Source: a bacterium
GTDB lineage: Bacteria > Sysuimicrobiota > Sysuimicrobiia > Sysuimicrobiales > Segetimicrobiaceae
Reading direction: 5' to 3'
DNA length: 64,000 bases
Assembly: GCA_035307765.1 (NCBI GenBank)
Contig: DATGHU010000044.1
Span: forward strand, 248,001 to 312,000
Shown: one piece after another, positions 1-64,000 of the stretch
Numbering within the stretch: the stretch's first letter is position 1
Layout of the letters: every line of letters begins with the position of its first letter
Notes under the pieces: model-generated
What the model was told of the DNA's origin: nothing
Databases searched by the model: none
The model's input: only the letters and a program-made list of their open reading frames with translations
Translations under genes and position numbers: made by a program

Positions 1-684
1 AGGCCCCGAGGCGATGGCGTCGAGCGGGCTGCCGACGATGTCCGACACCACGAGCGTGAGGAGGCGCGCCGGGTACGCCGCCCGGGCCAGCTGGCCCCCC
101 TTGATCCCGGACAGGTGCTTGCGCACGGTGTTGATCTCGGTGATGTCCGCGCCGGAGCGCAGGAGGAGGTCGGTGGCCTTGACCTTGTCGGTCAGCGTCA
201 GCCCCTCCCGGGGCAGCGGGAGCAGCGCGGACCCCCCGCCCGATATCAGGCAGATCACAAGATCCTGGGGGGTGAGCCCCGCGATCAGGCCCAGCATCTC
301 CGCCGCGGCCGCCGCGCCGGCCGCGTCAGGCAGGGGGTGGGCGGCCTCCCGGAGGACGATCCGCCGAAGCGGGACGGTGTTTCCGGTCCGTACCGTGATC
401 AGGCCGGCGGTGATGCGGTCCTCGAGGAGGTCTTCGATTACCCGCGCCATCGGGGCGCACGCCTTACCGGCCCCGATCACGATCACCCGTCCCGCGGGCG
501 GAAGTGCCACGCCGTGCCCGTTCACCAGCAGCGTGTCCTCCTCGCGGTGGACGGCTCGGGCGGTGACGGTGTAGGCATCGACCGCCCTCAGCGCGTGGGC
601 GAGGATCTGCACGGCGGCGCGGCGCAGCGCGGCCGTTTCGGTGACGCGAAAGAGCGTGTCGTCGATCCTCGGCTGCAGGGTCAC
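1..684 (-). CDS. Glycerate 2-kinase, MOFRL/DUF4147 family (N-terminal part, cut by window edge)
   Basis: The first 228 codons of a minus-strand gene that runs off the left edge. The family phosphorylates D-glycerate to 2-phosphoglycerate in the cytoplasm. Family signatures are visible: VIGAGKACAPMA near residue 60, a glycine-rich LISGGGSALLPLP loop, INTVRKHLSGIKGG, and LVVSDIVGSPLDAIASGP at the cut end. The start is GTG at 684, overlapping the stop of the upstream cyclophilin-like gene in a GTGA, so translational coupling is likely. The C-terminal MOFRL domain lies outside the window. Recognition comes from motifs only. Confidence 0.9.
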   Translation of the reverse strand, partial: MTLQPRIDDTLFRVTETAALRRAAVQILAHALRAVDAYTVTARAVHREEDTLLVNGHGVALPPAGRVIVIGAGKACAPMARVIEDLLEDRITAGLITVRTGNTVPLRRIVLREAAHPLPDAAGAAAAAEMLGLIAGLTPQDLVICLISGGGSALLPLPREGLTLTDKVKATDLLLRSGADITEINTVRKHLSGIKGGQLARAAYPARLLTLVVSDIVGSPLDAIASGP

Positions 685-1052
685 TCCACCCGCTCGATCC
701 TCACCTTGCTCGATCCGCGCACGGCTTTGAAGGCCGTCGGATCACCGACCACCCGTCCGACGACGTTGACCGGGCTCGCCGGCCGGATCTCGCTCCCGCG
801 GCTCGCCGGCGTCGGCCCGAAGAAGATGCAGAAGGCGCTTCCGGGGGGCCAGTAGCCGAGGTCGCCCATCTCCACGACCTCGCGGGGCGACTCCGGATCG
901 CAGGTCACGGGGATGGAGAAGTAGATCTCATCTCCCCAGGTGTTGCCCCGTCCCTCGATCGGCAGCGCCTGCCAGATGGCCTCGGCGGTCCGACTCGCGT
1001 TCAGCGCGGCCTCGCAGGTGACGGTTGCCGCCGTGATCCGGATCTTTCGCAT
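681..1052 (-). CDS. Cyclophilin-like fold protein (TM1367/PF04126-like)
   Basis: A 123-residue soluble protein resembling the small cyclophilin-like family typified by Thermotoga TM1367. Features are the early INASRTAEAIW-like segment (here LNASRTAEAIWQALP), GDEIYFSIPV, the MGDLGYWPPGSAFCIFFGPTP core and a VNVVGRV strand. Its biochemical role is not established; homologues are often beside catabolic genes. The start ATG at 1052 has a strong GAGGAGG ribosome site. It follows the MBL hydrolase by 10 bases and overlaps the glycerate kinase start, so the three genes probably form one transcript. Confidence 0.8.
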   Translation of the reverse strand: MRKIRITAATVTCEAALNASRTAEAIWQALPIEGRGNTWGDEIYFSIPVTCDPESPREVVEMGDLGYWPPGSAFCIFFGPTPASRGSEIRPASPVNVVGRVVGDPTAFKAVRGSSKVRIERVE

Positions 1053-1062
1053 GACGTCCTCC

Positions 1063-1857
1063 TCACTCCAGGACGATTGGACAGGACCGGCCGTTGGGGG
1101 GCACCGCCAGCACCCGACCGATCGCCCCCCGGGCCTGCGCGATCGACTCCACCACCGTGTCGCGCGCCAGGGAGGCCAGATTGTTCACCTCGCTGAGATG
1201 CGCCAGGCAAACGGCCCGTGAACCGCCGGCCGCCGTACGCGCCAGCGCCCGGGCGGCATCGTCGTTGCTCAGGTGCCCCCGGGGGCCGAGGATCCGGTTC
1301 TTGAGGAACCAGGGATACGCGCTCACGTTCAACAGTCGCAGATCGTAGTTGGACTCCAGGATGACGAGGTCGGCCCCCGCAAGGTGGTGGTCGAGCGCTT
1401 CGCTGGCGCTGCCCAGATCCGTCGCGATCATGATTCGGTGGCGCGCCGCCGCCAGGGTGAAACCCACGGGCTCCGCGGCATCGTGGGAGACCGGGAAGGC
1501 CGTGATCTCGAACGCCCCCACCGCAAACGGCCGGCCGGTCTCAAACGTGCTGACGGTCGCTCCGGCCAGGGCCGTATCGGCGGCGGCGACGGTGGCGGCG
1601 TTCGCGTGCAGCGGGATCCCGAACGCTCGGCTCAGCGGGCCGGCACCCTTGGCGTGATCGTCATGTTCGTGGGTCAGCAGGATCGCCGAGAGCGCAGGGG
1701 GGGCTACTCCCACCTCGGCGAGGCTGCGCTCAATCGCTTCCGCCGACAGGCCCGCATCGATCAGGAGCCGCGTCGACCCTGCTTCGAGCAACAGCACGTT
1801 CCCCGCGCTGCCGCTCGCGAGGACGACCGCCCGCAGCCCGGAAGGGAAAGGGGTCAC
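1063..1857 (-). CDS. MBL-fold metallohydrolase, WalJ/YycJ-like
   Basis: A metallo-beta-lactamase-fold hydrolase of about 264 residues. The N-terminal VVLASGSAGNVLLLEAG and LLIDAGLS segments, the metal site THEHDDH, the FPVSHDAAEPVGF segment and the C-terminal CLAHLSEVNN are typical of the WalJ/YycJ group (putative exonuclease or phosphodiesterase). The open frame continues upstream to 2025, but that extension is Pro/Gly/Arg-rich and looks non-coding. I therefore chose GTG at 1857, just before the conserved region; no clear ribosome site supports any start. First gene of the minus-strand set with the cyclophilin-like and glycerate kinase genes. Confidence 0.85.
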   Translation of the reverse strand: MTPFPSGLRAVVLASGSAGNVLLLEAGSTRLLIDAGLSAEAIERSLAEVGVAPPALSAILLTHEHDDHAKGAGPLSRAFGIPLHANAATVAAADTALAGATVSTFETGRPFAVGAFEITAFPVSHDAAEPVGFTLAAARHRIMIATDLGSASEALDHHLAGADLVILESNYDLRLLNVSAYPWFLKNRILGPRGHLSNDDAARALARTAAGGSRAVCLAHLSEVNNLASLARDTVVESIAQARGAIGRVLAVPPNGRSCPIVLE

Positions 1858-2079
1858 GGATTCGAGCCCTGCGCGGGGACCAGCGGAGGCACCCGGGTCG
1901 CGCGGATGTGCGTGGCCGGATCGATGGGAGCCCACCGTTCCCCGCGGTGCGCGGGGTGCGCACCCGAAGGCGCCGCCTGCACGAGTCGGGGGCAGAGACC
2001 GAACGGCGGGCGGAGGAAGTCGCACATCGTCGCCTATACGGTTCGCGGTCCGGCACGGCGGTCCCTGGACGGGATGGGG

Positions 2080-2568
2080 TCAGCCTCCGCGCACCCACAG
2101 CGACAGCGCGACCGCGACCGCGGCGAAGATGACCACCGGCCAGTTGATCGCCCGTGTGTGCACCCACAACGGGGCGTCCTTCGGGACCTCGTTCCACACC
2201 AGCGCCCCGCCGTCCCGACCCGAAGCGTTGGTCCCGGTCACCTTCCCCGGGACGTCGAGGCTTACGCGCACGCTCAGCGGCGAACCGGCCTGCTGGGAGA
2301 GCCGCGCTGCGGTGACGGTGAGGTCCTGGCCGTAGGTCGTCAGCACCCCCCAGCCGCGTTTCGAGAACCGCACCGTGCCGAGGGTTCCGAGTTCCGGATG
2401 CACCAACCGGCTGAGAGGCCCCTGGTCGACGCGTTCCGCCACGTCGACCCCCGGCCCCTCTCCGGGGATCACATCGACGTCGAAGGTGGTTGAAGAGGCG
2501 TTGACCGTGAGAACGATGTAGGTCACAGCGACGCCGATCCAGAAGGCCAGGACCGCTCTACGCATCAT
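2080..2568 (-). CDS. Hypothetical membrane-anchored protein
   Basis: A 162-residue protein with one hydrophobic helix at the very N-terminus (MMRRAVLAFWIGVAVTYIVL) and another at the C-terminus (INWPVVIFAAVAVALSLWV), separated by a soluble region of about 110 residues. The probable topology is two membrane anchors with an extracytoplasmic middle domain. ATG at 2568 is preceded by GGAGAGGAG, which decides the start over the longer open frame to 2970. I do not recognise the family. It is divergent from the degenerate M78-like gene at 2676. Confidence 0.65.
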   Translation of the reverse strand: MMRRAVLAFWIGVAVTYIVLTVNASSTTFDVDVIPGEGPGVDVAERVDQGPLSRLVHPELGTLGTVRFSKRGWGVLTTYGQDLTVTAARLSQQAGSPLSVRVSLDVPGKVTGTNASGRDGGALVWNEVPKDAPLWVHTRAINWPVVIFAAVAVALSLWVRGG

Positions 2569-2675
2569 GACCAGCTCCTCTCCGTGGCTCCCGCTCTCTT
2601 CCGCGACGGCCCCCGGGCGGTCCTCCGTCGCTCCCGTCGCAGGGCCGCCGTGCGGGCGGCCCGAAGTGGGGGCGC

Positions 2676-3551
2676 GTGGAGCCGATTGTCGCCCAGGTCG
2701 TGGGGCGGGCGCGCGCGGTGACCGCGGCGTTCCGCTCGCGCACCCCACCGTTTCCTCCGGAGCGCTGCGCCGCGCGGTGCGGTATCGGCGAGATCCGCCG
2801 GGCGGAGATGGTGGGGGAGGCGTCGGACGTTCGGGTGGAGGAGGCCGCCGGGCAGCGGGTGGTCGTCGTCGATCGCCGCATCTTGCCGCGGACCCCCCAA
2901 TGGAACGGCCTCGTCGCCCTAGCCCTGGCCCGATCGCTGCTCCCGCCCGGGGTGGCCGGCGAGCGCGCACGGGAACTCGCCGAGGTTGCGGCCGCCGAAC
3001 TGTTGCTCCCCGCGCGCGTCTTCGGGCCGGTCGCGGCCCGCACCGATCTCACCATGGACGGGCTCCGGGAACTGGCGCTGCGGTTCGCCGCCCCCATCCG
3101 CCTCACCGTCCGGCAGTGGCTCCTGACCCGGACCTGGACGGGGTACGGGTTGCTGTGGCGCGAGGAAGGCGGAAGGCTGCGCCTCAGGTGGCGGGCCGCG
3201 TCTCCGGGGCTGCGGTTTCCCCACACTGCGACGATCGGCGCGCCGGCCGAAGCGATCTGGAGCTCGGAAGCCAGGCTCTACGCGGCCTTCCGGACGGGCC
3301 GCCCGGCCCACGGAGTCGAGGCGGTGCGGATCGGGGACGGCCCCGCCTGGTGGTTCACGCGCTTTGGGATCGTCCGTGACGAAGGCCAGCGGGCGGTGCT
3401 CGCGCTGGTGGTGCTCGACCGCCGGGACGCGCTGTCCGCCGCGCGCGCGCCGTCCGCATCGAAGGGAACCGCACCCGAAGCTACGAATAGGAGGCGTACC
3501 ACGCGACGCCGCCGCGCCTCGAGCGGCGGTCTCGGGAGGGGCGCGCCATGA
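2676..3551 (+). CDS. ImmA/IrrE (M78)-like protein lacking the HEXXH metal site
   Basis: A protein of 291 residues with the layout of ImmA/IrrE-family peptidases: a VVVVDRRILPRTPQW strand-turn at 61-75, a helix where the active site belongs (GLVALALARSLLP, 78-90), the AAAELLLPARVF segment at 105-116 matching the family FAAELLMP block, and the LRELALRFAAP helix at 130-140. The HEXXH zinc motif is absent, so peptidase activity is unlikely; a sensing or regulatory role is inferred. The last 35 residues are Arg/Ser-rich and may be overextended. GTG start at 2676; the stop overlaps the next ATG in an ATGA. Confidence 0.6.
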   Translation: MEPIVAQVVGRARAVTAAFRSRTPPFPPERCAARCGIGEIRRAEMVGEASDVRVEEAAGQRVVVVDRRILPRTPQWNGLVALALARSLLPPGVAGERARELAEVAAAELLLPARVFGPVAARTDLTMDGLRELALRFAAPIRLTVRQWLLTRTWTGYGLLWREEGGRLRLRWRAASPGLRFPHTATIGAPAEAIWSSEARLYAAFRTGRPAHGVEAVRIGDGPAWWFTRFGIVRDEGQRAVLALVVLDRRDALSAARAPSASKGTAPEATNRRRTTRRRRASSGGLGRGAP

Positions 3552-4264
3552 AGGTGCGCGGCGGCAGGAACCTGTACGGCCACGCGATCGGGATTCTGAT
3601 GCTCGACACCGTATTCCCACGCATCCCGGGCGACATCGGCCACGCGGGCACGTTTCCATTCCCCGTGCTGTACCACAAGGTGCGCGCCGCGTCCCCGTCC
3701 CGGGTGGTCCGGGAGGGCGACCCGGCGCTGCTTGAGGGGTTCGTTGCGGGCGCCCGCGCGCTTGAGGCCGGCGGCGCCCTGGCGATCACCACCGGGTGCG
3801 GATTCCTTGCGATGTTTCAACGCCAGCTGGCCGAGGCCGTCCGCGTCCCGGTGTTCACCTCCGCGCTCCAGCTCGTCCCCATGGTCGCGCGAATGCTTGG
3901 GCCCGATCGCGCGGTGGGCGTCCTGACCGTCGACAGCCGCGCCCTCGCCCCCAAACACCTCACCGGGGCCGGGATCACCGAGGACATCAATGTCGTCATC
4001 GAGGGCCTGGAGCGAGGCCAGGCGTTCACCCCGGTGCTCCTCGACAACGAGCTGGAACTGGACGTCGATGCGGCCCGCCGGGAGAACGTCGCGGCGGCCA
4101 GGGAGATGGTCGAGCGTCACCCCCAGGTCGGCGCGATCGTCCTCGAGTGCACGAACATGCCCCCGTACGCGGCTGCGATTCACGACGCCACCGGCCTGCC
4201 GGTGTTTGACATCACCACCTTGATCCGCACGGTCTACGCGGCGCTCCGTCCGCCGACCTACTGA
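3548..4264 (+). CDS. Asp/Glu/hydantoin racemase-family protein
   Basis: A 238-residue two-domain racemase-type protein. The two catalytic cysteines expected of cofactor-independent racemases are visible: Cys84 in ITTGCGFL and Cys201 in VLECTNMPPYA. The family racemises or isomerises amino acids, hydantoins or maleate in the cytoplasm; the substrate here cannot be told. ATG at 3548 overlaps the upstream stop, with a purine-rich GGGAGGGG site before it. The DAO-type oxidoreductase starts 4 bases after the stop, so a racemase plus amine/amino-acid oxidase pair is likely. Confidence 0.82.
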   Translation: MKVRGGRNLYGHAIGILMLDTVFPRIPGDIGHAGTFPFPVLYHKVRAASPSRVVREGDPALLEGFVAGARALEAGGALAITTGCGFLAMFQRQLAEAVRVPVFTSALQLVPMVARMLGPDRAVGVLTVDSRALAPKHLTGAGITEDINVVIEGLERGQAFTPVLLDNELELDVDAARRENVAAAREMVERHPQVGAIVLECTNMPPYAAAIHDATGLPVFDITTLIRTVYAALRPPTY

Positions 4265-4268
4265 CACC

Positions 4269-5417
4269 GTGGAGTCGGCCGACGTCCTGATCATCGGCGG
4301 AGGCATCATCGGCCTCTCCGTGGCCTATCATCTCGCCCGGCGCGGCACGCGACGGATCATCGTCTTCGAGCGGGCCCCGCAGGTCGGGACCGGGTCCACG
4401 GCCAAGGCCACCGGCGGGATCCGCCACCAGTTCTCGACCGAGATCAACGTGCGGCTGACCCAGCTGGGCCTGCCCGCGTTCGAGCGGTTCGAGGCCGAGA
4501 TGGGTGAGCCGATCGATTTTGTCCAGCATGGGTACCTGTTCGTCACGGCGCGCCCCGAGACCGCAGACGGGATGCGCGAGGGGCTCCGCCTCCAGCAGCG
4601 ACTCGGGGTGCCGTCGAGGTGGGTCCGGCCTGATGAAGCCGCGGCACTCTTCCCGGACCTTCGGGTCGATGACCTCGTGGGCGGGACGTTCTGCCCGCTC
4701 GACGGTTCCGCCATCCCCTACGGAGCGGTGCAGGGGTATCTCCGCCGCTGCCGCGACCTGGGCGTGCGCGTTCTGACCGGCCGCGAAGTCACCGGCATCG
4801 CCGCGGCGGGGGGCCGCGTGCGGGGCGTGCGGACGGCGGCGGGTGAATATGCGGCTCCGGTCGTGGTCAACGCGGCGGGCCCTCGCGCCCGGGACATCGC
4901 GGCGATGGTGGACGTTGACCTGCCGGTTTACCCGTACCGCCGTCAGGTGTTCGTCATGACCCCGCTGCCCGCGCTCCGGCGGGGCGCTCCGCTCACCGTT
5001 GATCTGGACACGGGGTGGTACCTGCATCAGGACCGCAGCGGAGCGCTGTATATGGGAGGCACCGACAAGGACAGCCGGCCGGGGCTCGAGGAGGTCGTGG
5101 ACTGGGATGGGTTTGACGCCGTCGCCCGCGCCGCCCTGCACCGGGTGCCCCGCACAGCGGAGGCGCGCGTTGCCCGCGCCTACGCCGGGATCCGCAGTCT
5201 GACGCCCGACTTCCACGCCATCCTGGGCGCGGTGCCGGGGGTCGACGGCTTCTTCTGCGCGAACGGGTTCAGCGGCCACGGGTTCATGCACGCGCCGGCG
5301 GTGGGCTTGGTGTTGGCCGAGGAGATCCTCGACGGGCGCGCGATCACTCTCGACATCGCCCCCCTGCGGCTGACCCGCTTCGCCGGCGGCGCTCGAGCTG
5401 AAGCCACGGCCTTTTGA
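4269..5417 (+). CDS. FAD-dependent oxidoreductase, DAO/sarcosine oxidase-beta-like
   Basis: A 382-residue flavoprotein. The dinucleotide-binding GGGIIGLSVAY motif is at 10-20, followed by the acidic end of strand 2 (IIVFERAP). The STAKATGGIRHQFS segment and the C-terminal ANGFSGHGFMHAPAVG are characteristic of the sarcosine oxidase beta/DadA/glycine oxidase group. It probably oxidises a secondary amine or imino acid; the substrate is not determined. The start is GTG at 4269, 4 bases after the racemase stop. The neighbouring racemase suggests an amino-acid or N-methylated amino-acid substrate. Confidence 0.87.
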   Translation: MESADVLIIGGGIIGLSVAYHLARRGTRRIIVFERAPQVGTGSTAKATGGIRHQFSTEINVRLTQLGLPAFERFEAEMGEPIDFVQHGYLFVTARPETADGMREGLRLQQRLGVPSRWVRPDEAAALFPDLRVDDLVGGTFCPLDGSAIPYGAVQGYLRRCRDLGVRVLTGREVTGIAAAGGRVRGVRTAAGEYAAPVVVNAAGPRARDIAAMVDVDLPVYPYRRQVFVMTPLPALRRGAPLTVDLDTGWYLHQDRSGALYMGGTDKDSRPGLEEVVDWDGFDAVARAALHRVPRTAEARVARAYAGIRSLTPDFHAILGAVPGVDGFFCANGFSGHGFMHAPAVGLVLAEEILDGRAITLDIAPLRLTRFAGGARAEATAF

Positions 5418-5440
5418 GCGTTTCCCGGAGGGATCCACCG

Positions 5441-5469
5441 TTTCCGGCGGTGCAAATCTAGGGTATATT
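5441..5469 (+). promoter_or_regulatory. Candidate promoter for the S41 peptidase gene
   Basis: TATATT at 5464-5469 lies in a short AT-rich patch of otherwise GC-rich sequence, with a weak -35-like TTTCCG at 5441-5446 and a 17-bp spacer. It sits 62 bases upstream of the start codon, and AAGGGAG at 5516-5522 is the likely ribosome site. Confidence 0.4.
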
Positions 5470-5530
5470 AATAAGTAGGCGGGCCCGATGCCCGCCGCGT
5501 TCGTACCGAACCGTCAAGGGAGTGTGAGCT

Positions 5531-6883
5531 ATGCGCTTGATGTGCGCCGCCCGCAGGCGGTGGCTGGTCCTCTTCCTCATCGTCGCGCTCTTTACCCTAC
5601 CATTGAACCCCGCCCAGCGCGCCACCGCGGCGAACGCCTCGCTGGTTCTGGAGGCCTTGAGGGTGCTCGACCAGGATTACGCGGACCCGGTCCATCCGGT
5701 CTCGCTGCTCAACGCCGCCATCGCCACGCTGCGCAAGTCGACCAACCAGAGCGCCGTCGTCCTGCCCGACATTTCAAGCGGGGCCTCCCGGGCGACCGCC
5801 GAGAGCGCGTTTGCCTCTGAGTTCAACCACGCGCTGCAGAAGAGTTCGGTCCCGGAGACGCAGCTCGCCTACGATGTCACCGGAGGGATGCTCGCCTCGC
5901 TCCACGACAGCCACACCGCCTTTCTTGATCCGAAGCAGTACCTGGAGAGCCGCAAGCAGCTCATGGGCCAGCCGGGGTTCACCGGCATCGGGGTGGTCAT
6001 TACCTCGCGCAAAGACGCCTCCGGGGACGCATGGATCTTCGTCGAAGATGTCTTCCCGGGATCGCCCGCCGACGCGGCCGGGCTGAAGCGGTTTGACCGT
6101 ATCGTTGAGGTGGGCGGGCACTCCCTCAAAAACGTGAATGTCCTCGACGCCAGCACGCTGATCCGGGGCCCCGCCGGTTCCACGGCCGCCCTGACGATCC
6201 TTCGCGGCGGGCAGGACCTCCGGGTCGCGGTGGTCCGGGCGGCGATCAGCGAGCATCCGGTAGAGGCGAAGTTCGTCCAGCCGGGGGTGGCGTACGTCAA
6301 GCTGTTCACGTTTTCCCGGGGAGCGGATGCTCAGCTGCGGCACGCGCTCCGGACGCTCGACGCGCAGGGGCCGGTGCACTCGATCGTCCTCGATCTTCGA
6401 GGGAACCCGGGCGGCTTGATCCAAGAGGCCGTGATGATCGGAAGCGTGTTCCTGCCTCCGCAGTCGCCCCTGGCTCGGGTCACCGAGCGCCACTCGCGCC
6501 CCGACACTCTGCGCACCCTTGGGGCCCCCCTGTTCCCGCGGACGCCGCTGGTCGTCCTCATCGACGCCGGGAGCGCGTCGGCCTCGGAGATTTTGACCGG
6601 GGCGTTCAAGGCCAATCACCGGGCGACGATCGTCGGGGAGAAGACCGCCGGCGCGCTCGGCGGCTCGGTGACCGTGCCCTTGGCCGAACGGACCGGAATG
6701 TCCGTGACGGTCGAGCGCATTACGACCCCGGAGGGCACGCAGGTCGAAGGAGTGGGGATCGCCCCGGACGTGAGCGCCACTTTGACGGTCTCGGATATGG
6801 TGCGGGGCGAGGATACCCAACTCCAGGCCGCGCTCCGGGTAGTGGGGGCGTTGCTGTCGCGGCCGGGGGCCCGGGTGAGCTAG
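5531..6883 (+). CDS. Secreted S41-family peptidase with PDZ domain (CtpA-like)
   Basis: A 450-residue exported protein. Order: a signal peptide (about residues 1-35, ending near ATAANAS), an N-terminal helical region, a PDZ domain (about 150-235, GIGVVI to VAVVRAAI) and the S41 catalytic core (about 245-425). The serine motif DAGSASASEILTGAF is present. In Ctp enzymes the catalytic lysine follows 25 residues later in FGKG; here that position reads TAGA, as in non-Ctp S41 members. It probably acts on envelope proteins. A promoter-like AT-rich patch lies upstream and AAGGGAG is the ribosome site. Confidence 0.88.
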   Translation: MRLMCAARRRWLVLFLIVALFTLPLNPAQRATAANASLVLEALRVLDQDYADPVHPVSLLNAAIATLRKSTNQSAVVLPDISSGASRATAESAFASEFNHALQKSSVPETQLAYDVTGGMLASLHDSHTAFLDPKQYLESRKQLMGQPGFTGIGVVITSRKDASGDAWIFVEDVFPGSPADAAGLKRFDRIVEVGGHSLKNVNVLDASTLIRGPAGSTAALTILRGGQDLRVAVVRAAISEHPVEAKFVQPGVAYVKLFTFSRGADAQLRHALRTLDAQGPVHSIVLDLRGNPGGLIQEAVMIGSVFLPPQSPLARVTERHSRPDTLRTLGAPLFPRTPLVVLIDAGSASASEILTGAFKANHRATIVGEKTAGALGGSVTVPLAERTGMSVTVERITTPEGTQVEGVGIAPDVSATLTVSDMVRGEDTQLQAALRVVGALLSRPGARVS

Positions 6884-6987
6884 CTCAGCCCGCGACCGTG
6901 CGCATGCATCGCCGCCCGTCCAGACAGTGGGGGACCGGATTCAGAAAGGCGCGCTCGCGGGAGTGGCCGGGAGGAGGGAGCTTAAGG

Positions 6988-7536
6988 ATGCCTGGGGACG
7001 GCGCCCACCCACGGATCCGGCGGGGCTGGCTTCTGGCCGCGGTCGCGGCGACGGCAGCCGTCGGCGGCATCGCGGCTCACCGGTGGATGCCCGTTCGGCC
7101 GGCGGGTCCGGTTCCCGCGGTAGCGCGCCCGCTGGATGACGCTTCGCGCCTCGCGCTTCGTTCGATTCCCGCCTCCACGGTCCGCCCCGCCGCCAACAGG
7201 GTCCTCCGCCCCGTGCCTCGATGGGGGGGAGCGGTGGCCGGCGGGCGTCAGCCATGGCCGTCGAAGGGAGCCGGTCAGCCGGCGCTCCGGCCTTTCGCCG
7301 GCCTACACCTGACCACCCCGCGCAAGTGGCCCCGGGTAGCCTACGAGATCCGCCGCCGCCCGAAGCCCCCTCTCCGGCTGATGTGCGGCGCCTGCCCGAT
7401 CGTGAACGCCGCGTTGCATTCGCCTCCCGGCGCCTCCTCCCCAGCGGAGAAGATTGCCGTGAACGCGGTGACCTACGGGGCGATCACCATGCTGGGAAGC
7501 GGGAAGATCGATCTCGTGGAGTGGGATCCACCCTAA
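6988..7536 (+). CDS. Hypothetical membrane-anchored or secreted protein
   Basis: A 182-residue protein. ATG at 6988 follows GAGGAGGGAG closely; the longer frame from 6898 looks less natural. After a positively charged start (HPRIRRGW) comes a hydrophobic segment LLAAVAATAAVGGIAA, either a signal anchor or a signal peptide. The remainder is basic and proline-rich and contains a CGAC pair of cysteines near residue 135. No family recognised. Convergent with the M78 gene, whose stop is 9 bases away. Confidence 0.5.
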   Translation: MPGDGAHPRIRRGWLLAAVAATAAVGGIAAHRWMPVRPAGPVPAVARPLDDASRLALRSIPASTVRPAANRVLRPVPRWGGAVAGGRQPWPSKGAGQPALRPFAGLHLTTPRKWPRVAYEIRRRPKPPLRLMCGACPIVNAALHSPPGASSPAEKIAVNAVTYGAITMLGSGKIDLVEWDPP

Positions 7537-7544
7537 CCCCCGCC

Positions 7545-8291
7545 TTACCGGACGAGGTCGAGCTCCTCGAGGCGAATGCGCATCGCGGTCGGGCTCACCG
7601 CGAACATGCGCGCGAGGGCGGCGAGGACTTCGTCGGTTTCGGCCTGGCGCTGTCGGAGACCGAGGGCCTGGTAGATCCGGGGAGCCAGCTCGGCAAACCG
7701 TCCACGGACTTTCTCCTCGGGCATGAGGACCTCGGCGGCGAATCGCTTGGCCTCCCGCTCCTCCGCCCGACGTCGCGGCTCCGGAATCGTCATTCGACTT
7801 CCCGGCACAGAGCTCGCCACCAACGTGCTGTGCTCGAGGACAGCGTGGCCAAGTTCTTCCGCGATCACCCAGCGGCGCTCCGACTCCGAGAACGCGACCC
7901 GGTCGCGGTTGATGACGATGACCGTGTGGTCACCCTCACGGGCGATCGTGCCCCGTTCATCGGCCGGCAGCGATCGTTCACGCACCGGGTACCCGTGCTG
8001 CTCGGCGAGGCGCTCGATGTCGACCGGAAGGTCTCGCACCCCCTCGAGGATCGCCCGAGCCCGCGCCTGGGCGCGAGCGAGCGGCGCCTGGACGGCCTGG
8101 CGCGCCGGCGCGGTGGGCGTGAGGAACGCCTGCAGCGCGGTGAGATCGCGCCGAGCTGACGGTGACAGCGACCGAAGGTCCTCTTCCAGCGTGACGCTTC
8201 CGCAACCCTGGCACAGCCAAGCCACCGGAGGCTCGCAGGTCGAGTCGAAAAACGGTTCCAGTTCGTGTCCGCAGTGCAGACAGTCCCGCAT
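7545..8291 (-). CDS. ImmA/IrrE (M78)-family protein with N-terminal zinc ribbon
   Basis: A 248-residue protein. Residues 1-31 form a zinc ribbon (Cys4/Cys7 and Cys27/Cys30). The M78-like domain follows: DHTVIVINRD, WVIAEELGHAVLEH (142-154) and EREAKRFAAEVLMP (178-191), then a C-terminal helical region with VSPTAMRIRLEEL. Canonical members read HEXXH; here the first metal ligand is Glu145 (EELGH). Members cleave or sense transcriptional repressors in stress or mobile-element control. I chose ATG at 8291 rather than GTG at 8309 because a promoter -10 box overlaps the GTG, implying a leaderless message. Confidence 0.8.
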   Translation of the reverse strand: MRDCLHCGHELEPFFDSTCEPPVAWLCQGCGSVTLEEDLRSLSPSARRDLTALQAFLTPTAPARQAVQAPLARAQARARAILEGVRDLPVDIERLAEQHGYPVRERSLPADERGTIAREGDHTVIVINRDRVAFSESERRWVIAEELGHAVLEHSTLVASSVPGSRMTIPEPRRRAEEREAKRFAAEVLMPEEKVRGRFAELAPRIYQALGLRQRQAETDEVLAALARMFAVSPTAMRIRLEELDLVR

Positions 8292-8299
8292 AGGCCCAC

Positions 8300-8308
8300 A
8301 TTGTAGCA
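8300..8308 (-). promoter_or_regulatory. Extended -10 promoter, leaderless start of the zinc-ribbon M78 gene
   Basis: On the minus strand the sequence TGCTACAAT is an extended -10 element. Its last base is 8 bases from the ATG at 8291, so transcription should begin at or next to the start codon. No ribosome site and no good -35 are visible, as expected for an extended -10, leaderless arrangement. Confidence 0.6.
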
Positions 8309-8368
8309 CACTCGGCGGGTCGCGCCTATCGGGGTCTCCGCCCCGTTCGGGGGGTCCGTGCCGTGGGG

Positions 8369-9352
8369 TTAGTCGAGGCCGAACTCCTCGCCGACCTTCT
8401 GTTCTCGCGCCCGTTCGAATGCGAACTGGGCGGCGGCAACATCCTCAACCGCCAGACCGAGCGACTTAAAGAGGGTGATCTGGTCGGGGCCGGTGCGGCC
8501 GGGGTGGCGGCCGCTGAACACCTCGCCGATTTCGGCCAGGATGTGGCCCGGCGTGATCGCGCCCTCGCGGATCGGCCCCAGCACGTCGCCCGCTTCCACA
8601 GCCGCCGCCGCGCGCGAGTCGACAAACAGCTTTGCCTGTGCCACCGCTGCGGTATCCAGTTCGCGCCAGTCCGGGCGCGGCGCACCAACCGCGTTGATGT
8701 GGGTTCCCGGCGCCAGCCACCGCCCATTCAAAACGGGAACCGTGCTGCTCGTCACCGTGCAGACGATCTCGGCGTCCCGAACCGCCTCTTCGGCCGACCC
8801 GGCTGCCGTCGCGTTCAAGCCGTAGCGCTCGGCCACCTCTCGAGCGAACGCCTCCGCGTGCGCCGCCGTCCGCGTCCACACGCGCACGACGCGAGGGGCA
8901 CAGACCTCCCGCAGCGCTTCCAGGTGGCTTCGCGCCTGCACGCCCGCGCCGAGGAACGCCACGACGCTCGCCCCCCGGCGCGCCAGGTGCTTCGTGGCGC
9001 CCGCGGAAACCGCCGCGGTGCGCATTTCGGTGATGAGGCGGCCGTCCATCATGGCCAGCAGGGCTCCGGTCGACGGATCGTGCAGGAGGATCGACGCCAG
9101 GTGCGAGGGGAGTCCGCGCGCGGCGTTGCCGGGATAAAACGTGACCTCTTTAAACCCCAGGGCCCCCTGGTCGCGCAGATAGGCGGGCATCAACGCCAGG
9201 AGGCCGTTGTGCTCGTTCACGAGGACCGTCGTGCGAACGGGCTGCACGACGGCACCGCCGCTGAACGCCGCGAGCGCGCGTTCCATCAGCGGGACGAGGT
9301 CGCGCATCGTCAGCAGTCGCCGCAGGTCGGACTCTTTGAGGAGCAGGGTCAT
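8369..9352 (-). CDS. Ornithine cyclodeaminase / mu-crystallin-family protein
   Basis: A 327-residue NAD(P)-dependent enzyme of the OCD/alanine dehydrogenase family. Seen: the substrate-side LGFKEVTFYPGN with the conserved Lys, LITEMRTAAVSA, the Rossmann motif VVAFLGAGVQARSHLEAL (about 131-150) and APGTHINAVGAPRPDWRELD. Family members include ornithine cyclodeaminases, alanine dehydrogenases and imine reductases, so the substrate stays open. ATG at 9352 has GGAGG 8-12 bases upstream on the minus strand. Monocistronic by position. Confidence 0.85.
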   Translation of the reverse strand: MTLLLKESDLRRLLTMRDLVPLMERALAAFSGGAVVQPVRTTVLVNEHNGLLALMPAYLRDQGALGFKEVTFYPGNAARGLPSHLASILLHDPSTGALLAMMDGRLITEMRTAAVSAGATKHLARRGASVVAFLGAGVQARSHLEALREVCAPRVVRVWTRTAAHAEAFAREVAERYGLNATAAGSAEEAVRDAEIVCTVTSSTVPVLNGRWLAPGTHINAVGAPRPDWRELDTAAVAQAKLFVDSRAAAAVEAGDVLGPIREGAITPGHILAEIGEVFSGRHPGRTGPDQITLFKSLGLAVEDVAAAQFAFERAREQKVGEEFGLD

Positions 9353-9585
9353 GGCTCACGACCTCCAAGCGCAGCATTCTCCGGAAGCGCGGCGAACTCC
9401 CTTTCGTTACGCCTACCGTGCCCGGTTTCTCCGTTCGGGGAAGTAGGAACGTGTCGATCCGCGATCGGGGAATGGGTCCCGGCGGCTCCGCTCCTGCCCG
9501 CACGACGCGAGGGAAGACCGCCTACGGCGCGGCAATGTCGCCGCCGATCCGGTGCGCGCATACCGGCGGGGGATCTCTGCGGGCG

Positions 9586-10335
9586 ATGCCGCTCCTGAGG
9601 ACGGCGGTCTTGGTGCTGCTCGTCCTTGGCGCCGCCGCGGGGGGGCAGGGGGCGGGTCGCGCGAGCGCGCAGGGTGCTCCGACCGGATGGGATCCGCGGT
9701 TCAACACCCCCGGGGTGCGTTTCACGGTCGAAGAGGCGGCGCGCGAGATCCTCGATGGCGTGACCCGGGTCACCTACTATCCCCGCACCTCGGGATTTCC
9801 GCAAGGCAAAACGTACGTCATCTGGACGTGGCCGCTCGGCGCCGCGCCGGAGAAGACGGATTTCCAATACCGCGCCGATGCCGAGGGTCGGTTGATCTCG
9901 CGCGGGGCGTACCCGGACTGGGACGATTTTGCGTTTGCGGTGGATCACTTCGCCAACGGCATGCCGCTTCGACTCGCCGTACTTTCGACCGATCAGGCCG
10001 TGGCGGCGTACGTCAAGGCGTTTCCCTTCCCGATTGAAGCGAGCGACGGCTTCTGTCACCTGCAGGCGGAACTCCTTTCGGCCGATGGTCGGTCGTTCGC
10101 CGTCTCGGGGGAGGGATTCGGCCCGAGCGAAGAGGTGGTCGTGCTCTCCAGGTTCGACGGTCAGGCCTCCCGGGAGGCGAAGGCGGTTCTCGACGACGGG
10201 TCGCTGCCGACGATTGACATTACGCCGAACGTGCCGGGGAAGGACTCGGGATCCGCGAGCCTGACCGTCGGCGGCCGATTCTGCGCCCCCACCGTGCACT
10301 TCGAGTGGGGGCCCCCGGCCTTGAAGGCCCAATAG
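9586..10335 (+). CDS. Hypothetical secreted protein
   Basis: A 249-residue protein with a clear signal peptide (MPLLRTAVLVLLVLGAAAGG followed by a small-residue region). The mature part has two cysteines (GFCHLQ and GRFCAP) that could form a disulfide. It reads as two beta-rich segments, one containing VTRVTYYPRTSGFPQGKTYVIWTW and another SFAVSGEGFGPSEEVVVLSRF that resembles an Ig-like/IPT strand pattern. ATG at 9586 was chosen because the signal peptide begins there; the frame is open from 9418. Family not recognised. Followed by the DUF3048 gene in the same direction. Confidence 0.6.
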   Translation: MPLLRTAVLVLLVLGAAAGGQGAGRASAQGAPTGWDPRFNTPGVRFTVEEAAREILDGVTRVTYYPRTSGFPQGKTYVIWTWPLGAAPEKTDFQYRADAEGRLISRGAYPDWDDFAFAVDHFANGMPLRLAVLSTDQAVAAYVKAFPFPIEASDGFCHLQAELLSADGRSFAVSGEGFGPSEEVVVLSRFDGQASREAKAVLDDGSLPTIDITPNVPGKDSGSASLTVGGRFCAPTVHFEWGPPALKAQ

Positions 10336-10408
10336 TCAACCGGGGACGCGCCGACTTTTGGGACCGGCAGGAAAGGGGTCGCGTGCGCGCGGAACTTCTT
10401 TCACAGCG

Positions 10409-11488
10409 ATGAGACCCTCCGTCACCGGCGAGATCCGCGTCCTCGTGTCCCTCGGGTTCCTGCTCGCTGGCGGGCTGTTTGCGGGCGTGCTCGCGGTGGG
10501 CACGGAATCCGCACCGGTCGCACCACCTGTCCTTCACGCGGTCGCGGTGCCCGCCGAAGAGGAGCGGCCGCCGATTTCCACGCTCGTCGACGATCCCGTC
10601 AGCGGCCAGTCCGTCCCCAGGGCGCAGGCGGACCGCCGGCCGATCGCCGTGATGATCGATAACTACCCGGACGCCCGACCGCAGTGGGGTCTGTCGTTCG
10701 CCTCGCGGATCTACGAGGCGCTCACCGAGGGGGGGATCACCCGGTACCTGGCGATCTTCGGCCCGGACGACGCCGACCGGGTGGGCCCGGTGCGATCGGC
10801 CCGCACGCAGTTCCTCGGATACGCTTTGGAGTTGCACGCCGCGATCGCCCACGTCGGCGGCAATGAGGACGCCCTGGACCGCATCGTCGCGCTGCACGTG
10901 GTGAACCTCGATCAGTTCCGCAACGCCGAGGCCTACCGCCGGATTTTTCGGCCCCGCGTGGCATTGGAGCACACCATGTTCACCTCGACGCGGGCACTGC
11001 GCGCGGCGGCCGAGCACATCGCCTGGCCCCCCGACCTCTCGATCGCGCGGCCCTTGTGGAAGGCGGAGGTGCCGCTCGACCAACGCCCGGCGGCGCAGCG
11101 GGTGAGCGTGGATTTCTCGAGCCCCCCCTACAAGGTGACCTGGGTGTACCGCCGCGCGACGAACGACTACGAGCGGATCCTGGCCGGCGCTCAGGATGTC
11201 GACGCGGCGACCGGCCGACCGCTGACGGCCAAGTCGATTGCGATCGCGGTGATCACGCGGACCCACGGCCGAACCCAGATCGGAGAGGATACCTGGACGT
11301 TCGCGGATGTCGGGTCCGGGGAGGCGTGGGTGGTGCAGGATGGCACCGCCACGCCGGCGCGGTGGGAGAAGGCCTCCGTTCGGGACCGCCTGCGCTTTCT
11401 CGACGAGACGGGGCACGAGATCGCGCTGGATCGGGGTCCGCAGTGGGTGGAGATCGTGCCGCCGGAGGTCGAGCCGGACATTCAATAG
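10409..11488 (+). CDS. DUF3048 domain protein (YerB-like, exported)
   Basis: A protein of about 359 residues. A membrane-spanning or signal segment (ILVSLGFLLAGGLFAGVLAVG region) is followed by the DUF3048 core: RRPIAVMIDNYPDARPQWGLSFASRIYEALTEGGITRYLAIF and VGPVRSARTQFL. The C-terminal half ends with the family FLDETGHEIALDRGPQWVEIV. The family is common in Bacillota and other monoderms as lipoproteins of unknown function; no lipobox cysteine is seen here. ATG at 10409 is preferred over the longer frame from 10358 because the hydrophobic segment then starts near the N-terminus; no strong ribosome site. Confidence 0.8.
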   Translation: MRPSVTGEIRVLVSLGFLLAGGLFAGVLAVGTESAPVAPPVLHAVAVPAEEERPPISTLVDDPVSGQSVPRAQADRRPIAVMIDNYPDARPQWGLSFASRIYEALTEGGITRYLAIFGPDDADRVGPVRSARTQFLGYALELHAAIAHVGGNEDALDRIVALHVVNLDQFRNAEAYRRIFRPRVALEHTMFTSTRALRAAAEHIAWPPDLSIARPLWKAEVPLDQRPAAQRVSVDFSSPPYKVTWVYRRATNDYERILAGAQDVDAATGRPLTAKSIAIAVITRTHGRTQIGEDTWTFADVGSGEAWVVQDGTATPARWEKASVRDRLRFLDETGHEIALDRGPQWVEIVPPEVEPDIQ

Positions 11489-11538
11489 GGCAGGGATAGC
11501 GCGGGCCTCACCGGCCGGGCGCGCCAGATGGGTGCCGT

Positions 11539-11559
11539 CCCGCCGCGGATCGCGGCGGG
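11539..11559. terminator. Hairpin between convergent genes
   Basis: A perfect 9-bp inverted repeat (CCCGCCGCG, 3-base loop GAT, CGCGGCGGG) lies in the 90-base gap between the convergent DUF3048 and membrane-protein genes. It lacks a T tract but is well placed to stop transcription from both sides. Confidence 0.45.
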
Positions 11560-11578
11560 GGCGATGTCGAGAGGCGGG

Positions 11579-11905
11579 TTAGACCGGTTGGCCGCCTCCG
11601 ACGCGCGCCGGCGTGAGAATTCGAGACGCGGCCGCCTCAATGGCCAGGGCCGCGGCGTAGATGGCGATCGAGGCGATCAGAGACCACTTCAGGTTGTTGT
11701 AATTCACGTACCGCAGGTCGGAGAAGTACGAGTAGGCCGGGCGGTGCAGCGGAGAGTACACGCTGCCCGGCGCCGACGGCATGAACACCGTGACGATCCG
11801 CGTCGCGTGATGAATGAACAAGGGCCGCAGGACCGCCGCCAGCGCGAGGACCTTCAGGCCGATTACGGTCACGTTGACGAGCGATTTTCTTCCGTCGCGA
11901 GCCAT
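11579..11905 (-). CDS. Small hypothetical membrane protein, two helices
   Basis: A 108-residue protein with a hydrophobic segment at about 10-30 (VNVTVIGLKVLALAAVLRPLF) and a second at about 75-95 (WSLIASIAIYAAALAIEAA), joined by an aromatic loop rich in Tyr (YSPLHRPAYSYFSDLRYVNYNN). ATG at 11905 has a TAGGGGGTGA purine run upstream. No family recognised and no functional link to neighbours beyond direction. Confidence 0.6.
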   Translation of the reverse strand: MARDGRKSLVNVTVIGLKVLALAAVLRPLFIHHATRIVTVFMPSAPGSVYSPLHRPAYSYFSDLRYVNYNNLKWSLIASIAIYAAALAIEAAASRILTPARVGGGQPV

Positions 11906-11965
11906 GGTCTCACCCCCTACGGTTTCTGCCCCAAAGTCTCTCGCCGTAGACGGGGGCGGAGGGGG

Positions 11966-12958
11966 TTACGCCCGCGAGACGGACACCACCGTGCCCGCGC
12001 TGCGGAGGCTCGTGTAGGCCGCTTCCAACACCGCGATGCTGTGGAAGGCATCGTCGACCGTGACGGCGGGAGCTCTGAGGCCCAGGCACGCGTCCACGAA
12101 CTCCCGATCCTCGTCCACATACCCCCACCGCGTCAGCAGGGTCGGTGACGGCAGTTGCTGCCACTCGGCGTGAGGATCCTCACGGGTGGTGTGGCGTACG
12201 CGGTCGAGGTCCTCGGTGACGAGCAGGGCGTGATCCCCGTAGAGCTCGATCCGCTCGAGCGGGGTCGCCCATGAGGCGTGACCGCAGGTGGTGAAGGCGA
12301 CCGGGCGGTCCCCCTCGCAGCAGAGCAGCATGACAATATCGTCGTAGTCGGGATAACAGCTCCTTCGCCCGAGGGCGCTGACCCGTTCGATCGGGCCGAT
12401 CAACCAGGCGATCATGTCCACGAGGTGGACGGCCGTGTCGTACATGAATCCACCGGAGACCGTCGCATCCGTGTACCATTTCGGCGTCAGCATGTCTCCG
12501 TCGTTCATCATGATGTTGGCGGAGGTCGGGACGAAGCCATTCCCGATCGCCGCTTTGAGGTGGCGGTAGGCGGGCGCCCAGCGGCGGTTGAACCCCATCT
12601 GGTAGAGTCGCCCGGTGGCGCGCACACGTTCCGCGATCTTCCGCCCGTCCGTCAGCCGAGTGGCCATCGGTTTCTCGGAGAAGACATGGACGCCGCGGTC
12701 CAGCAGTTCCAGCACCACGGCCGCGTGGTGGACGTTGGGCAGGGTGACGAAGGCGGCGTCCACCCCGAGGTCAACCAGGTCGGCGACGGTCGCGCAGGCG
12801 CGCGCGCCCACGCCCGCCGCCGCCGTTTGCGCGGCCGCGGCAACGGCGTCGGCCACGCCGACGATCTCGACACGGTCGTCGTTCGCCAGCGCCTCCAGAT
12901 GGCGCTGGCCCATCGCGCCCGCCCCGATCAGCCCGATCCTCGCCCGCGTCTGCGGCAT
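11966..12958 (-). CDS. Gfo/Idh/MocA-family oxidoreductase (1)
   Basis: A 330-residue NAD(P)-dependent dehydrogenase. The Rossmann start ARIGLIGAGAMGQRHLEAL is at the N-terminus, the catalytic VFSEKPMATRL follows at about 93-103, and the C-terminal substrate domain contains GGFMYDTAVHLVDMIAWL with the conserved D-x-x-x-H pattern. Such enzymes oxidise ring hydroxyls of inositols or sugars. ATG at 12958 is preceded by AGAAAGGGGTG. The upstream Gfo/Idh/MocA gene ends 5 bases earlier, so the two are cotranscribed with the aminotransferase and LacI genes. Confidence 0.9.
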   Translation of the reverse strand: MPQTRARIGLIGAGAMGQRHLEALANDDRVEIVGVADAVAAAAQTAAAGVGARACATVADLVDLGVDAAFVTLPNVHHAAVVLELLDRGVHVFSEKPMATRLTDGRKIAERVRATGRLYQMGFNRRWAPAYRHLKAAIGNGFVPTSANIMMNDGDMLTPKWYTDATVSGGFMYDTAVHLVDMIAWLIGPIERVSALGRRSCYPDYDDIVMLLCCEGDRPVAFTTCGHASWATPLERIELYGDHALLVTEDLDRVRHTTREDPHAEWQQLPSPTLLTRWGYVDEDREFVDACLGLRAPAVTVDDAFHSIAVLEAAYTSLRSAGTVVSVSRA

Positions 12959-12963
12959 CACGC

Positions 12964-14160
12964 TCACCCCTTTCTGACGTGCGGCTTGGCAGGGCGGCGG
13001 GTCGCGCGATGAGGCCGTTTCGTCGCCCTCGGGACGACCGCGGTGCGTCGGCCGGTCTCGGCGGCGACGAGCAGTGCATCGCACACCCGCGCCGCGGCGA
13101 GGCCATCGGCAAAGGTCGCCCCGACGCGATCGCCGCCGGTCCCCGCGGCGCGGCGGACGAACTCTTCGAATTGGTGGATGAAGGTGTGCTCCCAACCCAG
13201 GATGTGGCCGGCCGGCCACCAGCGATCCCCGTAGGGATGCCCCGGTCCGGTGACGAGGACGTCCGCCAGGCCGCGCGCCCGTCCGTCGCCGTGAAAGACG
13301 CGGAGTTCGTTGAGCCGTTCCAGATCGAACGCCAGCGTTCCCCCCTCGCCGTTGACCTCGAAGGTCAGGAGGTTTTTCCGTCCGGGGCACATCCCGCTGG
13401 CTTCGAGGGTGCCGACGGCCCCGTTTTCGAACTCGAGGGTGGCCACCACCGCGTCCTCGACGGTCACCTGCCGCGGCGTGCGGCCCGCGCGCCGCGTCCC
13501 GACGTAGGTCCGCACGGAGGCGGTGACCCCGGCGATGGGGCCGATCAGGAAGTGCGCGAGGTCGATGACGTGCGATGCCAGATCGCCGATGACCCCGCTC
13601 CCGGCCGCCGTTCGGTCGTGGCGCCATCCGAAGCCCATGGTGGGATCGAGCAGCGAGTCGTCGCTGTACCGACCCCGGAAGTGATAGATCCGGCCGAGGC
13701 GCCGCTCGGCGATGAGCCGCCGGGCGAGGAGCACGGCCGGGACGAAGCGGTAGTTGAATCCGGCCATCGCCACCCGGCCCCGCCCCTGGGCGGCGCGCGC
13801 CATCGTCGCCGCCTCTGGGGCGGTTCGGGCCAGCGGCTTCTCGCAGAGGACGGCCTTCCCCGCCCCCAGCGCCGCGATGCAGGGCGCCGCGTGGGCGTCA
13901 TTGGGCGCGGCGTTGATCAGCACATCGACCGCCGGGTCGTCGATCAGGCTTCGCCAGTCGGTCGTCCAGCGCGGGATGCGGAACCGCCGGGCGGCCACCG
14001 CCACCCGAACGGGGTGCCGCCCGGCGAGAACGACGACCCGCGCGGTGGCGGGGGCGTCCGGAAAGGCCTCGGCGTGGCGTCGTACCCCGTTCAGGTGCGC
14101 GCGCGCCACCCCGCCGTACCCCAGGAGGCCAACGCCGAGCAGCGCGGGCACGGAGGCCAC
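12964..14160 (-). CDS. Gfo/Idh/MocA-family oxidoreductase (2)
   Basis: A 398-residue paralogue of the preceding enzyme with N-terminal VGLLGYGGVARAHLNGV, VLCEKPLARTAPEA, and GVIGDLASHVIDLAHFLIGP in the substrate domain. It is longer than its neighbour and closer to the myo-inositol dehydrogenase-like subgroup that carries an EHTFIHQFEEFV segment near the C-terminus. The last 30 residues are Arg/Pro-rich and basic. The start is GTG at 14160, directly against the stop of the aminotransferase gene. Confidence 0.9.
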   Translation of the reverse strand: MASVPALLGVGLLGYGGVARAHLNGVRRHAEAFPDAPATARVVVLAGRHPVRVAVAARRFRIPRWTTDWRSLIDDPAVDVLINAAPNDAHAAPCIAALGAGKAVLCEKPLARTAPEAATMARAAQGRGRVAMAGFNYRFVPAVLLARRLIAERRLGRIYHFRGRYSDDSLLDPTMGFGWRHDRTAAGSGVIGDLASHVIDLAHFLIGPIAGVTASVRTYVGTRRAGRTPRQVTVEDAVVATLEFENGAVGTLEASGMCPGRKNLLTFEVNGEGGTLAFDLERLNELRVFHGDGRARGLADVLVTGPGHPYGDRWWPAGHILGWEHTFIHQFEEFVRRAAGTGGDRVGATFADGLAAARVCDALLVAAETGRRTAVVPRATKRPHRATRRPAKPHVRKG

Positions 14161-15435
14161 CTACGGTGCCGCAGCCGCGACCTTGCGCACCGCGCGCACG
14201 ATATCGGCTTCGTCGCGCTCCGTCATCAGCGGGTGCAGGTCGATATGAATCGCCCGCCGCAGGAGGTCGTCGGACTGCGGGAACATTCCCTTCTCAAGGT
14301 GGGCCTTCCCCGTGTAGTAGGGACACTCCCATGCGCAGTGGCGTTCGGCAAACATCCGCCGCTCGATGATCTGGTCGAAGTGGTAGTACACGTGCTGGCC
14401 GCTGTCCCATGCCACCATGTTGCGGATGCCCTCCGCCGCCAGGGCGTCGCTGAACCGCCGGGCGGCGTCCGCGGCCGGGAGCAGGAAGATGAGGGTGGCG
14501 CCGGTGTCGCCCTCGGGATCGGGAATGCGCCGGATGGTGACCCCCGGCGTGCCGGTGAGGCCGTCGATGATCGCCGCCTTGTGCGCCCGCATCCGCTCGA
14601 TGATCCAGTCCATCCGGCGGAGTTGGACCAGGCCGATCGCACCGGTGATCTCGTTCATCCGGAAATTCACGCCGATCATCAGTGGATTCCCCACCGGGAT
14701 CGTCTCGTCGAGCTCTTCCATCCGCACGGATCCTTGGTCGTGGTAGCGGACGGCCCGCTCCCTCAGCGCGGGGTCATTGGTCACCACCATGCCGCCCTCC
14801 CCGGTGGTGATGACTTTGTGGTACTGCAGGCTGAACGCGCCGAACGTCCCCAAGGTCCCCAGCCGATGCCCCCGATACCGCCCGCCGGCGGCCTGCGCCG
14901 TGTCCTCCACGACGTGCACGCGGTGCCTGGCGGCGGCCGCGAGGATCGGGGTCATATCGGCGCCGCACCCCCGCATGTGAACCGGCAGGAGGACTTTGGT
15001 GCGCGGGGTGATCGCCGCCTCGACCTTCGACGGATCCATCGTCAGCGTATCGTCGACGTCGACGAACACGGGGACGGCGCCGAGGGCGACCACGGCGTTG
15101 ATCGTCGCGACCCACGTGTAGGTGGGAACGATCACCTCATCGCCGGGACCCGCCCCCAGGGCCGCCAGCGCGGTCATCAGCGCCGCCGTCCCGGAGGTGA
15201 CCCCCACGGCGTGCCGGGCGCCCATCGCCTGCGCAAACGCCCGCTCGAACTCCACGACCTTGTGGAGCGGTTTGGGGCCGTAGTGACGGAACAGGCTTTG
15301 ACTGTCGAGCACTTCCATGACCGCCGCCTTTTCCTCGGCGCCGATCAGGAGACCCCCCGGGTAGCCGGGGAGGAGGGGGACGGTCCGCACCGGCGTCCCG
15401 CCATCTACGGCCAGCCTATCCGCTGCATCTCTCAT
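14161..15435 (-). CDS. DegT/DnrJ/EryC1/StrS-family PLP aminotransferase
   Basis: A 424-residue PLP enzyme. The cofactor lysine is Lys207 in FSLQYHKVITTGEGG, with VVEDTAQAAG (Asp178) and GVTSGTAALMTAL forming the PLP pocket. The family transaminates keto-sugars or keto-cyclitols, or runs in reverse. Pairing with two Gfo/Idh/MocA dehydrogenases fits handling of an amino-sugar or aminocyclitol, for example oxidation of a hydroxyl followed by amino transfer. The 5' end overlaps the LacI gene by 20 bases, indicating cotranscription. Confidence 0.9.
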   Translation of the reverse strand: MRDAADRLAVDGGTPVRTVPLLPGYPGGLLIGAEEKAAVMEVLDSQSLFRHYGPKPLHKVVEFERAFAQAMGARHAVGVTSGTAALMTALAALGAGPGDEVIVPTYTWVATINAVVALGAVPVFVDVDDTLTMDPSKVEAAITPRTKVLLPVHMRGCGADMTPILAAAARHRVHVVEDTAQAAGGRYRGHRLGTLGTFGAFSLQYHKVITTGEGGMVVTNDPALRERAVRYHDQGSVRMEELDETIPVGNPLMIGVNFRMNEITGAIGLVQLRRMDWIIERMRAHKAAIIDGLTGTPGVTIRRIPDPEGDTGATLIFLLPAADAARRFSDALAAEGIRNMVAWDSGQHVYYHFDQIIERRMFAERHCAWECPYYTGKAHLEKGMFPQSDDLLRRAIHIDLHPLMTERDEADIVRAVRKVAAAAP

Positions 15436-16579
15436 GGTATCCTCCCGTCGTGCCTCTCTGGATCAGGGTATTCGGAAACACGGTGGTCTTCTGCTCGGCC
15501 GCTCGGCCGCGGACGAGATCGAGCAAGATCCGTGCGGCCCGCTGCCCCATTTTTTCTTTGGGGATGCGGACGGTGGTCAGCGGAGGGTCCGTCACGGCGG
15601 CGAGCTCGATGTCGTCCATCCCGACCACGGACAGGTCGCGGGGGATGCGCAGGCCCCGCTCACGCGCCGCGTTGATGACGCCGAGTGCCAGGATGTCCGT
15701 GACGGCGAAGACCGCCGTCGGTGGATGGGACAGTGTGAAGAACGCTTCGGCCTCTCGACGCGCCGCGTCGGCGTCGATCCGCACGAGGATCTCCAGTTCG
15801 GGGTCGCGGGGGACGCCGGCGTCCCGGAGGGCCCGGGTATATCCGCTGTGCGTCTCGCGGCCAAACGCATAGTCCACGGCGGCCCCCAGAAAGGCGATCC
15901 GGGTGTGCCCCAGCGCGGCCAGGTGCCGCGTCGCCGCGTACGCCCCCCCGGCGTTGTCGTTCACCACCGCGGGGACGGGAAGATCGGGAAGGTCGTTGTC
16001 GAGCAGCACCACCGGCACGCCCGAATCGGTCGCTTCGAGGATCCATCGGCGGTCCACCACCCCGACGACGATCGCCCCGTCGATCTCGCGCCCCTGCGCC
16101 ATCCGCACAAACTGCGGAGCCCGCTCGTCGGGGTGGAGTGGTGGGGCGATCAGCATCCGATAGCCGACCTGCTCGAAGACGCTCCCCACCCCCGTCAGCA
16201 CCGCCCGGTAGAACAAATCGGAAAAAATGCCGGTCATGTTCAGGCCCGGCACGATGGCGACCGAATCTGACCGGCCCAGGATCAGCCGGCGGGCCGCGGC
16301 GTTCGGTGTGTAGTGCAGTTGGCGGGCCGCCTGCTGCACCCGCCGGCGCGTGGCGGTGCTGATCCGGGCGTGCCCATTGAGCGCCTGCGACGCGGTGGGA
16401 AGCGAGACCCCGGCAACGCGGGCAACATCGCGGAGGCGGCTGGGGGGCCCTCCCCCGGACGGGCGACTGCCCTCGGGCGGAGGGGCCTCCCCGGCTGTCG
16501 CCCCGCGCTCCTCCGGCAGGCCTGGCTCACTGCCGTCGGACCGCCCGGCCTGATCTCGCGGAGCTCGCCGTCGGGTCAT
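15416..16579 (-). CDS. LacI/GalR-family transcriptional regulator
   Basis: A 387-residue regulator. After an unusual 45-residue Gly/Pro/Arg-rich N-terminal extension, the helix-turn-helix reads SRLRDVARVAGVSLPTASQAL (about 47-68) with the hinge helix region NAAARRLILGRS. The periplasmic-binding-protein-like domain follows (VAIVPGLNMTGIFSDLFY to the end). It should bind a sugar-like effector and the palindrome at 16612-16629 just upstream, controlling itself and the divergent FAD oxidoreductase operon. ATG at 16579 lies 9 bases after a -10-like TAATTC, so the message may be leaderless. Confidence 0.9.
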   Translation of the reverse strand: MTRRRAPRDQAGRSDGSEPGLPEERGATAGEAPPPEGSRPSGGGPPSRLRDVARVAGVSLPTASQALNGHARISTATRRRVQQAARQLHYTPNAAARRLILGRSDSVAIVPGLNMTGIFSDLFYRAVLTGVGSVFEQVGYRMLIAPPLHPDERAPQFVRMAQGREIDGAIVVGVVDRRWILEATDSGVPVVLLDNDLPDLPVPAVVNDNAGGAYAATRHLAALGHTRIAFLGAAVDYAFGRETHSGYTRALRDAGVPRDPELEILVRIDADAARREAEAFFTLSHPPTAVFAVTDILALGVINAARERGLRIPRDLSVVGMDDIELAAVTDPPLTTVRIPKEKMGQRAARILLDLVRGRAAEQKTTVFPNTLIQRGTTGGYHERCSG

Positions 16580-16588
16580 CTCACCACA

Positions 16589-16617
16589 GAATTACCGGAA
16601 ATGAAGGAGGTTGTCAA
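16589..16617 (-). promoter_or_regulatory. Leftward promoter of the LacI-family gene
   Basis: On the minus strand TTGACA (16617-16612) is a consensus -35. A 17-bp spacer leads to TAATTC (16594-16589). The -35 is formed by one half of the operator palindrome, so a bound regulator would block it. The -10 ends 9 bases before the ATG. Confidence 0.5.
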
Positions 16618-16629
16618 ATCGATTTGACA
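16612..16629. promoter_or_regulatory. Perfect 18-bp palindrome, LacI-type operator
   Basis: TGTCAAATCGATTTGACA is a perfect palindrome with the central CG typical of LacI/GalR operators. It lies in the gap between the LacI-family gene and the divergent FAD oxidoreductase gene. Each half ends in TTGACA on its outward strand, so it carries both divergent -35 boxes. Confidence 0.8.
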
Positions 16630-16650
16630 GAATACCGTCACCTGCATAAT
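16624..16650 (+). promoter_or_regulatory. Rightward promoter of the FAD oxidoreductase operon
   Basis: Consensus -35 TTGACA (16624-16629) formed by the right half of the operator, with a -10-like CATAAT at 16645-16650 and a short 15-bp spacer. It lies 34 bases before the GTG start. Confidence 0.5.
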
Positions 16651-16683
16651 CGGGGGGTGGTTGAGGGTGAAAGGAGGGTGTCC

Positions 16684-18135
16684 GTGCCGGCCCTGATCGA
16701 TGTGGCGGGGGTGGTGCGCGAGGCGGCGCGCGACATTCCGGTTGCCCTGGAGGCGGACGTCCTGATCGTCGGTGGGGGGATCGCCGGCGTCATGGCCGCG
16801 ATCGCCGCCGGCCGCAGCGGCGCGCGGGCGCTGCTGGTGGAGCGGTTCGGGTCGCTGGGGGGGACCGGAACCGCGGCGATGATGAACCTATTCTACGTGC
16901 CGTACGCAGCCTCCCGCGGCCTGATCCGTGAACTCTTCGACCGGCTGATCGGGCGTGGCGGTGCCGTCCCCGGTGAGTTTGTCGTCTACGACCCCGAGCT
17001 CTATAAAGTGACCGCGCTGGAAATGCTCTCCGAAGCCGGCACACGCGTTGTGCTCCACACGCTGCTGAGCGACGTGGTCATGGACGGGCCGACGTTAAGA
17101 GGGGTGGTGGTCGAGAATAAGTCCGGACGTCAGGCGATCCTGAGCCGCGTGACGATCGACGCAAGCGGAGATGCGGATGTCGCCGCCCGCGCGGGTGCGC
17201 CGTACGTCAAAGGCCGCGAGGAAGATGGGAAGATGCGGCCGATGACCCTGATCTTCCGAATGGGAGGGGTGGACGTCCCCCGCTTGGTGCAGTACGTGAG
17301 GGATCACCCGGACGACTTCTCGCCGGATCCGCTGCAGTGCATGCTCGACCTTGAACACGGGATGGTCCGCATCTTCGGATTCTTCAAGCTGGTCGAAGAC
17401 GCCAAGGCCCGGGGCGAGCTGTGGGACGACTGCTACTACTTTCGGGTGGAATCGGTGCTGCCGGAGCGGGGGGTGCTGACCGTGAACGCCACCCGCGTCT
17501 ACGGCGTGGACGGCACCCGGGCGGAGGACCTGTCGCGGGCCGAGATCGAGACCCGGCACCAGATGGTGCAGCTCGCCCACTTTGCGCGTACCCGCATCCC
17601 CGGGTTCGAGCGGGCGTTCATCCTCGACTCCGCGAGCACCATCGGCGTGCGCGAGACGCGCCGGATCCGCGGTGAGTACGTGGTCACCGAGGACGACATC
17701 CTTGCCGGCCGCCGCTACGATGATGTGGTGGCCGTCGACGCGAACCAGCAGAATCCGAGACAGCAGGGCGGGCACTCGCCGGACGGTAAGGAAGGGGGGC
17801 CGCAGGATCGGGAAGCCCGAGAGATGGTCGCCCGGATGTTCGTCTACGAGATCCCCTACCGGTCCCTCGTGCCCCAACGGATCGACGGCCTGCTCGTCGC
17901 GGGGCGTTGCATTTCCGTCGACCACCACGCCGATGTGTACACGCGGAACCAGGGGTGCGCAATGGCCACCGGCATCGCCGCGGGGGCCGCGGCCGCCAAC
18001 GCCACTCGGGCAAGCGGGGCGGTGAGGGCGGTGAACGTCGGGGAGGTTCAGGCAACGCTCCGCGCGCTGGGAATGGATCTCGACCTGCTTCGCCGGCTGG
18101 GCCCGACCCCGGTGACACTTGATGGGGTGAGCTAA
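16684..18135 (+). CDS. FAD-dependent oxidoreductase (PF12831-like), paralogue A
   Basis: A 483-residue flavoprotein. EADVLIVGGGIAGVMAAIAAGRSG binds FAD near the N-terminus, then LVERFGSLGGTGTAAM, VTIDASGDADVAARAGAPY and the C-terminal GLLVAGRCISVDHHADVYTRNQGCAMATG typical of the FAD-dependent oxidoreductase family PF12831. The substrate is unknown. The frame opens at 16624, inside the operator. I chose GTG at 16684 because AAGGAGG (16671-16677) stands 6 bases before it. The paralogue follows after 6 bases. Confidence 0.87.
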   Translation: MPALIDVAGVVREAARDIPVALEADVLIVGGGIAGVMAAIAAGRSGARALLVERFGSLGGTGTAAMMNLFYVPYAASRGLIRELFDRLIGRGGAVPGEFVVYDPELYKVTALEMLSEAGTRVVLHTLLSDVVMDGPTLRGVVVENKSGRQAILSRVTIDASGDADVAARAGAPYVKGREEDGKMRPMTLIFRMGGVDVPRLVQYVRDHPDDFSPDPLQCMLDLEHGMVRIFGFFKLVEDAKARGELWDDCYYFRVESVLPERGVLTVNATRVYGVDGTRAEDLSRAEIETRHQMVQLAHFARTRIPGFERAFILDSASTIGVRETRRIRGEYVVTEDDILAGRRYDDVVAVDANQQNPRQQGGHSPDGKEGGPQDREAREMVARMFVYEIPYRSLVPQRIDGLLVAGRCISVDHHADVYTRNQGCAMATGIAAGAAAANATRASGAVRAVNVGEVQATLRALGMDLDLLRRLGPTPVTLDGVS

Positions 18136-18141
18136 AGGCGG

Positions 18142-19596
18142 ATGGGCGCGGTGGATGCTCTTCCCCTGGCGGCGCTGCCGCTGAAGACGCGGATCCGGTC
18201 CGCGGTCGACGTGCTCGTCTGCGGGGGCGGCACCGCGGGGGCGATCGCCGCGATCGCGGCGGCGCGCGCGGGCGCCCGCACGCTGCTCGTCGATCGATAC
18301 GGAATGGTGGGCGGCATGGCCTCCACCGGCATGTCGTTCCTCGGCGTGAGCGACGGCCGCGGTCAACGGGCGCTCGGGGGAATCGGGGCGGAGCTGTTCG
18401 ATCGGCTGGTCGCGCTCGGCGCCGCCTTCGCCGACCGTCCGGACAAGCAGGTTGGTTCCGTCGCCGTCGCGGATCCGATCGTTCTCCAACAGGTGCTGCT
18501 GACCATGCTGGCCGGGGCGGGGGTGTCCTTTCTCCTTCACACCTTCTGCGTTGATGCCGTGACCGACGGGGGGCGTCTCCGGGGGATCGTCGTCGCGAAC
18601 AAGGCCGGCCTGGAGGTCGTTCACGCCCGGGTCGTCGTCGACGCGACGGGGGACGGCGATGTCGCCGCCCGCTCGGGCGCGCGATTTGTCGCCGGTCGCG
18701 TGTCGGACATGCTGATGCAGCCGGTCACCCGGATCTTCCGGGTCGCCGGTGTGGACGTTCGAGGGATGCTGGACTACCTTCGCGCCCACCCAGAGGAGAT
18801 GGATCTCCCCGAGCGGTGGACGGGCGGCGGAGACTACACCGTGGACGACCTGGCTGCGACCTCGATCGTGATGGACGCGTTCCCTTCGCTGGTGGCGGAC
18901 GCTCGGGCCGCGGGAGAGCTGACCGCCCCGCGCGACCGCATCGGGATCGAGACGGGTCCGGTGCCGGGTGTCGTGACGATTAATGCGACCCGGGTGCACG
19001 GGGTGGACGGCACCGACCCCGACGCACTCAGCCGGGCAGAGGTGGAGACACAGCGGCAGATGTTTGAGGTGTTCCAGTTCCTGCGGCGCCGCGTGCCGGG
19101 GTTCGGGAAGGCGTGGCTCCTCGACTCCGCGTATGCGGTGGGCGTTCGGGAAACTCGACATATTCTGGGGGAGTACGTCCTGACGCTTGACGACGTGCTC
19201 GCGGGTCGGGATTTCCCCGACGCCGTCGCGCGGGGAGCCTACCCGCTCGATCTCCACGACGTCCGGCCCGGGGCGAAGGTCTTCGGGAGTCAGGTCGGAG
19301 GGGGTGGGGTGACCCTGCGGCGCGTTGAGCGGGCGTACGGGATCCCGTGCCGATGCCTGATCCCGGAGGCGGTCGACGGGCTCGTCGTCGCCGGACGTGC
19401 CATCTCGGCGTCTCACGAGGCGGCGGGCTCGGTCCGCGGCCAGGCGGTGTGCATGGCGACCGGGCACGCCGCCGGGGTGATTGCGGCGGTCAGCGCCCTA
19501 GCCGGCCGGGTCCCGCGTCGTGCGGACATCCGGGAGGTGCAGGACGTACTGCGGGCGCAGGGGGCTATCCTTTCGGACTCGCACCTGCCAGTTTAG
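18142..19596 (+). CDS. FAD-dependent oxidoreductase (PF12831-like), paralogue B
   Basis: A 484-residue paralogue of the preceding gene with the same order of motifs: VDVLVCGGGTAGAIAAIAAARAG, LVDRYGMVGGMASTGMS, VVVDATGDGDVAARSGARF, and GLVVAGRAISASHEAAGSVRGQAVCMATG. The shared block VNATRVHGVDGTDPDALSRAE is also found in paralogue A. The two may form a heteromer or act on successive intermediates; this is inference. The adjoining ABC importer has its own promoter. Confidence 0.87.
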   Translation: MGAVDALPLAALPLKTRIRSAVDVLVCGGGTAGAIAAIAAARAGARTLLVDRYGMVGGMASTGMSFLGVSDGRGQRALGGIGAELFDRLVALGAAFADRPDKQVGSVAVADPIVLQQVLLTMLAGAGVSFLLHTFCVDAVTDGGRLRGIVVANKAGLEVVHARVVVDATGDGDVAARSGARFVAGRVSDMLMQPVTRIFRVAGVDVRGMLDYLRAHPEEMDLPERWTGGGDYTVDDLAATSIVMDAFPSLVADARAAGELTAPRDRIGIETGPVPGVVTINATRVHGVDGTDPDALSRAEVETQRQMFEVFQFLRRRVPGFGKAWLLDSAYAVGVRETRHILGEYVLTLDDVLAGRDFPDAVARGAYPLDLHDVRPGAKVFGSQVGGGGVTLRRVERAYGIPCRCLIPEAVDGLVVAGRAISASHEAAGSVRGQAVCMATGHAAGVIAAVSALAGRVPRRADIREVQDVLRAQGAILSDSHLPV

Positions 19597-19690
19597 GTTG
19601 AATCGGGCTGCCCCGACGTCGTCGGGAGTGGTCGGAGGATGCGGAAAGGGGGGAGAGGTGACCGGGAGCGGTCGGGAGCCGTCCTCGTCC

Positions 19691-19719
19691 TGACTTGCAC
19701 GTGCCACGCGCTCTACAAT
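19691..19719 (+). promoter_or_regulatory. Promoter upstream of the first ABC importer
   Basis: TGACTT (19691-19696), a 17-bp spacer and TACAAT (19714-19719), 21 bases before the ATG at 19741. AAGGAGGT at 19727-19734 is an excellent ribosome site. It may be the main promoter for the run of genes that includes the selenoprotein module. Confidence 0.6.
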
Positions 19720-19740
19720 AGATATAAGGAGGTCAGGCGT

Positions 19741-21135
19741 ATGTTGCGTCAGCCAAGAAACCGGATCGCCGCCGGACTGCTCGCGGTGCTCCTCCTGATG
19801 CCGGTGTTGGTCGGATCCACTCCTCAGCCGTCGCGCGCCGCGGGGATGACGACCCTGACGTTCCTGGGGCCCGACTTCGACGAGTGGATCGCCTTCGTCA
19901 AGGTGGCGAATGAAATCGGCAAGCCCATGGGCATCCAGATAAAACCGGAGTATCTTCCCTGGGATAACGTGTTCCAAAAGGCCTTGATCGACTCCAAATC
20001 CGGCGTGCGGACGTGGGATTACGTGTACATTTACAACACGTGGGTGCCGGGTTTGTCGGCCTCCAAGGCCATCATGCCGATCGATGACTTCCTCAGCACG
20101 TCCGCAAACAGGAACGCGGTCCAGCCCAACGATTTCATTAAAGAGACGACGGCCGGGCTCCAGCTGAACGGGAAGCTGTGGGCCATGCCGATGCTCGCGG
20201 CACCCTATATGCTCGGGTACCGCAGTGACCTGTTCCGCGATGCCGGAGAAAAGAAGGCGTTTCAGGCGAAATACGGGTACGCGCTCACCGTTCCCCAGAC
20301 CTACAAACAGCTGATGGACATCGCGCAGTTCTTCACACGCAAGAAGGGCGATACGCTTGCCGGCAAGCCCCTCGACCAGGATTTCTATGGGCTCGTCATG
20401 GCCAACAAGAGCGGGGGGTTCCTCTTCCATCGCTATGAGCATATCCTCGTGGCGTATGGCGCCGACCTGGTCTACAACACCAAGACGATGCAACCGACCG
20501 CGAACTCGCCGCAGAGCATCGCCGCGGCGAAGTATTACGTTGAACTCCACAAGTACATGCAGCCGGGGACCGAGACCGTCACCGGCGGCGGGGCCGAACG
20601 CGTGATGGCATCCGGCCGCGGCGCGATGGCGATGGACGCGCTGGACAACATGCTGTCCGTGCTTCCCGTGGCGAAGCTCTCCCAGGTGGTCGGCCGGATC
20701 AGCTACGCGCTCCTCCCCACCCAGGTGGCCGCGCGACCTCACGCCAACGTCGGGGATGCGAATGGGCTGGCGATTTACGCGCTGACCCAGCACAAGGAGG
20801 AAGCCTTCAAGCTGGCGACCGCGGTGCTGTCCACCCAGGGGACGAAGGAGGTCATGAAGGAATACCCGGCCCTGGTGCCGATGCGGACCTCGGTCGTCAA
20901 CGATCCGGACGTACGCCGGAACTACCCCGACGTTTTCGCCGCGATGAGCCTGATGCTCAAGGGGAAGCCCTACACCGTGTTCATCCCACCGCTCAAAGAG
21001 TGGATTCAGGCGCAGGATCTCTACGAGCAGGCGCTGTCCGCGGCGATGTCGGGCCAGCAGTCCGTCGAAGATGCGTTGAACGGGGCGCAGGCCAAGGAGG
21101 TCGAGCTGTTCAAGCGGGCCGGCTATATCAAGTAG
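19741..21135 (+). CDS. ABC importer extracellular substrate-binding protein, sugar type (family 1)
   Basis: A 464-residue secreted binding protein. The signal peptide is RIAAGLLAVLLLMPVLVG followed by STPQPSRAA. The mature region has the usual two-lobe family-1 pattern: an early TLTFLGPDFDEWIAFVKVAN strand, YVYIYNTWVPGL, PMLAAPYMLGYRSDLF and a C-terminal helical region ending LFKRAGYIK. It should deliver its ligand to the two permeases that follow. Start ATG 19741 is set by AAGGAGGT; the open frame extends upstream to 19639 through the promoter. Ligand unknown. Confidence 0.88.
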   Translation: MLRQPRNRIAAGLLAVLLLMPVLVGSTPQPSRAAGMTTLTFLGPDFDEWIAFVKVANEIGKPMGIQIKPEYLPWDNVFQKALIDSKSGVRTWDYVYIYNTWVPGLSASKAIMPIDDFLSTSANRNAVQPNDFIKETTAGLQLNGKLWAMPMLAAPYMLGYRSDLFRDAGEKKAFQAKYGYALTVPQTYKQLMDIAQFFTRKKGDTLAGKPLDQDFYGLVMANKSGGFLFHRYEHILVAYGADLVYNTKTMQPTANSPQSIAAAKYYVELHKYMQPGTETVTGGGAERVMASGRGAMAMDALDNMLSVLPVAKLSQVVGRISYALLPTQVAARPHANVGDANGLAIYALTQHKEEAFKLATAVLSTQGTKEVMKEYPALVPMRTSVVNDPDVRRNYPDVFAAMSLMLKGKPYTVFIPPLKEWIQAQDLYEQALSAAMSGQQSVEDALNGAQAKEVELFKRAGYIK

Positions 21136-21199
21136 CGATCAGGAGCATGCCAAACCTGGCGGCGGAGATTCCTCGGTGAGGCGGGTCGGGTAGCGCGGC

Positions 21200-22099
21200 A
21201 TGGGCATGCGGTGGGCCACGCTGGGCAGAGGCCGGCTCTACTTCTGGCTGCTGACATTCCCTGCGGTCTTGTACGTGGTCGTCTGGCGACTGGTGCCCGC
21301 GTTCTACACGCTCTGGCTGAGCATGACCCAGTACAACATCGTCTACGATGCCCTGCCGCGCTGGAATCACTTCGAGAACTTCGGCCGGATCCTGCGCGAT
21401 GGCGGCCTTCGGGGATCCCTGTCCCTCTCCGTGGAGTTCGCCCTCATCGCGACGGCCGCCGAGGTGGTGATCGGATTGGCGGCCGCGCTCTTCTTGGACA
21501 CCGACCCGCCGGGCCGGAACCTGCTCTTGGGGATCTTCTTGCTGCCGATGATCATGGCCCCGGTGGTGGTCGGGACGGCATGGTCCACGCTCTTCGACCG
21601 CACGGTCGGGCCCATCCCCTATCTTGTCCAGCTCCTGCACGGCCCTCAGGTGCCGTGGCTCGCCACCCCTGCTACCGCGATGTTTGCGCTCCTCATCGCG
21701 GATGCGTGGGAGTGGGCCCCGCTCGTCGCCCTGCTGCTGTTCGCCGCGCTGCAGGTCATCCCTCGTGATCAGTTCGAAGCCGCCCGGGTGGACGGCGCAT
21801 CCGCGGGGCAGTTGTTCCTCCGCATCATCCTGCCGCAGATCGCCCGCATGATGGGGGTGGCCGCCGGGCTCCGGGTGATGGACGCGTTTCTGGAGCTCGA
21901 TAAGGTGTTCGTCATGACGGGGGGCGGGCCGGGTACCTCGACGCAGTTCGTCAGCATGTTCGTCTACAACCAAGCGTTTCAGTTCTATGAACTGGGATAC
22001 GCCTCGGCGGTCATCACCGTGGTGCTCGCCTTGCTGGCGGTCGCCTACGGGATGTACCTGCGGAACTACGGCCGATCGCTCAGCCCCGCGGACTCATGA
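21200..22099 (+). CDS. ABC sugar-type permease (MalF/UgpA-like)
   Basis: A 299-residue inner-membrane permease with six predicted helices, beginning LYFWLLTFPAVLYVVVWRLVPAFYTLWLS. The coupling EAA-type loop is visible as EAARVDGASAGQLFLRIILPQI (about 193-214), the site that contacts the ATPase. It follows the binding protein by 64 bases and is paired with the MalG-like permease downstream. No ATPase gene adjoins this pair. Confidence 0.9.
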   Translation: MGMRWATLGRGRLYFWLLTFPAVLYVVVWRLVPAFYTLWLSMTQYNIVYDALPRWNHFENFGRILRDGGLRGSLSLSVEFALIATAAEVVIGLAAALFLDTDPPGRNLLLGIFLLPMIMAPVVVGTAWSTLFDRTVGPIPYLVQLLHGPQVPWLATPATAMFALLIADAWEWAPLVALLLFAALQVIPRDQFEAARVDGASAGQLFLRIILPQIARMMGVAAGLRVMDAFLELDKVFVMTGGGPGTSTQFVSMFVYNQAFQFYELGYASAVITVVLALLAVAYGMYLRNYGRSLSPADS

Positions 22100-22134
22100 C
22101 AAGGGTCCGGCCGGTTGGCCACACCGGAGGAGAG

Positions 22135-22163
22135 CGGAGGCGGCCCGTGCCGGGCCGCCTCCG
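22135..22163 (+). other. Strong hairpin between the two permease genes
   Basis: A perfect 13-bp stem starting CGGAGGCGGCCCG with a 3-base loop (TGC) lies in the 94-base gap inside the transporter operon. It is followed by more inverted CCGG-rich sequence and no T tract. It could be an RNA processing or stabilising structure, or an attenuating hairpin. Confidence 0.55.
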
Positions 22164-22193
22164 GCCCCCGGGCCGGCTGGAGAGGAGTCACCG

Positions 22194-23009
22194 ATGAGCG
22201 CACGGAGGCGATGGCGGCACCTCGTGGGGACCGCGCTTGTGCTCGCGTGGACGCTTCCACCGTTTCTTTACCTGGTGATGCTGTCCGTCAAGCCCGAGCG
22301 GATCTTGATCGACCGAGCCCAGGTCCTCTTTTGGCCGACGCTCGAACGGTACAGGGATTTCATCGGCAGCGGGCTGGGGTTGCCGATCTGGAACAGCCTC
22401 GTCACTTCAACGCTCGGCGCGGTCGGCACGCTGATCCTCGGTGGCCTGGCGGCGTTGACGTTCAGCTTCCTCGACTTCAAGGGCAAGACGCTGCTCTTCC
22501 TGCTGATCCTGTTGCCCAGGATGTTCCCGCCCGTGACGACGCTGATCCCGATCCAGTTGATGCTCAAGGGGATGGGCCTCATCGATACGCAGCTGGCGCT
22601 GATCATCTTGTTCACAGGATTTGAGATCCCCCTGGCGATTTGGGTGTTGCGCACGTTCCTCGACGAGATCCCCCGCGAGTTGACGGAAAGCGCGGCGCTG
22701 GATGGTGCGTCCCTGCGGGCGATCATCACGAGAATCATCTTGCCCCTGTCGGGTCCGGGGCTGCTCGCGGCGTTTATTCTGAGTTTCATTTTTAACTGGA
22801 ACGAGTTTCTCTTCCCGTTGATCGTGACAAGTTTCCACGCACGGACGGGTTCGGTGGCCATCATGAGTTTCACCGCCGGATACAAGAAACTCCAATGGGG
22901 GTCGCTCGCGACGCTGGGGGTCGTGATGACGATCCCGGTGATCCTGTTCGTGCTGGCTTTCCGCGCCTCGCTGGTTCGGGGATTTACCGCGGGGGCGCTC
23001 AAAGGGTGA
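22194..23009 (+). CDS. ABC sugar-type permease (MalG/UgpE-like)
   Basis: A 271-residue inner-membrane protein with six predicted helices. N-terminal LVGTALVLAWTLPPFLYLVMLSVKP is typical of the MalG branch, and the coupling loop reads ELTESAALDGASLRAIITRIILPLSGPG. FIFNWNEFLFPLIV is the familiar late-helix motif. ATG at 22194 has AGAGGAG upstream; the longer open frame from 21987 overlaps the first permease and is not used. The selenoprotein gene begins 163 bases later on the same strand. Confidence 0.9.
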   Translation: MSARRRWRHLVGTALVLAWTLPPFLYLVMLSVKPERILIDRAQVLFWPTLERYRDFIGSGLGLPIWNSLVTSTLGAVGTLILGGLAALTFSFLDFKGKTLLFLLILLPRMFPPVTTLIPIQLMLKGMGLIDTQLALIILFTGFEIPLAIWVLRTFLDEIPRELTESAALDGASLRAIITRIILPLSGPGLLAAFILSFIFNWNEFLFPLIVTSFHARTGSVAIMSFTAGYKKLQWGSLATLGVVMTIPVILFVLAFRASLVRGFTAGALKG

Positions 23010-23172
23010 GCGCACCGTTACGCCTGGAGCGCCCCGATGCGTCCGACGCCGCGCCGGGATGTCGGAGATCTGCGGGAGCCGGGAATACATGTGAGTGTCC
23101 CGGCGCGTTGCCGGTGTGGGGGGTCCGTAGGATGAGGCTGCCGCGAGACTAAGTGGAACGGAGGAGTGCGGA

Positions 23173-24474
23173 ATGCTGCGGGTCGGGCACTACCTCAATC
23201 AGTTCTTCGCCGGTGTGGGAGGCGAGGAGCAGGCACAGACTCCCCCATCCGTCCGCCCCGGCCCGACCGGGCCGGGGCGGTTGCTTCAGTCCCTGCTCGG
23301 AGCGGAGGGCACGGTCGTTTCCACGTGTGTCTGCGGCGATAACTTCTTCAACGAGGAGTTCGAGGCCGCCGCGGCGGAGGCGCGCCGATGGCTCCGGGAG
23401 GCCCGGCCGGACGTGGTCGTGGCGGGGCCGGCGTTTGCGGCGGGGCGCTACGGCCGCGCCTGCGCCGAGGTGTGCCGCCTCGCCGGCGAAGAGGGGATCC
23501 CGGCGGTGACGGGGATGCATCCCGAGAACCCCGGCCTGCTGGTCTACCGGCAGGCGTACGTCGTGCCGACGGGGGACTCCGCGACCGGCATGGCCCCGGC
23601 GATGACGGCGATGGTGCCGTTGGTGCGCAAACTCGGCGGGCGCCTGCCGGTTGGCTCCGCCGAGGTGGAGGGCTACCTCCCGAGGGGCGTGCGCCGGCCC
23701 GGGCCGCGCCCGCGGCCGGGGGCCGAACGCGCCGTGGCGATGCTCGTCGCGCGGATGCGGGGCGAGTCGTTCCTCACGGAGATCCCGGTCGAAGCCTACG
23801 AAGCCGTGGCGCCGGCGCCGGCGCTCGCGGACCTCGCCCACTCGACGATTGCGCTGGTGACGACCGGGGCGATCGTCCCGAAAGGGAACCCCGACCACCT
23901 CAAGCGGTGCAGCGAGACCCGCTGGGCCAAGTACGATTTGGGGAAGCGCTCGGCGCTGACGCCCGAGGAGTTCGAGTGCGTCCACGGCGGCTTCTTCAAT
24001 GTCGTCGCGTGCGGAAACCCGAACGTCGTGCTCCCCCTCGACGTCATGCGCGAGTTGGAGCGTGAGGCCCGGATCGGCCGGTTGATCGAGTTCTACTGCA
24101 CGACAACCGGCAACGACCAGCGGTTGTTGGACTGCCGGCGCAACGGGGAGGAGATCGCCGAAACGTTGCGGAGCGCGCGGGTAGACGGCGTGCTCTTGGT
24201 GGCCACCTGAGGGTCCTGCAATCGTTGCGGTGCAACGATCAGCAAAGAGATCGAACGCCGGAAGATCCCGGTTGCCGTGATCAGCGCGCTCCCGCCCCTC
24301 GCGCTGCAGGCCGGGGCGAACCGGGTGGTGCAGGGCGTGAAGATCGAGCACGTCTGCGGCGATCCGTCGCTGTCGCCAGACGCCGACCGGGCGCTTCGGC
24401 GGCGGCTCGTCGAACGGGGACTTCAGGCCCTGACGATCGACGTGCAGCGTCCCACCCTGATCGGAGGCGGATAA
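23173..24474 (+). CDS. grdB: GrdB-type selenoprotein, glycine/sarcosine/betaine reductase component B (UGA = Sec346)
   Basis: One gene of 434 codons read through an in-frame TGA at 24208-24210. Component B selenoproteins of the GrdB/GrdF/GrdH family bind the amine substrate and pass the two-carbon unit to GrdA. Family blocks are clear before the TGA: YLNQFFAGVGGEE, CVCGDNFFNEE, VVAGPAFAAGRYGRAC, VTGMHPENPG, GGLVPKGNPDHL-like IVPKGNPDHLKR, HGGFFNVVACGNP. The Sec context reads LLVAT-U-GSCNRCGATISKEIER, against the known GrdB pattern TST-U-GTCTRCGATMVKEIER. The frame stays open and conserved for 87 more codons to TAA. GAGGAG precedes ATG 23173. Which amine is used is unknown. Confidence 0.93.
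24208..24210 (+). other. In-frame TGA read as selenocysteine (GrdB-type Sec346)
   Basis: The TGA falls exactly where GrdB-family proteins carry Sec. Downstream codons continue the family sequence (GSCNRCGAT), and a SECIS-like hairpin begins 6 bases later. A true stop would remove about 87 conserved residues including the active site. Confidence 0.92.
24217..24244 (+). promoter_or_regulatory. Bacterial SECIS element of the GrdB-type gene
   Basis: The RNA folds as an upper 8-bp perfect stem (ATCGTTGC 24221-24228 with GCAACGAT 24232-24239) capped by a GGT loop, plus a lower 3-bp stem (TGC/GCA) across a small internal loop. The loop guanine lies 19 bases after the TGA, within the range known for SelB-dependent SECIS elements, which need a G near the start of the apical loop. 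Confidence 0.87.
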
Positions 24475-24481
24475 GCCGAGC

Positions 24482-25819
24482 ATGGAACTCGCGCTGGGAA
24501 CGTTCCCCGTTGAGCGGGTCGTCCTGGGGTCCCCCCCGGGATGGACGGCTGGCCGGCTGGTGGTCGATCCGGCACGCGTCCGGGCGCGCGTCCGCGAAGA
24601 CCCCAGGATCCGAGACGTGGCGGTGGATGTCGTGGCACCCGGCGAGCCGGTGCGGATCATCCACGTCAGGGACATCATCGAGCCGCGCACGAAAGTCGAA
24701 GGCCCGGGGCACACCTACCCGGGGATCTGCGGCCATCCGGTGGAGACCGTGGGCGAGGGGGTGACCCTGCGCTATGCGGGGTTTGGGGTATTGATTGCCT
24801 CCGAGGTTCTTCCGCACATCCGCCGGACGGTCAGCGCGGCCACCGACAGCCTGATCGATATGTCCGGGCCGGGCGCCGTGACCGTCTACAGCACCCTCCG
24901 GTACGTGGTGCTGACCATCGACACCGTCCCCGATCTCGAGCTCACGGAGTGGAACGACGCGCTCCTTCAGGCGGGACACCGTGTCGCGGCCGATCTCGCC
25001 GATCTTCTGCGCGGACAGACCGCGCCGCAGCGGACGCGATACGCGCTGAGTCGGCCGGCGGGAGATTTGCCCCGAGTGGTGCACGTGCACACGCTGAATG
25101 CGTCGATGGTCCCTGGGATCGGCACTGGGATCTACGGGTATACGCGGCACGCCTTGCCGGTCCTCGTGCACCCCAACGAAATGTTGGACGGGGCGATCGC
25201 GGGCGATGCGGTCGTCACCTACCCCGGGAAGTGCACATGGCTCCACGTCAACAACCCGGTGCTGGAGGCCCTCTACCGACGTGACGGGAAGGACCTTGCC
25301 TGGTTGGGGTCGATCGTCTCCCGGACCCGATGGGGAGCGCTCGCCGAGAAGCAGTTGAGCGCCTATCAAACGGTGAAGGCCGCCCAAATGCTCGGGGCCC
25401 AGGGAGCGCTGGTGACCTGGAACCACGGCGGAAACGATCTGATCGAGGTGATGCTGACGATCCAGGGCCTGGAGCGGGCCGGGATCACGACGACCTTTCT
25501 GACGATCGAATCGGACATCAAGGTCGTCCGCATGACCCCCGCCCTGGCGGAAACGGGTTCGTCGGAACCGCCGCTGCTCTTCAGCGTCCCCGAAGCACGG
25601 GCGATCGTCAGCACCGGCACGCTCGCGCCTCCGGAGGAGCTCCCACCGATGCCCCGGGTGGTGGGCGGGGCGACGGTGGTGTTCGATCAGGAGCGGCCGG
25701 ATCTGCGGATCCCGGCCGGGGGCGCACTCGACCTCGAGACGCTGTCGGGGGCGTACTCCCCGATCTTCGGCCACTTTGACAGCTACGGGCTTGGGGTCCA
25801 GAGCTATTTTGACTATTGA
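24482..25819 (+). CDS. grdE: GrdE-type proprotein, component B of glycine/sarcosine/betaine reductase
   Basis: A 445-residue protein of the GrdE/GrdG/GrdI family, which self-cleaves into two subunits at a cysteine to create a pyruvoyl cofactor that forms a Schiff base with the substrate amine. Family blocks: VRIIHVRDIIEPRTKVEGPG, FPGICGHP-like YPGICGHPVETVG, GALVTWNHGGNDLIEVMLTIQG, ARAIVSTG and LPPMPRVVGG, and the terminal FDSYGLGVQSYFDY. Only two cysteine sites stand out. Cys251 (YPGKCTWLHVNNPV) lies close to the cleavage Cys242 reported for clostridial GrdE, so it is the candidate pyruvoyl precursor. It starts 7 bases after the selenoprotein stop, with GGAGG upstream. Confidence 0.88.
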   Translation: MELALGTFPVERVVLGSPPGWTAGRLVVDPARVRARVREDPRIRDVAVDVVAPGEPVRIIHVRDIIEPRTKVEGPGHTYPGICGHPVETVGEGVTLRYAGFGVLIASEVLPHIRRTVSAATDSLIDMSGPGAVTVYSTLRYVVLTIDTVPDLELTEWNDALLQAGHRVAADLADLLRGQTAPQRTRYALSRPAGDLPRVVHVHTLNASMVPGIGTGIYGYTRHALPVLVHPNEMLDGAIAGDAVVTYPGKCTWLHVNNPVLEALYRRDGKDLAWLGSIVSRTRWGALAEKQLSAYQTVKAAQMLGAQGALVTWNHGGNDLIEVMLTIQGLERAGITTTFLTIESDIKVVRMTPALAETGSSEPPLLFSVPEARAIVSTGTLAPPEELPPMPRVVGGATVVFDQERPDLRIPAGGALDLETLSGAYSPIFGHFDSYGLGVQSYFDY

Positions 25820-25846
25820 GCGCGGCGGACTGCGGGGCACCGGGCG

Positions 25847-27319
25847 ATGTCGGCCGGCACCGTAGGGCCGCTGCGGCCCGTCGTGCGTGCCGCGCGGTTT
25901 GCGATCGCCCATGTGCCGGGACTGGTGCTGTCCGGCTCCAAGCCCCGGCGCGAGATTGCGGCGGGGGGAGAGGGTGTCCGCGCCGCCTTGCGCGAGCGAC
26001 TGCGGTCGTTCGAGGATGCCGTGGGGTATCCGCCCCACCAAGTCCTGCTGGGCACCCTGGCTCCGGAGGCGCTGAGGGAGATCCCCCGACCGTGGCATCT
26101 CCGGCCGGTGGCGGGGGCCGGGCCGGAGGGCCCGGGTGGGACGATGATCGACGAGCTCGGTTTCTACGCATGGCTCGTTCGAGCCGACCGGGCGCGCCTG
26201 GTACATCTGTCGGAAGAGTTTGCCGCCACCTTGGCGGGGCACCTGGGTGAAACGCGGGTCTCGACGATGAACGCGGACGGCCTGCGCCGCGCGGTGGGAC
26301 AGCGGGGGGAGCCGCTGTACCTAGGCGGCGGTCGGCAGATCGGCGTGGTCGTGCCCGCACACGAGGAGGACGAGTCGCTGGCCGCCCCGGTGCTCCTCGA
26401 GAACCTCGCGGCGAAGGTCACCGGGGCCCTGGCGCTCCGGGGATTGCTGGGGTCGCCCGGCGGGGCGCCGCCCGCCCCGGGAGATGAGTCGGTCGATTAT
26501 CTGATTGGCTGCGGCGAGGAGGCGGTGGGGGACCGCTATCAGCGCGGAGGCGGAAACCTCGCCAAAGCGATGGGCGAGTTGGCGGGGGTGCGGACGGCAG
26601 GCGCGGTTGACGTGAAGGCGTTTTGTGCGAGTCCGTTGCACGGGCTGCTCTTGGCGGGCGCGCTCGTGGCCAGCGGCGTATGGCGCCGGGTGGTCGTCGT
26701 TGCCGGCGGGTCGCTGGCGAAGCTCGGGATGAAGTGTCGCGGCCACCTGGCGGCCGGGTATCCGGTGCTGGAGGATGTCATCGTGGGGATGGCGATCGAC
26801 GTCGCGGCGGACGATGGCCGCAGCCCCGTGCTGCGGTTGGACGCGGCGACCGTCCACCGGATCGCCGACGGGACCGCTCCGCACCAGATGGCGCAGGTGC
26901 TGACGGCGGCCCCACTGCGGGCGGCGGGGCTCAAGCTCGGCGACGTGGACCGGTACGCCGTGGAGCTGCACAACCCGGACATTACGGAACCGGCCGGATC
27001 GGGAGACGTGCCCGCACGCAACTATCAGATGATCGCCGCGCTGGCGATGCAGGCCGGCGAAATTGCCCGGTCCGACATGTCGGCGTTCGCCGCGGCTCAC
27101 GGGATGCCCGGGTTCTCGCCGACCCAAGGCCACATCGCCTCGGCCGTCGCCTACCTGCATCACGCCGTGACCGGCCTGACGCGGGGGTCGTTCAGCCGGG
27201 TGCAGCTGGTCGCGAAAGGCAGCTTGTTCCTGGGACGCATGACCGAGTTGGCGGATGGGGTGAGTATTCTCATGGAGCGCAACGCAGCAGGCGACTCGGA
27301 AGGGAGGAGGAGGGTATGA
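25847..27319 (+). CDS. grdC: GrdC-type protein, glycine reductase complex component C beta subunit
   Basis: A 490-residue FabH-like protein. Strong family blocks: DYLIGCGEEAVGDRYQRGGGNLAKAMGELAG, DVKAFCASPLHGLLLAGALV (candidate acyl-carrying Cys), VVVVAGGSLAKLGMKCRGHL, YAVELHNPDITEPAGSGDVPARNYQMIAALA, HGMPGFSPTQGHIASAVAYLHH and KGSLFLGRMTELADGVSILMERN. In clostridia GrdC works with GrdD to convert the carboxymethyl-Se-GrdA intermediate to acetyl phosphate. No GrdD gene adjoins. ATG at 25847; the stop overlaps the grdA start in an ATGA. Confidence 0.92.
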   Translation: MSAGTVGPLRPVVRAARFAIAHVPGLVLSGSKPRREIAAGGEGVRAALRERLRSFEDAVGYPPHQVLLGTLAPEALREIPRPWHLRPVAGAGPEGPGGTMIDELGFYAWLVRADRARLVHLSEEFAATLAGHLGETRVSTMNADGLRRAVGQRGEPLYLGGGRQIGVVVPAHEEDESLAAPVLLENLAAKVTGALALRGLLGSPGGAPPAPGDESVDYLIGCGEEAVGDRYQRGGGNLAKAMGELAGVRTAGAVDVKAFCASPLHGLLLAGALVASGVWRRVVVVAGGSLAKLGMKCRGHLAAGYPVLEDVIVGMAIDVAADDGRSPVLRLDAATVHRIADGTAPHQMAQVLTAAPLRAAGLKLGDVDRYAVELHNPDITEPAGSGDVPARNYQMIAALAMQAGEIARSDMSAFAAAHGMPGFSPTQGHIASAVAYLHHAVTGLTRGSFSRVQLVAKGSLFLGRMTELADGVSILMERNAAGDSEGRRRV

Positions 27320-27774
27320 TCGATTTCAAGGACAAGCTCGTGCTCGCACTGGGCGAACGGGACGGGATCCCGGCTCCGGCGCTGGTGGCATGCGCGGAAA
27401 GCGCCGGCGGCCGGGTCGTCTACGCCGCCACCGAGTGCTTTGTCTGAACGTCGGCGGGCGCGATGGACCTGGAGGAGCAGGGACGGATTCAGCAGCTCGC
27501 GGGGGGCGGGCAGAGCGATCAGATGATCGTGCTTCTGGGCACCCCGAATGCGAGCAGCACGCTGATGATCGCTCTTACGCTCACGCAGGGCGACCCCAGC
27601 TACGCCGGTCCACTCGCCGGAGTCCCGTTGGGACTCCCCGTCTACCACATTCTCGAAGACCGGGTGAAAGATGCGATCCCCGCCGACGTGTACGAACGTG
27701 AGATCGGGCCGATGGAGTTCGTCCTGGACAAGCCGGGGATCGAGACGGCCCTGGCCAAGACGCGAGGAGGCTGA
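27316..27774 (+). CDS. grdA: GrdA selenoprotein, glycine reductase complex component A (UGA = Sec44)
   Basis: A 152-residue small selenoprotein read through TGA at 27445-27447, codon 44, the position known for GrdA. Sequence around it: VVYAATECFV-U-TSAGAMDLEEQ, matching the GrdA hallmark ECFV-U-TAAGAMDLE. After the Sec the family signatures continue: MIVLLGTPNAS, LTLTQGDPSYAGPLAGVPLGLPVYHILE, VYEREIGPMEFVLD. GrdA carries the carboxymethyl selenoether between component B and component C and is re-reduced by thioredoxin. ATG at 27316 follows GGAGGAGGAGGG and overlaps the grdC stop. Ordinary gene finding would end it at 43 residues or drop it. Confidence 0.95.
27445..27447 (+). other. In-frame TGA read as selenocysteine (GrdA Sec44)
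   Basis: TGA at codon 44, flanked by ECFV before and TSAGAMDLE after, is the invariant GrdA selenocysteine position. Confidence 0.95.
27465..27484 (+). promoter_or_regulatory. Possible SECIS hairpin of grdA (weak)
   Basis: CCTG (27468-27471) pairs with CAGG (27478-27481) around a GAGGAG loop, extended by possible tandem G-A pairs and a G-C pair. The loop G is 25 bases after the TGA. The stem is short. An alternative CGTCG/CGATG stem at 27449-27465 lies too close to the TGA. Confidence 0.3.
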
Positions 27775-27831
27775 CGCGCCAAGGCGGCGGTGGGATCCCG
27801 CTAGGGCTGCCGGGCGGCGAAGGAGTGGTCC

Positions 27832-28944
27832 ATGCGCATCACGCAGATCCGCACGCGGCAGGTGGACGTCCCGCTCCCGCAGCCGTTCTATCCGGCGTGG
27901 GCGCCGGGCCGGGTCGAGACGCAGATCCGGCTCGCCTACCTGCGCATTGACACCGATGCCGGGGTGTACGGGATCGCCGGCCACGAGTTCTTCGGCGCCG
28001 AGGAACAGTGCGTGGCGCGGGTGGCGCGAGACCTGGTGGGCGAAGACCCGCTCCACATCGAAAAGCACGCCGCCACCCTGCGCTTTCTCTGGCCGTACTT
28101 CGGCACGGCAGTGTGGTTCGTGGAGATCGCGCTCTGGGACATTCTGGGGAAGGTGGCGGGTCTGCCCCTCTACCGGCTGCTGGGGAGCGCGCGAGATGCC
28201 GTCGCGGCCTACGCCTCGACCGGCCAGAACCGCACCCCGGCCGAGCGCGCCGACGACGCCCGCCGGCTGCGCGATGCGGGGTTCCGTGCGATCAAGCTCC
28301 GGATCCACAGCGAGTCGATGGCCGAGGACCTGGCACAGGTCGCGGCCGTGCACCAGGCGGTCGGCAACGGGATGGCGATCATGGTGGATGCGAACCAGAC
28401 CGATGTGCACGACGCCCCCTATCCCGGCCCGCACTGGTCGTATCATCGGGCGCTCAGGACGGCGCAGGCGCTGGCGGAGTATGGGATCGAGTGGCTCGAG
28501 GAGCCGTTGCCCCGCCACGACTACGAGGGGCTGCGGAGACTCCGGGCGGCGTCTCCGGTGCCCGTGGCCGGCGGTGAGGTGAACCAGGGATTCGGTGAGT
28601 TGCAGCGGCTCCTCCTGGATGGCTGCTACGACATCCTGCAGCCCGACGTGACGCTGTGCGAGGGATTGCTGCGCATCCGGGCGCTCGCGGCGATGGCGAA
28701 CGCCGCATCGGTGCTCGTCGTCCCCCACACCTGGGGCGATCCGTTGGGCACGGTGGCGAACCTGCACCTGGCGGCGGCGATTCCCAACACCTCGTACTTC
28801 GAATTTCCCCACGACCCGCCGGCGTTTCCCAGCACCGTCTACCAGCAGACGCTCAAGACGCCCCTGGTCGTGGACGACGGGCTGGTGCGCGTGCCCCAGG
28901 AGCCCGGCCTGGGAGTGGAGCTCCAGGACTGGATCTTCGAGTGA
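27832..28944 (+). CDS. Mandelate racemase/muconate lactonizing enzyme-family protein (enolase superfamily)
   Basis: A 370-residue enolase-superfamily enzyme. The N-terminal capping domain is followed by the barrel with FRAIKLRIHSE (Lys155-x-Arg157 rather than Lys-x-Lys), metal ligands Asp186 (MVDANQ), Glu223/224 (WLEEPLPRHD) and Glu249 (VAGGEV), and His299 in VVPHTWGD. The His general base suggests a dehydratase of an acid sugar or a related racemase. ATG at 27832 follows GAAGGAGTGG. It is 57 bases after grdA, so probably part of the same transcript; it could prepare the substrate for, or process the product of, the reductase. Confidence 0.9.
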   Translation: MRITQIRTRQVDVPLPQPFYPAWAPGRVETQIRLAYLRIDTDAGVYGIAGHEFFGAEEQCVARVARDLVGEDPLHIEKHAATLRFLWPYFGTAVWFVEIALWDILGKVAGLPLYRLLGSARDAVAAYASTGQNRTPAERADDARRLRDAGFRAIKLRIHSESMAEDLAQVAAVHQAVGNGMAIMVDANQTDVHDAPYPGPHWSYHRALRTAQALAEYGIEWLEEPLPRHDYEGLRRLRAASPVPVAGGEVNQGFGELQRLLLDGCYDILQPDVTLCEGLLRIRALAAMANAASVLVVPHTWGDPLGTVANLHLAAAIPNTSYFEFPHDPPAFPSTVYQQTLKTPLVVDDGLVRVPQEPGLGVELQDWIFE

Positions 28945-28957
28945 GCCGAGGTGCGCC

Positions 28958-30118
28958 TTGACGGCCGGTCGGGTTCGCGCAGCCACGCTGGTGGCCCCTG
29001 GACGGTACGAGCTTCGCGAGTACCCGGTACCCGACCCGGCGTCGGGATGCGTCCTCGTGCGGATGGAACTGTCGGGGATCTGCGGGACCGATAAGCACAC
29101 CTACCAGGGATACACTACCCAGTACGCCGGAACGGCGACCCCGCGCGAGATCCCATTCCCGATCATTCAAGGGCACGAGAACGTCGGGACAGTGGCCGCC
29201 ATCGGCGGCGACGGTCGCTACGAGGACTTCGAGGGGACCCCGCTGCGTGTCGGCGACCGAGTCGTCGTGGGGGCCAACGTCGTCTGCGGCCGCTGTTATT
29301 ACTGCCGGCACGACTTCCCCTACTACTTCTGTGAACAGATGATCGACTACGGCAACAACATGACCGCGGCGACCCCCCCGCACCTGTTCGGAGGGTGGTC
29401 CCAGTTCCTGTACGTCGTCCCCGGGAGCTTCTTGGTCCGGGTTCCAGACGAGCTTCCATCGGAGATTGCCGTGCTCACCGAGGTCATGGCGGTGACCGTG
29501 GGGCTCGATCGCGCCAAACAGTTCTCTGCCGTGCCGAACGAATCGTTCCTGTTCGACGACACGGTCGTCGTCCTGGGGGTCGGGCCGCTGGGGATGTGCC
29601 ACCTGATCAAGGCCAGGATGCTGGGCGCGGGCACCCTGATCGCGGTGGACTTGTCCGCCTACCGACTCGACATGGCCAAACAGCTGGGCGCGGACTACGT
29701 CATCAACGCCGCCCAAACCACCGCCGCCCAGCGGCTGGGCTTTGTGCGCGACCTCACACACGGCCGGGGCCCGGACGTCGTGATCGAGTGCGCGGGGGTC
29801 CCCCAGGTCATTCCCGAGGCCTTGGAGATGCTCCGGGTCGGCGGGATGCTGGTGGAGGCCGGGAACTTTTCCGACCTGGGTGATGTGGCGATCAGTCCGC
29901 ACCGGCACCTCTGTTCGAAGAACGTGCGGATCCTTGGTGTCGGCGGCGAGGAGGCCGCGGCGTACGGCCCGAGCATGCGGCAGATGGCGCGCTACATGCA
30001 GCACTACCCGTTGCGAGGATTCGTCTCCCACCGGTATCATCTCAAGGACGTTGAGGCCGCCGTCCTCAAGTCCATCGCCCCCGACTCCATGAAGGTCGTG
30101 ATCGACCCCTGGGCCTAA
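28958..30118 (+). CDS. Zinc-dependent alcohol/polyol dehydrogenase (MDR family)
   Basis: A 386-residue medium-chain dehydrogenase. Catalytic zinc ligands lie in GICGTDKH and IIQGHENVG; the structural zinc cysteines are in VCGRCYYCRHDFPYYFC; the NAD-binding Rossmann motif is VVVLGVGPLGMCHLIKA (about 200-217). The acidic residue after the second strand (AVDLSAYRLD) suggests NAD rather than NADP. The start is TTG at 28958, 14 bases after the enolase-superfamily stop, with a GAGCCGAGG purine patch before it. A polyol or hydroxy-acid substrate is likely in this operon. Confidence 0.88.
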   Translation: MTAGRVRAATLVAPGRYELREYPVPDPASGCVLVRMELSGICGTDKHTYQGYTTQYAGTATPREIPFPIIQGHENVGTVAAIGGDGRYEDFEGTPLRVGDRVVVGANVVCGRCYYCRHDFPYYFCEQMIDYGNNMTAATPPHLFGGWSQFLYVVPGSFLVRVPDELPSEIAVLTEVMAVTVGLDRAKQFSAVPNESFLFDDTVVVLGVGPLGMCHLIKARMLGAGTLIAVDLSAYRLDMAKQLGADYVINAAQTTAAQRLGFVRDLTHGRGPDVVIECAGVPQVIPEALEMLRVGGMLVEAGNFSDLGDVAISPHRHLCSKNVRILGVGGEEAAAYGPSMRQMARYMQHYPLRGFVSHRYHLKDVEAAVLKSIAPDSMKVVIDPWA

Positions 30119-30278
30119 CCGGCGCATTTCTCTCGCGTCCGTCCTCACTCCCGGCCCGGGCAACACGCGCGGTGGGGCGGCCTTCCCCCGTCGAAGGCCC
30201 GGGTCCCCGGTCCGCCGTGCGCCGCGAACGCCGATGTCGTATGCTTGAGTTGCGGGCGCTGGGTGCAGGGAGGATTCG

Positions 30279-31160
30279 ATGGCACATCTCGGCTTGTCGA
30301 TCCGCGGGGGGGAGCGGCGGGAAGAGGAGCTCCGGTTCGCCCGCCGGGTGGGATACACGGCCGCGGAGATCAGCATGGATGGGACGGGCCTCATCTTCGG
30401 AGGGCGGCTGCACCCCCAACTGTTGGGGGAGGCCCTCCATGGCTTCGCCAAACACGATTTCCGCTACTCGGTGCACAGCCCCAGCAGCCTGGACCTGCGC
30501 GACCGCGCCAACCGCGAGATTCAGCTCGCGCTGGCGCGGTCGAGCCTCGAGTTCTGCCGGGCGGTCGGAGGGCGCGTGCTCGTGCTCCACTTCGAGCAGC
30601 GGAGCGAGGATCCTGAGGACGAGGATGCGTTCGAGGATGGAATCCGCAAGCTCTCCGACGAGGCCGGGGACGTGCTTCTGGGGATCGAGAACATCGAGGT
30701 CGAGCGGGTTGAGCCGGTGATCGACTGTGTCCGTCGTCTCGACCGCCCGAACGTGGCGATGACCTTCGACGTCGGCCACGCGTTCCTCGCCTCCGCGTAC
30801 TTCCGATTCGACTTCTTCGAGGCGATTCGGGCCGCCCTCCCCTACGTCCGGCACCTCCACGTCAACGACAACTTCGGGCGGTACGATCCGCTCCGCCTCG
30901 AGAACTTCACCCTTTACCGAACCCAGTCGTCGGCCGATACGTTCCCTCTAGGGAAGGGTGACCTCCACCTCCCGGTGGGTTGGGGGGGGATTCCACTCGA
31001 AAAGGTGTTCGATGTGCTGCGGGGATACCGGGGGAGCGTGATCCATGAATATCGCTACGCCAATTTTCTGGCGTCCGTGGAGGATGATTACGGCCGGATG
31101 CGAACTTTGCTGGCCGCCCTCGACGAACCGGGAACCCCCGGAGATGGCAGAGGGAGGTGA
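30279..31160 (+). CDS. TIM-barrel sugar phosphate isomerase/epimerase-like protein (AP endonuclease 2 fold)
   Basis: A 293-residue xylose isomerase-like TIM barrel. Metal-site segments are recognisable: YSVHSPSS, VLVLHFEQ, LGIENIEVE, MTFDVGHAF, VRHLHVNDNFG and VIHEYRY, giving the His/Glu/Asp set typical of this family (isomerases, epimerases, IolE/IolI-like enzymes). ATG at 30279 has CAGGGAGGA upstream. A 160-base gap separates it from the dehydrogenase; direction and theme match the catabolic run. The precise reaction is open. Confidence 0.85.
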   Translation: MAHLGLSIRGGERREEELRFARRVGYTAAEISMDGTGLIFGGRLHPQLLGEALHGFAKHDFRYSVHSPSSLDLRDRANREIQLALARSSLEFCRAVGGRVLVLHFEQRSEDPEDEDAFEDGIRKLSDEAGDVLLGIENIEVERVEPVIDCVRRLDRPNVAMTFDVGHAFLASAYFRFDFFEAIRAALPYVRHLHVNDNFGRYDPLRLENFTLYRTQSSADTFPLGKGDLHLPVGWGGIPLEKVFDVLRGYRGSVIHEYRYANFLASVEDDYGRMRTLLAALDEPGTPGDGRGR

Positions 31161-31223
31161 GGGTCCTTCCCGAATTTAGTCGACGATACCGATGACCGAG
31201 ATGCTTAAGGGGGGTGCGTAGTC

Positions 31224-32372
31224 ATGCGGAAGCCACGGCAATTACGCTGGCTTGCGTCGTCCGTCCTGATCGCGGTCGCGCTGTTCCTGCTGGGAACGAA
31301 CGATCGCACCCCGGCCGGGGCGGCCGAGCCCGTGACGCTCAACGTCTACATCGACGGGGACACCAACATCTTCGACCTCTGGAGCAAGAGCTTGCTCCCC
31401 GCGTTCGAGAAACGTTACCCGCAGTACCGGGCCAACATGGTGCCGCTGCTCCACGGCAACGGGTCCCAGGGGGTGTTCGACAAGATCCTGGCGGCGAAGC
31501 GGGCCGGAAAGCCGACCGACGTCGATCTGTGGGAAACCGAGCCGTCGTTTGTCCAGCAGGGGCTTTCCGAGGTCCTGTGGGTCCGGCTGAACGAGCGGAT
31601 CCTGCCCAACATCACCCGGGTGCCCCAGGGTGCTCTCGAGGCCGTCGACTGGTACGGCGTGCCCTACCGGGGATCGTCGGTGGTGATCGGGTACAACAGC
31701 GCGTTCGTCAAGAACCCGCCCAAGACGTTCGACGATCTGGTCGCCTGGATCAAGGCGAACCCCGGGAAGTTCACCTACTGCGACCCAAACACCGGCGGAT
31801 CCGGCCAGGCGTTCGTGGCGTCGGCGATCTACAAGTTCGCCCAAGCGACCAAGTTCGCCGGAAACGCCTACGACCCGAAGGAGGAAGCGGCGTGGGCTCC
31901 GGCGTGGAAGCTGCTGAAGGACCTCCAGCCGGCGATGTACAACAACGGGTTCCACCCGAACGGGAATGTCGCCGTGCTGCAGCTGCTGGCACAGCAGAAC
32001 ATCTGGATCGCGCCGGTGTGGTCGGACATGGGGCTTGACTTTTCCAGGCGGGGGCAACTCCCCAAGAGCGTCAAGTTCGAGCAGCTCACCCCGCCGCTGT
32101 TTGGCGGAGACTCGACGGTGACGCTCCCCGCCGGGGCCGACTCGAAGCACTTGGAAGGAACGCTGACGCTCCTCAACTGGCTCCTGACGCCGGAGGCGCA
32201 GGCGTTGGTTATCAACGAAGTGTCCGGGTACCCCGGCATCGAGTGGAAGTACATGCCCGCCTCGGTGCGGGCGACCTTCGAGGACGTGGCCAAGCCGTAC
32301 GCGCCGTTCCCCAACGCAAAATATTTGGCCGACCTCAAGCGCCTCTGGCACGAGCAGGTCGCGGGACAGTAA
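31224..32372 (+). CDS. ABC importer substrate-binding protein (PotD/Fe3+-type family 1)
   Basis: A 382-residue exported protein with signal peptide LRWLASSVLIAVALFLLGTN and cleavage near AGAAEP. The mature domain has VTLNVYIDGDTNIFDLWSKSLLPAFEKRYP at its start, GVPYRGSSVVIGYNSAFVKNPPKTFDDLVAW in the hinge region and WLLTPEAQALVINEV, as in binding proteins of the putrescine/iron/thiamine importer group. It is followed by two permeases and an ATPase. ATG at 31224 has AAGGGGGGTG upstream. Confidence 0.88.
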   Translation: MRKPRQLRWLASSVLIAVALFLLGTNDRTPAGAAEPVTLNVYIDGDTNIFDLWSKSLLPAFEKRYPQYRANMVPLLHGNGSQGVFDKILAAKRAGKPTDVDLWETEPSFVQQGLSEVLWVRLNERILPNITRVPQGALEAVDWYGVPYRGSSVVIGYNSAFVKNPPKTFDDLVAWIKANPGKFTYCDPNTGGSGQAFVASAIYKFAQATKFAGNAYDPKEEAAWAPAWKLLKDLQPAMYNNGFHPNGNVAVLQLLAQQNIWIAPVWSDMGLDFSRRGQLPKSVKFEQLTPPLFGGDSTVTLPAGADSKHLEGTLTLLNWLLTPEAQALVINEVSGYPGIEWKYMPASVRATFEDVAKPYAPFPNAKYLADLKRLWHEQVAGQ

Positions 32373-32423
32373 GATCCCGGGGAGGATCGCGCTGGACGGC
32401 CGGCGAGGACGCGCGCACAGGCG

Positions 32424-33287
32424 GTGAGGTCCCGGACCGGGGGATCGTGGGGGCAGGGAGCACTGGGGCTCGCCCTGGTGCTCCCGCCGCTCTGCGTGTT
32501 GGTTTTCCTGATCGTTGTTCCGGCCATCACGGCGGTCGTTGATACGCTGCGCCCCCCCGAAGCCCTCGCGGGGGGGGTGACGCTGGCGGCGTACGCGCAG
32601 GTGCTCGGAAGCCGCATCCTGCGGGCGGACATCGTGTTCAGCGTGGTGGTCACGCTGGTCGCGGTGGCCGCCACTTTCTGCCTGAGCTACCCGCTGGCCA
32701 TGTACCTCCGGTTCAATAGGGGTCGGCTGCCGTCGCTGTTGGCGGTGCTCTTCACCATCCCCCTCTTCGTGCCCGTCGTTATCGCCTCGTTCGCGATGAT
32801 CACGTTCCTCGTCAATCACGGGATGGTGTCGACGATCGTCTACCGGTTGGGGATCGAGCGGCTTCCGCCGCTGGTGTACAACGCCACGGGGATCGTCCTG
32901 ACGGAGGTCTGGACCACCATTCCGTTCGCGGTGCTCATTCTCGGGGCGGGCCTGCAGTCGATCGACGACGCGCTGATCGACAGCGCCCGCGACGTCGGGG
33001 CGGGCCGGCTGCGCACGTTCGCGTCGATCATCCTGCCGCTGAACGCCACGCCGACGATGATCACGCTGACCCTGCTCTTTATCGGGATCTTCGGATCGTT
33101 TACCATTCCCTATCTCGTCGGCGGAAACGCGCCGCAGATGCTCGGGGTGACGATGACCAACTACCTCACCCAGTACCTCCGGCGGACCGAGTCGGTCACG
33201 ATCGCCGTCATCGCGTTTGTCATCGCGGCGGCGGTCGGCGCGGTCTACGTGGTGAGCGTCAGCCGCCGGGAGCGGCACGCGCTGTGA
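32424..33287 (+). CDS. ABC permease (PotB/PotH-like)
   Basis: A 287-residue inner-membrane permease with six predicted helices: LVLPPLCVLVFLIVVPAITAV first, then LVAVAATFCLSYPLAMYL and others. The cytoplasmic coupling loop reads DSARDVGAGRLRTFASIILPL. TFLVNHGMVSTIVYRLGI is typical of the spermidine/putrescine-type branch. The start is GTG at 32424. Its stop overlaps the next permease start in GTGA, so the pair is translationally coupled. Confidence 0.9.
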   Translation: MRSRTGGSWGQGALGLALVLPPLCVLVFLIVVPAITAVVDTLRPPEALAGGVTLAAYAQVLGSRILRADIVFSVVVTLVAVAATFCLSYPLAMYLRFNRGRLPSLLAVLFTIPLFVPVVIASFAMITFLVNHGMVSTIVYRLGIERLPPLVYNATGIVLTEVWTTIPFAVLILGAGLQSIDDALIDSARDVGAGRLRTFASIILPLNATPTMITLTLLFIGIFGSFTIPYLVGGNAPQMLGVTMTNYLTQYLRRTESVTIAVIAFVIAAAVGAVYVVSVSRRERHAL

Positions 33288-34138
33288 GTGTGACCCGGGC
33301 GGCGGCGGGGGTGGCCACCCCTCCCTGGTACTGGGCGGTCGGCGCGATGCGCCGTGCGCTCGGGCTCGGGGCGTTCCTCGCCCTCGCGGCGTTCATCCTC
33401 GGCCCGCTGCTCACCCTGCTGGTGTGGGCTTTCGCGGGGACGTGGCTGTTCCCTGACCTGCTGCCGCAGTTCTCGCTCACCTGGTGGTACTATGTCCTCG
33501 GCAACGCGGACGTCGGGAAGGCGATCCGGATGAGCTTTCTCAGCGCCCCGATCGCGACGCTGCTTTCCGCGGTGATCTGCATCCCCGCCGCCTACGCCTT
33601 CGCCAGGCTGGAGTTCCCGGGCCGACGGGCGCTGCTTCTGTCATTCCTGAGCGCCAACGCGTTCCCCAAGATCGGTTTGTATGTGAGCATTGCCACGCTC
33701 TTCTATCGGTTGAATCTCATGGACACGTTTGCCGGGGTCGTGCTCATCCAGCTGGTGAACACCATCCTCTTCATGATTTGGATCCCGACCGGGACCTTTC
33801 GGGGGATCAACCGCAACCTGGAGGACGCCGCCCGCGATGTGGGGGCGGGGGCGCTTCGGACCTTCTTCCAGATCACGCTCCCCATCGCGCTCCCCGGGCT
33901 CATCGTCGCCTCCCTGTTCGCCTTCCTCGCGGCGTTCGATGAGGCGCAGGGAACCCTGATCGTCGGGACGCCCAACCACATCACGATGCCGGTGATGATG
34001 TACACGCTGGTGCTCTCCTACCCCCAGCCGGTGGGGGCGGTGTTCTCCGTGCTGCTCTCGCTGCCATCGCTCGCGTTTTTGCTCCTTGCCCAACGGTACC
34101 TGCGGGCCGGGTATCTCGCCGCCGGGTACAGCCTGTGA
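33284..34138 (+). CDS. ABC permease (PotC/PotI-like)
   Basis: A 284-residue inner-membrane permease paired with the preceding one. Helices include ALGLGAFLALAAFILGPLLTLLVWAFAG, and the coupling loop is EDAARDVGAGALRTFFQITLPIALPG. The helix segment VASLFAFLAAFDEAQGTLIVG is the expected late-helix motif. The start is GTG at 33284, overlapping the upstream stop. The ATPase begins 10 bases after its end. Confidence 0.9.
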   Translation: MSVTRAAAGVATPPWYWAVGAMRRALGLGAFLALAAFILGPLLTLLVWAFAGTWLFPDLLPQFSLTWWYYVLGNADVGKAIRMSFLSAPIATLLSAVICIPAAYAFARLEFPGRRALLLSFLSANAFPKIGLYVSIATLFYRLNLMDTFAGVVLIQLVNTILFMIWIPTGTFRGINRNLEDAARDVGAGALRTFFQITLPIALPGLIVASLFAFLAAFDEAQGTLIVGTPNHITMPVMMYTLVLSYPQPVGAVFSVLLSLPSLAFLLLAQRYLRAGYLAAGYSL

Positions 34139-34147
34139 GGTCCTAGC

Positions 34148-35233
34148 GTGGCGCGCCTCTCGATCTCCCAGGTCACCAAGATATTTGGGGCGCAGGCGGC
34201 GGTGCACGACGTCACACTCGAGGTGGGCGACGGCGAGCTGATGTGCCTGCTCGGCCCGTCGGGATGCGGAAAGACGACCACCCTGCGGATGATCGGCGGG
34301 TTCACGGTCCCGGACGGGGGAGACATCCAGATCAACGGGCGAAGCATCGTGGCCCTCCCTCCGGAAAAGCGGCCGACGGCGATGGTGTTCCAACGGTACA
34401 ACTTGTGGCCCCACATGACCGTCGCCGGCAACATCGCGTTCGGATTGAAGTTGCGGCGGCTTTCCAAAGAGGCGATCGACGCGAAGGTTCGTGATGTCCT
34501 CGTACTGGTCGGCCTGCCGGGCTCGGCGGAAAAATACCCGCACCAACTGTCGGGCGGGGAGCAGCAGCGCGTCGCGGTGGCCCGCGCGCTTGTCCTGGAG
34601 CCGCAGATCTTGCTCCTCGATGAACCCTTCAGCAACCTTGACGCGCGCCTCCGGGTTCGCATGCGGGAGGAGGTGAAGCTGCTCCAGCGCAAGGTCGGTA
34701 TCACCACGGTGTTCGTCACCCACGACCAGGAGGAAGCGCTTTCCATCGCGGACCGCATCGCGGTGATGAAGGGCGGGGTGTTGGAGCAGGTCGATACCCC
34801 TGACACGCTGTATGCCCGGCCGCAGACATTATTTGTCGCCGACTTCATCGGAACCATGAACCTCATCCCCGCCCGCGTGCACGCCCCGCGGGAGCTCGCG
34901 GCGGGATCGTGGCGGCTGACACTGCCCGACGGCCGGTGGCCCGCCGGGAGCGAGGTCACGCTCGCCGTCCGTCCCGAGGATCTCGTGGTGGATTCGCAGG
35001 GGGCGCCGGTCAGGATTCGCCGCGTCATCAACCTCGGCCACTACCTGCAGGTGCTTCTCGACTGCCCCGGAGTGGCGGCCCTCAGAATGTTCACCGGCAA
35101 GGGTGCGGTGTTTACGGAGGGGCAGGAGATGCGCCTCGGGATCGCCCGCGGGCTCGCCTTCTATGGAACTGAGATGATCGAACTCGGCGGGCCGATGCGC
35201 CCCGCGGTCGCCGCGCCTACGGACCGCGCGTGA
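34148..35233 (+). CDS. ABC importer ATPase with TOBE domain (PotA/MalK-like)
   Basis: A 361-residue nucleotide-binding subunit. Walker A GPSGCGKTT (about 36-44), Q-loop VFQRYNLWPHM, signature LSGGEQQRVAVARAL, Walker B ILLLDEPFSNLD, and switch histidine in VTHDQEEA are all intact. A C-terminal TOBE-like regulatory region follows (about 270-355). GTG start at 34148. It serves the adjacent PotBC-type permeases and, because the first importer (19.7-23.0 kb) has no ATPase of its own, might energise that one too (inference). Confidence 0.94.
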   Translation: MARLSISQVTKIFGAQAAVHDVTLEVGDGELMCLLGPSGCGKTTTLRMIGGFTVPDGGDIQINGRSIVALPPEKRPTAMVFQRYNLWPHMTVAGNIAFGLKLRRLSKEAIDAKVRDVLVLVGLPGSAEKYPHQLSGGEQQRVAVARALVLEPQILLLDEPFSNLDARLRVRMREEVKLLQRKVGITTVFVTHDQEEALSIADRIAVMKGGVLEQVDTPDTLYARPQTLFVADFIGTMNLIPARVHAPRELAAGSWRLTLPDGRWPAGSEVTLAVRPEDLVVDSQGAPVRIRRVINLGHYLQVLLDCPGVAALRMFTGKGAVFTEGQEMRLGIARGLAFYGTEMIELGGPMRPAVAAPTDRA

Positions 35234-36492
35234 CCGGAACCCCCCGATCGTCCGGCCCGGCATCCGTCCGGGCCGGGGATGTCTTCGAGCACACGTTTGC
35301 GGTCGATCTTCCCGGCGAGGCGTGCGCTTCGCTCACCCTGGCCGCACCCGGAACGTCCTGGCGGGATGCGCGGGTCGCCGTCGTCGAGATCGAGGTCGAC
35401 GATCGGGACCCGCAGGAGGTGATCCTGGCCGGCGGTGAAGAGCCGACCGAGTACCTCCGGTTCCTCGGGCGTCTCGCCGCGGGTTCCCACCGGCTGCGGC
35501 TCCGGATCCGGCCGGATCTCACGGCATCCGATGCCGCCGCGGTGACGGTACACGGGGTGCGGCCGCGGTCCGTGGGAGATGAGGATCCCATCGCATCCAT
35601 CTGGCGGCACGCGCCCGTAGTGCACTACCGGGCCGTCACCAGCCCGTTGGACAGCCTGACCTCGGACACGCCGCTCCTGCTCTTCTATCGGACCGGATCC
35701 GACGCCCTCGGCACCGTTATCGAGTACCACCTCATCTTCAGCCACGAGGATGCGGGGACCGACCTCCCCGGACTGCTCGCCCGCTGGGGGCACACGGTCG
35801 ACATCGAGTGGGCGTTCCGGGTCACCCTCGACGGCGCCGGCCGCCCGATCCGCGAGGAGGTGCAGGGGCCGGAACACCGCACCCTGCCCTATGCCGGGGG
35901 CCGGGCGCTGGGCGGGCACCCGGTCCTGCAGGTCGCCACCCTCAACGGGACGTTCACCGACCAGGTCCGGTCGCGCTTTCGTGGGGCGCTGGGACCGGCG
36001 TGCGCGCAGCCCGAAGGGGAGCCGCGCGAAGGGGTGCTGCAGCGGTTTCCCTGGATCTACCGGGTCAGCGCGCTCGAGGTGCTCCGCCAGGTCCCGCTCG
36101 ATCCCGACCCGTCACCGCACTCGCGGGGACCGGCCGACCTTCGATCGTACGTCTACGTGCAGTGGAAGCGCCCCCCCGGGACGGAGCTGCCGCTCGAGGC
36201 CGCCGTCCGCGTGGAGGGCATCTGGTACACATCGGCGTGGGGGCAGCCCGGCTTGGCTTTCACCGACCCGGATGGGGAAAGCACGGCGGTGAAGGTGCCG
36301 GTCGGCACGGATGAAGCGACCATCACGGGCATCGCGCTGCGCGCGTTCCGCCCGCCGGGGGCAGCGCTCGCCGTGAAGCTGGTGCGCGCCTTCCTCCTCG
36401 ACGACCGCTACGGTCCTCGTCCCTCCTTCGCCGCGGGCGGGGTCCGCCTCACCCACGATCAACCGCATGCGGTGGCGTGGGAGCGCGTCTAG
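35230..36492 (+). CDS. Protein of unknown function, 420 residues, cotranscribed with ABC importer
   Basis: A 420-residue protein without a signal peptide or membrane helices. The start is GTG at 35230 inside the ATPase stop (GTGA overlap), so it is translated with the transporter. The N-terminal about 110 residues look like a beta-sandwich (FEHTFAVDLPGEACASLTLAAPG, GSHRLRLRIRPDL). The following segment has HAPVVHYR, LLLFYRTGSD and VIEYHLIFSHEDAGTDLPGLLARWGHTVDIEWAFRV, reminiscent of eukaryotic-like Vps62-type or carbohydrate-recognition folds, but I cannot name the family. Its context suggests binding or processing of the imported ligand. Confidence 0.7.
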   Translation: MTGTPRSSGPASVRAGDVFEHTFAVDLPGEACASLTLAAPGTSWRDARVAVVEIEVDDRDPQEVILAGGEEPTEYLRFLGRLAAGSHRLRLRIRPDLTASDAAAVTVHGVRPRSVGDEDPIASIWRHAPVVHYRAVTSPLDSLTSDTPLLLFYRTGSDALGTVIEYHLIFSHEDAGTDLPGLLARWGHTVDIEWAFRVTLDGAGRPIREEVQGPEHRTLPYAGGRALGGHPVLQVATLNGTFTDQVRSRFRGALGPACAQPEGEPREGVLQRFPWIYRVSALEVLRQVPLDPDPSPHSRGPADLRSYVYVQWKRPPGTELPLEAAVRVEGIWYTSAWGQPGLAFTDPDGESTAVKVPVGTDEATITGIALRAFRPPGAALAVKLVRAFLLDDRYGPRPSFAAGGVRLTHDQPHAVAWERV

Positions 36493-36578
36493 CGCGGCGC
36501 CGCCCGGAAGGACACGCCGGCGCGCGCCGCGAACGAGCTTGCGGTCGGATCACCGGACGGAGAAAGAGGTCGGCCTCG

Positions 36579-38075
36579 ATGCGGGCGTGCTTCCGTTGGG
36601 TCTGCGCCGTCATCCTTGCGGTGTCGTTCACAATGCCGCCCGCCTCGACGGCGGAACCGGTCCGGGTCCTTACCATCCTCCATTTCAACGATGACTATCA
36701 GCTGACCGCCCTCGACGGCAGCAAGGTCGGCGGGCTGGACCGCCTGGCGACGCTGATCGCGCAGTACCGCCGGCGGGATCGCCCCGCGCTCCTGCTGTTC
36801 GCGGGGGACTTGCTCTCGCCGTCTGCCGAGTCCTCGGTGTTCAAAGGCGCGCAGCTGATCGACGGCTTGAACCACCTGGGGATCGACGCCGCCGTCCCGG
36901 GGAACCACGAGTTCGATTACGGGCCGGAGGTGCTCGCGGCGCGGGTCTCCGAATCGCATTTCCCCTGGGTCGCGACGAACGCCTTCGTGACTCCCGGGAT
37001 GCGGACGCTCCCGGGGACCAAACAGCTCCTGATCGTGAGCGCCGGGGGAGTCCAGGTCGGGATCTTCGGGCTCACGACTCCCTCCACCGCCGGCTCATCA
37101 TCGCCCGGCGGCACCGCGTTCGGCGAGCCGGTGGCGGTCGCCAAGGCGGCGGTGCCGATCCTCCGGCGGGACGGCGCGCAGGTGGTCATTGCCCTGACGC
37201 ACCTGGACGTGAGCGAAGACGAAACGCTGCTCCGCGAGGTCCCTCAAATCGACCTCGTCATCGGCGGGCACGATCACGAGCCGATGACGCGCCTGGTCGA
37301 TGGACGCCTGATCGCCAAGGCCGGATCGGATGCCAAGTGGTTGGGGATTACCCGCCTGGCCCTCGACGGCTCGCACCGCGCGGTGCACCAGCTGATCCCG
37401 GTGACCAGCCAGACCCCCTCGGAGCCGGCGGTCGCCGCGCTGGTGCGGCGCTACACGGATCTTCTCGGCAAAGAGCTCGACGTCGCCATCGGGGAGGCCG
37501 CCGTCCCGCTCGATGCGCACGAGTCTCTCGTTCGTGCGCAGGAATCCTCCCTGGGCGACTTCATCGCCGACGCGATCCGCACAGCCGTGCACGCAGACAT
37601 CGCGATCACCAACGGGGGAGGGATCCGCACCGACGCGGTCTTGTCGGTCGGGCCGATTCGGCGCCGGGACGTCATCGCCTGGCTCCCGTTTGGGAGCGTG
37701 GTCGTCAAGGTGGCCATCCGCGGGGACGCGATCCGGGAGGCTTTGGAGAATGGGGTGAGCCAGCGGGACAAGCTGGCCGGCCGGTTTCCGCAGGTTTCGG
37801 GGTTGCACTTCACGTTCAATCCCGACCGACCGGTCGGGGCCCGAGTCCTCGATGTTCGCATCGGCGATGCCCCCCTGGATGCCGGCACCACCTACACGGT
37901 CGCGACGAACGATTTCATGCTCCGCGGGGGCGATGGCTATACGATGCTCTCAACGGGCCAGGTGTTGGTCGACCCGGCGGGGGGACCATTGATGGCCACC
38001 GCGGTGGCGGAGGCGGTTCAGCGGATCCACGTAGTGGCTCCCAAACCCGACGGGCGCATCACGATCGCCCGCTAG
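36579..38075 (+). CDS. Secreted 5'-nucleotidase/2',3'-cyclic phosphodiesterase-family protein (UshA-like)
   Basis: A 498-residue exported metallophosphoesterase. Signal peptide MRACFRWVCAVILAVSFTMP, then the calcineurin-like domain (ILHFNDDYQL, FAGDLLSPS, VPGNHEFDYGPE, ALTHLDVSED, VIGGHDHEPM) and the C-terminal 5'-nucleotidase domain (ITNGGGIRTDAVL, VATNDFMLRGGDGY). It hydrolyses nucleotides or similar phosphoesters outside the cell. The first metal motif reads FNDDYQ where many relatives have ND-x-H. ATG at 36579 is set by AGAAAGAGGT; the open frame from 36477 overlaps the previous gene. Confidence 0.9.
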   Translation: MRACFRWVCAVILAVSFTMPPASTAEPVRVLTILHFNDDYQLTALDGSKVGGLDRLATLIAQYRRRDRPALLLFAGDLLSPSAESSVFKGAQLIDGLNHLGIDAAVPGNHEFDYGPEVLAARVSESHFPWVATNAFVTPGMRTLPGTKQLLIVSAGGVQVGIFGLTTPSTAGSSSPGGTAFGEPVAVAKAAVPILRRDGAQVVIALTHLDVSEDETLLREVPQIDLVIGGHDHEPMTRLVDGRLIAKAGSDAKWLGITRLALDGSHRAVHQLIPVTSQTPSEPAVAALVRRYTDLLGKELDVAIGEAAVPLDAHESLVRAQESSLGDFIADAIRTAVHADIAITNGGGIRTDAVLSVGPIRRRDVIAWLPFGSVVVKVAIRGDAIREALENGVSQRDKLAGRFPQVSGLHFTFNPDRPVGARVLDVRIGDAPLDAGTTYTVATNDFMLRGGDGYTMLSTGQVLVDPAGGPLMATAVAEAVQRIHVVAPKPDGRITIAR

Positions 38076-38096
38076 GCGCCGCCGGCAGGCGGGGAT

Positions 38097-39149
38097 TTAG
38101 GAAGGGGCCGTCCCCCTCGTCGGGGATGTCGCGAAGACCTCGCCCGCACGCTTGTCCGGCCGCAGCCCCTTGAGGACCGCGCCGCGAAGATCGGTGCCGG
38201 CAGGGCGCTGATACTCTACCTCGACGACCAGGGTCGGCGTCACCCAATGCGGGAGCGGATCGGGCGGGCCGTCACCGCCGCGTTCGGGAAGCGCCCGCGC
38301 GGGCGCGAACGGCGAGGACTTACGCCGCATCGCTTTGAGCTCACGGAGCATGGTCTGCCGGAATTCATCCGTCAGCCCCGCATCGAGGATGCCCGCATAC
38401 GTGAGCCTGCCCGTCCGGTCGTGCTGCCCCAGGACGATGCCTCCGAGCCCGCGGCGGCCGTCGGTCACGTATCCTCCGACGACGAATTCTTCGCGACGCC
38501 GGACGGGGATCATCACCCAGTCCGGCGATCTCGCCCCCGGCCGATAGACGCTTGCCCTCCGCTTCGCCACCACCCCTTCCAGCCCAACCTTGGCGCACTG
38601 GCGGAAGATCGCCCGGCCGTCCATTCCGGAGAGCGGCTCGGTCACGCGGACCACTTGCGAAGCGAGGGGGCGCGCCAACGCCCGCAGGACCGCATGTCGG
38701 TCCTCCAGCCCCCGGGCGATCAGTGAGTGGTTGTTGGCATACAGGCAGTCGAAAACCATGTACACCAGGTGTCCGGACGGTCGACGCGTTCCCGGGCGGA
38801 GCCACTGCTGGAGGCTCTCGAAATCGGGAAGTCCCCGTTCGTCGAGGACCACGACCTCTCCGTCGAGCACCAGCGACGCCGGAAAGCCCCGCAGGGCCTC
38901 GGCGACCGGCCGGAAGAGGTCGGTGAATGATAGGACGTTGCGGGAGAGGAGCCGGACCGAGCCGTCGCGGATCATCGCGATAACGCGGACCCCGTCCCAT
39001 TTGGGTTCATACATCCACGCTGGATCGTTAAACGGGACTCCTGCCGATTCGGCCAGCATCGGCCGGATGACCTTGGGGAACGGCGAGTGCCCGGGAGGGT
39101 GCAGGCCTATCCGGACGAGGGCGCTGATCACCGTGAGGGGAAACACCAT
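38097..39149 (-). CDS. Stand-alone ATP-dependent DNA ligase (LigC/LigD ligase-domain type)
   Basis: A 350-residue ligase with adenylation domain and C-terminal OB domain. Motif I MYEPKWDGVRV holds the nucleotidyl Lys50; motif III-like VLDGEVVVLDERG has Glu98; motif IV is LEGVVAKRRASVYRPG (Glu191, Lys196). In LigD-type ligases motif V is WxKxK; here it reads W-V-M-I-P (211-215), so both lysines are missing. No Ku, polymerase or nuclease domain is attached or adjacent. Start ATG 39149 lies 8 bases from a perfect TATAAT, implying a leaderless message. Convergent with the 5'-nucleotidase gene. Confidence 0.88.
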   Translation of the reverse strand: MVFPLTVISALVRIGLHPPGHSPFPKVIRPMLAESAGVPFNDPAWMYEPKWDGVRVIAMIRDGSVRLLSRNVLSFTDLFRPVAEALRGFPASLVLDGEVVVLDERGLPDFESLQQWLRPGTRRPSGHLVYMVFDCLYANNHSLIARGLEDRHAVLRALARPLASQVVRVTEPLSGMDGRAIFRQCAKVGLEGVVAKRRASVYRPGARSPDWVMIPVRRREEFVVGGYVTDGRRGLGGIVLGQHDRTGRLTYAGILDAGLTDEFRQTMLRELKAMRRKSSPFAPARALPERGGDGPPDPLPHWVTPTLVVEVEYQRPAGTDLRGAVLKGLRPDKRAGEVFATSPTRGTAPS

Positions 39150-39157
39150 CGGTATTG

Positions 39158-39163
39158 ATTATA
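39158..39163 (-). promoter_or_regulatory. Consensus -10 box, leaderless start of the DNA ligase gene
   Basis: TATAAT on the minus strand ends 8 bases before the ATG at 39149, with no ribosome site between. No convincing -35 was found. The spacing equals that of the zinc-ribbon M78 gene. Confidence 0.6.
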
Positions 39164-39208
39164 AACCACCCGCGCGGGGGCAAGATGCCCGGGGTCACGT
39201 CCCGCGGG

Positions 39209-39505
39209 TTATCGCGCCGGAAGCATCCAGATGAGGACGAAATAGAACACGAGGGTGAACAGCCCAATCGGCGAGAGCACGATGGCGACAAAGTGCCCGA
39301 GTGCGAGCGCCGGCGAGAAGGATAGCCCGAAGACCGACACGGTGTACTGCATCGCGGTGCCGACGTGCCGGTCGCTGGAGAAGAGGTTGAAGAACGTCCC
39401 CACGTTCGTCTCGTTGTTTCGGATCAGGTTGGGGAAAAATCCGAAGAAGGTCAAGATCAGCACGATGAAGGCCAGACAGGCGAGATACCCGATGACATAC
39501 CTCAT
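39209..39505 (-). CDS. Small hypothetical membrane protein
   Basis: A 98-residue protein with two hydrophobic segments: MRYVIGYLACLAFIVLILTFFGF at the N-terminus and LGHFVAIVLSPIGLFTLVFYFVLIWML at the C-terminus. Between them is a polar loop containing NLIRNNETNVGTFFNLFSSDRH. ATG at 39505 has only a weak GGTGGTG purine patch. Family not recognised. It lies upstream of the ligase gene on the same strand, separated by 59 bases that contain the ligase promoter. Confidence 0.6.
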   Translation of the reverse strand: MRYVIGYLACLAFIVLILTFFGFFPNLIRNNETNVGTFFNLFSSDRHVGTAMQYTVSVFGLSFSPALALGHFVAIVLSPIGLFTLVFYFVLIWMLPAR

Positions 39506-39918
39506 GTTTCACCACCAGCCGACGGATCGCCGCCCCCTTCACTCTTATGCCCATCAGCCCTGAGTTGCAGACGCGGCGAGCGGGGGGCCTCCGCCCCCGC
39601 TGAGCCTTGCGCTCCTCAAACACTCCCAGGCAATCTCCACGAAGCTTCGTCTAAAGCTTCGCGACGCGGGGCATAGGGTACACCGGGAGCGGATCGATGG
39701 TGCGGGATCCGGGACCGGCCCGTCGGCCACCGCGGGAAGGGTGCGTAGATGAGCGTTGCGAGGGTGTTCTTCCATTCAACCCGGTCAGTGTGCCGATCCC
39801 GGAGTGGGCGCTGCCCCTCCGCCTCTCCGCGTACCGCCACGATTGCCGAGTGGGGGTGGCGCGGGATGATGACAGCGCCAAGGGGTTCCCGGATCGCACA
39901 CCATCCACTGCCGAGTTG
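39506..39918. other. Gap of 413 bases between divergent genes, with a hairpin
   Basis: No gene is supported. An 8-bp hairpin (AGCGGGGG / CCCCCGCT, 7-base loop) lies at 39579-39601, and GAAGCTTCG-type repeats at about 39640-39662. The frame of the signalling protein is open back to 39697 but that part looks non-coding. Confidence 0.5.
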
Positions 39919-42900
39919 ATGACGATAGACCCCGAACACTCGCCTGCTTCGTCGGCGCCCCCCGACCTGGAGATGCCGGGTCCCTCCCGGCCGGTTCCCA
40001 CGAAACTGCGGGTGCTCATCGTCGAGGACCAACCCGCCGACGCAGAATTGACCGTGCGCGAGTTGCGTCGAGCCGGTTTCAACTTTGAATGGGCACGCGT
40101 TGAGGACGAGGCAGCGTACCGGCAACACCTCGCGCGCCTTCCCGATCTCATCCTCTCGGATTTTTCGCTGCCGAGGTTCAGCGCGGCGCGTGCACTGGAG
40201 GTGCTCCAGGAGAAGGGGCTCGACGTCCCGTTCCTCATCATCTCGGGGATGATGGGGGAGGAGACGGCGGTGACGCTGATGAGATGTGGGGCCACCGACT
40301 ACCTCCTCAAGGATCGGCTGACACGACTGGGACAGGCGGTCGAGCGGGCCCTTGAGGATCAACGTCTCCGTCAAGAGAAGCGCAAAGCAGACGAGGATCT
40401 GCGGGCCAGCGAAGCGCGGTACCGGACCTTGTTCGAAGGCGTCCCCATCGGACTCTACCGAACCACCGTCGACGGAGAATTCCTCGAAACCAACCCGGCG
40501 TTCCTGCAGATCATGGGCTATCCAGATCGCGAGACACTGATGGCGGCCGGGGCCGCCGGCCTCTATGTCGACCCCGAACGTCGGAAGCACTGGCTGGCTC
40601 TCCTGGAGAGTGAGGGGGCGGTGACGGACTTTGAGAGCCAACTCCGCCGCCATGACGGGAGGCTGATCTGGGTGCGCGCCGGCGCTCGAGTCGTCCGTGA
40701 CGCCACTGGCCGGAGCCTGTATGTTGAGGGGGCGGTTGTTGACGTTACGGGGCGGAAGCAAGCCGAGGAAGAGGCTCACCGGCGGGCCGCCCACCTCGAG
40801 ACCTTGAATGCGATTATCGCCGCCTCGGGGGCCGCACAGGATGAGCCCGCCCTCCTGAAGGTGACGGTCGACGCGATCCTCAAGGCGCTCGGATGCGAGA
40901 TGGGAGGGGTCTGGACGGAGCGGACCCAACTTGTCCGCGGGATGACCCACGAGGCTGGCCCCTCGATTCTCGGCGTCTTGGAGGCGGCGGGGTACACGCT
41001 GCTCAGCCCGCACGCGGTGGACGACTGGCGGATCTCAACGGGTTCGGAGATCGACGCGGCGGCGAGCGTCATGGGGCAGTTCGGCATCCGGGCCTCGATC
41101 GCCGCTCCCATTCGAACAGACGGCGGAATCCTCGGCGGCATCGCGGTTGCCTCCGCCGTCCCCCGCCGGTGGCTCCGCGACGAAGTCACGTTGGTAGAGG
41201 CCGTGGGCAAGCAGATCAGCGAAGCGATCGAGCGGCTGAAGTTGTCACAGGAGTCGCAGCGCCGGACCATGGAACTCGAGGCGTTCTACACACTGAGCCG
41301 CCAGTTGCGCGAAGCCCCGAGCGTCGATGAGATGTACCCGATGATCGTCGAACGCGCGATGACCCTTTTGGCGAGCGGCCACGGCTCACTCGCACTCCTC
41401 AACGCAGAACGTGAAGGATTCACGCGTGTCTACACGGTCGGGATCCCCACGGAGAGGATCGGGTCGACGTTTCCCGTTACCGGGACCCGGTCGGGGGAGG
41501 TGGTGAAGACAGGGACCGCCTACGTGAGTGAGGATTTCAGTGCCGAGCAGGTCCCGGCCATGCTGGACGCAGCGCAGTATCGTGTCCTTGGACCTTTTGC
41601 CATTGTGCCTATGCGGTCGGAAGAGGAGATCATCGGCACCCTCTGTTTGGCCCGCCCAAAGGCGCCGGAACATCCTGCGTTTACCGAGGCCGACATCCGC
41701 CTGCTCGAGGGGATCGCGGAAATCGCGGGCACGGCGATTCGTCGAGCTCGCCTCAATCACCACCTCGAGCAATCGTATATTGAGCTGGTGCTGGTGCTGG
41801 CGCGGGCGGCCGATGCCCGCGACAGCTACACGGCCGATCACAGCGAACGCATCGCGACCCGCGCGGTCACGCTCGCCCGAGCCATGGGGTGCAACGAGAT
41901 CGACGTGCAGAATGTGCAATGGGGCGCGCTCCTGCACGATATCGGCAAACTGGGGGTACCCGACAACATCCTGAGGAAACCCGGCCCGCTGACCGAGGCG
42001 GAGTGGCACGTCATGCGGCAGCATCCGGCGATCGGCGAAGAGATCCTGCGGCCGGTCGATCGGATGCGCGACGTAGCCGCGTTGGTCCGGCACCACCAGG
42101 AGCGTTGGGACGGGGCCGGCTACCCCGATCATCTGCGCGGCGAGGAAATCCCGCTGGGCGCCCGAATCTTGGCCGTCGCCGACACCTACGGGGCGATGAC
42201 CGATGATCGGGCGTACGGGAAGGGCCGGACGCTGGACGACGCGCTTGCTGAGATCTGTCGATGCGCCGGGACGCAGTTCGATCCCCGCGTGGTTGACGTG
42301 TTCTGCAGGATGCTCAGGGAGGGGGACGAGGGGGGGCGTCTGTCCATCGGCCGAGAACCCGATGCCGGGAAGGCGACGATCCGGCCGTCGGAGACGGCGA
42401 TCGCTCGAGCCCTCTCGCACGCACGCCGGATCGGGCGCGTCGTCCCGGCGATGACGGATGTGGCGAAGCGCCTGTTGCGCCCCCTCGACCTCGCCGCCGT
42501 GCTCGATGAGATTCTCAGTCAGATCCAGGAGGTCTTTGGCTATCCGCTGTGCAGCGTGTTCTTCATCGATGGGCAAACCGGGGAACTCCGTGTCGCGGCC
42601 CAGCGCGGCGGCGATCCAGCGCTGACGGAGCCCCCCGCGGTCACGATAGGTGAGCAGGCAATCGGCAAATGGGTCTTGAACCACGGGGGGCCGTACTACG
42701 CGAGCGACGTCGACCAAGATCCAATGTACGTGACGGGCTCGCCTGGGGTTCGGTCTCACGTCGCCTATCCACTAATCGTCAATGATCGAGTCATCGGGGT
42801 CTTGCACGTCGAAAGCCCTCTGGTCGACGCGTTCCCGAAGGAGATCCGCGAACTTCTCGAGGCCTTTGTGTTTCTGGCCGCGCTCGGCATCCTCCGGGCG

Positions 42901-43407
42901 CAGCGCGATGAGGATCTCAGCCGCCTTGCCTTGACGGACGGTCTGACCGGATTGGCCAACCACCGGGCGCTCTGGGATGCGCTTGAACGCGAGGTCGCCC
43001 GCGCCAAACGCAGCGCCTCCCCCATCTCCGTCGCCATTGTCGAAGTCGACAAATTCAAGCAGGTCAATGATCGCTTTGGCCACCTGCAGGGAGACCTGGT
43101 CCTCAAGTTGGTCGCCGATGCCATGCGGAAGAACAGTCGCACCATGGATCTCGTGGCCCGCTTCGGGGGTGATGAATTCGTCCTCCTACTCCCGGATGTG
43201 CCGAAAGAGGCGGCGATTCAAATTGCCGAGCGGGTGCGGCGGCATGTCGAGGAGATGCTCGTCTCCGGCGGCCCCAGCCTTACGGTCAGCGTGGGCCTGG
43301 CCAGCATGCCCGAAGACGGCCAAACCGCGAATGCCCTGATGGAAGCCGCCGATCGGGCGATGTACACGGTGAAGCACATAGGGGGAAATCGCGTGTCCGT
43401 TGCTTGA
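39919..43407 (+). CDS. Multidomain c-di-GMP signalling protein: receiver-PAS-GAF-GAF-HD-GYP-GAF-GGDEF
   Basis: About 1162 residues. Order: receiver (29-150, KLRVLIVEDQ, phosphoacceptor Asp near 80 in LILSDFSLP, Lys in YLLKDRL), PAS (165-285), two GAF domains (about 300-440 and 450-605), HD-GYP phosphodiesterase (about 618-803, LLHDIGKLGV and HHQERWDGAGYP), a third GAF (841-993) and GGDEF cyclase (about 1001-1160) with an intact GGDEF. It could both make and degrade c-di-GMP. ATG at 39919 is an estimate; the upstream extension to 39697 looks non-coding. No membrane helix, so cytoplasmic. No partner kinase adjoins. Confidence 0.92.
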   Translation: MTIDPEHSPASSAPPDLEMPGPSRPVPTKLRVLIVEDQPADAELTVRELRRAGFNFEWARVEDEAAYRQHLARLPDLILSDFSLPRFSAARALEVLQEKGLDVPFLIISGMMGEETAVTLMRCGATDYLLKDRLTRLGQAVERALEDQRLRQEKRKADEDLRASEARYRTLFEGVPIGLYRTTVDGEFLETNPAFLQIMGYPDRETLMAAGAAGLYVDPERRKHWLALLESEGAVTDFESQLRRHDGRLIWVRAGARVVRDATGRSLYVEGAVVDVTGRKQAEEEAHRRAAHLETLNAIIAASGAAQDEPALLKVTVDAILKALGCEMGGVWTERTQLVRGMTHEAGPSILGVLEAAGYTLLSPHAVDDWRISTGSEIDAAASVMGQFGIRASIAAPIRTDGGILGGIAVASAVPRRWLRDEVTLVEAVGKQISEAIERLKLSQESQRRTMELEAFYTLSRQLREAPSVDEMYPMIVERAMTLLASGHGSLALLNAEREGFTRVYTVGIPTERIGSTFPVTGTRSGEVVKTGTAYVSEDFSAEQVPAMLDAAQYRVLGPFAIVPMRSEEEIIGTLCLARPKAPEHPAFTEADIRLLEGIAEIAGTAIRRARLNHHLEQSYIELVLVLARAADARDSYTADHSERIATRAVTLARAMGCNEIDVQNVQWGALLHDIGKLGVPDNILRKPGPLTEAEWHVMRQHPAIGEEILRPVDRMRDVAALVRHHQERWDGAGYPDHLRGEEIPLGARILAVADTYGAMTDDRAYGKGRTLDDALAEICRCAGTQFDPRVVDVFCRMLREGDEGGRLSIGREPDAGKATIRPSETAIARALSHARRIGRVVPAMTDVAKRLLRPLDLAAVLDEILSQIQEVFGYPLCSVFFIDGQTGELRVAAQRGGDPALTEPPAVTIGEQAIGKWVLNHGGPYYASDVDQDPMYVTGSPGVRSHVAYPLIVNDRVIGVLHVESPLVDAFPKEIRELLEAFVFLAALGILRAQRDEDLSRLALTDGLTGLANHRALWDALEREVARAKRSASPISVAIVEVDKFKQVNDRFGHLQGDLVLKLVADAMRKNSRTMDLVARFGGDEFVLLLPDVPKEAAIQIAERVRRHVEEMLVSGGPSLTVSVGLASMPEDGQTANALMEAADRAMYTVKHIGGNRVSVA

Positions 43408-43414
43408 CCACCCC

Positions 43415-43445
43415 GACCGCACCACCGCCGCGCGGCGGCGCGGTC
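43415..43445. terminator. GC-rich hairpin between convergent genes
   Basis: GACCGC pairs with GCGGTC, enclosing an inner CCGCC/GGCGG stem, in the gap between the signalling gene and the convergent binding-protein gene. No T tract. It is a candidate bidirectional terminator. Confidence 0.45.
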
Positions 43446-43478
43446 AGCCGCATTAGCCCTGCGTCCCCGCGTGAGCCC

Positions 43479-45068
43479 TCAGCCAGTCCGCCAAACCGTT
43501 CGGAACCGCATCATCCCGTCCGGCTGATCCACGTACCCACCGACCTTCTTGGAAATCAGCTTGTACTCCTTTGGAAAGTACATCCACACATACGGGACAT
43601 CGTCGGCTAGGATTTTCGTTGCGTCCGCGTACAGGTTGCGCCGCTGGCTCATGTCGTACAGGGCGCGCGCGTGGTCGAGGATCTCCTGCACCTGAGGGTT
43701 CGTGTATCCGGCGAAGTTGAATGCGCCGATCCCCGACTTGGTGACGAAGGGATAGATGTCGAAGTCCGGATCCGGCCGCCCGCTCCAGTCGATGAACGCC
43801 GCCTGATTCTGCATCTGCGTGAGCCGTTGGACCAGCACGCCGCCCTCGAGGACCTCGATCTTCAGCTTCAGCCCGGCCTCGCCGACCATTGACTGCACGG
43901 CTTGCAGAATCGCCAGATGCTGCTGCCCGGGTGGAGTGATCACCGTGAACTCGACGCCGTTGGGCATTCCCGCCTGCTGGAGTTTCTCTTTCGCCAGCGC
44001 CACGTTTTGCGGGGGGAGCTTCCATGACGGGTCGAAGGCGGGCGTCCCGTTGGGGAAAAACGAATACGCTGGATATGCCGCCCCCTGCAACACGGCTCCG
44101 GCGAGCGCGTTCTGGTCGATCGCCGCCAGGAACGCCTGGCGTGCCAGTTTGTTGTCGAACGGCGGCGTGTTCACGTTCAACGACAGCGCGGCCCAGGCGA
44201 TCGGCCCCCGTTCGATCAGGAGGAATGGCGAGGCGGGCTGCGCAGCCTGTTGGCCCAGGGTCTTCACCTGGGGGAGGGGGACCAGGTTGATGATATCCAC
44301 ATCCCCGGACTTGAGGTTCGCCACCCTGGCGTTGTCGTCGGAGAACGGTCGATAGACGAGCTCATCGAGATACGGCTCGCCCTTCGCCCAGTAGTCCGGG
44401 GCGCGCCGCAGGGTGATGTGGTCCTGCAGCACGCGCTCGACGAAGGCGAACGGGCCGGTTCCCACGGGATGCAGACCGAAGTCGAGCCCTGCCTTCCGCG
44501 CCGCCGTCGGGGAGACCATCATTCCCGCGCGGTCGGTCAGGACGTAGAGCAGGGGGCTGTACGCTTGGTCCATCACCAGCTTGATCGTGTACGCATCCAC
44601 CGCAACCACTTGCTTCACCGGGCGAAGTTCGCTGCGCCGGACGGACGGGAAGGTGGGTTCGAACAGCATGCGGTGAAAGTTGTACACGGCCGCCGCGGCG
44701 TTGAACGGCGTGCCGTCGTGGAACCGCACCCCCTGGCGGAGTTTGAACGTGGCCGTCTTGCCGTCCGCGCTGATCGTCCATGAGGTCGCCAGCCTTGGCA
44801 CTATCGCCAGGTGCGGATCGGTATCCACCAGCTTGTCATAGAGGTTCTGATACACCTGGCGCTCCACGTACGCGCCCGACCGGTGCGGGTCGAGCGTGGG
44901 GGGATCACCGTCGAGCCCGATCCGGAGGGTGCCCCCGCGGCGGACCCCCTGCGCGGACGCCTCTTTCTCCCCCGGCATCGCCAAGCTGAAGGCGGTGGTC
45001 GCCGCCACCCCGATGCCGGCCCGCAAGAACTCGCGCCTCGTCGGCCGCCCCGTCGCCTTACGGTCCAT
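43479..45068 (-). CDS. Tat-exported ABC substrate-binding protein, peptide/nickel type (family 5)
   Basis: A 529-residue family-5 binding protein. The N-terminus has a twin-arginine motif (TRREFLRAG) before the hydrophobic stretch IGVAATTAFSLAMPG. The mature part shows the family landmarks: RRGGTLRIGLDGDPPTLDPHRSG, WTISADGKTATFKLRQGVRFHDGTPFNA, GTGPFAFVERV and RQAFLAAIDQNALAGAVLQGAAYPA. It would feed a dipeptide-type importer, but no permease or ATPase genes lie next to it. ATG at 45068. Confidence 0.9.
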   Translation of the reverse strand: MDRKATGRPTRREFLRAGIGVAATTAFSLAMPGEKEASAQGVRRGGTLRIGLDGDPPTLDPHRSGAYVERQVYQNLYDKLVDTDPHLAIVPRLATSWTISADGKTATFKLRQGVRFHDGTPFNAAAAVYNFHRMLFEPTFPSVRRSELRPVKQVVAVDAYTIKLVMDQAYSPLLYVLTDRAGMMVSPTAARKAGLDFGLHPVGTGPFAFVERVLQDHITLRRAPDYWAKGEPYLDELVYRPFSDDNARVANLKSGDVDIINLVPLPQVKTLGQQAAQPASPFLLIERGPIAWAALSLNVNTPPFDNKLARQAFLAAIDQNALAGAVLQGAAYPAYSFFPNGTPAFDPSWKLPPQNVALAKEKLQQAGMPNGVEFTVITPPGQQHLAILQAVQSMVGEAGLKLKIEVLEGGVLVQRLTQMQNQAAFIDWSGRPDPDFDIYPFVTKSGIGAFNFAGYTNPQVQEILDHARALYDMSQRRNLYADATKILADDVPYVWMYFPKEYKLISKKVGGYVDQPDGMMRFRTVWRTG

Positions 45069-45247
45069 GCCGTCCCCCTCTCCGCTGCGCTACCCCTCGG
45101 ATGCCAGCGTGCCGGACATCCTCGCGCATTCCAACCAGCGGGATTTTCAGGTGTGGACCGACGTTCTCCTCCCCCCGGCACGGTCCCATCTCATCGGCCG
45201 AGGCCGGTTTGGCGCACCGGACGTATCGGACGGGCGTGCCGGGCTGA

Positions 45248-46132
45248 TCAGGTGCGCTCCCACCGGTAGCCCCCGGCGGCGACAATGCGCCCCCACGCCG
45301 GAAAGCGCTCGTGACTGAAGACGACCGTCGCGCCGCTCGTTGCCGCTTCCGCGAGCATCCAGCTGCGCGAGGCGCGTGCGGCCGCCACGTCGCGGTTGAC
45401 CGGGACCCAGTCCGGGTGGGCCACCTCGCAGGCGTGATGGAACAGGTCCCCCACGTAGTAGAAGCTCTCTCCCGCCGTGCGGATGCGGACGACGCAGTGC
45501 CCAGGGGTCTCGCCCGGGGTAGGGATCATCGCCACGCCCGGGGCCACCTCGCGTGTCTCCTCGACGACCTCGAGGAGGCCCGCGCGGTCGATCGTCCCCA
45601 GCCGGATCGCCAGGTCCGAGGCCGGATCATGCCGCGCCGGATTGTCGATCCAATCTCGACCCCCGATGAGGTGGGTCGCCCGCGGAAACCGAACCGCGTC
45701 GTGTCCATCTCGTTCCACCGTGACCCCGGCGAAGTGGTCGGCGTGGGCATGCGTAATCAACACGTGCGTCACCTCGGCGGGGTCGACGCCGAGGTGGGCC
45801 AGCCCAGCCCGCAGGCCGGCGGAGCGTTGCAGCCCCGGCCATTTGGCGGCAAATCGTTCCTGCCACGACGATTCGGGGTCGTCGCATCCGGGATCGATCA
45901 CAATCGAGGCGTCCCCGAGCGCGACGTACGCGAGATTGAGGCCCAACCTGAGCGTGCCCGTGTCGGTGAGCTCAGGGATCGCACGCCGGACCTCCTCCGC
46001 TGGAGCCTGCATCTTTGGCGCCCAGACGAGCGTCCCCTCGGAAATGACCGTCGTTGTGGCATCGCCGATGCGGCGCGTGGCGACAAAGTCCGTCCCTCCA
46101 TCTGCTGCTCTCACGGCATCGCCCTCTCTCAT
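45248..46132 (-). CDS. MBL-fold metallohydrolase
   Basis: A protein of about 294 residues with the metallo-beta-lactamase motif THAHADHFAG, an upstream YVALGDASIVIDPGCDD segment, the metal-binding GETPGHCVVRI and the bridging Asp in YYVGDLFHHAC. It resembles lactonase/quorum-quenching-like and glyoxalase II-like hydrolases; the substrate is unknown. I chose ATG at 46132. The open frame continues to 46279 but the extension looks non-coding. No ribosome site is evident. Confidence 0.82.
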   Translation of the reverse strand: MREGDAVRAADGGTDFVATRRIGDATTTVISEGTLVWAPKMQAPAEEVRRAIPELTDTGTLRLGLNLAYVALGDASIVIDPGCDDPESSWQERFAAKWPGLQRSAGLRAGLAHLGVDPAEVTHVLITHAHADHFAGVTVERDGHDAVRFPRATHLIGGRDWIDNPARHDPASDLAIRLGTIDRAGLLEVVEETREVAPGVAMIPTPGETPGHCVVRIRTAGESFYYVGDLFHHACEVAHPDWVPVNRDVAAARASRSWMLAEAATSGATVVFSHERFPAWGRIVAAGGYRWERT

Positions 46133-46815
46133 ACGTGGCTGGTATTGGTTCGCGCTTCCGAGGAGGTTCCGAAATGGGCTCGCAGTCTCCTCCCGCGCTT
46201 CCGGGATGTCTCGCCCCGGGGGGAATCCCTCCCGATCGATTCTAAAGGAGGGTCGCGGTGGTAGGGGGATGTATTTCATCGCCGGTTCGTGTCATCCCCC
46301 CCGGTGGCGACGGTAGTGGAAGCGAGCAGGGGACTGTGCACCTGCGGTCGGTGAATCCCAAACGCGACGAGCCGCGGAAGGAGCCCGCGGATCCCGGAGC
46401 GCGCAGAAGCAAGCGGAGAGCGGGGTAGTTGGCTGAGGCGTGGCCGGAGGAGGCCAGCACCGGCTTGATGCGACGCTGACGGATAAACGATTGCATCGCC
46501 TGGATGATGCGCAATCGCCTTAACTCGCCGGTGCTCCCGGCAAACGCGACGCTCGTGCCCAATATATCAACGGCCTGAGCGGATTCTTAATCGGTTACTT
46601 GTCCGTTGAGTTCGCGAACCTTTCGGGCGCGTCGGCCTCACGAAAACCGTTTGCATCATCTGCTTCTCCGGCCTGGGTCGGGATGCGCGATGGTCGCGAT
46701 GCGAGATGCCTGGGGTAAGATGCCCCGGCGGTGGAGTCGGCATCGCAAGGGCCCGTCGGTGGTGCCGGAGAAAGGGCCATCGCGCAGGGGCACGGATCCC
46801 AAGGAGGCAGGACAC
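46133..46815. other. Gap of 683 bases, no convincing gene
   Basis: Small open frames exist on both strands (one minus-strand frame at 46242-46562), but none has a ribosome site and family motifs together. A short AT-rich patch CAATATATCAA lies near 46560. Marks the beginning of the gene-poor stretch. Confidence 0.4.
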
Positions 46816-47007
46816 ATGAGCGAGTTCGCAAAAGTGATCGTGGAGGTCGCAGGAGCTACGGGCACGATCGTCGCGGATGCAAAGCAGTTCAAGACGGGAT
46901 CGCGCGGGTTTTATGGGCAGGGTAAAGTCCAGGCTCCGGATGGGCGCCGATTCCAAGTCAGCGTCAACGTCGTTGAGATTGGGAGCAAAGGCAAAGCCAC
47001 CACGTGA
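46816..47007 (+). CDS. Small 63-residue protein, conserved-looking, function unknown
   Basis: A 63-residue protein with an ideal ribosome site (AAGGAGG at 46801-46807, 8 bases before ATG 46816). Sequence is short beta-strand-like: FAKVIVEVAGATGTIVADAK, GSRGFYGQGKVQAPDGRRFQVSVNVVEIGSKGK. It looks like a single small beta-barrel or DNA/RNA-binding-sized domain, basic overall, with no signal or membrane segment. Family not recognised. The longer frame from 46606 is not credible. Isolated between long gaps. Confidence 0.72.
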   Translation: MSEFAKVIVEVAGATGTIVADAKQFKTGSRGFYGQGKVQAPDGRRFQVSVNVVEIGSKGKATT

Positions 47008-47179
47008 TCCGGGAGTGATGAGTGCCGAGAAAGCCTCCGCGGGTCGCTGCCAATGTGTATTGGTCATAGCCTCCCATTCCCAGTGGCTTGCCCAAAGATC
47101 GCCGCCACCCGTGCGGGGGTTGCCGGGGCGGGTTTCGCGCGCTCAGTCCAGAAAATGCCGTTGGGGCGCGATAGATCCG

Positions 47180-48413
47180 TTACTGTGTGGCATCCCGATC
47201 GTGCTGAACAATCGAAGCTCGGCGGAACATTGACCAGAGCGCCAGATCATACAGGATCTTGATGCCACCGGCCAAGATAAATGGGAGGCCGTTGGCCGCC
47301 GCCTGAAAAGCAATGCCTGAGATCGCCGGCGCAAGACTGGCCGCCGCCGGGCGGACCGCATTGGTGAGGCCCGCTGCGGCGACCCGTTCTTCAGGGGCGA
47401 CGAGGGCCATCGTGTAGGCCTGCCTGGTTGGGACGTCCATTTGCGACAGCGCATGACGCGCCAACAGCACAGCCGCGGCCACCGGCCACGTGGGCATGAA
47501 CGGTATCAGGCCCAAGAGCACATTTGACGGGAGGTGAGTAAAGACCATCGTGTTGAGGAGGCCGACACGCGCTGCCAGCGCAGCCGCTACCAGAGACGAA
47601 AGAGCCGAAAGGAGGTTGGTGCCGAAGAACAGCGGCCCGAGGACCGCCAAACCGATCCCGAACCGTTGATGAAACCAGTACGCCACAAGGCTCTGCACGA
47701 TCAGTCCCCCTGCCAGCGCATCGACGCCGAAGAGCGCAGTCAGGCGAAGAACGATGCCACGGGATCGATGGAGGCCGAGCAGGTGGCGTGGACTGCGCTG
47801 TCGCTGGCCCTCAATCGATGGGGAGAGGGGCAGGTACAGCCCGGCGAGGATGAGACCTATCACGGAGAACGCCCAGACCAGTGCCCGCTGAGCCTCCAGG
47901 GCGGACCACCCCGCGCCCTGGAGCGCTGCGGGGACCACCCCGGCGACCAAAGCGCCAACGGCGACGGCCAGGTAGCCGACGAGATTGTACCACGCATAGG
48001 GCATCACGTGGCTGGGATCGATGCTTGTCTCCGACAGGGCCGCCTGCTCCAGGGATTGGAACGGCCCAATTTCCTGGGCGGTCGGGCTCAGCGTCGCCAG
48101 AGCCGCGAAGATCAGCATCAGCGGGAACCTCCCTGTCGCCAGCGCGATGCCGCCGAGCGCCATGAGGATGGAAGAAGCGATTAAGATCGTGCGCCGTCCC
48201 CACCGGTTGGCGAAGATCGATACCCCTCCGGTGACGACGGCACCACCCGCGAGCGCCACGGTGAACAGTACGCCGATTTGAATCACCGAGAAACCCAGAC
48301 CGGAGAGATACAGCGCAAGGACGACTGATAAGAACCCATAGGAAAACATCCGCAGCCCCCGCGCTGCGAGGAGCAGGTAACTATCTCGCGTAAGAATATG
48401 CCGGGTCGTCATC
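47180..48413 (-). CDS. MFS transporter
   Basis: A protein of about 410 residues with 10-12 predicted helices. The loop 2-3 motif of the major facilitator superfamily appears as GGVSIFANRWGRRTILIASSILM, and a second copy region follows after the central loop (LSPSIEGQRQRSPRHLLGL). Likely a proton-linked exporter; substrate unknown. I chose ATG at 48413 (MTTRHILTRD); the frame opens at 48448. The region before it has no ribosome site, so a leaderless message is possible. Confidence 0.83.
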
Positions 48414-48938
48414 GTGTTTGAATTTGGCCTTTGCCGGGCCCGCTGCATGGCCGCGGCGTCCGCTCCCTACGATCGGCGCGCCTTCACGACCGCACGCGGG
48501 TGGTCTCCGAAAACACCGCGTGCGGGCCCTTGAGGCCGCGCCACCGAGTGGGCTTTGCCCGCCGGCTTCCGGATGCGCCTACCGCTCTTTAAGGAATGCG
48601 TGGACACCAGCTGCGCCCGGCGCGTGGAACCTTGTCGCCAATTTCGGCTTAGTGTATGACCTCGGCGAAGCGTGACGCCCGGACCGACCGAGGGCACCGC
48701 TCTTTATAACAGTATCATACATTGCTGTCGTGTGCAACACATATTACACTTCTTGCACCTCAGCCTGGCATGTGGATGGTCGGGGTCCAACACGAGTCCT
48801 TCTGGGTTCTCGAACAACTCGTGCAGCCGTGGCGTTGTCCGGCAGAGGCGATGAGAATTTTACCGATGCCGGCCGGGACGATCGGCATCGGGGGAGGTTT
48901 GCTTTGTTCCCGTAGAGCAAGGTGTGCGGTAAATCCGA
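48414..48938. other. Gap of 525 bases, partly AT-rich, no gene seen
   Basis: No supported gene. About 48700-48790 is distinctly AT-richer than the rest of the window (TTTATAACAGTATCATACATT and ACACATATTACAC patches) and adjoins the low-GC ATP-grasp gene. Confidence 0.5.
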
Positions 48939-49832
48939 TTACCGAGAATTGGACGACCCATCGGTGCGCGCTTGCGGCAGGCGCCATAATTCTCCCAAAT
49001 CACGGTCAAATTCTTTTGGACGGAAGACTGTCCTTCCAGCTCCGGGAGTCGTTGTGAGTTCCCCGAAATACACCCGATCTTCCGTGTCGTAGAAATCCGC
49101 TCGGATGAAGTCGATCCCATCGCCAAGGATCTCCGCGTACTCGATAATCTCGTTTAGGTGCTTGGGTCGATCTGCTTCTCCGCAGGCGCGCGTGGAGTTG
49201 ATCGCCACGTGGACCTTGTTCCAAGATCTCCCGTAGATATACGCCGCATGGTCTTCAAACCTGCCGACGGTCACACTGATGAATTCTACCCTCCCATTGA
49301 ACACGTATGGTTTGTATTCGGTCGGCGCCAAACCCGTCCCATCGCTTATGAATTCCTCGACGAGGATGCGTGGTTTGATGCGCCGGTACACCCATTCGCG
49401 ATCGACATCATAATAATTCTGATTCAACCAGCGATTGCACGTGTCGAGAAACTCAAGCCTGTCAAGGATTGTTTTGTCTGGCACCAGGGTGACCCACCCG
49501 GATCCGTGCGTCGGCTTTACTACGAATTTGTCGGGAAGTTCATCGAGCGGGATCTTTGAAGGATCGGTCGTCGCGAAAAGCAATCTCGGCAGGACCTGTG
49601 GGCCAATTCGTTTCTCGACGTAGTCGCGTGCGGCCAGCTTATCCGCCAATTTCGACAATATTGCCCTGCGATCAAACAACATGCGATGTAGAACTTTCTC
49701 ATTGAAGGTCCTGGGGTGCCGGATGTTTGGAAGCACTCCAAAGCGTCTTTTGTGTTTCCAGATGAGGTCCAGCGCCAACGTGGCACGTTCCGGCAGAATT
49801 CCTTCAACCACCATTTTGAGTGCGTCTCTCAT
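48939..49832 (-). CDS. TupA-like ATP-grasp protein
   Basis: A protein of about 297 residues similar to the TupA/ATP-grasp family found in polysaccharide and teichuronopeptide loci. Seen: HPRTFNEKVLHRMLFDRRAI, the ADKLAARDYVEKRIG segment, the ATP-binding KFVVKPTHGSGWV, ILVEEFISDG, YKPYVFNGRVEFISV and a C-terminal IDFIRADFYDTEDRVYFGELT with metal-binding acidic residues. Probably ligates an amino acid or modifies a cell-surface glycan. The gene is clearly lower in GC than its neighbours, suggesting acquisition. Start ATG 49832 follows GGGAGAAAG; the frame opens at 49895. Confidence 0.82.
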   Translation of the reverse strand: MRDALKMVVEGILPERATLALDLIWKHKRRFGVLPNIRHPRTFNEKVLHRMLFDRRAILSKLADKLAARDYVEKRIGPQVLPRLLFATTDPSKIPLDELPDKFVVKPTHGSGWVTLVPDKTILDRLEFLDTCNRWLNQNYYDVDREWVYRRIKPRILVEEFISDGTGLAPTEYKPYVFNGRVEFISVTVGRFEDHAAYIYGRSWNKVHVAINSTRACGEADRPKHLNEIIEYAEILGDGIDFIRADFYDTEDRVYFGELTTTPGAGRTVFRPKEFDRDLGELWRLPQARTDGSSNSR

Positions 49833-50111
49833 TGCGGTCTTTCTCCCGGGACACGCGCAGGCACCACGGCCGATCCCTGTGGGGCCAGCGTACAATAATT
49901 ACGGGAAGTCCTTGTCTCCTGCGTCCGGATGGTTCGCGTCGAGAAAGGATGAACGACGACTATCGAACGATAAGAAAAGGCCCGTGGGCAATGGGCCATT
50001 CCGCCTTTTCGCATCCCTCGGGTGGCCGCGGGGTGTCCCGCGGAACACCTTAGAGCGTCATCCTCGCATTTGGGCTGACCGGCGAGTGCGGTCTTGGGGT
50101 CGGCCGGCCGG

Positions 50112-50510
50112 TCACTCTTTTGGCTCGAGTTTCAGGGCGGCCGAATTGATACAATACCGCAGACCAGTCGGCCGAGGGCCGTCATCGAACACATGGCCAA
50201 GGTGCGCGTCGCACTTGGCGCAGAGGACCTCGGTGCGGACCATGCCGTGGCTTCGGTCGATCTCGCTTTCGACGCGGTCATCGGCGATCGGGGTTGTGAA
50301 GCTCGGCCACCCACAGCCCGCATCGAATTTGGCATCGGACTCGAAGAGTTCCTGGCCGCAGCAGATGCAGCGGTAAACACCGGGTGTGTCCGTCTTGTCG
50401 TACTCGCCGGCGAATGGCGGCTCCGTGGCCTTCTCGCGTGTGACGGCGTACTGCTCCGGCGTCAATTGCCTGCGCCATTCGCTCTCACTCTTCTTGATTT
50501 TCTCCGGCAT
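50112..50510 (-). CDS. msrB: Peptide methionine-R-sulfoxide reductase MsrB
   Basis: A 132-residue MsrB. Zinc cysteines are in [11 protein letters not shown] and [13 protein letters not shown]. The active-site block GCGWPSF is intact, and the catalytic cysteine is in [12 protein letters not shown] near the C-terminus. It repairs R-form methionine sulfoxide in proteins with thioredoxin; no signal peptide, so cytoplasmic. ATG at 50510 has GGAGG (50516-50520) upstream. The open frame to 50717 is an artefact of GC-rich sequence. Single gene between gaps. Confidence 0.95.
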
Positions 50511-51201
50511 CACGGCCTCCTGTCCATTCAGGGCTGATTCTTCTCCCCACCTTGAGCATGTCCTCTCGCGTCCGCGGCCCGCCGACCGAACCCTTCGGGG
50601 ATGAGGTCGATGATGCCTGGTGCCCCTTGGCTTTCCGGACACCTGGCCCCTGAGCCTGCGGTCCGTCATCCGACCGACGATGCCCTTGGGGGATCGATCG
50701 AACCAACGCGGCAGCATCGCGTCACTCCGTCATGGGGTCGACGGGATCCACAAAGATATTTTCTCACGCGGCGCGTGTGGTGCCGACGGCAGCGACGCCG
50801 GTCAGGATGCTCCAGATCGTCAGGAACAAGTGCAGGAACCCGCCGCCGAGCCCGGGAAACCATCGGTCGATCTCCGAGCCAAGAACTGCGGTGCGCCCTC
50901 CCGTAGCTAGCCAGGGGACGCCGCGCGGAAGATCGTCGACCGGGAAAATTGTCATGCCGGGCCGGTCTACGTTGGGCCATCGGGAGCCAACGGTCTGGGT
51001 CAAGCACGGAATTCTCAGTCACGACTGAACGAGTGGGGATGTGACCCGGCTGCTCAAGTTTGACCTCTCGTCTTCCACGAAGCCAGCGATCCCCCGTGGG
51101 CAAAAGAGCCGGTTGCCTGCGGCCATCGGTCACCGGGCCGAGGACGATGGTCCCTGTCCGGATGGGACCGTGAGCACCTGCGGCTGCGGTCCGCGCGACC
51201 G
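50511..51201. other. Gap of 691 bases with at most one doubtful small ORF
   Basis: No supported gene besides the doubtful small membrane ORF listed separately. No promoter clear enough to assign to the downstream hydroxylase gene. Confidence 0.4.
50764..50955 (-). CDS. Doubtful 63-residue membrane ORF
   Basis: From ATG 50955 the frame gives a polar half and then GGGFLHLFLTIWSILTGVAAVG, a credible single membrane helix. No ribosome site and no recognised family; it may be chance. Confidence 0.22.
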   Translation of the reverse strand: MTIFPVDDLPRGVPWLATGGRTAVLGSEIDRWFPGLGGGFLHLFLTIWSILTGVAAVGTTRAA

Positions 51202-53580
51202 ATGAGCGGCAAATACGTCGGCACCATCATCCGCCGGCGCGAGGATCCCCGGCTCGTCACGGGCCGGGGTCAGTACGTCGATGATATTTCTGTTGACAAG
51301 TGTCTTCACGCGACTATTTTCCGCAGTGCCCATGCCCACGCTCGGCTGACCGCGGTGAGGCTTGAGCGGGCGCGCGCGCACCCGTCCGTCGTGGCGTGTT
51401 TCGGGTTTGCTGATCTTTCGAGCGTACTCCGCCCCCTCCCGGCGGCCGGCCAACCGACCCCGCCACTCGAATCACGTGTGAATTTTCTAGTGCAGGTCGC
51501 GGTGCAGATGCCGCTCGCCGCGCGATTGGTCCGGTATGTGGGCGAGCCGATAGCCCTCATCGCCGCTGCGGATCGCTCCGCGGCGGAAGATGCCCTGGCG
51601 CTCATTGAGGTGGACTACGAGCCCCTGCCAGCGGTGATGGATGTTGAGCACGGACTCGATTCCGACGGGCCGTTCATCCATGAAGAATGGGGCAATAATG
51701 TTGCGGTGCGTTTTGCGCTGACCATTGGTGATCCCGACCGCGTGTGTTCGGGCGCGCCGATTCGGCTGCAGGAGCGGTTCAAAGTGCCGCGATCCGCTGG
51801 CATGCCGATCGAGCCCCGGGGCGTCCTCGCGGTTCCAGATCCGCGAGACGGGGGTATGACCGTCTGGGCGTCGACGCAGGTTCCGCATCTGCTGCAGCGG
51901 TCGCTCATTGAAAATCTCGGGCTCGCGGCTCATAGGGTGCGGGTTGTCGCCCCCGATGTCGGCGGCGGGTTCGGCACGAAGTGCTCCGTCTATCCCGAAG
52001 ACGTCCTGATTCCGATCATCGCCGCTCGCCTCCACCAGCCTGTTAAATGGATCGAATCCCGCCGGGAACACTTGCAGAGCGCTACCCATTCCAGGGAGCA
52101 GCTCCACGAAGCTGAGGTCGCTGCCGCTGCGGACGGCACCGTCCTGGCGTTCCGAGACCGTTTCCTGCTCGATCAAGGAGCATACAACCCCTGGGGGATT
52201 GTCCAACCGTACAACACCATCGCCCATATGCTCGGGCCATACCGCATCAGACACGCCGCCTTTGAGGCTCGATCCATCGTTACGAACAAGGCGCCGCACG
52301 CTCCTTATCGTGGCGCTGGCCGCCCGGAGGCGGTATTTGTAATGGAGCGGATGCTCGACCTCCTCGCGCGTCGGCTCGAGATCGATCCCGCGGATCTTCG
52401 CCGTCGCAACACCATCCGCCCAGAGGAGATGCCTTACGATGTCGGGTTGCTCTACCGTGACGGGAACCCGCTCATCTACGACACTGGAGATTTCTCCGGT
52501 ACGCTCGAGCGGGCCCTGGCGGAGGTCGAGTATGATGCATTTCGCCAAGCGCAGCCGGCCCAGCGCGCACGGGGGGTGTACCGAGGAATCGGGATCGCCG
52601 CATATGTCGAAGGCACCGGGATCGGCCCCTACGAGAGTGCGACCGTGCGCGTGGACTCTTCTGGCGGGGTCGTCGTGGCGACGGGGGCCTGCTCGCAGGG
52701 CCAAGGACACGAGACGACGTTTGCCCAGATCGTCGCCGATTCCCTCGGCGTCGACCCTGGTGACGTTACCGTGATCGGCGGTGACACGAGGGAGGTCAGC
52801 GCTGGGGTCGGCACCTTCGCGAGCCGCAGCCTCGTCCTGGCCGGCAATGGCATCGCTCGGGCAGCGCAAGAGGTACGGCAGAAGCTCGTGCGGGCTGCTG
52901 CGGCGCTGTTGGAAGCGTCGGAAGCCGATCTTGAGGTGGCGGACGGCAGAGTTTTCGTTCGGGGGATCCCAAGCCGTGGGCTCAGACTCGCCCAGCTCGT
53001 ACAGTCCAGCCTGCCCACGTTCCAGGGTCCGCGGGTGGCCGATCCGATTTTCGCCGCATCGACTTATCAGACCGTGCCGACCGTGACATTTGCGAGCGCC
53101 GCCCATGTCGTGTTGCTTGAAGTCGATCCGGAAACGGGGTTGGTCAGGATCCTCCGGTATGTGGTTGCGCACGACTGCGGTCATGTCGTTAACCCCAAGA
53201 TCGTCGACGGGCAAATTCACGGCGGGGTCGCCCAGGGGATTGGGGGCGGCCTGTGGGAGGCCATCGTCTACGACGGGGGTGGGCAGCTTCTTACGGGATC
53301 CCTGATGGACTACGCCGTTCCCAAAGCTCGCGACTTGCCGCTGATCGAGACCATTCACCTCGACCATCCATCCCCAAGAAACCCCCTTGGTGTCAAGGGC
53401 GTGGGCGAGGGCGGCGCGATTGCGCCTCCGGCCGCGCTTGCCAACGCTATTGAAGATGCGCTCGCGCCCTTCGGGATCAGGATCACGGAAGGGCCGGTGA
53501 CGGCCGAACGCATCGTCGCGCTCATCTCCACGTCCCAACCCCCCACATCAGGTTCAAGACAGGCGAGCCGTTTCAAATAA
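51202..53580 (+). CDS. Molybdenum hydroxylase large subunit (xanthine dehydrogenase/aldehyde oxidase type), orphan
   Basis: A 792-residue Moco-binding subunit. N-terminal RREDPRLVTGRGQYVDDI, the cofactor-binding PDVGGGFGTK, AYRCPG-type loop here as APYRGAGRPEA, GACSQGQGHETTFAQIVAD, and the catalytic glutamate block GVKGVGEGGAIAPPAA are all intact. The loop is not the AYxCSFR of form I CO dehydrogenase. The enzymes hydroxylate purines, aldehydes or N-heterocycles and need 2Fe-2S and FAD subunits. Neither partner gene lies next to it. ATG at 51202 lacks a clear ribosome site. Confidence 0.92.
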   Translation: MSGKYVGTIIRRREDPRLVTGRGQYVDDISVDKCLHATIFRSAHAHARLTAVRLERARAHPSVVACFGFADLSSVLRPLPAAGQPTPPLESRVNFLVQVAVQMPLAARLVRYVGEPIALIAAADRSAAEDALALIEVDYEPLPAVMDVEHGLDSDGPFIHEEWGNNVAVRFALTIGDPDRVCSGAPIRLQERFKVPRSAGMPIEPRGVLAVPDPRDGGMTVWASTQVPHLLQRSLIENLGLAAHRVRVVAPDVGGGFGTKCSVYPEDVLIPIIAARLHQPVKWIESRREHLQSATHSREQLHEAEVAAAADGTVLAFRDRFLLDQGAYNPWGIVQPYNTIAHMLGPYRIRHAAFEARSIVTNKAPHAPYRGAGRPEAVFVMERMLDLLARRLEIDPADLRRRNTIRPEEMPYDVGLLYRDGNPLIYDTGDFSGTLERALAEVEYDAFRQAQPAQRARGVYRGIGIAAYVEGTGIGPYESATVRVDSSGGVVVATGACSQGQGHETTFAQIVADSLGVDPGDVTVIGGDTREVSAGVGTFASRSLVLAGNGIARAAQEVRQKLVRAAAALLEASEADLEVADGRVFVRGIPSRGLRLAQLVQSSLPTFQGPRVADPIFAASTYQTVPTVTFASAAHVVLLEVDPETGLVRILRYVVAHDCGHVVNPKIVDGQIHGGVAQGIGGGLWEAIVYDGGGQLLTGSLMDYAVPKARDLPLIETIHLDHPSPRNPLGVKGVGEGGAIAPPAALANAIEDALAPFGIRITEGPVTAERIVALISTSQPPTSGSRQASRFK

Positions 53581-53829
53581 GACCGGGCGGCGAGTCCGGC
53601 GATGCCCGCCTCCCCCGTCGACGAGGCCATCCTCGAATAATTGGCCCCCGCCGGGACCATCCGGGCGACCCGTGGTCCTTGTAGCCTCCTCTGAAGGTCG
53701 CTCCCCCGAGCGCCAGACGGACGTGGGGGCGGCCGAGCATTGTCCACGGGGTGAGGGCGACGAGCCCCTGGGGTCGAACCAGAGGGTGCCTTTGCGTCTT
53801 TTAGTGCCGTGGTCTGGAGGACTCGCCGC

Positions 53830-55005
53830 GTGCTCGCCCCACTGACCCGGCTTTCCCTGGTCACCCTTGTTTTTAACCTGGGAGGGGGCTTGATCGCCCC
53901 GGTACTCCCGCTCTACGCCCGGAGCCTGGGCGCCGACTACCGCGCTCTCGGCGCTATCGGCGCCGCCTACGGCATCGCCTACGCGTGGCTGACCATCCCG
54001 CTCGGCCGAGCTTCCGACCGTTTCGGTCGCCGCACGTTGCTCCTCGCCTCGGCGCTGGCCATGGCCGTCGCCACCGGGTGCTACCTGGCCGCCCGCGGTG
54101 TGCTCGGCCTCGTTGTGGGCAAGCTCCTCGAAGCGGCCGGCTGGGCGGCTTTCTGGCCTGCGCTCGAGGCCTCGGTCGCCGAAGAATTCGGACGGCGCGC
54201 CGGCACGGCGATGGGCATCGTCTCCGGATCGTATGCCGCCGCTTTTGTCATCGGAACGTCGGCCGCCGGGTTCGTCATGGAGTCGGCGGGTCTCCGGGCG
54301 CCCTTCATGATTTACCTCGGAACGGCTTTGGCCGCCGTCGGCCTCCTGCTCGCCGCACCGGCGTACCGAACGATAGCCGAGCCCGCCGACGTCGGGCGCT
54401 CGGGCCCGCCGACGACGGTGCCGAATCGCAAGGGCCTCGATGCTCGCCAACGGTTCCTGGCGTACGGCACGGGGTTCGTCTATGTCTTCGGTCTCGGGAC
54501 CGTGCTCTCGTTCCTCCCGGCCTACGCCGCGGATCGGGGGTTCACGCCGCATGCGGTGGGGCTGCTCCTCAGCGCCTACTGGGGGGGTCGGGTGCTGGCT
54601 TCGCTCACCGCCGGGCGTCTTTCCGACCGCTGGGGGCGTCGGGCGGTCCTCGTGCCGGCGCTGATCGGCAGCGCGCTCGCCGCAACCCTTGTGGCGGCAC
54701 CCTTCGGGGCGGCGTTGCTGTTCCTCGGGACCCTTGCCCTCGGCCTCATGTCAGGGGCATGCGCGCCGGTCTGCATCGCGCTCCTCGCAGACCACACAAC
54801 CCCCGACGACCGGGGCAAGGCCATGGGGCAGTTCGAAAGCGCCTGCGGGGTCTCGTTCCTCCTGGCCGGTATCCTGGGCGGCCAGGCCGCCTACGCCCTG
54901 GGTCCCGAGGTGCCGTACCTTCTCGTGGCCGGGCTAGCCGGTGCCTGGGCACCGATCCTCGCGCGGCTCCTTATCCCTTATCCCATCGGTCGCGCCGGCG
55001 ACTGA
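53830..55005 (+). CDS. MFS transporter
   Basis: A protein of about 391 residues with 12 predicted helices. N-terminal LSLVTLVFNLGGGLIAPVLPLYARSLGA, loop 2-3 motif PLGRASDRFGRRTLLL, and a repeat of the motif in the second half GRLSDRWGRRAVLVPALIG. Resembles multidrug or sugar efflux-type members; substrate unknown. GTG at 53830 is preferred over GTG 53809 because GGAGG lies 9 bases before it. It follows the hydroxylase gene after a 249-base gap with no other feature. Confidence 0.87.
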   Translation: MLAPLTRLSLVTLVFNLGGGLIAPVLPLYARSLGADYRALGAIGAAYGIAYAWLTIPLGRASDRFGRRTLLLASALAMAVATGCYLAARGVLGLVVGKLLEAAGWAAFWPALEASVAEEFGRRAGTAMGIVSGSYAAAFVIGTSAAGFVMESAGLRAPFMIYLGTALAAVGLLLAAPAYRTIAEPADVGRSGPPTTVPNRKGLDARQRFLAYGTGFVYVFGLGTVLSFLPAYAADRGFTPHAVGLLLSAYWGGRVLASLTAGRLSDRWGRRAVLVPALIGSALAATLVAAPFGAALLFLGTLALGLMSGACAPVCIALLADHTTPDDRGKAMGQFESACGVSFLLAGILGGQAAYALGPEVPYLLVAGLAGAWAPILARLLIPYPIGRAGD

Positions 55006-55418
55006 TTCGGAGGCGGCACAATGCTCCTTGGTGTCAATTTGGCCCTGCCATCCTGCGGAACTACCGCGATGCGTATGTCGAGGTTGATCAACGTTTGAAA
55101 CATCGCCTGCCTGCCGCCGCCGGCGAGGGCCGATCCATCTTGGCAAGCTCCCGTGGGGGTTTGGTCCCTCGAACCTGTCTGACGCCCGCGAACGCGAGGC
55201 TGGTAACTGGACACCACCTCGCTTCTCAGCACGAATCCCGGATTCCACGCCACCTCCCTATGGATGGCCTTCAGGATCGTCGAAGTACCCTGAGGATCCG
55301 CCCCCCCGATTTTTCCTCGGCGTCCTTGACGATCCGCGCTCCGGCTTTGCTCGCCGTCCCGATGCGCCCAGCCGTCCCTTCGGGCCCGATGGGCACGGGC
55401 GACCCGCATCCCCTCGCG
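55006..55418. other. Gap of 413 bases between convergent genes, no gene seen
   Basis: Open frames on both strands here are extensions of reading frames antisense or out of frame to the MFS and aldo/keto reductase genes. No motif, ribosome site or strong hairpin supports a gene. Confidence 0.5.
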
Positions 55419-56381
55419 CTAGGTGCTCGCCTGGTTCAGGTGTGTAATCGATGCAGCATCGAGTTCGAGCCGGACCACTGCCGTCAGTTCGTTCAACTGC
55501 TCGACACTTGTCGCGCTGACGATGGGCGCGGTCAAGCCGGGACGCGACAACAGCCACGCCAGACCGACCGCAGCGGGGGTCGAACGGTGCTTCCGCGCGA
55601 CCTCATCGAGAGCGCCCAGGATCCGGAATCCCCGATCGTTATAGTACCGCCGTTTCACCCCCTGACCGCGGACGCTCTTTGAGGTATCTTCCTCCGTGCG
55701 GTATTTCCCGCTCAGAAATCCGCTTCCCAAAGAGGAGTAACTGATCACGCCCACGCCCGCGGTCTGACACAGCGGCTCGAGCGCCGCCTCGTAATTGGCC
55801 CGATCGTAGAGGTTGTACAGCGGCTGCAGACTTTCATACCTGGGGTATCCGTGCTGCTTGCTGACCTGCAGTGCCTGCGTCAGCCGCTCCGCCGTGTAGT
55901 TCGACGCCCCAATCGCTCTCACTTTGCCCTGAGCGATTAGGTGGGCATAGGCGTCTAGGGTCTCCTCCAATGGAGTCTCCTGATCGTCGACGTGGGATTG
56001 ATAGAGGTCGATGTAATGAGTCTGCAGCCGCTTCAATGAGGCGTCCACGGCGCGCGCAATGTAGGTGCGGGACAACCCCTTTCCCGGCGGGCCCATGTCC
56101 GAGCCTACTTTCGTGGCAATGATGACCTTGTCCCGATTCCCGCGCTGTTTCATCCACCTGCCGAGGATGGTTTCAGACTCGCCCCCCTGATTTCCCGGAG
56201 CCCACTTCGAGTAGACGTCTGCGGTGTCGATGAAGTTCATGCCGGCTGAGATGAAAGCGTCGAGCACTTTGAAGGATGTCGGCTCGTCCGCCGTCCACCC
56301 CAAAACGTTCCCCCCGAAGCACAGCGGGGAAACTTCCAGCCCGGATTGACCCAGCTTGCGCCTCCGCATCTCCCTTTGCAC
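55419..56381 (-). CDS. Aldo/keto reductase
   Basis: A 320-residue TIM-barrel NADPH reductase. Start region MRRRKLGQSGLEVSPLCFGGNVLGW; the catalytic tetrad is visible as Asp and Tyr in FIDTADVYSKW, Lys in IIATKVGSDMG and His in LYQSHVDDQETP. The coenzyme region SYSSLGSGFLSGKY and GLAWLLSRPG is typical of the YajO/PdxI-like AKR branch. Substrate unknown. GTG at 56381 has AAGGAGG 6 bases before it; an ATG at 56369 is the alternative start. Confidence 0.92.
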   Translation of the reverse strand: MQREMRRRKLGQSGLEVSPLCFGGNVLGWTADEPTSFKVLDAFISAGMNFIDTADVYSKWAPGNQGGESETILGRWMKQRGNRDKVIIATKVGSDMGPPGKGLSRTYIARAVDASLKRLQTHYIDLYQSHVDDQETPLEETLDAYAHLIAQGKVRAIGASNYTAERLTQALQVSKQHGYPRYESLQPLYNLYDRANYEAALEPLCQTAGVGVISYSSLGSGFLSGKYRTEEDTSKSVRGQGVKRRYYNDRGFRILGALDEVARKHRSTPAAVGLAWLLSRPGLTAPIVSATSVEQLNELTAVVRLELDAASITHLNQAST

Positions 56382-57092
56382 GGGTCCCCTCCTTGCCACA
56401 CGAAGATCCCAATCTTGGCGACCTACGTGTAAGCCTCGATTACCTCAGATGACTAGATCTTACCACCAGCTCACGAGGGTTGCGGCAGAGGCGCGCAAGC
56501 CACGTTTAACTCCGGTGGGTGTGCCCTCCGTGGATCCCTGACCGTCGTTCCGGCATGACGTAGGGCGCAGGGGTCGCCGCCGCAGGGTGCCGTGTTCGGA
56601 TCCGGAAGGGAGCGACCTTTCGGAGACTTGATTTTGGGTATGGAACGACGGTCATGCCCTGCCCTCTGGAGATCGTGGATCCGGCGGTCGTGGCGGACAG
56701 CTTTTGGATGTCTTGGTGCCAAGCACGGGGCGGTTCGAACAAGCACCTGTGGAACCGAACCGGGCGAGGCTCTGCGGTTCGCTTTACTCCTGCGCAGCGA
56801 TCGATCCGGATCCTCCCAGGCAAACCGCGATGAGATCAAGGTCCGAGATCCTGCGGGGCGCCGAGCGGGCCGATCACCGACGCACTTGATGCCCTCGTCC
56901 CCGATGGCAAGTGTACGCGCCCTTCCTAAGAGTCCGATTTTTGGCACGTTTTCCAGGGGGGGATTTCCGCTCGGTTATCTAGAATACTACGCTGGGCGTG
57001 ATTAGACTTTTTAGGCACCTCCTTTGCTCCTGATCCGTGCGACTTCTTCGTCCTCTGACTGGTTGTTCCAGCCCTTCAAGGAGGAAGAGGCG
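56382..57092. other. Gap of 711 bases, no gene seen
   Basis: Open frames on both strands lack ribosome sites and recognisable domains. The last 100 bases include an AT-richer stretch (TATCTAGAATACTACG near 56978) that may hold the promoter of the DUF2294 gene. Confidence 0.45.
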
Positions 57093-57485
57093 ATGGACAC
57101 AACATCGGGTAGAGGGCGGCAGGTAACAGAAGAGGTCGTCCACGCCATGATTCGATATCTTAAGGAGCGGATTGGGCGTGGCCCCGAGGGATACCGAACG
57201 TATGTGATGGATGATATGATCATCCTCCGCTTGCACAACGTCTTGACCCCCGTGGAATACGCCCAAGCGCAATCTCCTGAAAGCCGGAAGGTGATCAAGG
57301 ACGCGCGGACGCGATTGATTGAAGATCTCAGGCCGTCCTTGGAAGAAGTCTTCCGGCAACTGACTGAGGCGAACGTCGTCAGCATGCACTCCGATCTGAG
57401 CACAAAAACCGGCGAAAGTATCATTATCTTTGTACTCGACCGTAAGTTGAGGGATGTGTCGGGGGGATCAGGCGGCGTCGCGTGA
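57093..57485 (+). CDS. DUF2294/MpsC-like protein
   Basis: A 130-residue soluble protein of the DUF2294 family, which includes MpsC of the staphylococcal MpsABC cation/bicarbonate system. Seen: RGRQVTEEVVHAMIRYLKERIGRGPEGYRTYVMDDMIILRLHNVLTPVE (in segments), an ARTRLIEDLRPSLEEV helix, and the C-terminal GESIIIFVLDRKL. The ATG at 57093 has AAGGAGGAAGAGG upstream. No MpsA/MpsB genes adjoin, so this is an orphan copy. Its role here is unproven. Confidence 0.82.
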   Translation: MDTTSGRGRQVTEEVVHAMIRYLKERIGRGPEGYRTYVMDDMIILRLHNVLTPVEYAQAQSPESRKVIKDARTRLIEDLRPSLEEVFRQLTEANVVSMHSDLSTKTGESIIIFVLDRKLRDVSGGSGGVA

Positions 57486-58848
57486 CCTTCTGTCCTGGAA
57501 GGGACACCGCTACTGGACCGGGGCGATGCGCATCAACTATGCGGCTGGTATGCGGGGCAGCCTGGTCGTTGACCCGCCTGCTGCCCCGCCTCCCAGCCAC
57601 CATCTCGGGTGAGGGTATCCCTCCCGCCACCGAAGGGTGACCCAGAGACGTTGGATTATCTCCGAGCCTCCCCCTACAGTCAAGCTTCGTGTATGCCCAA
57701 TTTTTTTGTTAACTAGACTCTTCGAAATTCAGATGGCTCCGTCGAAGAAAATGGCTCCACCGTTGGAAGGGACGGATTCTGTCAGACCGTCTGCGGTTTG
57801 ACACTCGACTTCCAGAGAGATCACGGCGAACTTTGTGTCCCTAAGGAACACCGCCGATGGCCGTGACAGGTGCCCCCCCCTGGGGCGAGTGAATCCATCG
57901 GCGTCTCCGCTGCCCTTGGCGAACTTCCCACGATCTTTGCCCTTTCCCTCCTGAACGCGCCTGCTTAACGACAGGCAAGCCGTGTGCAACTAACGCCCGG
58001 CGAAAGTGCAGCCCGACATCCCCATTTTGTACGCAGCGTTCCACGTTATGCGTCTAAGGAAGCCCGAAAATGGGCACCATACACACATCAAAGCGAGGTT
58101 CCGAGAGCACGGCACACGAGGCTCTCGAGCCTGGGAATACGGCTGGAAGACGAGGAGGGCGGGCTGCCGACTCCAACACAGCCCAGCCGCCCACGGTGAG
58201 CCAGTCGAGGGCATTCTCACTGGGTCCGAGACTTGTGGGAGGTGACCTCGTCTTGCAGCCACGTTCTGCTGAACCTGCACATCCATCCTCGCTTTGCCCC
58301 ATCGTTCGATGCGGCGCCCTCACCGCGATTCCTTGGTCCTTTCTCGCGCGGTTACTGGGTGGGGTGTCCGGTTGCGGCCTGCCCGCGGCCTCCAGAGATC
58401 GTGAGAGGTTGCGCGGCGCCACCGAGACGCCGCGCCCGTTGCGGATTCCTCGCCAGAGCCGCCTCATTGAGACTGGAACGCTACCCCGTTGGGAGCCACG
58501 GAAGGGCGGCCATGGTGCCGTTCAAGATCGGGTCCTCTCCGAGAACCCTGATGTCATTCCCCCCATTGCCCGCTTCATGCGGTTCTGTGCCCTCTTAGCC
58601 GCTGAGGATCGTGTGCGAACATTTGAGGAAACGACTATTGTCGCTGAGTTGGGAGTGGTGGAAAGATGGCCAAGTCGAGCGGGCGGCGGCGTCACCGGCA
58701 GCCCCGCGAGTCGCAGGACGATGCCAGATGACCCCGGGCGTCAAAGCCTTCACAGAAAGAGAGTTCGGATGCACTCTCATTCGTGCCAAGCCATGAGCGC
58801 CAACAACGCGAGCGAGTTGGCATTTCCAGGGTGATGGAGGTGGGAAGC
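57486..58848. other. Gap of about 1360 bases, no gene supported
   Basis: The longest gene-free stretch. A plus-strand frame of 254 codons at 58070-58834 is low in complexity and has no ribosome site or domain. A run CCAATTTTTTTGTTAAC near 57700 is AT-rich. I compared the sequence by eye with tmRNA, RNase P and 6S hallmarks and saw none. It may contain decayed genes. Confidence 0.45.
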
Positions 58849-59184
58849 GTGAAGCGGCGCCCAGCTTTGGCGTTTGTCGCCAAAATGCTCAGCGTAGTCG
58901 CGTGGTTCATCGGGGGGTTCTTCGCCTTTGCGGGCATATATGTGTGGTTCGCGGGTTCTGTTCCAGAATACGAGGGGCAAGACCCCAGGTGGGTGGGGGT
59001 TGAATTGATCGTGGCCGGTGCATTAGCATGGATTGTCGTGAAGAGTGTCGCAGAAATCCTCGAAACCCTCATCAATATTGAGCGCAACACCTGGATTCTG
59101 GCGAAAGCGGCGACTGGGGACAAAGCGTCCGTTTCCAGGATCGAGCGGCGGACCGCCACGATGGTGTCGGGAGAGGCAAGTTAG
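58849..59184 (+). CDS. Small hypothetical membrane protein, two helices
   Basis: A 111-residue protein with helices MLSVVAWFIGGFFAFAGIYVWFAG (about 12-35) and VGVELIVAGALAWIVVKSVAEI (about 48-70), and a C-terminal soluble helix-rich tail (LETLINIERNTWILAKAATGD). GTG at 58849 has GGAGG 7 bases before it; ATG 58834 and ATG 58783 are alternatives. Family not recognised. Confidence 0.6.
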   Translation: MKRRPALAFVAKMLSVVAWFIGGFFAFAGIYVWFAGSVPEYEGQDPRWVGVELIVAGALAWIVVKSVAEILETLINIERNTWILAKAATGDKASVSRIERRTATMVSGEAS

Positions 59185-59812
59185 AGAAGCGGTCACCAGG
59201 TCAAGAGATTGTTCTTTCGGAAGGTGCAGAATGGTGAACAGAGACACTGATGTTTCGGTAGGAAGATCCGCGAGTCGCGCGGCCTTGACCCTTTTCATGC
59301 AAGCCAACCAGTAAAACAGAACCGCCTTTCTCAAGTTGTTGGCCGGCGAGACAGGTTGCGCTTTGTCGTCAAAGCTAGAACTTCCCCTTCTCGGGCCGGC
59401 GGTGAATTTTCGATAGGGTCCATCATCGCCGGCCGGGTCCAGCCGCGCCACTCCTTGGCACAATCGCCGGAATCACGGTATTCCCGTGCTGCCCCAAACC
59501 AATGGCGGGGGTCATTATGACGGCATAACGGATCAACCGCCTGACGATGTGTCCTCACGAGTCAACCCCCGTTCGCCTTCAGTATGTTCTCTCCGGCCCC
59601 AGGTGGATTGCCGATCGAGCAAGGCGTAGGATGCCACCAAGCGTCTCCTGCGTCGTCCTCGCGGAGTCGGCATATCCGAGTGGAGACCCTTGACCGCATC
59701 TTGAGGATGCTCGTCCAATTCTTGTGCGCTTCTTGAGGCGATGTTGGAGCATAGTGAATGGCGGATCGCTGAGATCACGCGTCAATCGCTGTGAGGGGTG
59801 GTGTTGGTGTTG
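59185..59812. other. Gap of 628 bases upstream of the kdp operon
   Basis: No gene supported. I looked for a c-di-AMP (ydaO-type) riboswitch, common before potassium transporters, and saw none of its conserved blocks. No clear promoter either. Confidence 0.4.
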
Positions 59813-59902
59813 ATGGATGTTGCCATGATCGCGTTGACGTTCCTGTTATTTGTGTCTGCGTTGGGGCTCGTGGGTGGTCTCACACGGTTAATGGGGCGGT
59901 GA
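59813..59902 (+). CDS. 29-residue membrane miniprotein at the head of the kdp operon
   Basis: A 29-codon ORF too short for routine calling: MDVAMIALTFLLFVSALGL is one membrane helix, ending with Arg residues. Its TGA overlaps the GTG start of kdpF (GTGA), a coupling pattern used throughout this window. Similar tiny proteins precede kdpF in some bacteria. The purine patch GAGGGG at 59793-59798 could serve as ribosome site. Role unknown; perhaps a Kdp complex accessory. Confidence 0.55.
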   Translation: MDVAMIALTFLLFVSALGLVGGLTRLMGR

Positions 59903-59991
59903 ACCCGATGGTCGGAGTCGCGACCGCGCTCTCGGTTGTGCTGTTCATCTATCTCGCCGTGGCCTTGCTCAAGCCGGAGTGGTTCGTATGA
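59899..59991 (+). CDS. kdpF: KdpF, small subunit of the potassium-transporting ATPase
   Basis: A 30-residue single-helix protein (MVGVATALSVVLFIYLAVALLKPEWF) of KdpF type, which stabilises the KdpABC complex in the membrane. The start is GTG at 59899 within the previous stop; ATG 59908 would give 27 residues. Its TGA overlaps the kdpA start in ATGA. Confidence 0.8.
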   Translation: MNPMVGVATALSVVLFIYLAVALLKPEWFV

Positions 59992-61805
59992 GTGGGAACG
60001 GTCTCATTCGCATTGTGCTGTACCTGGTAGTGTTGTCCTTGTTGGTCAAGCCGCTGGGCGGCTACATGGCGCGTGTGCTGGAGGGCAAGCGGACCGTCTT
60101 CGATCGGGCGCTCCGCCCCTTGGAGCACCTGCTGTACCGGGTCTGCGGGGTGAATCACGCGGAGGAGATGTCCTGGCAGACGTATTCGCTGGCATTGCTG
60201 CTGTTCAGCGTTGTTGGCATGCTACTCCTGTACGGGCTGCAGCGGTTGCAGGCGGTGCTCCCGCTGAACCCGCAGGGGTTTGGCGCGGTGCCGTACGATC
60301 TATCCTTCAACACCGCGGCCTCCTTTACGACGAACACCAACTGGCAGGCCTACGGCGGTGAGAGCACGCTGAGCTACCTTTCCCAGATGGCCGGGCTGAC
60401 CGTCAAGAACTTCACGTCCGCCGCGGGGGGGATAGCGGTATTGGCGGCCTTGATTCGGGGCCTGGCTCGCGGGTCGGTGAAGGCGCTCGGCAACTTCTGG
60501 GTCGATCTCGTCCGGTGCAGCCTGTACATCCTCCTGCCGCTCTCGATTGTGCTGGCGTTGGTGCTGGTGTCGCAGGGCGTCGTGCAAACGCTGTCGCCGT
60601 ACAGGACGGCGACGCTGGTGGAGCCGACCTCATACGAGCAGCCGATCACTGATGCCGCAGGCAAGCCCGTGCTGGACGCGAAGGGCCAGCCCACGACCAA
60701 GACGGTCAAAGTGAGCGAACAGTTGATCGCGGTGGGCCCCGCGGCCTCGCAGATTGCCATCAAGCAACTTGGCACGAACGGCGGCGGGTTCTTCAACACA
60801 AACTCGGCAACGCCGTTCGAAAACCCGACGCCTCTTTCGAACTTTCTGGAGATGCTGGCAATCACCCTGATCGCCGCGGCGCTGACGTACACGTTTGGCG
60901 TCATGATCGGCGACACCCGGCAGGGGTGGGCGTTGTTCGCGGCGATGATGCTGATCTTCATCCCGCTCCTCGGGGTGGCCGAAGGGTTCGAGCTCGGCGG
61001 GAACCCGCTCTTCAGGGCGGCCGGCGTGGATCAAGCCTCGAGTGCGCTGCAGCCCGGTGGAAACATGGAAGGCAAGGAGGTGCGCTTCGGCATCGTCGAC
61101 TCGGCGTTGTGGGCCACCGCCACCACCGCCACATCCAACGGCTCGGTCAACGCGATGCACGATTCGTTCACACCGATCGCGGGGATGGTGCCGCTTGTCA
61201 TGATGCACCTCGGCGAGGTGGTCTTCGGCGGCGTCGGCTCGGGGCTGTACGGGATGCTGGTCCTGGCGATCCTCGCGGCTTTCGTTGCCGGGTTGATGGT
61301 GGGACGGACCCCCGAGTATCTCGGCAAGAAGATCGAAGCCTTCGAGATGAAGATGGCGACAGTGATCGTGCTCATCATGCCGGCCGTGGTTCTGGTGCTC
61401 ACGGCGCTCGGTGTCGCCACCGCCGCGGGACGGGCGGGGATCTCGAACCCGGGGCCGCACGGGTTCAGCCAGGTGCTCTACGCGTTCACGTCGATGGGGA
61501 ACAACAACGGCAGCGCGTTTGCCGGATTGAACGCGAACACGCCATTTTACAATCTCGTCGGCGGCGTCGTGATGCTCATTACCCGTTTCTGGATCATCAT
61601 CCCGACGCTGGCGATCGCCGGCTCGATGGGGGCGAAGAAGAAGATCCCGGTAAGCCCGGGCACCCTGCCGACGCACACCGGACAGTTTGTCTTGTGGCTG
61701 GTGGCGGTGACCATCATTATCGGTGCCCTGAGCTTTCTGCCAGCGCTGGCGCTCGGTCCGATCGTCGAGCACCTCCTGCTGCAGGCGGGCACGGTCTTCA
61801 AGTGA
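59988..61805 (+). CDS. kdpA: Potassium-transporting ATPase subunit KdpA
   Basis: A 605-residue, multi-helix K+ channel-like subunit. Selectivity-filter-like segments are present: [56 protein letters not shown] and [22 protein letters not shown], each with the family Gly. ATG 59988 overlaps the kdpF stop. KdpA binds and passes K+ in the high-affinity Kdp pump at the cytoplasmic membrane. KdpB begins 10 bases after its stop. Confidence 0.96.
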
Positions 61806-61815
61806 GGAGAGGGAG

Positions 61816-63912
61816 ATGAGTGCACAAATGCAGCACGGGACACTACAGCCGGTCCAGACCGCCATGATCTGGCGGATCGCGGTCCGGGATGCGTTCCTGC
61901 GGCTGGATCCGCGCCAGCAGGTCCGAAACCCGGTCATGTTCGTCGTGGAAATCGGGGCGACCCTGACCGCGGTCCTATTCGTCCAGGCGTTGGGGGGACG
62001 GGGTGAAGCGCCCGCGCCCTTCATCGGCAGTGTCTCGGCGTGGTTGTGGTTCACGGTGGTCTTCGCGAACTTCGCGGAGGCCTTGGCCGAAGGACGGGGG
62101 AAGGCGCAGGCCGAGGCGCTTCGCCGGGCGCGCCGCGAAACGCCGGCGAGGCGCCTGCAGCGGCCCGAGCGCGGCGCCAAGGCCGAGATGGTTTCGTCGA
62201 CCGGACTGCGGAAAGGCGATGTCGTGCTTGTGGAAACAGGGGAGATGATCCCGGCCGACGGCGAGGTCGTCGTGGGGATCGCGTCCGTGGACGAGAGCGC
62301 GGTGACCGGCGAGAGCGCCCCGGTGATCCGAGAATCCGGCGGCGACCGGAGCGCGGTTACGGGAAGCACGCGTGTCCTGTCCGACTGGTTGATCGTGCGC
62401 GTGACCGCGGATCCCGGCGAGGGGTTCATCGATCGCATGATCCGGCTGATCGAAGGGGCCCGGCGCCAAAAAACGCCCAACGAGATCGCCCTCAACATCC
62501 TGCTGGCGGGATTTACGATTCTGTTCTTGATCGTCTGCGCGACGCTGCTGCCGTACTCGGTGTTCAGCGTCGGGGTGGCCGGGCGAGGGACCCCCGTGAC
62601 GATCACGGTGCTCGTGGCGCTCCTCGTCTGTCTCATCCCCACCACGATCGGGGGCCTGCTGAGCGCGATCGGCATCGCTGGGATGGACCGCATGATCAAA
62701 CGCAACGTGATCGCGCTCTCCGGACGCGCGGTCGAGGCGGCGGGGGACGTGGACGTCCTGCTGCTGGACAAGACCGGCACGATCACGCTCGGCAACCGGC
62801 AGGCGGTGGAGTTCATTCCCGTCACCAACACGGACAACCGCCAGCTGGCCGAGATCTCGCAGCTCGCCTCGCTCGCCGACGAGACCCCGGAGGGCCGCAG
62901 CATCGTCGTCCTGGCGAAGGACAAGTACGGCCTGCGGGGACGTCCGGTGGGCACCGGGCCCGAGGCGCCGCAGGGCGCCAAGTTCGTGCCGTTCAGTGCG
63001 CAAACGCGGATGAGCGGGGTTGACTTCGACGGCCTGGTCATTCGCAAAGGGGCCGCCGACGCCATCGTGACGCACGTCCGTGCCCTGGGGGGGAGTGTTC
63101 CGGCCGAGCTCACCACCGTGGTCGACCGCATCGCCCGATCCGGTGGGACGCCCCTCGTGGTTTCGCGAAACAGCGAGATTCTGGGGGTCATTTACCTCAA
63201 AGACATCGTGAAGGGCGGGATCAAGGAGCGATTCCTCCAGCTGCGGAAGATGGGCATCCGCACCGTGATGATCACGGGCGACAACCCGCTGACGGCCGCG
63301 GCGATTGCGGCCGAAGCGGGCGTGGACGACTTCCTGGCGCAGGCCAAGCCGGAGGACAAGCTGCAGTTGATCCGTGAGCAGCAGGCCGGTGGGCGGCTTG
63401 TGGCCATGACGGGCGACGGGACGAACGACGCCCCGGCGCTGGCGCAGGCCGACGTGGCCGTGGCGATGAACACCGGCACGCAGCCCGCCCGCGAGGCCGC
63501 GAACATGGTTGATCTCGAGAGCAACCCGACCAAGCTCATCGAGATCGTCGAGATCGGCAAGCAGCTCCTGATGACCCGCGGCGCCCTCACGACGTTCAGC
63601 ATCGCCAATGACGTCGCCAAGTACTTCGCGATCATCCCTGCGGCGTTTGCCTCGACGTATCCCGTGCTGGGAGCCCTCAACTTCATGCGCCTGGCGACGC
63701 CGCAGAGCGCGATCTCATCGGCGGTAATTTTCAATGCGCTGATCATCATTGCCCTGATCCCTCTCTCGCTGCGGGGCGTGAAGTATCGGCCCGCGGGGGC
63801 GGCGCGCATCCTGCGCGACAACCTGCTCGTGTACGGCGTCGGAGGGGTGATCGCCCCGTTCATCGGGATCAAGCTGATCGACGTCATTCTGATCGGGTTG
63901 GGCTTGCGGTAG
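61816..63912 (+). CDS. kdpB: Potassium-transporting ATPase ATP-binding subunit KdpB
   Basis: A 698-residue P-type ATPase. The phosphorylation motif [11 protein letters not shown] holds the catalytic Asp, TGES (in [12 protein letters not shown]) the dephosphorylation loop whose Ser is an inhibitory phosphorylation site in E. coli, [14 protein letters not shown] and [25 protein letters not shown] the ATP hinge. The N-terminal [19 protein letters not shown] tail precedes the first helix. It energises K+ uptake through KdpA. ATG 61816 has GAGGAGAGGGAG upstream. Confidence 0.97.
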
Positions 63913-63986
63913 GGCGTGGAGATGGAAGTAGGCGTGCTGACGGCGCGTCGCCCGTGGGCGGGCACCTGACGAGGAGTGTGAAGGGG

Positions 63987-64000
63987 ATGCGTAGGCAGCT
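63987..64000 (+). CDS. kdpC: KdpC (first codons only, cut by window edge)
   Basis: ATG at 63987 followed by MRRQ, a common KdpC N-terminus, with GAGGAG at 63971-63976 and 75 bases after kdpB. Identification rests mainly on gene order. Confidence 0.65.

Follow-up and report, generated by a model that had tools for sequence, protein, structure and literature searches.

A grd operon with two predicted in-frame selenocysteine codons

We analyzed a 64,000-nucleotide stretch of a draft Segetimicrobiaceae genome (Sysuimicrobiota, an uncultivated phylum), contig DATGHU010000044.1, positions 248,001 to 312,000 (hereafter the window). In it the genes grdB, grdG, grdC and grdA form a tight operon in that order, with grdA last and its ATG overlapping the grdC stop (ATGA). 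The features of the operon and its surroundings are:

15416-16579, minus strand: LacI-family regulator, divergent to the cluster (PF00356/PF13377)
16624-18135, plus strand: FAD-dependent oxidoreductase, upstream (PF12831); a neighbor also in locus L035
18142-19596, plus strand: second FAD-dependent oxidoreductase (PF12831); a related neighbor in locus L036
19639-23009, plus strand: ABC sugar-type importer directly 5' of grdB (PF01547/PF13416, PF00528), made up of a binding protein (19639-21135) and two permeases (21200-22099 and about 22191-23009)
23173-24474, plus strand: grdB, selenoprotein B (component B beta), 433 aa (TIGR01918, 443 bits, cut-off 65; PF07355, 392 bits)
24221-24239, plus strand: SECIS-like hairpin of grdB, 8-bp stem and 3-nt loop, 13-31 nt after the U of the UGA
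24482-25819, plus strand: grdG/grdE-like component B alpha, 445 aa (PF09338, 250 bits; best NCBIfam match GrdG, 153 bits, cut-off 780)
25847-27319, plus strand: grdC, component C beta, 490 aa, thiolase/KAS-like (NF040746, 499 bits, cut-off 450)
27316-27774, plus strand: grdA, selenoprotein A, 152 aa (PF04723 and NF040748, both over cut-off)
27468-27481, plus strand: a weak SECIS candidate for grdA, a hairpin with stem CCUG/CAGG (4 bp) located 23-36 nt past the U of the UGA
27832-28944, plus strand: enolase-superfamily, sugar-acid dehydratase-like protein (PF13378/PF02746); 80-84% identical neighbors in genomes G023, G024 and G029
28958-30118, plus strand: zinc alcohol dehydrogenase (PF08240/PF00107); 79-84% identical neighbors in G023, G024, G029, G030 and G033
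30279-31160, plus strand: xylose-isomerase-like TIM barrel (PF01261, 103 bits)

A first-pass annotation had read the last gene of the operon as a GrdA whose TGA occupies the same codon, number 44, as in known GrdA proteins, and which standard gene calling misses because the frame is split 43/108. All of this is borne out, and the GrdA of Peptoclostridium acidaminophilum likewise carries its TGA at codon 44. With the TGA (27445-27447) translated as selenocysteine (Sec), the product consists of 43 residues, U and a further 108 residues, with the redox motif CxxU in the context ECFV-U-TSAGAMDLE. It matches Pfam PF04723 (GRDA) at E=1.3e-51 and 174.7 bits (cut-off 22), residues 4-150 aligning with positions 1-147 of the 147-position profile, and NCBIfam NF040748 at 175.5 bits (cut-off 130); these matches are not due to chance. 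Judged by its sequence, the frame is a GrdA with a predicted in-frame Sec codon.

The Sec codon is conserved without exception. Among 43 Sysuimicrobiota genomes, all from one order, 11 carry a total of 12 full-length GrdA genes, and the TGA lies at the identical codon in every one of them. It is likewise present in 97 of 97 site-spanning GrdA found outside the phylum, P. acidaminophilum among them (near-copies counted; 13 of 98 sequences were missed by the regular expression and read by eye, 12 showing U and one being truncated at a contig end). Neither a Cys codon nor a frameshift, either of which would have spoken against the first-pass reading, was seen at this site in the 12 copies from the phylum or the 97 others, in agreement with the reported absence of Cys-form GrdA (PMC1794560). 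Within the clade of the window, GrdA identity is 71-87% on both sides of the TGA. A search of 50,697 phage records gave no GrdA match, and searches by sequence for solved structures gave none for GrdA and none for the B-alpha subunit. In one relative (L112:1184-1630) RFVU replaces CFVU, so that the Cys of the CxxU motif is an Arg.

The operon contains a second Sec gene. In grdB the Sec is codon 346 (TGA 24208-24210) within the motif LVAT-U-GSCNRCGA (UGSCNRC), and this TGA is kept in 12 of 12 relatives. The predicted hairpin that follows is 87% paired (by cells) in 71 distinct GrdB sequences, a figure that falls to 55% at most when the hairpin is slid, and the same 71 sequences show covariation in the form of compensatory G-C/U-A and U-A/C-G exchanges; its z-score is -2.6 on hand-picked bounds. 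By these sequence measures grdB has what is expected of a bacterial SECIS element, a hairpin close after the UGA. The grdA candidate is 82% paired across 91 distinct GrdA sequences, versus at most 53% when slid, with little covariation and a z-score of -2.8 on hand-picked bounds that is not significant over 53 nt. Since an Rfam scan of the window gave no match, the support for both elements comes from our own pair counts. The first-pass annotation had passed over both this second Sec gene and the absence of GrdD described below, the latter being the more interesting point.

Component B and component C

Glycine reductase is known from textbooks as the selenoenzyme with which strict anaerobes form acetyl phosphate and, from it, ATP. 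The complex encoded here shares with the glycine reductase of Acetoanaerobium and Peptoclostridium (GrdABCDE) the CxxU motif of GrdA with Sec44, the UxxCxxC motif of GrdB, GrdC, a GrdE-type subunit and the Sec machinery. It differs in having no GrdD, no acetate kinase and no pyruvoyl cysteines, and in belonging to a separate clade. In the alignment, the pyruvoyl site of B-alpha reads GDAVVTYPGK, both cysteines missing, in place of the SGNCVSACDK or SGNCVAPCDK of A. noterae, Photobacterium and P. acidaminophilum. The GrdB pocket has HGGFFN/TTGNDQ where Acetoanaerobium and Peptoclostridium have HGGYDP/TVGNGT; more generally, the motifs VHGGFFN/TTGNDQ of the window clade are unlike those of the glycine, sarcosine and betaine references, which suggests that the substrate of component B is probably neither glycine nor sarcosine. 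The glycine-type GrdB motifs are given as AHGGxD and TxGNxT (PMC9751293), and against the glycine-type model TIGR01917 GrdB scores 416 bits, under the cut-off of 602.

Like the sarcosine reductase GrdFG of P. acidaminophilum, GrdB belongs to the TIGR01918 family, and the best NCBIfam subfamily hits are to GrdF, at 436 bits, and to GrdG, at 153 bits; both lie far below the cut-offs of 800 and 780, and IHGGYDR, TTGTGT and SGNCV.PCDK are absent. The B-alpha of betaine reductase (GrdHI) also lacks the glycine-type double-cysteine motif, yet the GrdH match is 373 bits (cut-off 775) and IHAGFD/TVGTGT is absent here. The fluoroacetate reductase FarEB of Cloacibacillus has a substrate-specific component B of the same family, and FarE is reported to lack the two processing cysteines, as B-alpha does here (PMC10838667). 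The FarE model nevertheless gives just 62 bits against a cut-off of 675, the CxxC that GrdB has here is reported to be lacking in FarB, and Far works on a canonical glycine reductase background, unlike the present complex. The NCBIfam cut-offs, the motifs and the lack of GrdD led us to reject a canonical reductase for glycine, sarcosine or betaine. Because GrdD, the pyruvoyl motif, the substrate motifs and acetate kinase were all looked for and not found, we set the complex apart from these three reductases; by profile and motif, GrdA, GrdB and GrdC are members of their families, and the complex appears as a variant of the glycine reductase kind. In Nitrospinota, Tectomicrobia, SAR202 and some others, GrdB reads UGTGTRSG or UGTSTRSG, both cysteines of UxxCxxC being gone (L052, L054, L057, L058, L062, L063, L065, L067, L078, L086, L089 and L096); FarB is also reported to lack CxxC.

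GrdC has a predicted Cys260-His375-His429 site and lacks the C-terminal tail. Its AF2 model (pLDDT 90) matches thiolase/KAS structures in the PDB, as well as OleA and type III PKS, and the context of Cys260 is FabH-like. With the beta-ketoacyl-ACP synthase III/thiolase superfamily GrdC has the fold and the nucleophilic Cys in common, whereas identity is only about 13-16%, TM-scores are 0.31-0.56, a long N-terminal region is present and GrdC acts with GrdA. The Cys-His-His set is the arrangement of KAS I/II. It occurs in 74 of 78 readable GrdC from loci without GrdD, the first His in ELHNPE and the second in TQGHIAS; GrdC partnered with GrdD has Cys-Gln-His in 3 of 3 cases (only three sequences could be compared), the Gln lying in EMQNPD. 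The exceptions are four SAR202-type GrdC that are GrdD-less yet keep the Gln. Past the last core motif, the tail is 39-42 aa in GrdD-bearing systems versus mostly 5-17 aa in GrdD-less ones, some longer apparent tails among the latter being cases in which the frame runs on. These patterns suggest that the tail of GrdD-partnered GrdC may contact GrdD and that His375 could restore acyl transfer by GrdC itself. In an Acidimicrobiaceae locus (L114:8226-9944), the GrdC frame continues into a thioredoxin domain, an apparent GrdC-thioredoxin fusion.

Absence of GrdD, acetate kinase and phosphotransacetylase

In clostridia, GrdD turns the GrdC thioester into acetyl phosphate. With the GrdD model NF040747 (cut-off 350 bits), no match over cut-off was obtained genome-wide in the 43 Sysuimicrobiota genomes, including this one, nor in 50 GrdA-bearing genomes of other phyla, a set that was found with window-clade patterns and in which GrdD-bearing GrdA may be under-sampled. 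The strongest hits in the 43 and 50 genomes reach at most 30 bits and are PlsX-like, whereas the positive controls A. noterae, Photobacterium and E. gilvus score 549-581 bits. In GrdD-bearing references grdD directly adjoins grdC; none of the surveyed grd neighborhoods contains a GrdD match. A second PlsX-like protein (contig C37) was examined as a possible unrecognized GrdD and rejected, as the GrdD model does not match it and its gene lies among core genes, next to a set encoding a ketosynthase, a dehydrogenase and a CoA-transferase-like protein.

Acetate kinase (PF00871) was not found in the genome of the window, although it is present in 9 of 14 control genomes, and the lone phosphotransacetylase (Pta) hit overlaps the PlsX gene at a 24-bit threshold, that is, it is a cross-hit. 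As GrdD, AckA and Pta were not found, this genome, to the extent that a 51-contig draft of 96% completeness can show it, does not encode the usual route in which an acyl thioester gives acetyl phosphate and finally ATP. Single absences could be assembly gaps at this completeness, but the pattern over 93 genomes argues against it. Among open-licence papers, our searches turned up neither a GrdD-less complex nor any Grd system in Sysuimicrobiota.

Distribution and phylogeny

A GrdA-alignment scan of species genomes yielded 90 relatives, of which 80 were kept. They come from Rokubacteria, Nitrospinota, Tectomicrobia, Actinomycetota, Chloroflexota (including SAR202), Planctomycetes and others, together with several ‘Deltaproteobacteria’ and one bin each labelled Gemmatimonadetes and Betaproteobacteria. 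The statement in the first-pass annotation that GrdA is very rarely reported outside Clostridia-like anaerobes has to be given up in view of these relatives, and GrdA was already listed in 2006 in Deltaproteobacteria, Spirochaetes and Symbiobacterium (PMC1794560). Because the scan patterns (GERDG and CTSAGA) were taken from the clade of the window, clostridial GrdA (GDRDG, CTAAGA) lay outside the search, and for reference operons we turned to plasmid records, namely those of P. acidaminophilum, A. noterae, Photobacterium and E. gilvus.

In a tree of GrdA and GrdC, all three references that carry GrdD group in a single clade (100/100), and the window falls in a separate clade of 10 rows (100/100); the tree of GrdA alone agrees. 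The phylogeny that the first-pass annotation had proposed thus places this GrdA in a clade of its own, not nested within clostridial, enterococcal or Photobacterium GrdA. Loci L032-L034, from another Sysuimicrobiota family, are placed apart, with Chloroflexi and Deltaproteobacteria, so that at least two acquisitions of the system by this phylum are probable. Two of them (L033 and L034) have the full pyruvoyl motif and a glycine-type GrdB (CHGGYDP, TVGNAT), yet no GrdD. As a whole, L032-L034 represent a glycine-reductase-like cluster of a distant clade, with pyruvoyl motif and thioredoxin-reductase gene and no GrdD. One genome (G023) has two grd clusters, the second of which (L040) shows another gene order, a divergent GrdB and a second GrdG-like gene nearby.

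Genome context and gene neighborhood

The genome encodes Sec machinery: a tRNA-Sec, selA (501 bits) and selB (333 bits) on one contig, and selD (contig C34:292205-293125), which carries its own in-frame TGA, so that SelD is probably itself a selenoprotein. A second component-B pair, grdG2-grdB2, lies on contig C18 (7078-9694 of locus L158) and is without its own grdA or grdC. The Sec TGA of grdB2 is found in LTAT-U-GTCNRCGA, and the grdG2 alpha subunit reads SGDYWIACHRV, with one of the two cysteines only. Despite the two B pairs there is a single grdA in the genome, so a single A and a single C may serve both substrate-specific B components. With grdA and two grdB genes, three Grd frames of this genome are broken by TGA, an indication of how easily Grd operons are mis-annotated. 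Three COX1-family matches (542, 511 and 174 bits) indicate that the genome encodes heme-copper oxidases. The paper describing the phylum regards Sysuimicrobiota as probable facultative anaerobes and reports that Segetimicrobiaceae reach their highest abundance in soils; it mentions neither Grd nor selenium (PMC11604079).

The dehydratase and zinc alcohol dehydrogenase genes are kept near the operon in related genomes. Other related loci have MocA-type dehydrogenases, TIM-barrel isomerase-like proteins, FAD oxidoreductases, sugar- or peptide-type ABC importers and a creatininase-family hydrolase. From its gene content the neighborhood looks catabolic, and no single substrate follows. Sarcosine derived from creatinine or hydantoin (creatininase-family neighbors in G023, G024 and G033) and sugar conjugates (sugar ABC genes) were both considered as substrates and rejected as inconsistent across loci. 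Elsewhere in the window, a 420-aa open frame after an ABC importer (35230-36492) has no Pfam match.

Proposed mechanism and alternatives

We propose, with moderate confidence, a GrdD-less, selenium-dependent reductase of the glycine/sarcosine/betaine type in which GrdC itself passes on the acyl group, most likely to CoA or another thiol. The ligand of component B, which consists of the GrdB Sec protein and its GrdG-like partner, would be a small 2-substituted carboxylate, probably a betaine-like compound or an N-substituted glycine, and its binding would involve no pyruvoyl Schiff base. By homology, the GrdB selenol would displace the leaving group and the carboxymethyl group would move to Sec44 of GrdA, where attack by Cys41 would release a ketene-equivalent acyl group to Cys260 of GrdC; thioredoxin would then re-reduce GrdA. 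The transfer from GrdB to the Sec of GrdA and the ketene-type attack are the established mechanism of glycine reductase (outlined in PMC13188914). The final step would be peculiar to this complex: its fold and its intact Cys-His-His site of thiolase/KAS type suggest that from GrdC the acyl group goes to CoA or another thiol. If so, the complex would feed carbon into central metabolism and yield no ATP via acetate kinase.

One alternative is an ordinary glycine, sarcosine or betaine reductase of the Stickland type, with GrdD and acetate kinase missed in the draft or replaced by an unrelated phosphotransacetylase. GrdA, GrdB and GrdC are clear family members and the genome is in 51 contigs and incomplete, as this alternative would have it. 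We nonetheless consider it quite improbable, given that GrdD is missing from 43 and 50 genomes with a working positive control, that grdD sits directly beside grdC wherever references have it, that AckA and Pta are lacking too, and that GrdC has lost the tail and has a changed site. GrdC could instead be a condensing enzyme that couples the ketene-derived acyl group held by Cys260 with a further acyl carrier or thioester, in a biosynthetic or chain-building route. GrdC matches FabH around the nucleophilic Cys, its predicted fold resembles KAS/thiolase, OleA and type III PKS, and its Cys-His-His set is that generally known from KAS I/II; the absence of any consistently linked acyl carrier, CoA ligase or ketoreductase, and neighbors of catabolic appearance (importers, dehydratase, dehydrogenases), make such a role improbable as well.

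It is also unlikely, if less markedly so, that the complex serves to detoxify or assimilate one specific 2-substituted acetate or N-substituted compound, in the manner of fluoroacetate reductase, energy being irrelevant and the acyl thioester being hydrolyzed. The lack of both processing cysteines in FarE as in B-alpha (PMC10838667), the heme-copper oxidases of the genome and the soil origin of relatives are all compatible with such a function, but the conserved sugar- or peptide-type importers and catabolic enzymes suggest nutrition. That grdA is decayed, with a real stop at codon 44, we regard as close to negligible: despite the weakness of the hairpin predicted after its UGA, identity within the clade is 71-87% on either side of the TGA, the codon is universal, the Sec machinery is complete and the operon holds another Sec gene.

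Going beyond the GrdD-less reductase that we favor for this locus, we put forward a broader conjecture, to which we give somewhat less than an even chance. In a GrdD-less branch from soil, marine and groundwater settings that spans many phyla, selenium chemistry may convert 2-substituted acetates straight to acyl-CoA (or to a condensation product), which would form on a GrdC with a Cys-His-His site; the route would serve carbon assimilation rather than Stickland ATP formation. The GrdD-less version, which occurs here in a genome with terminal oxidases and is spread over many uncultivated lineages, would mean that the selenium chemistry of glycine reductase is also used differently, and for other substrates. 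The operon directs attention to the acceptor of GrdC, to His375 and the missing tail as a putative switch, and to the ligand of component B.
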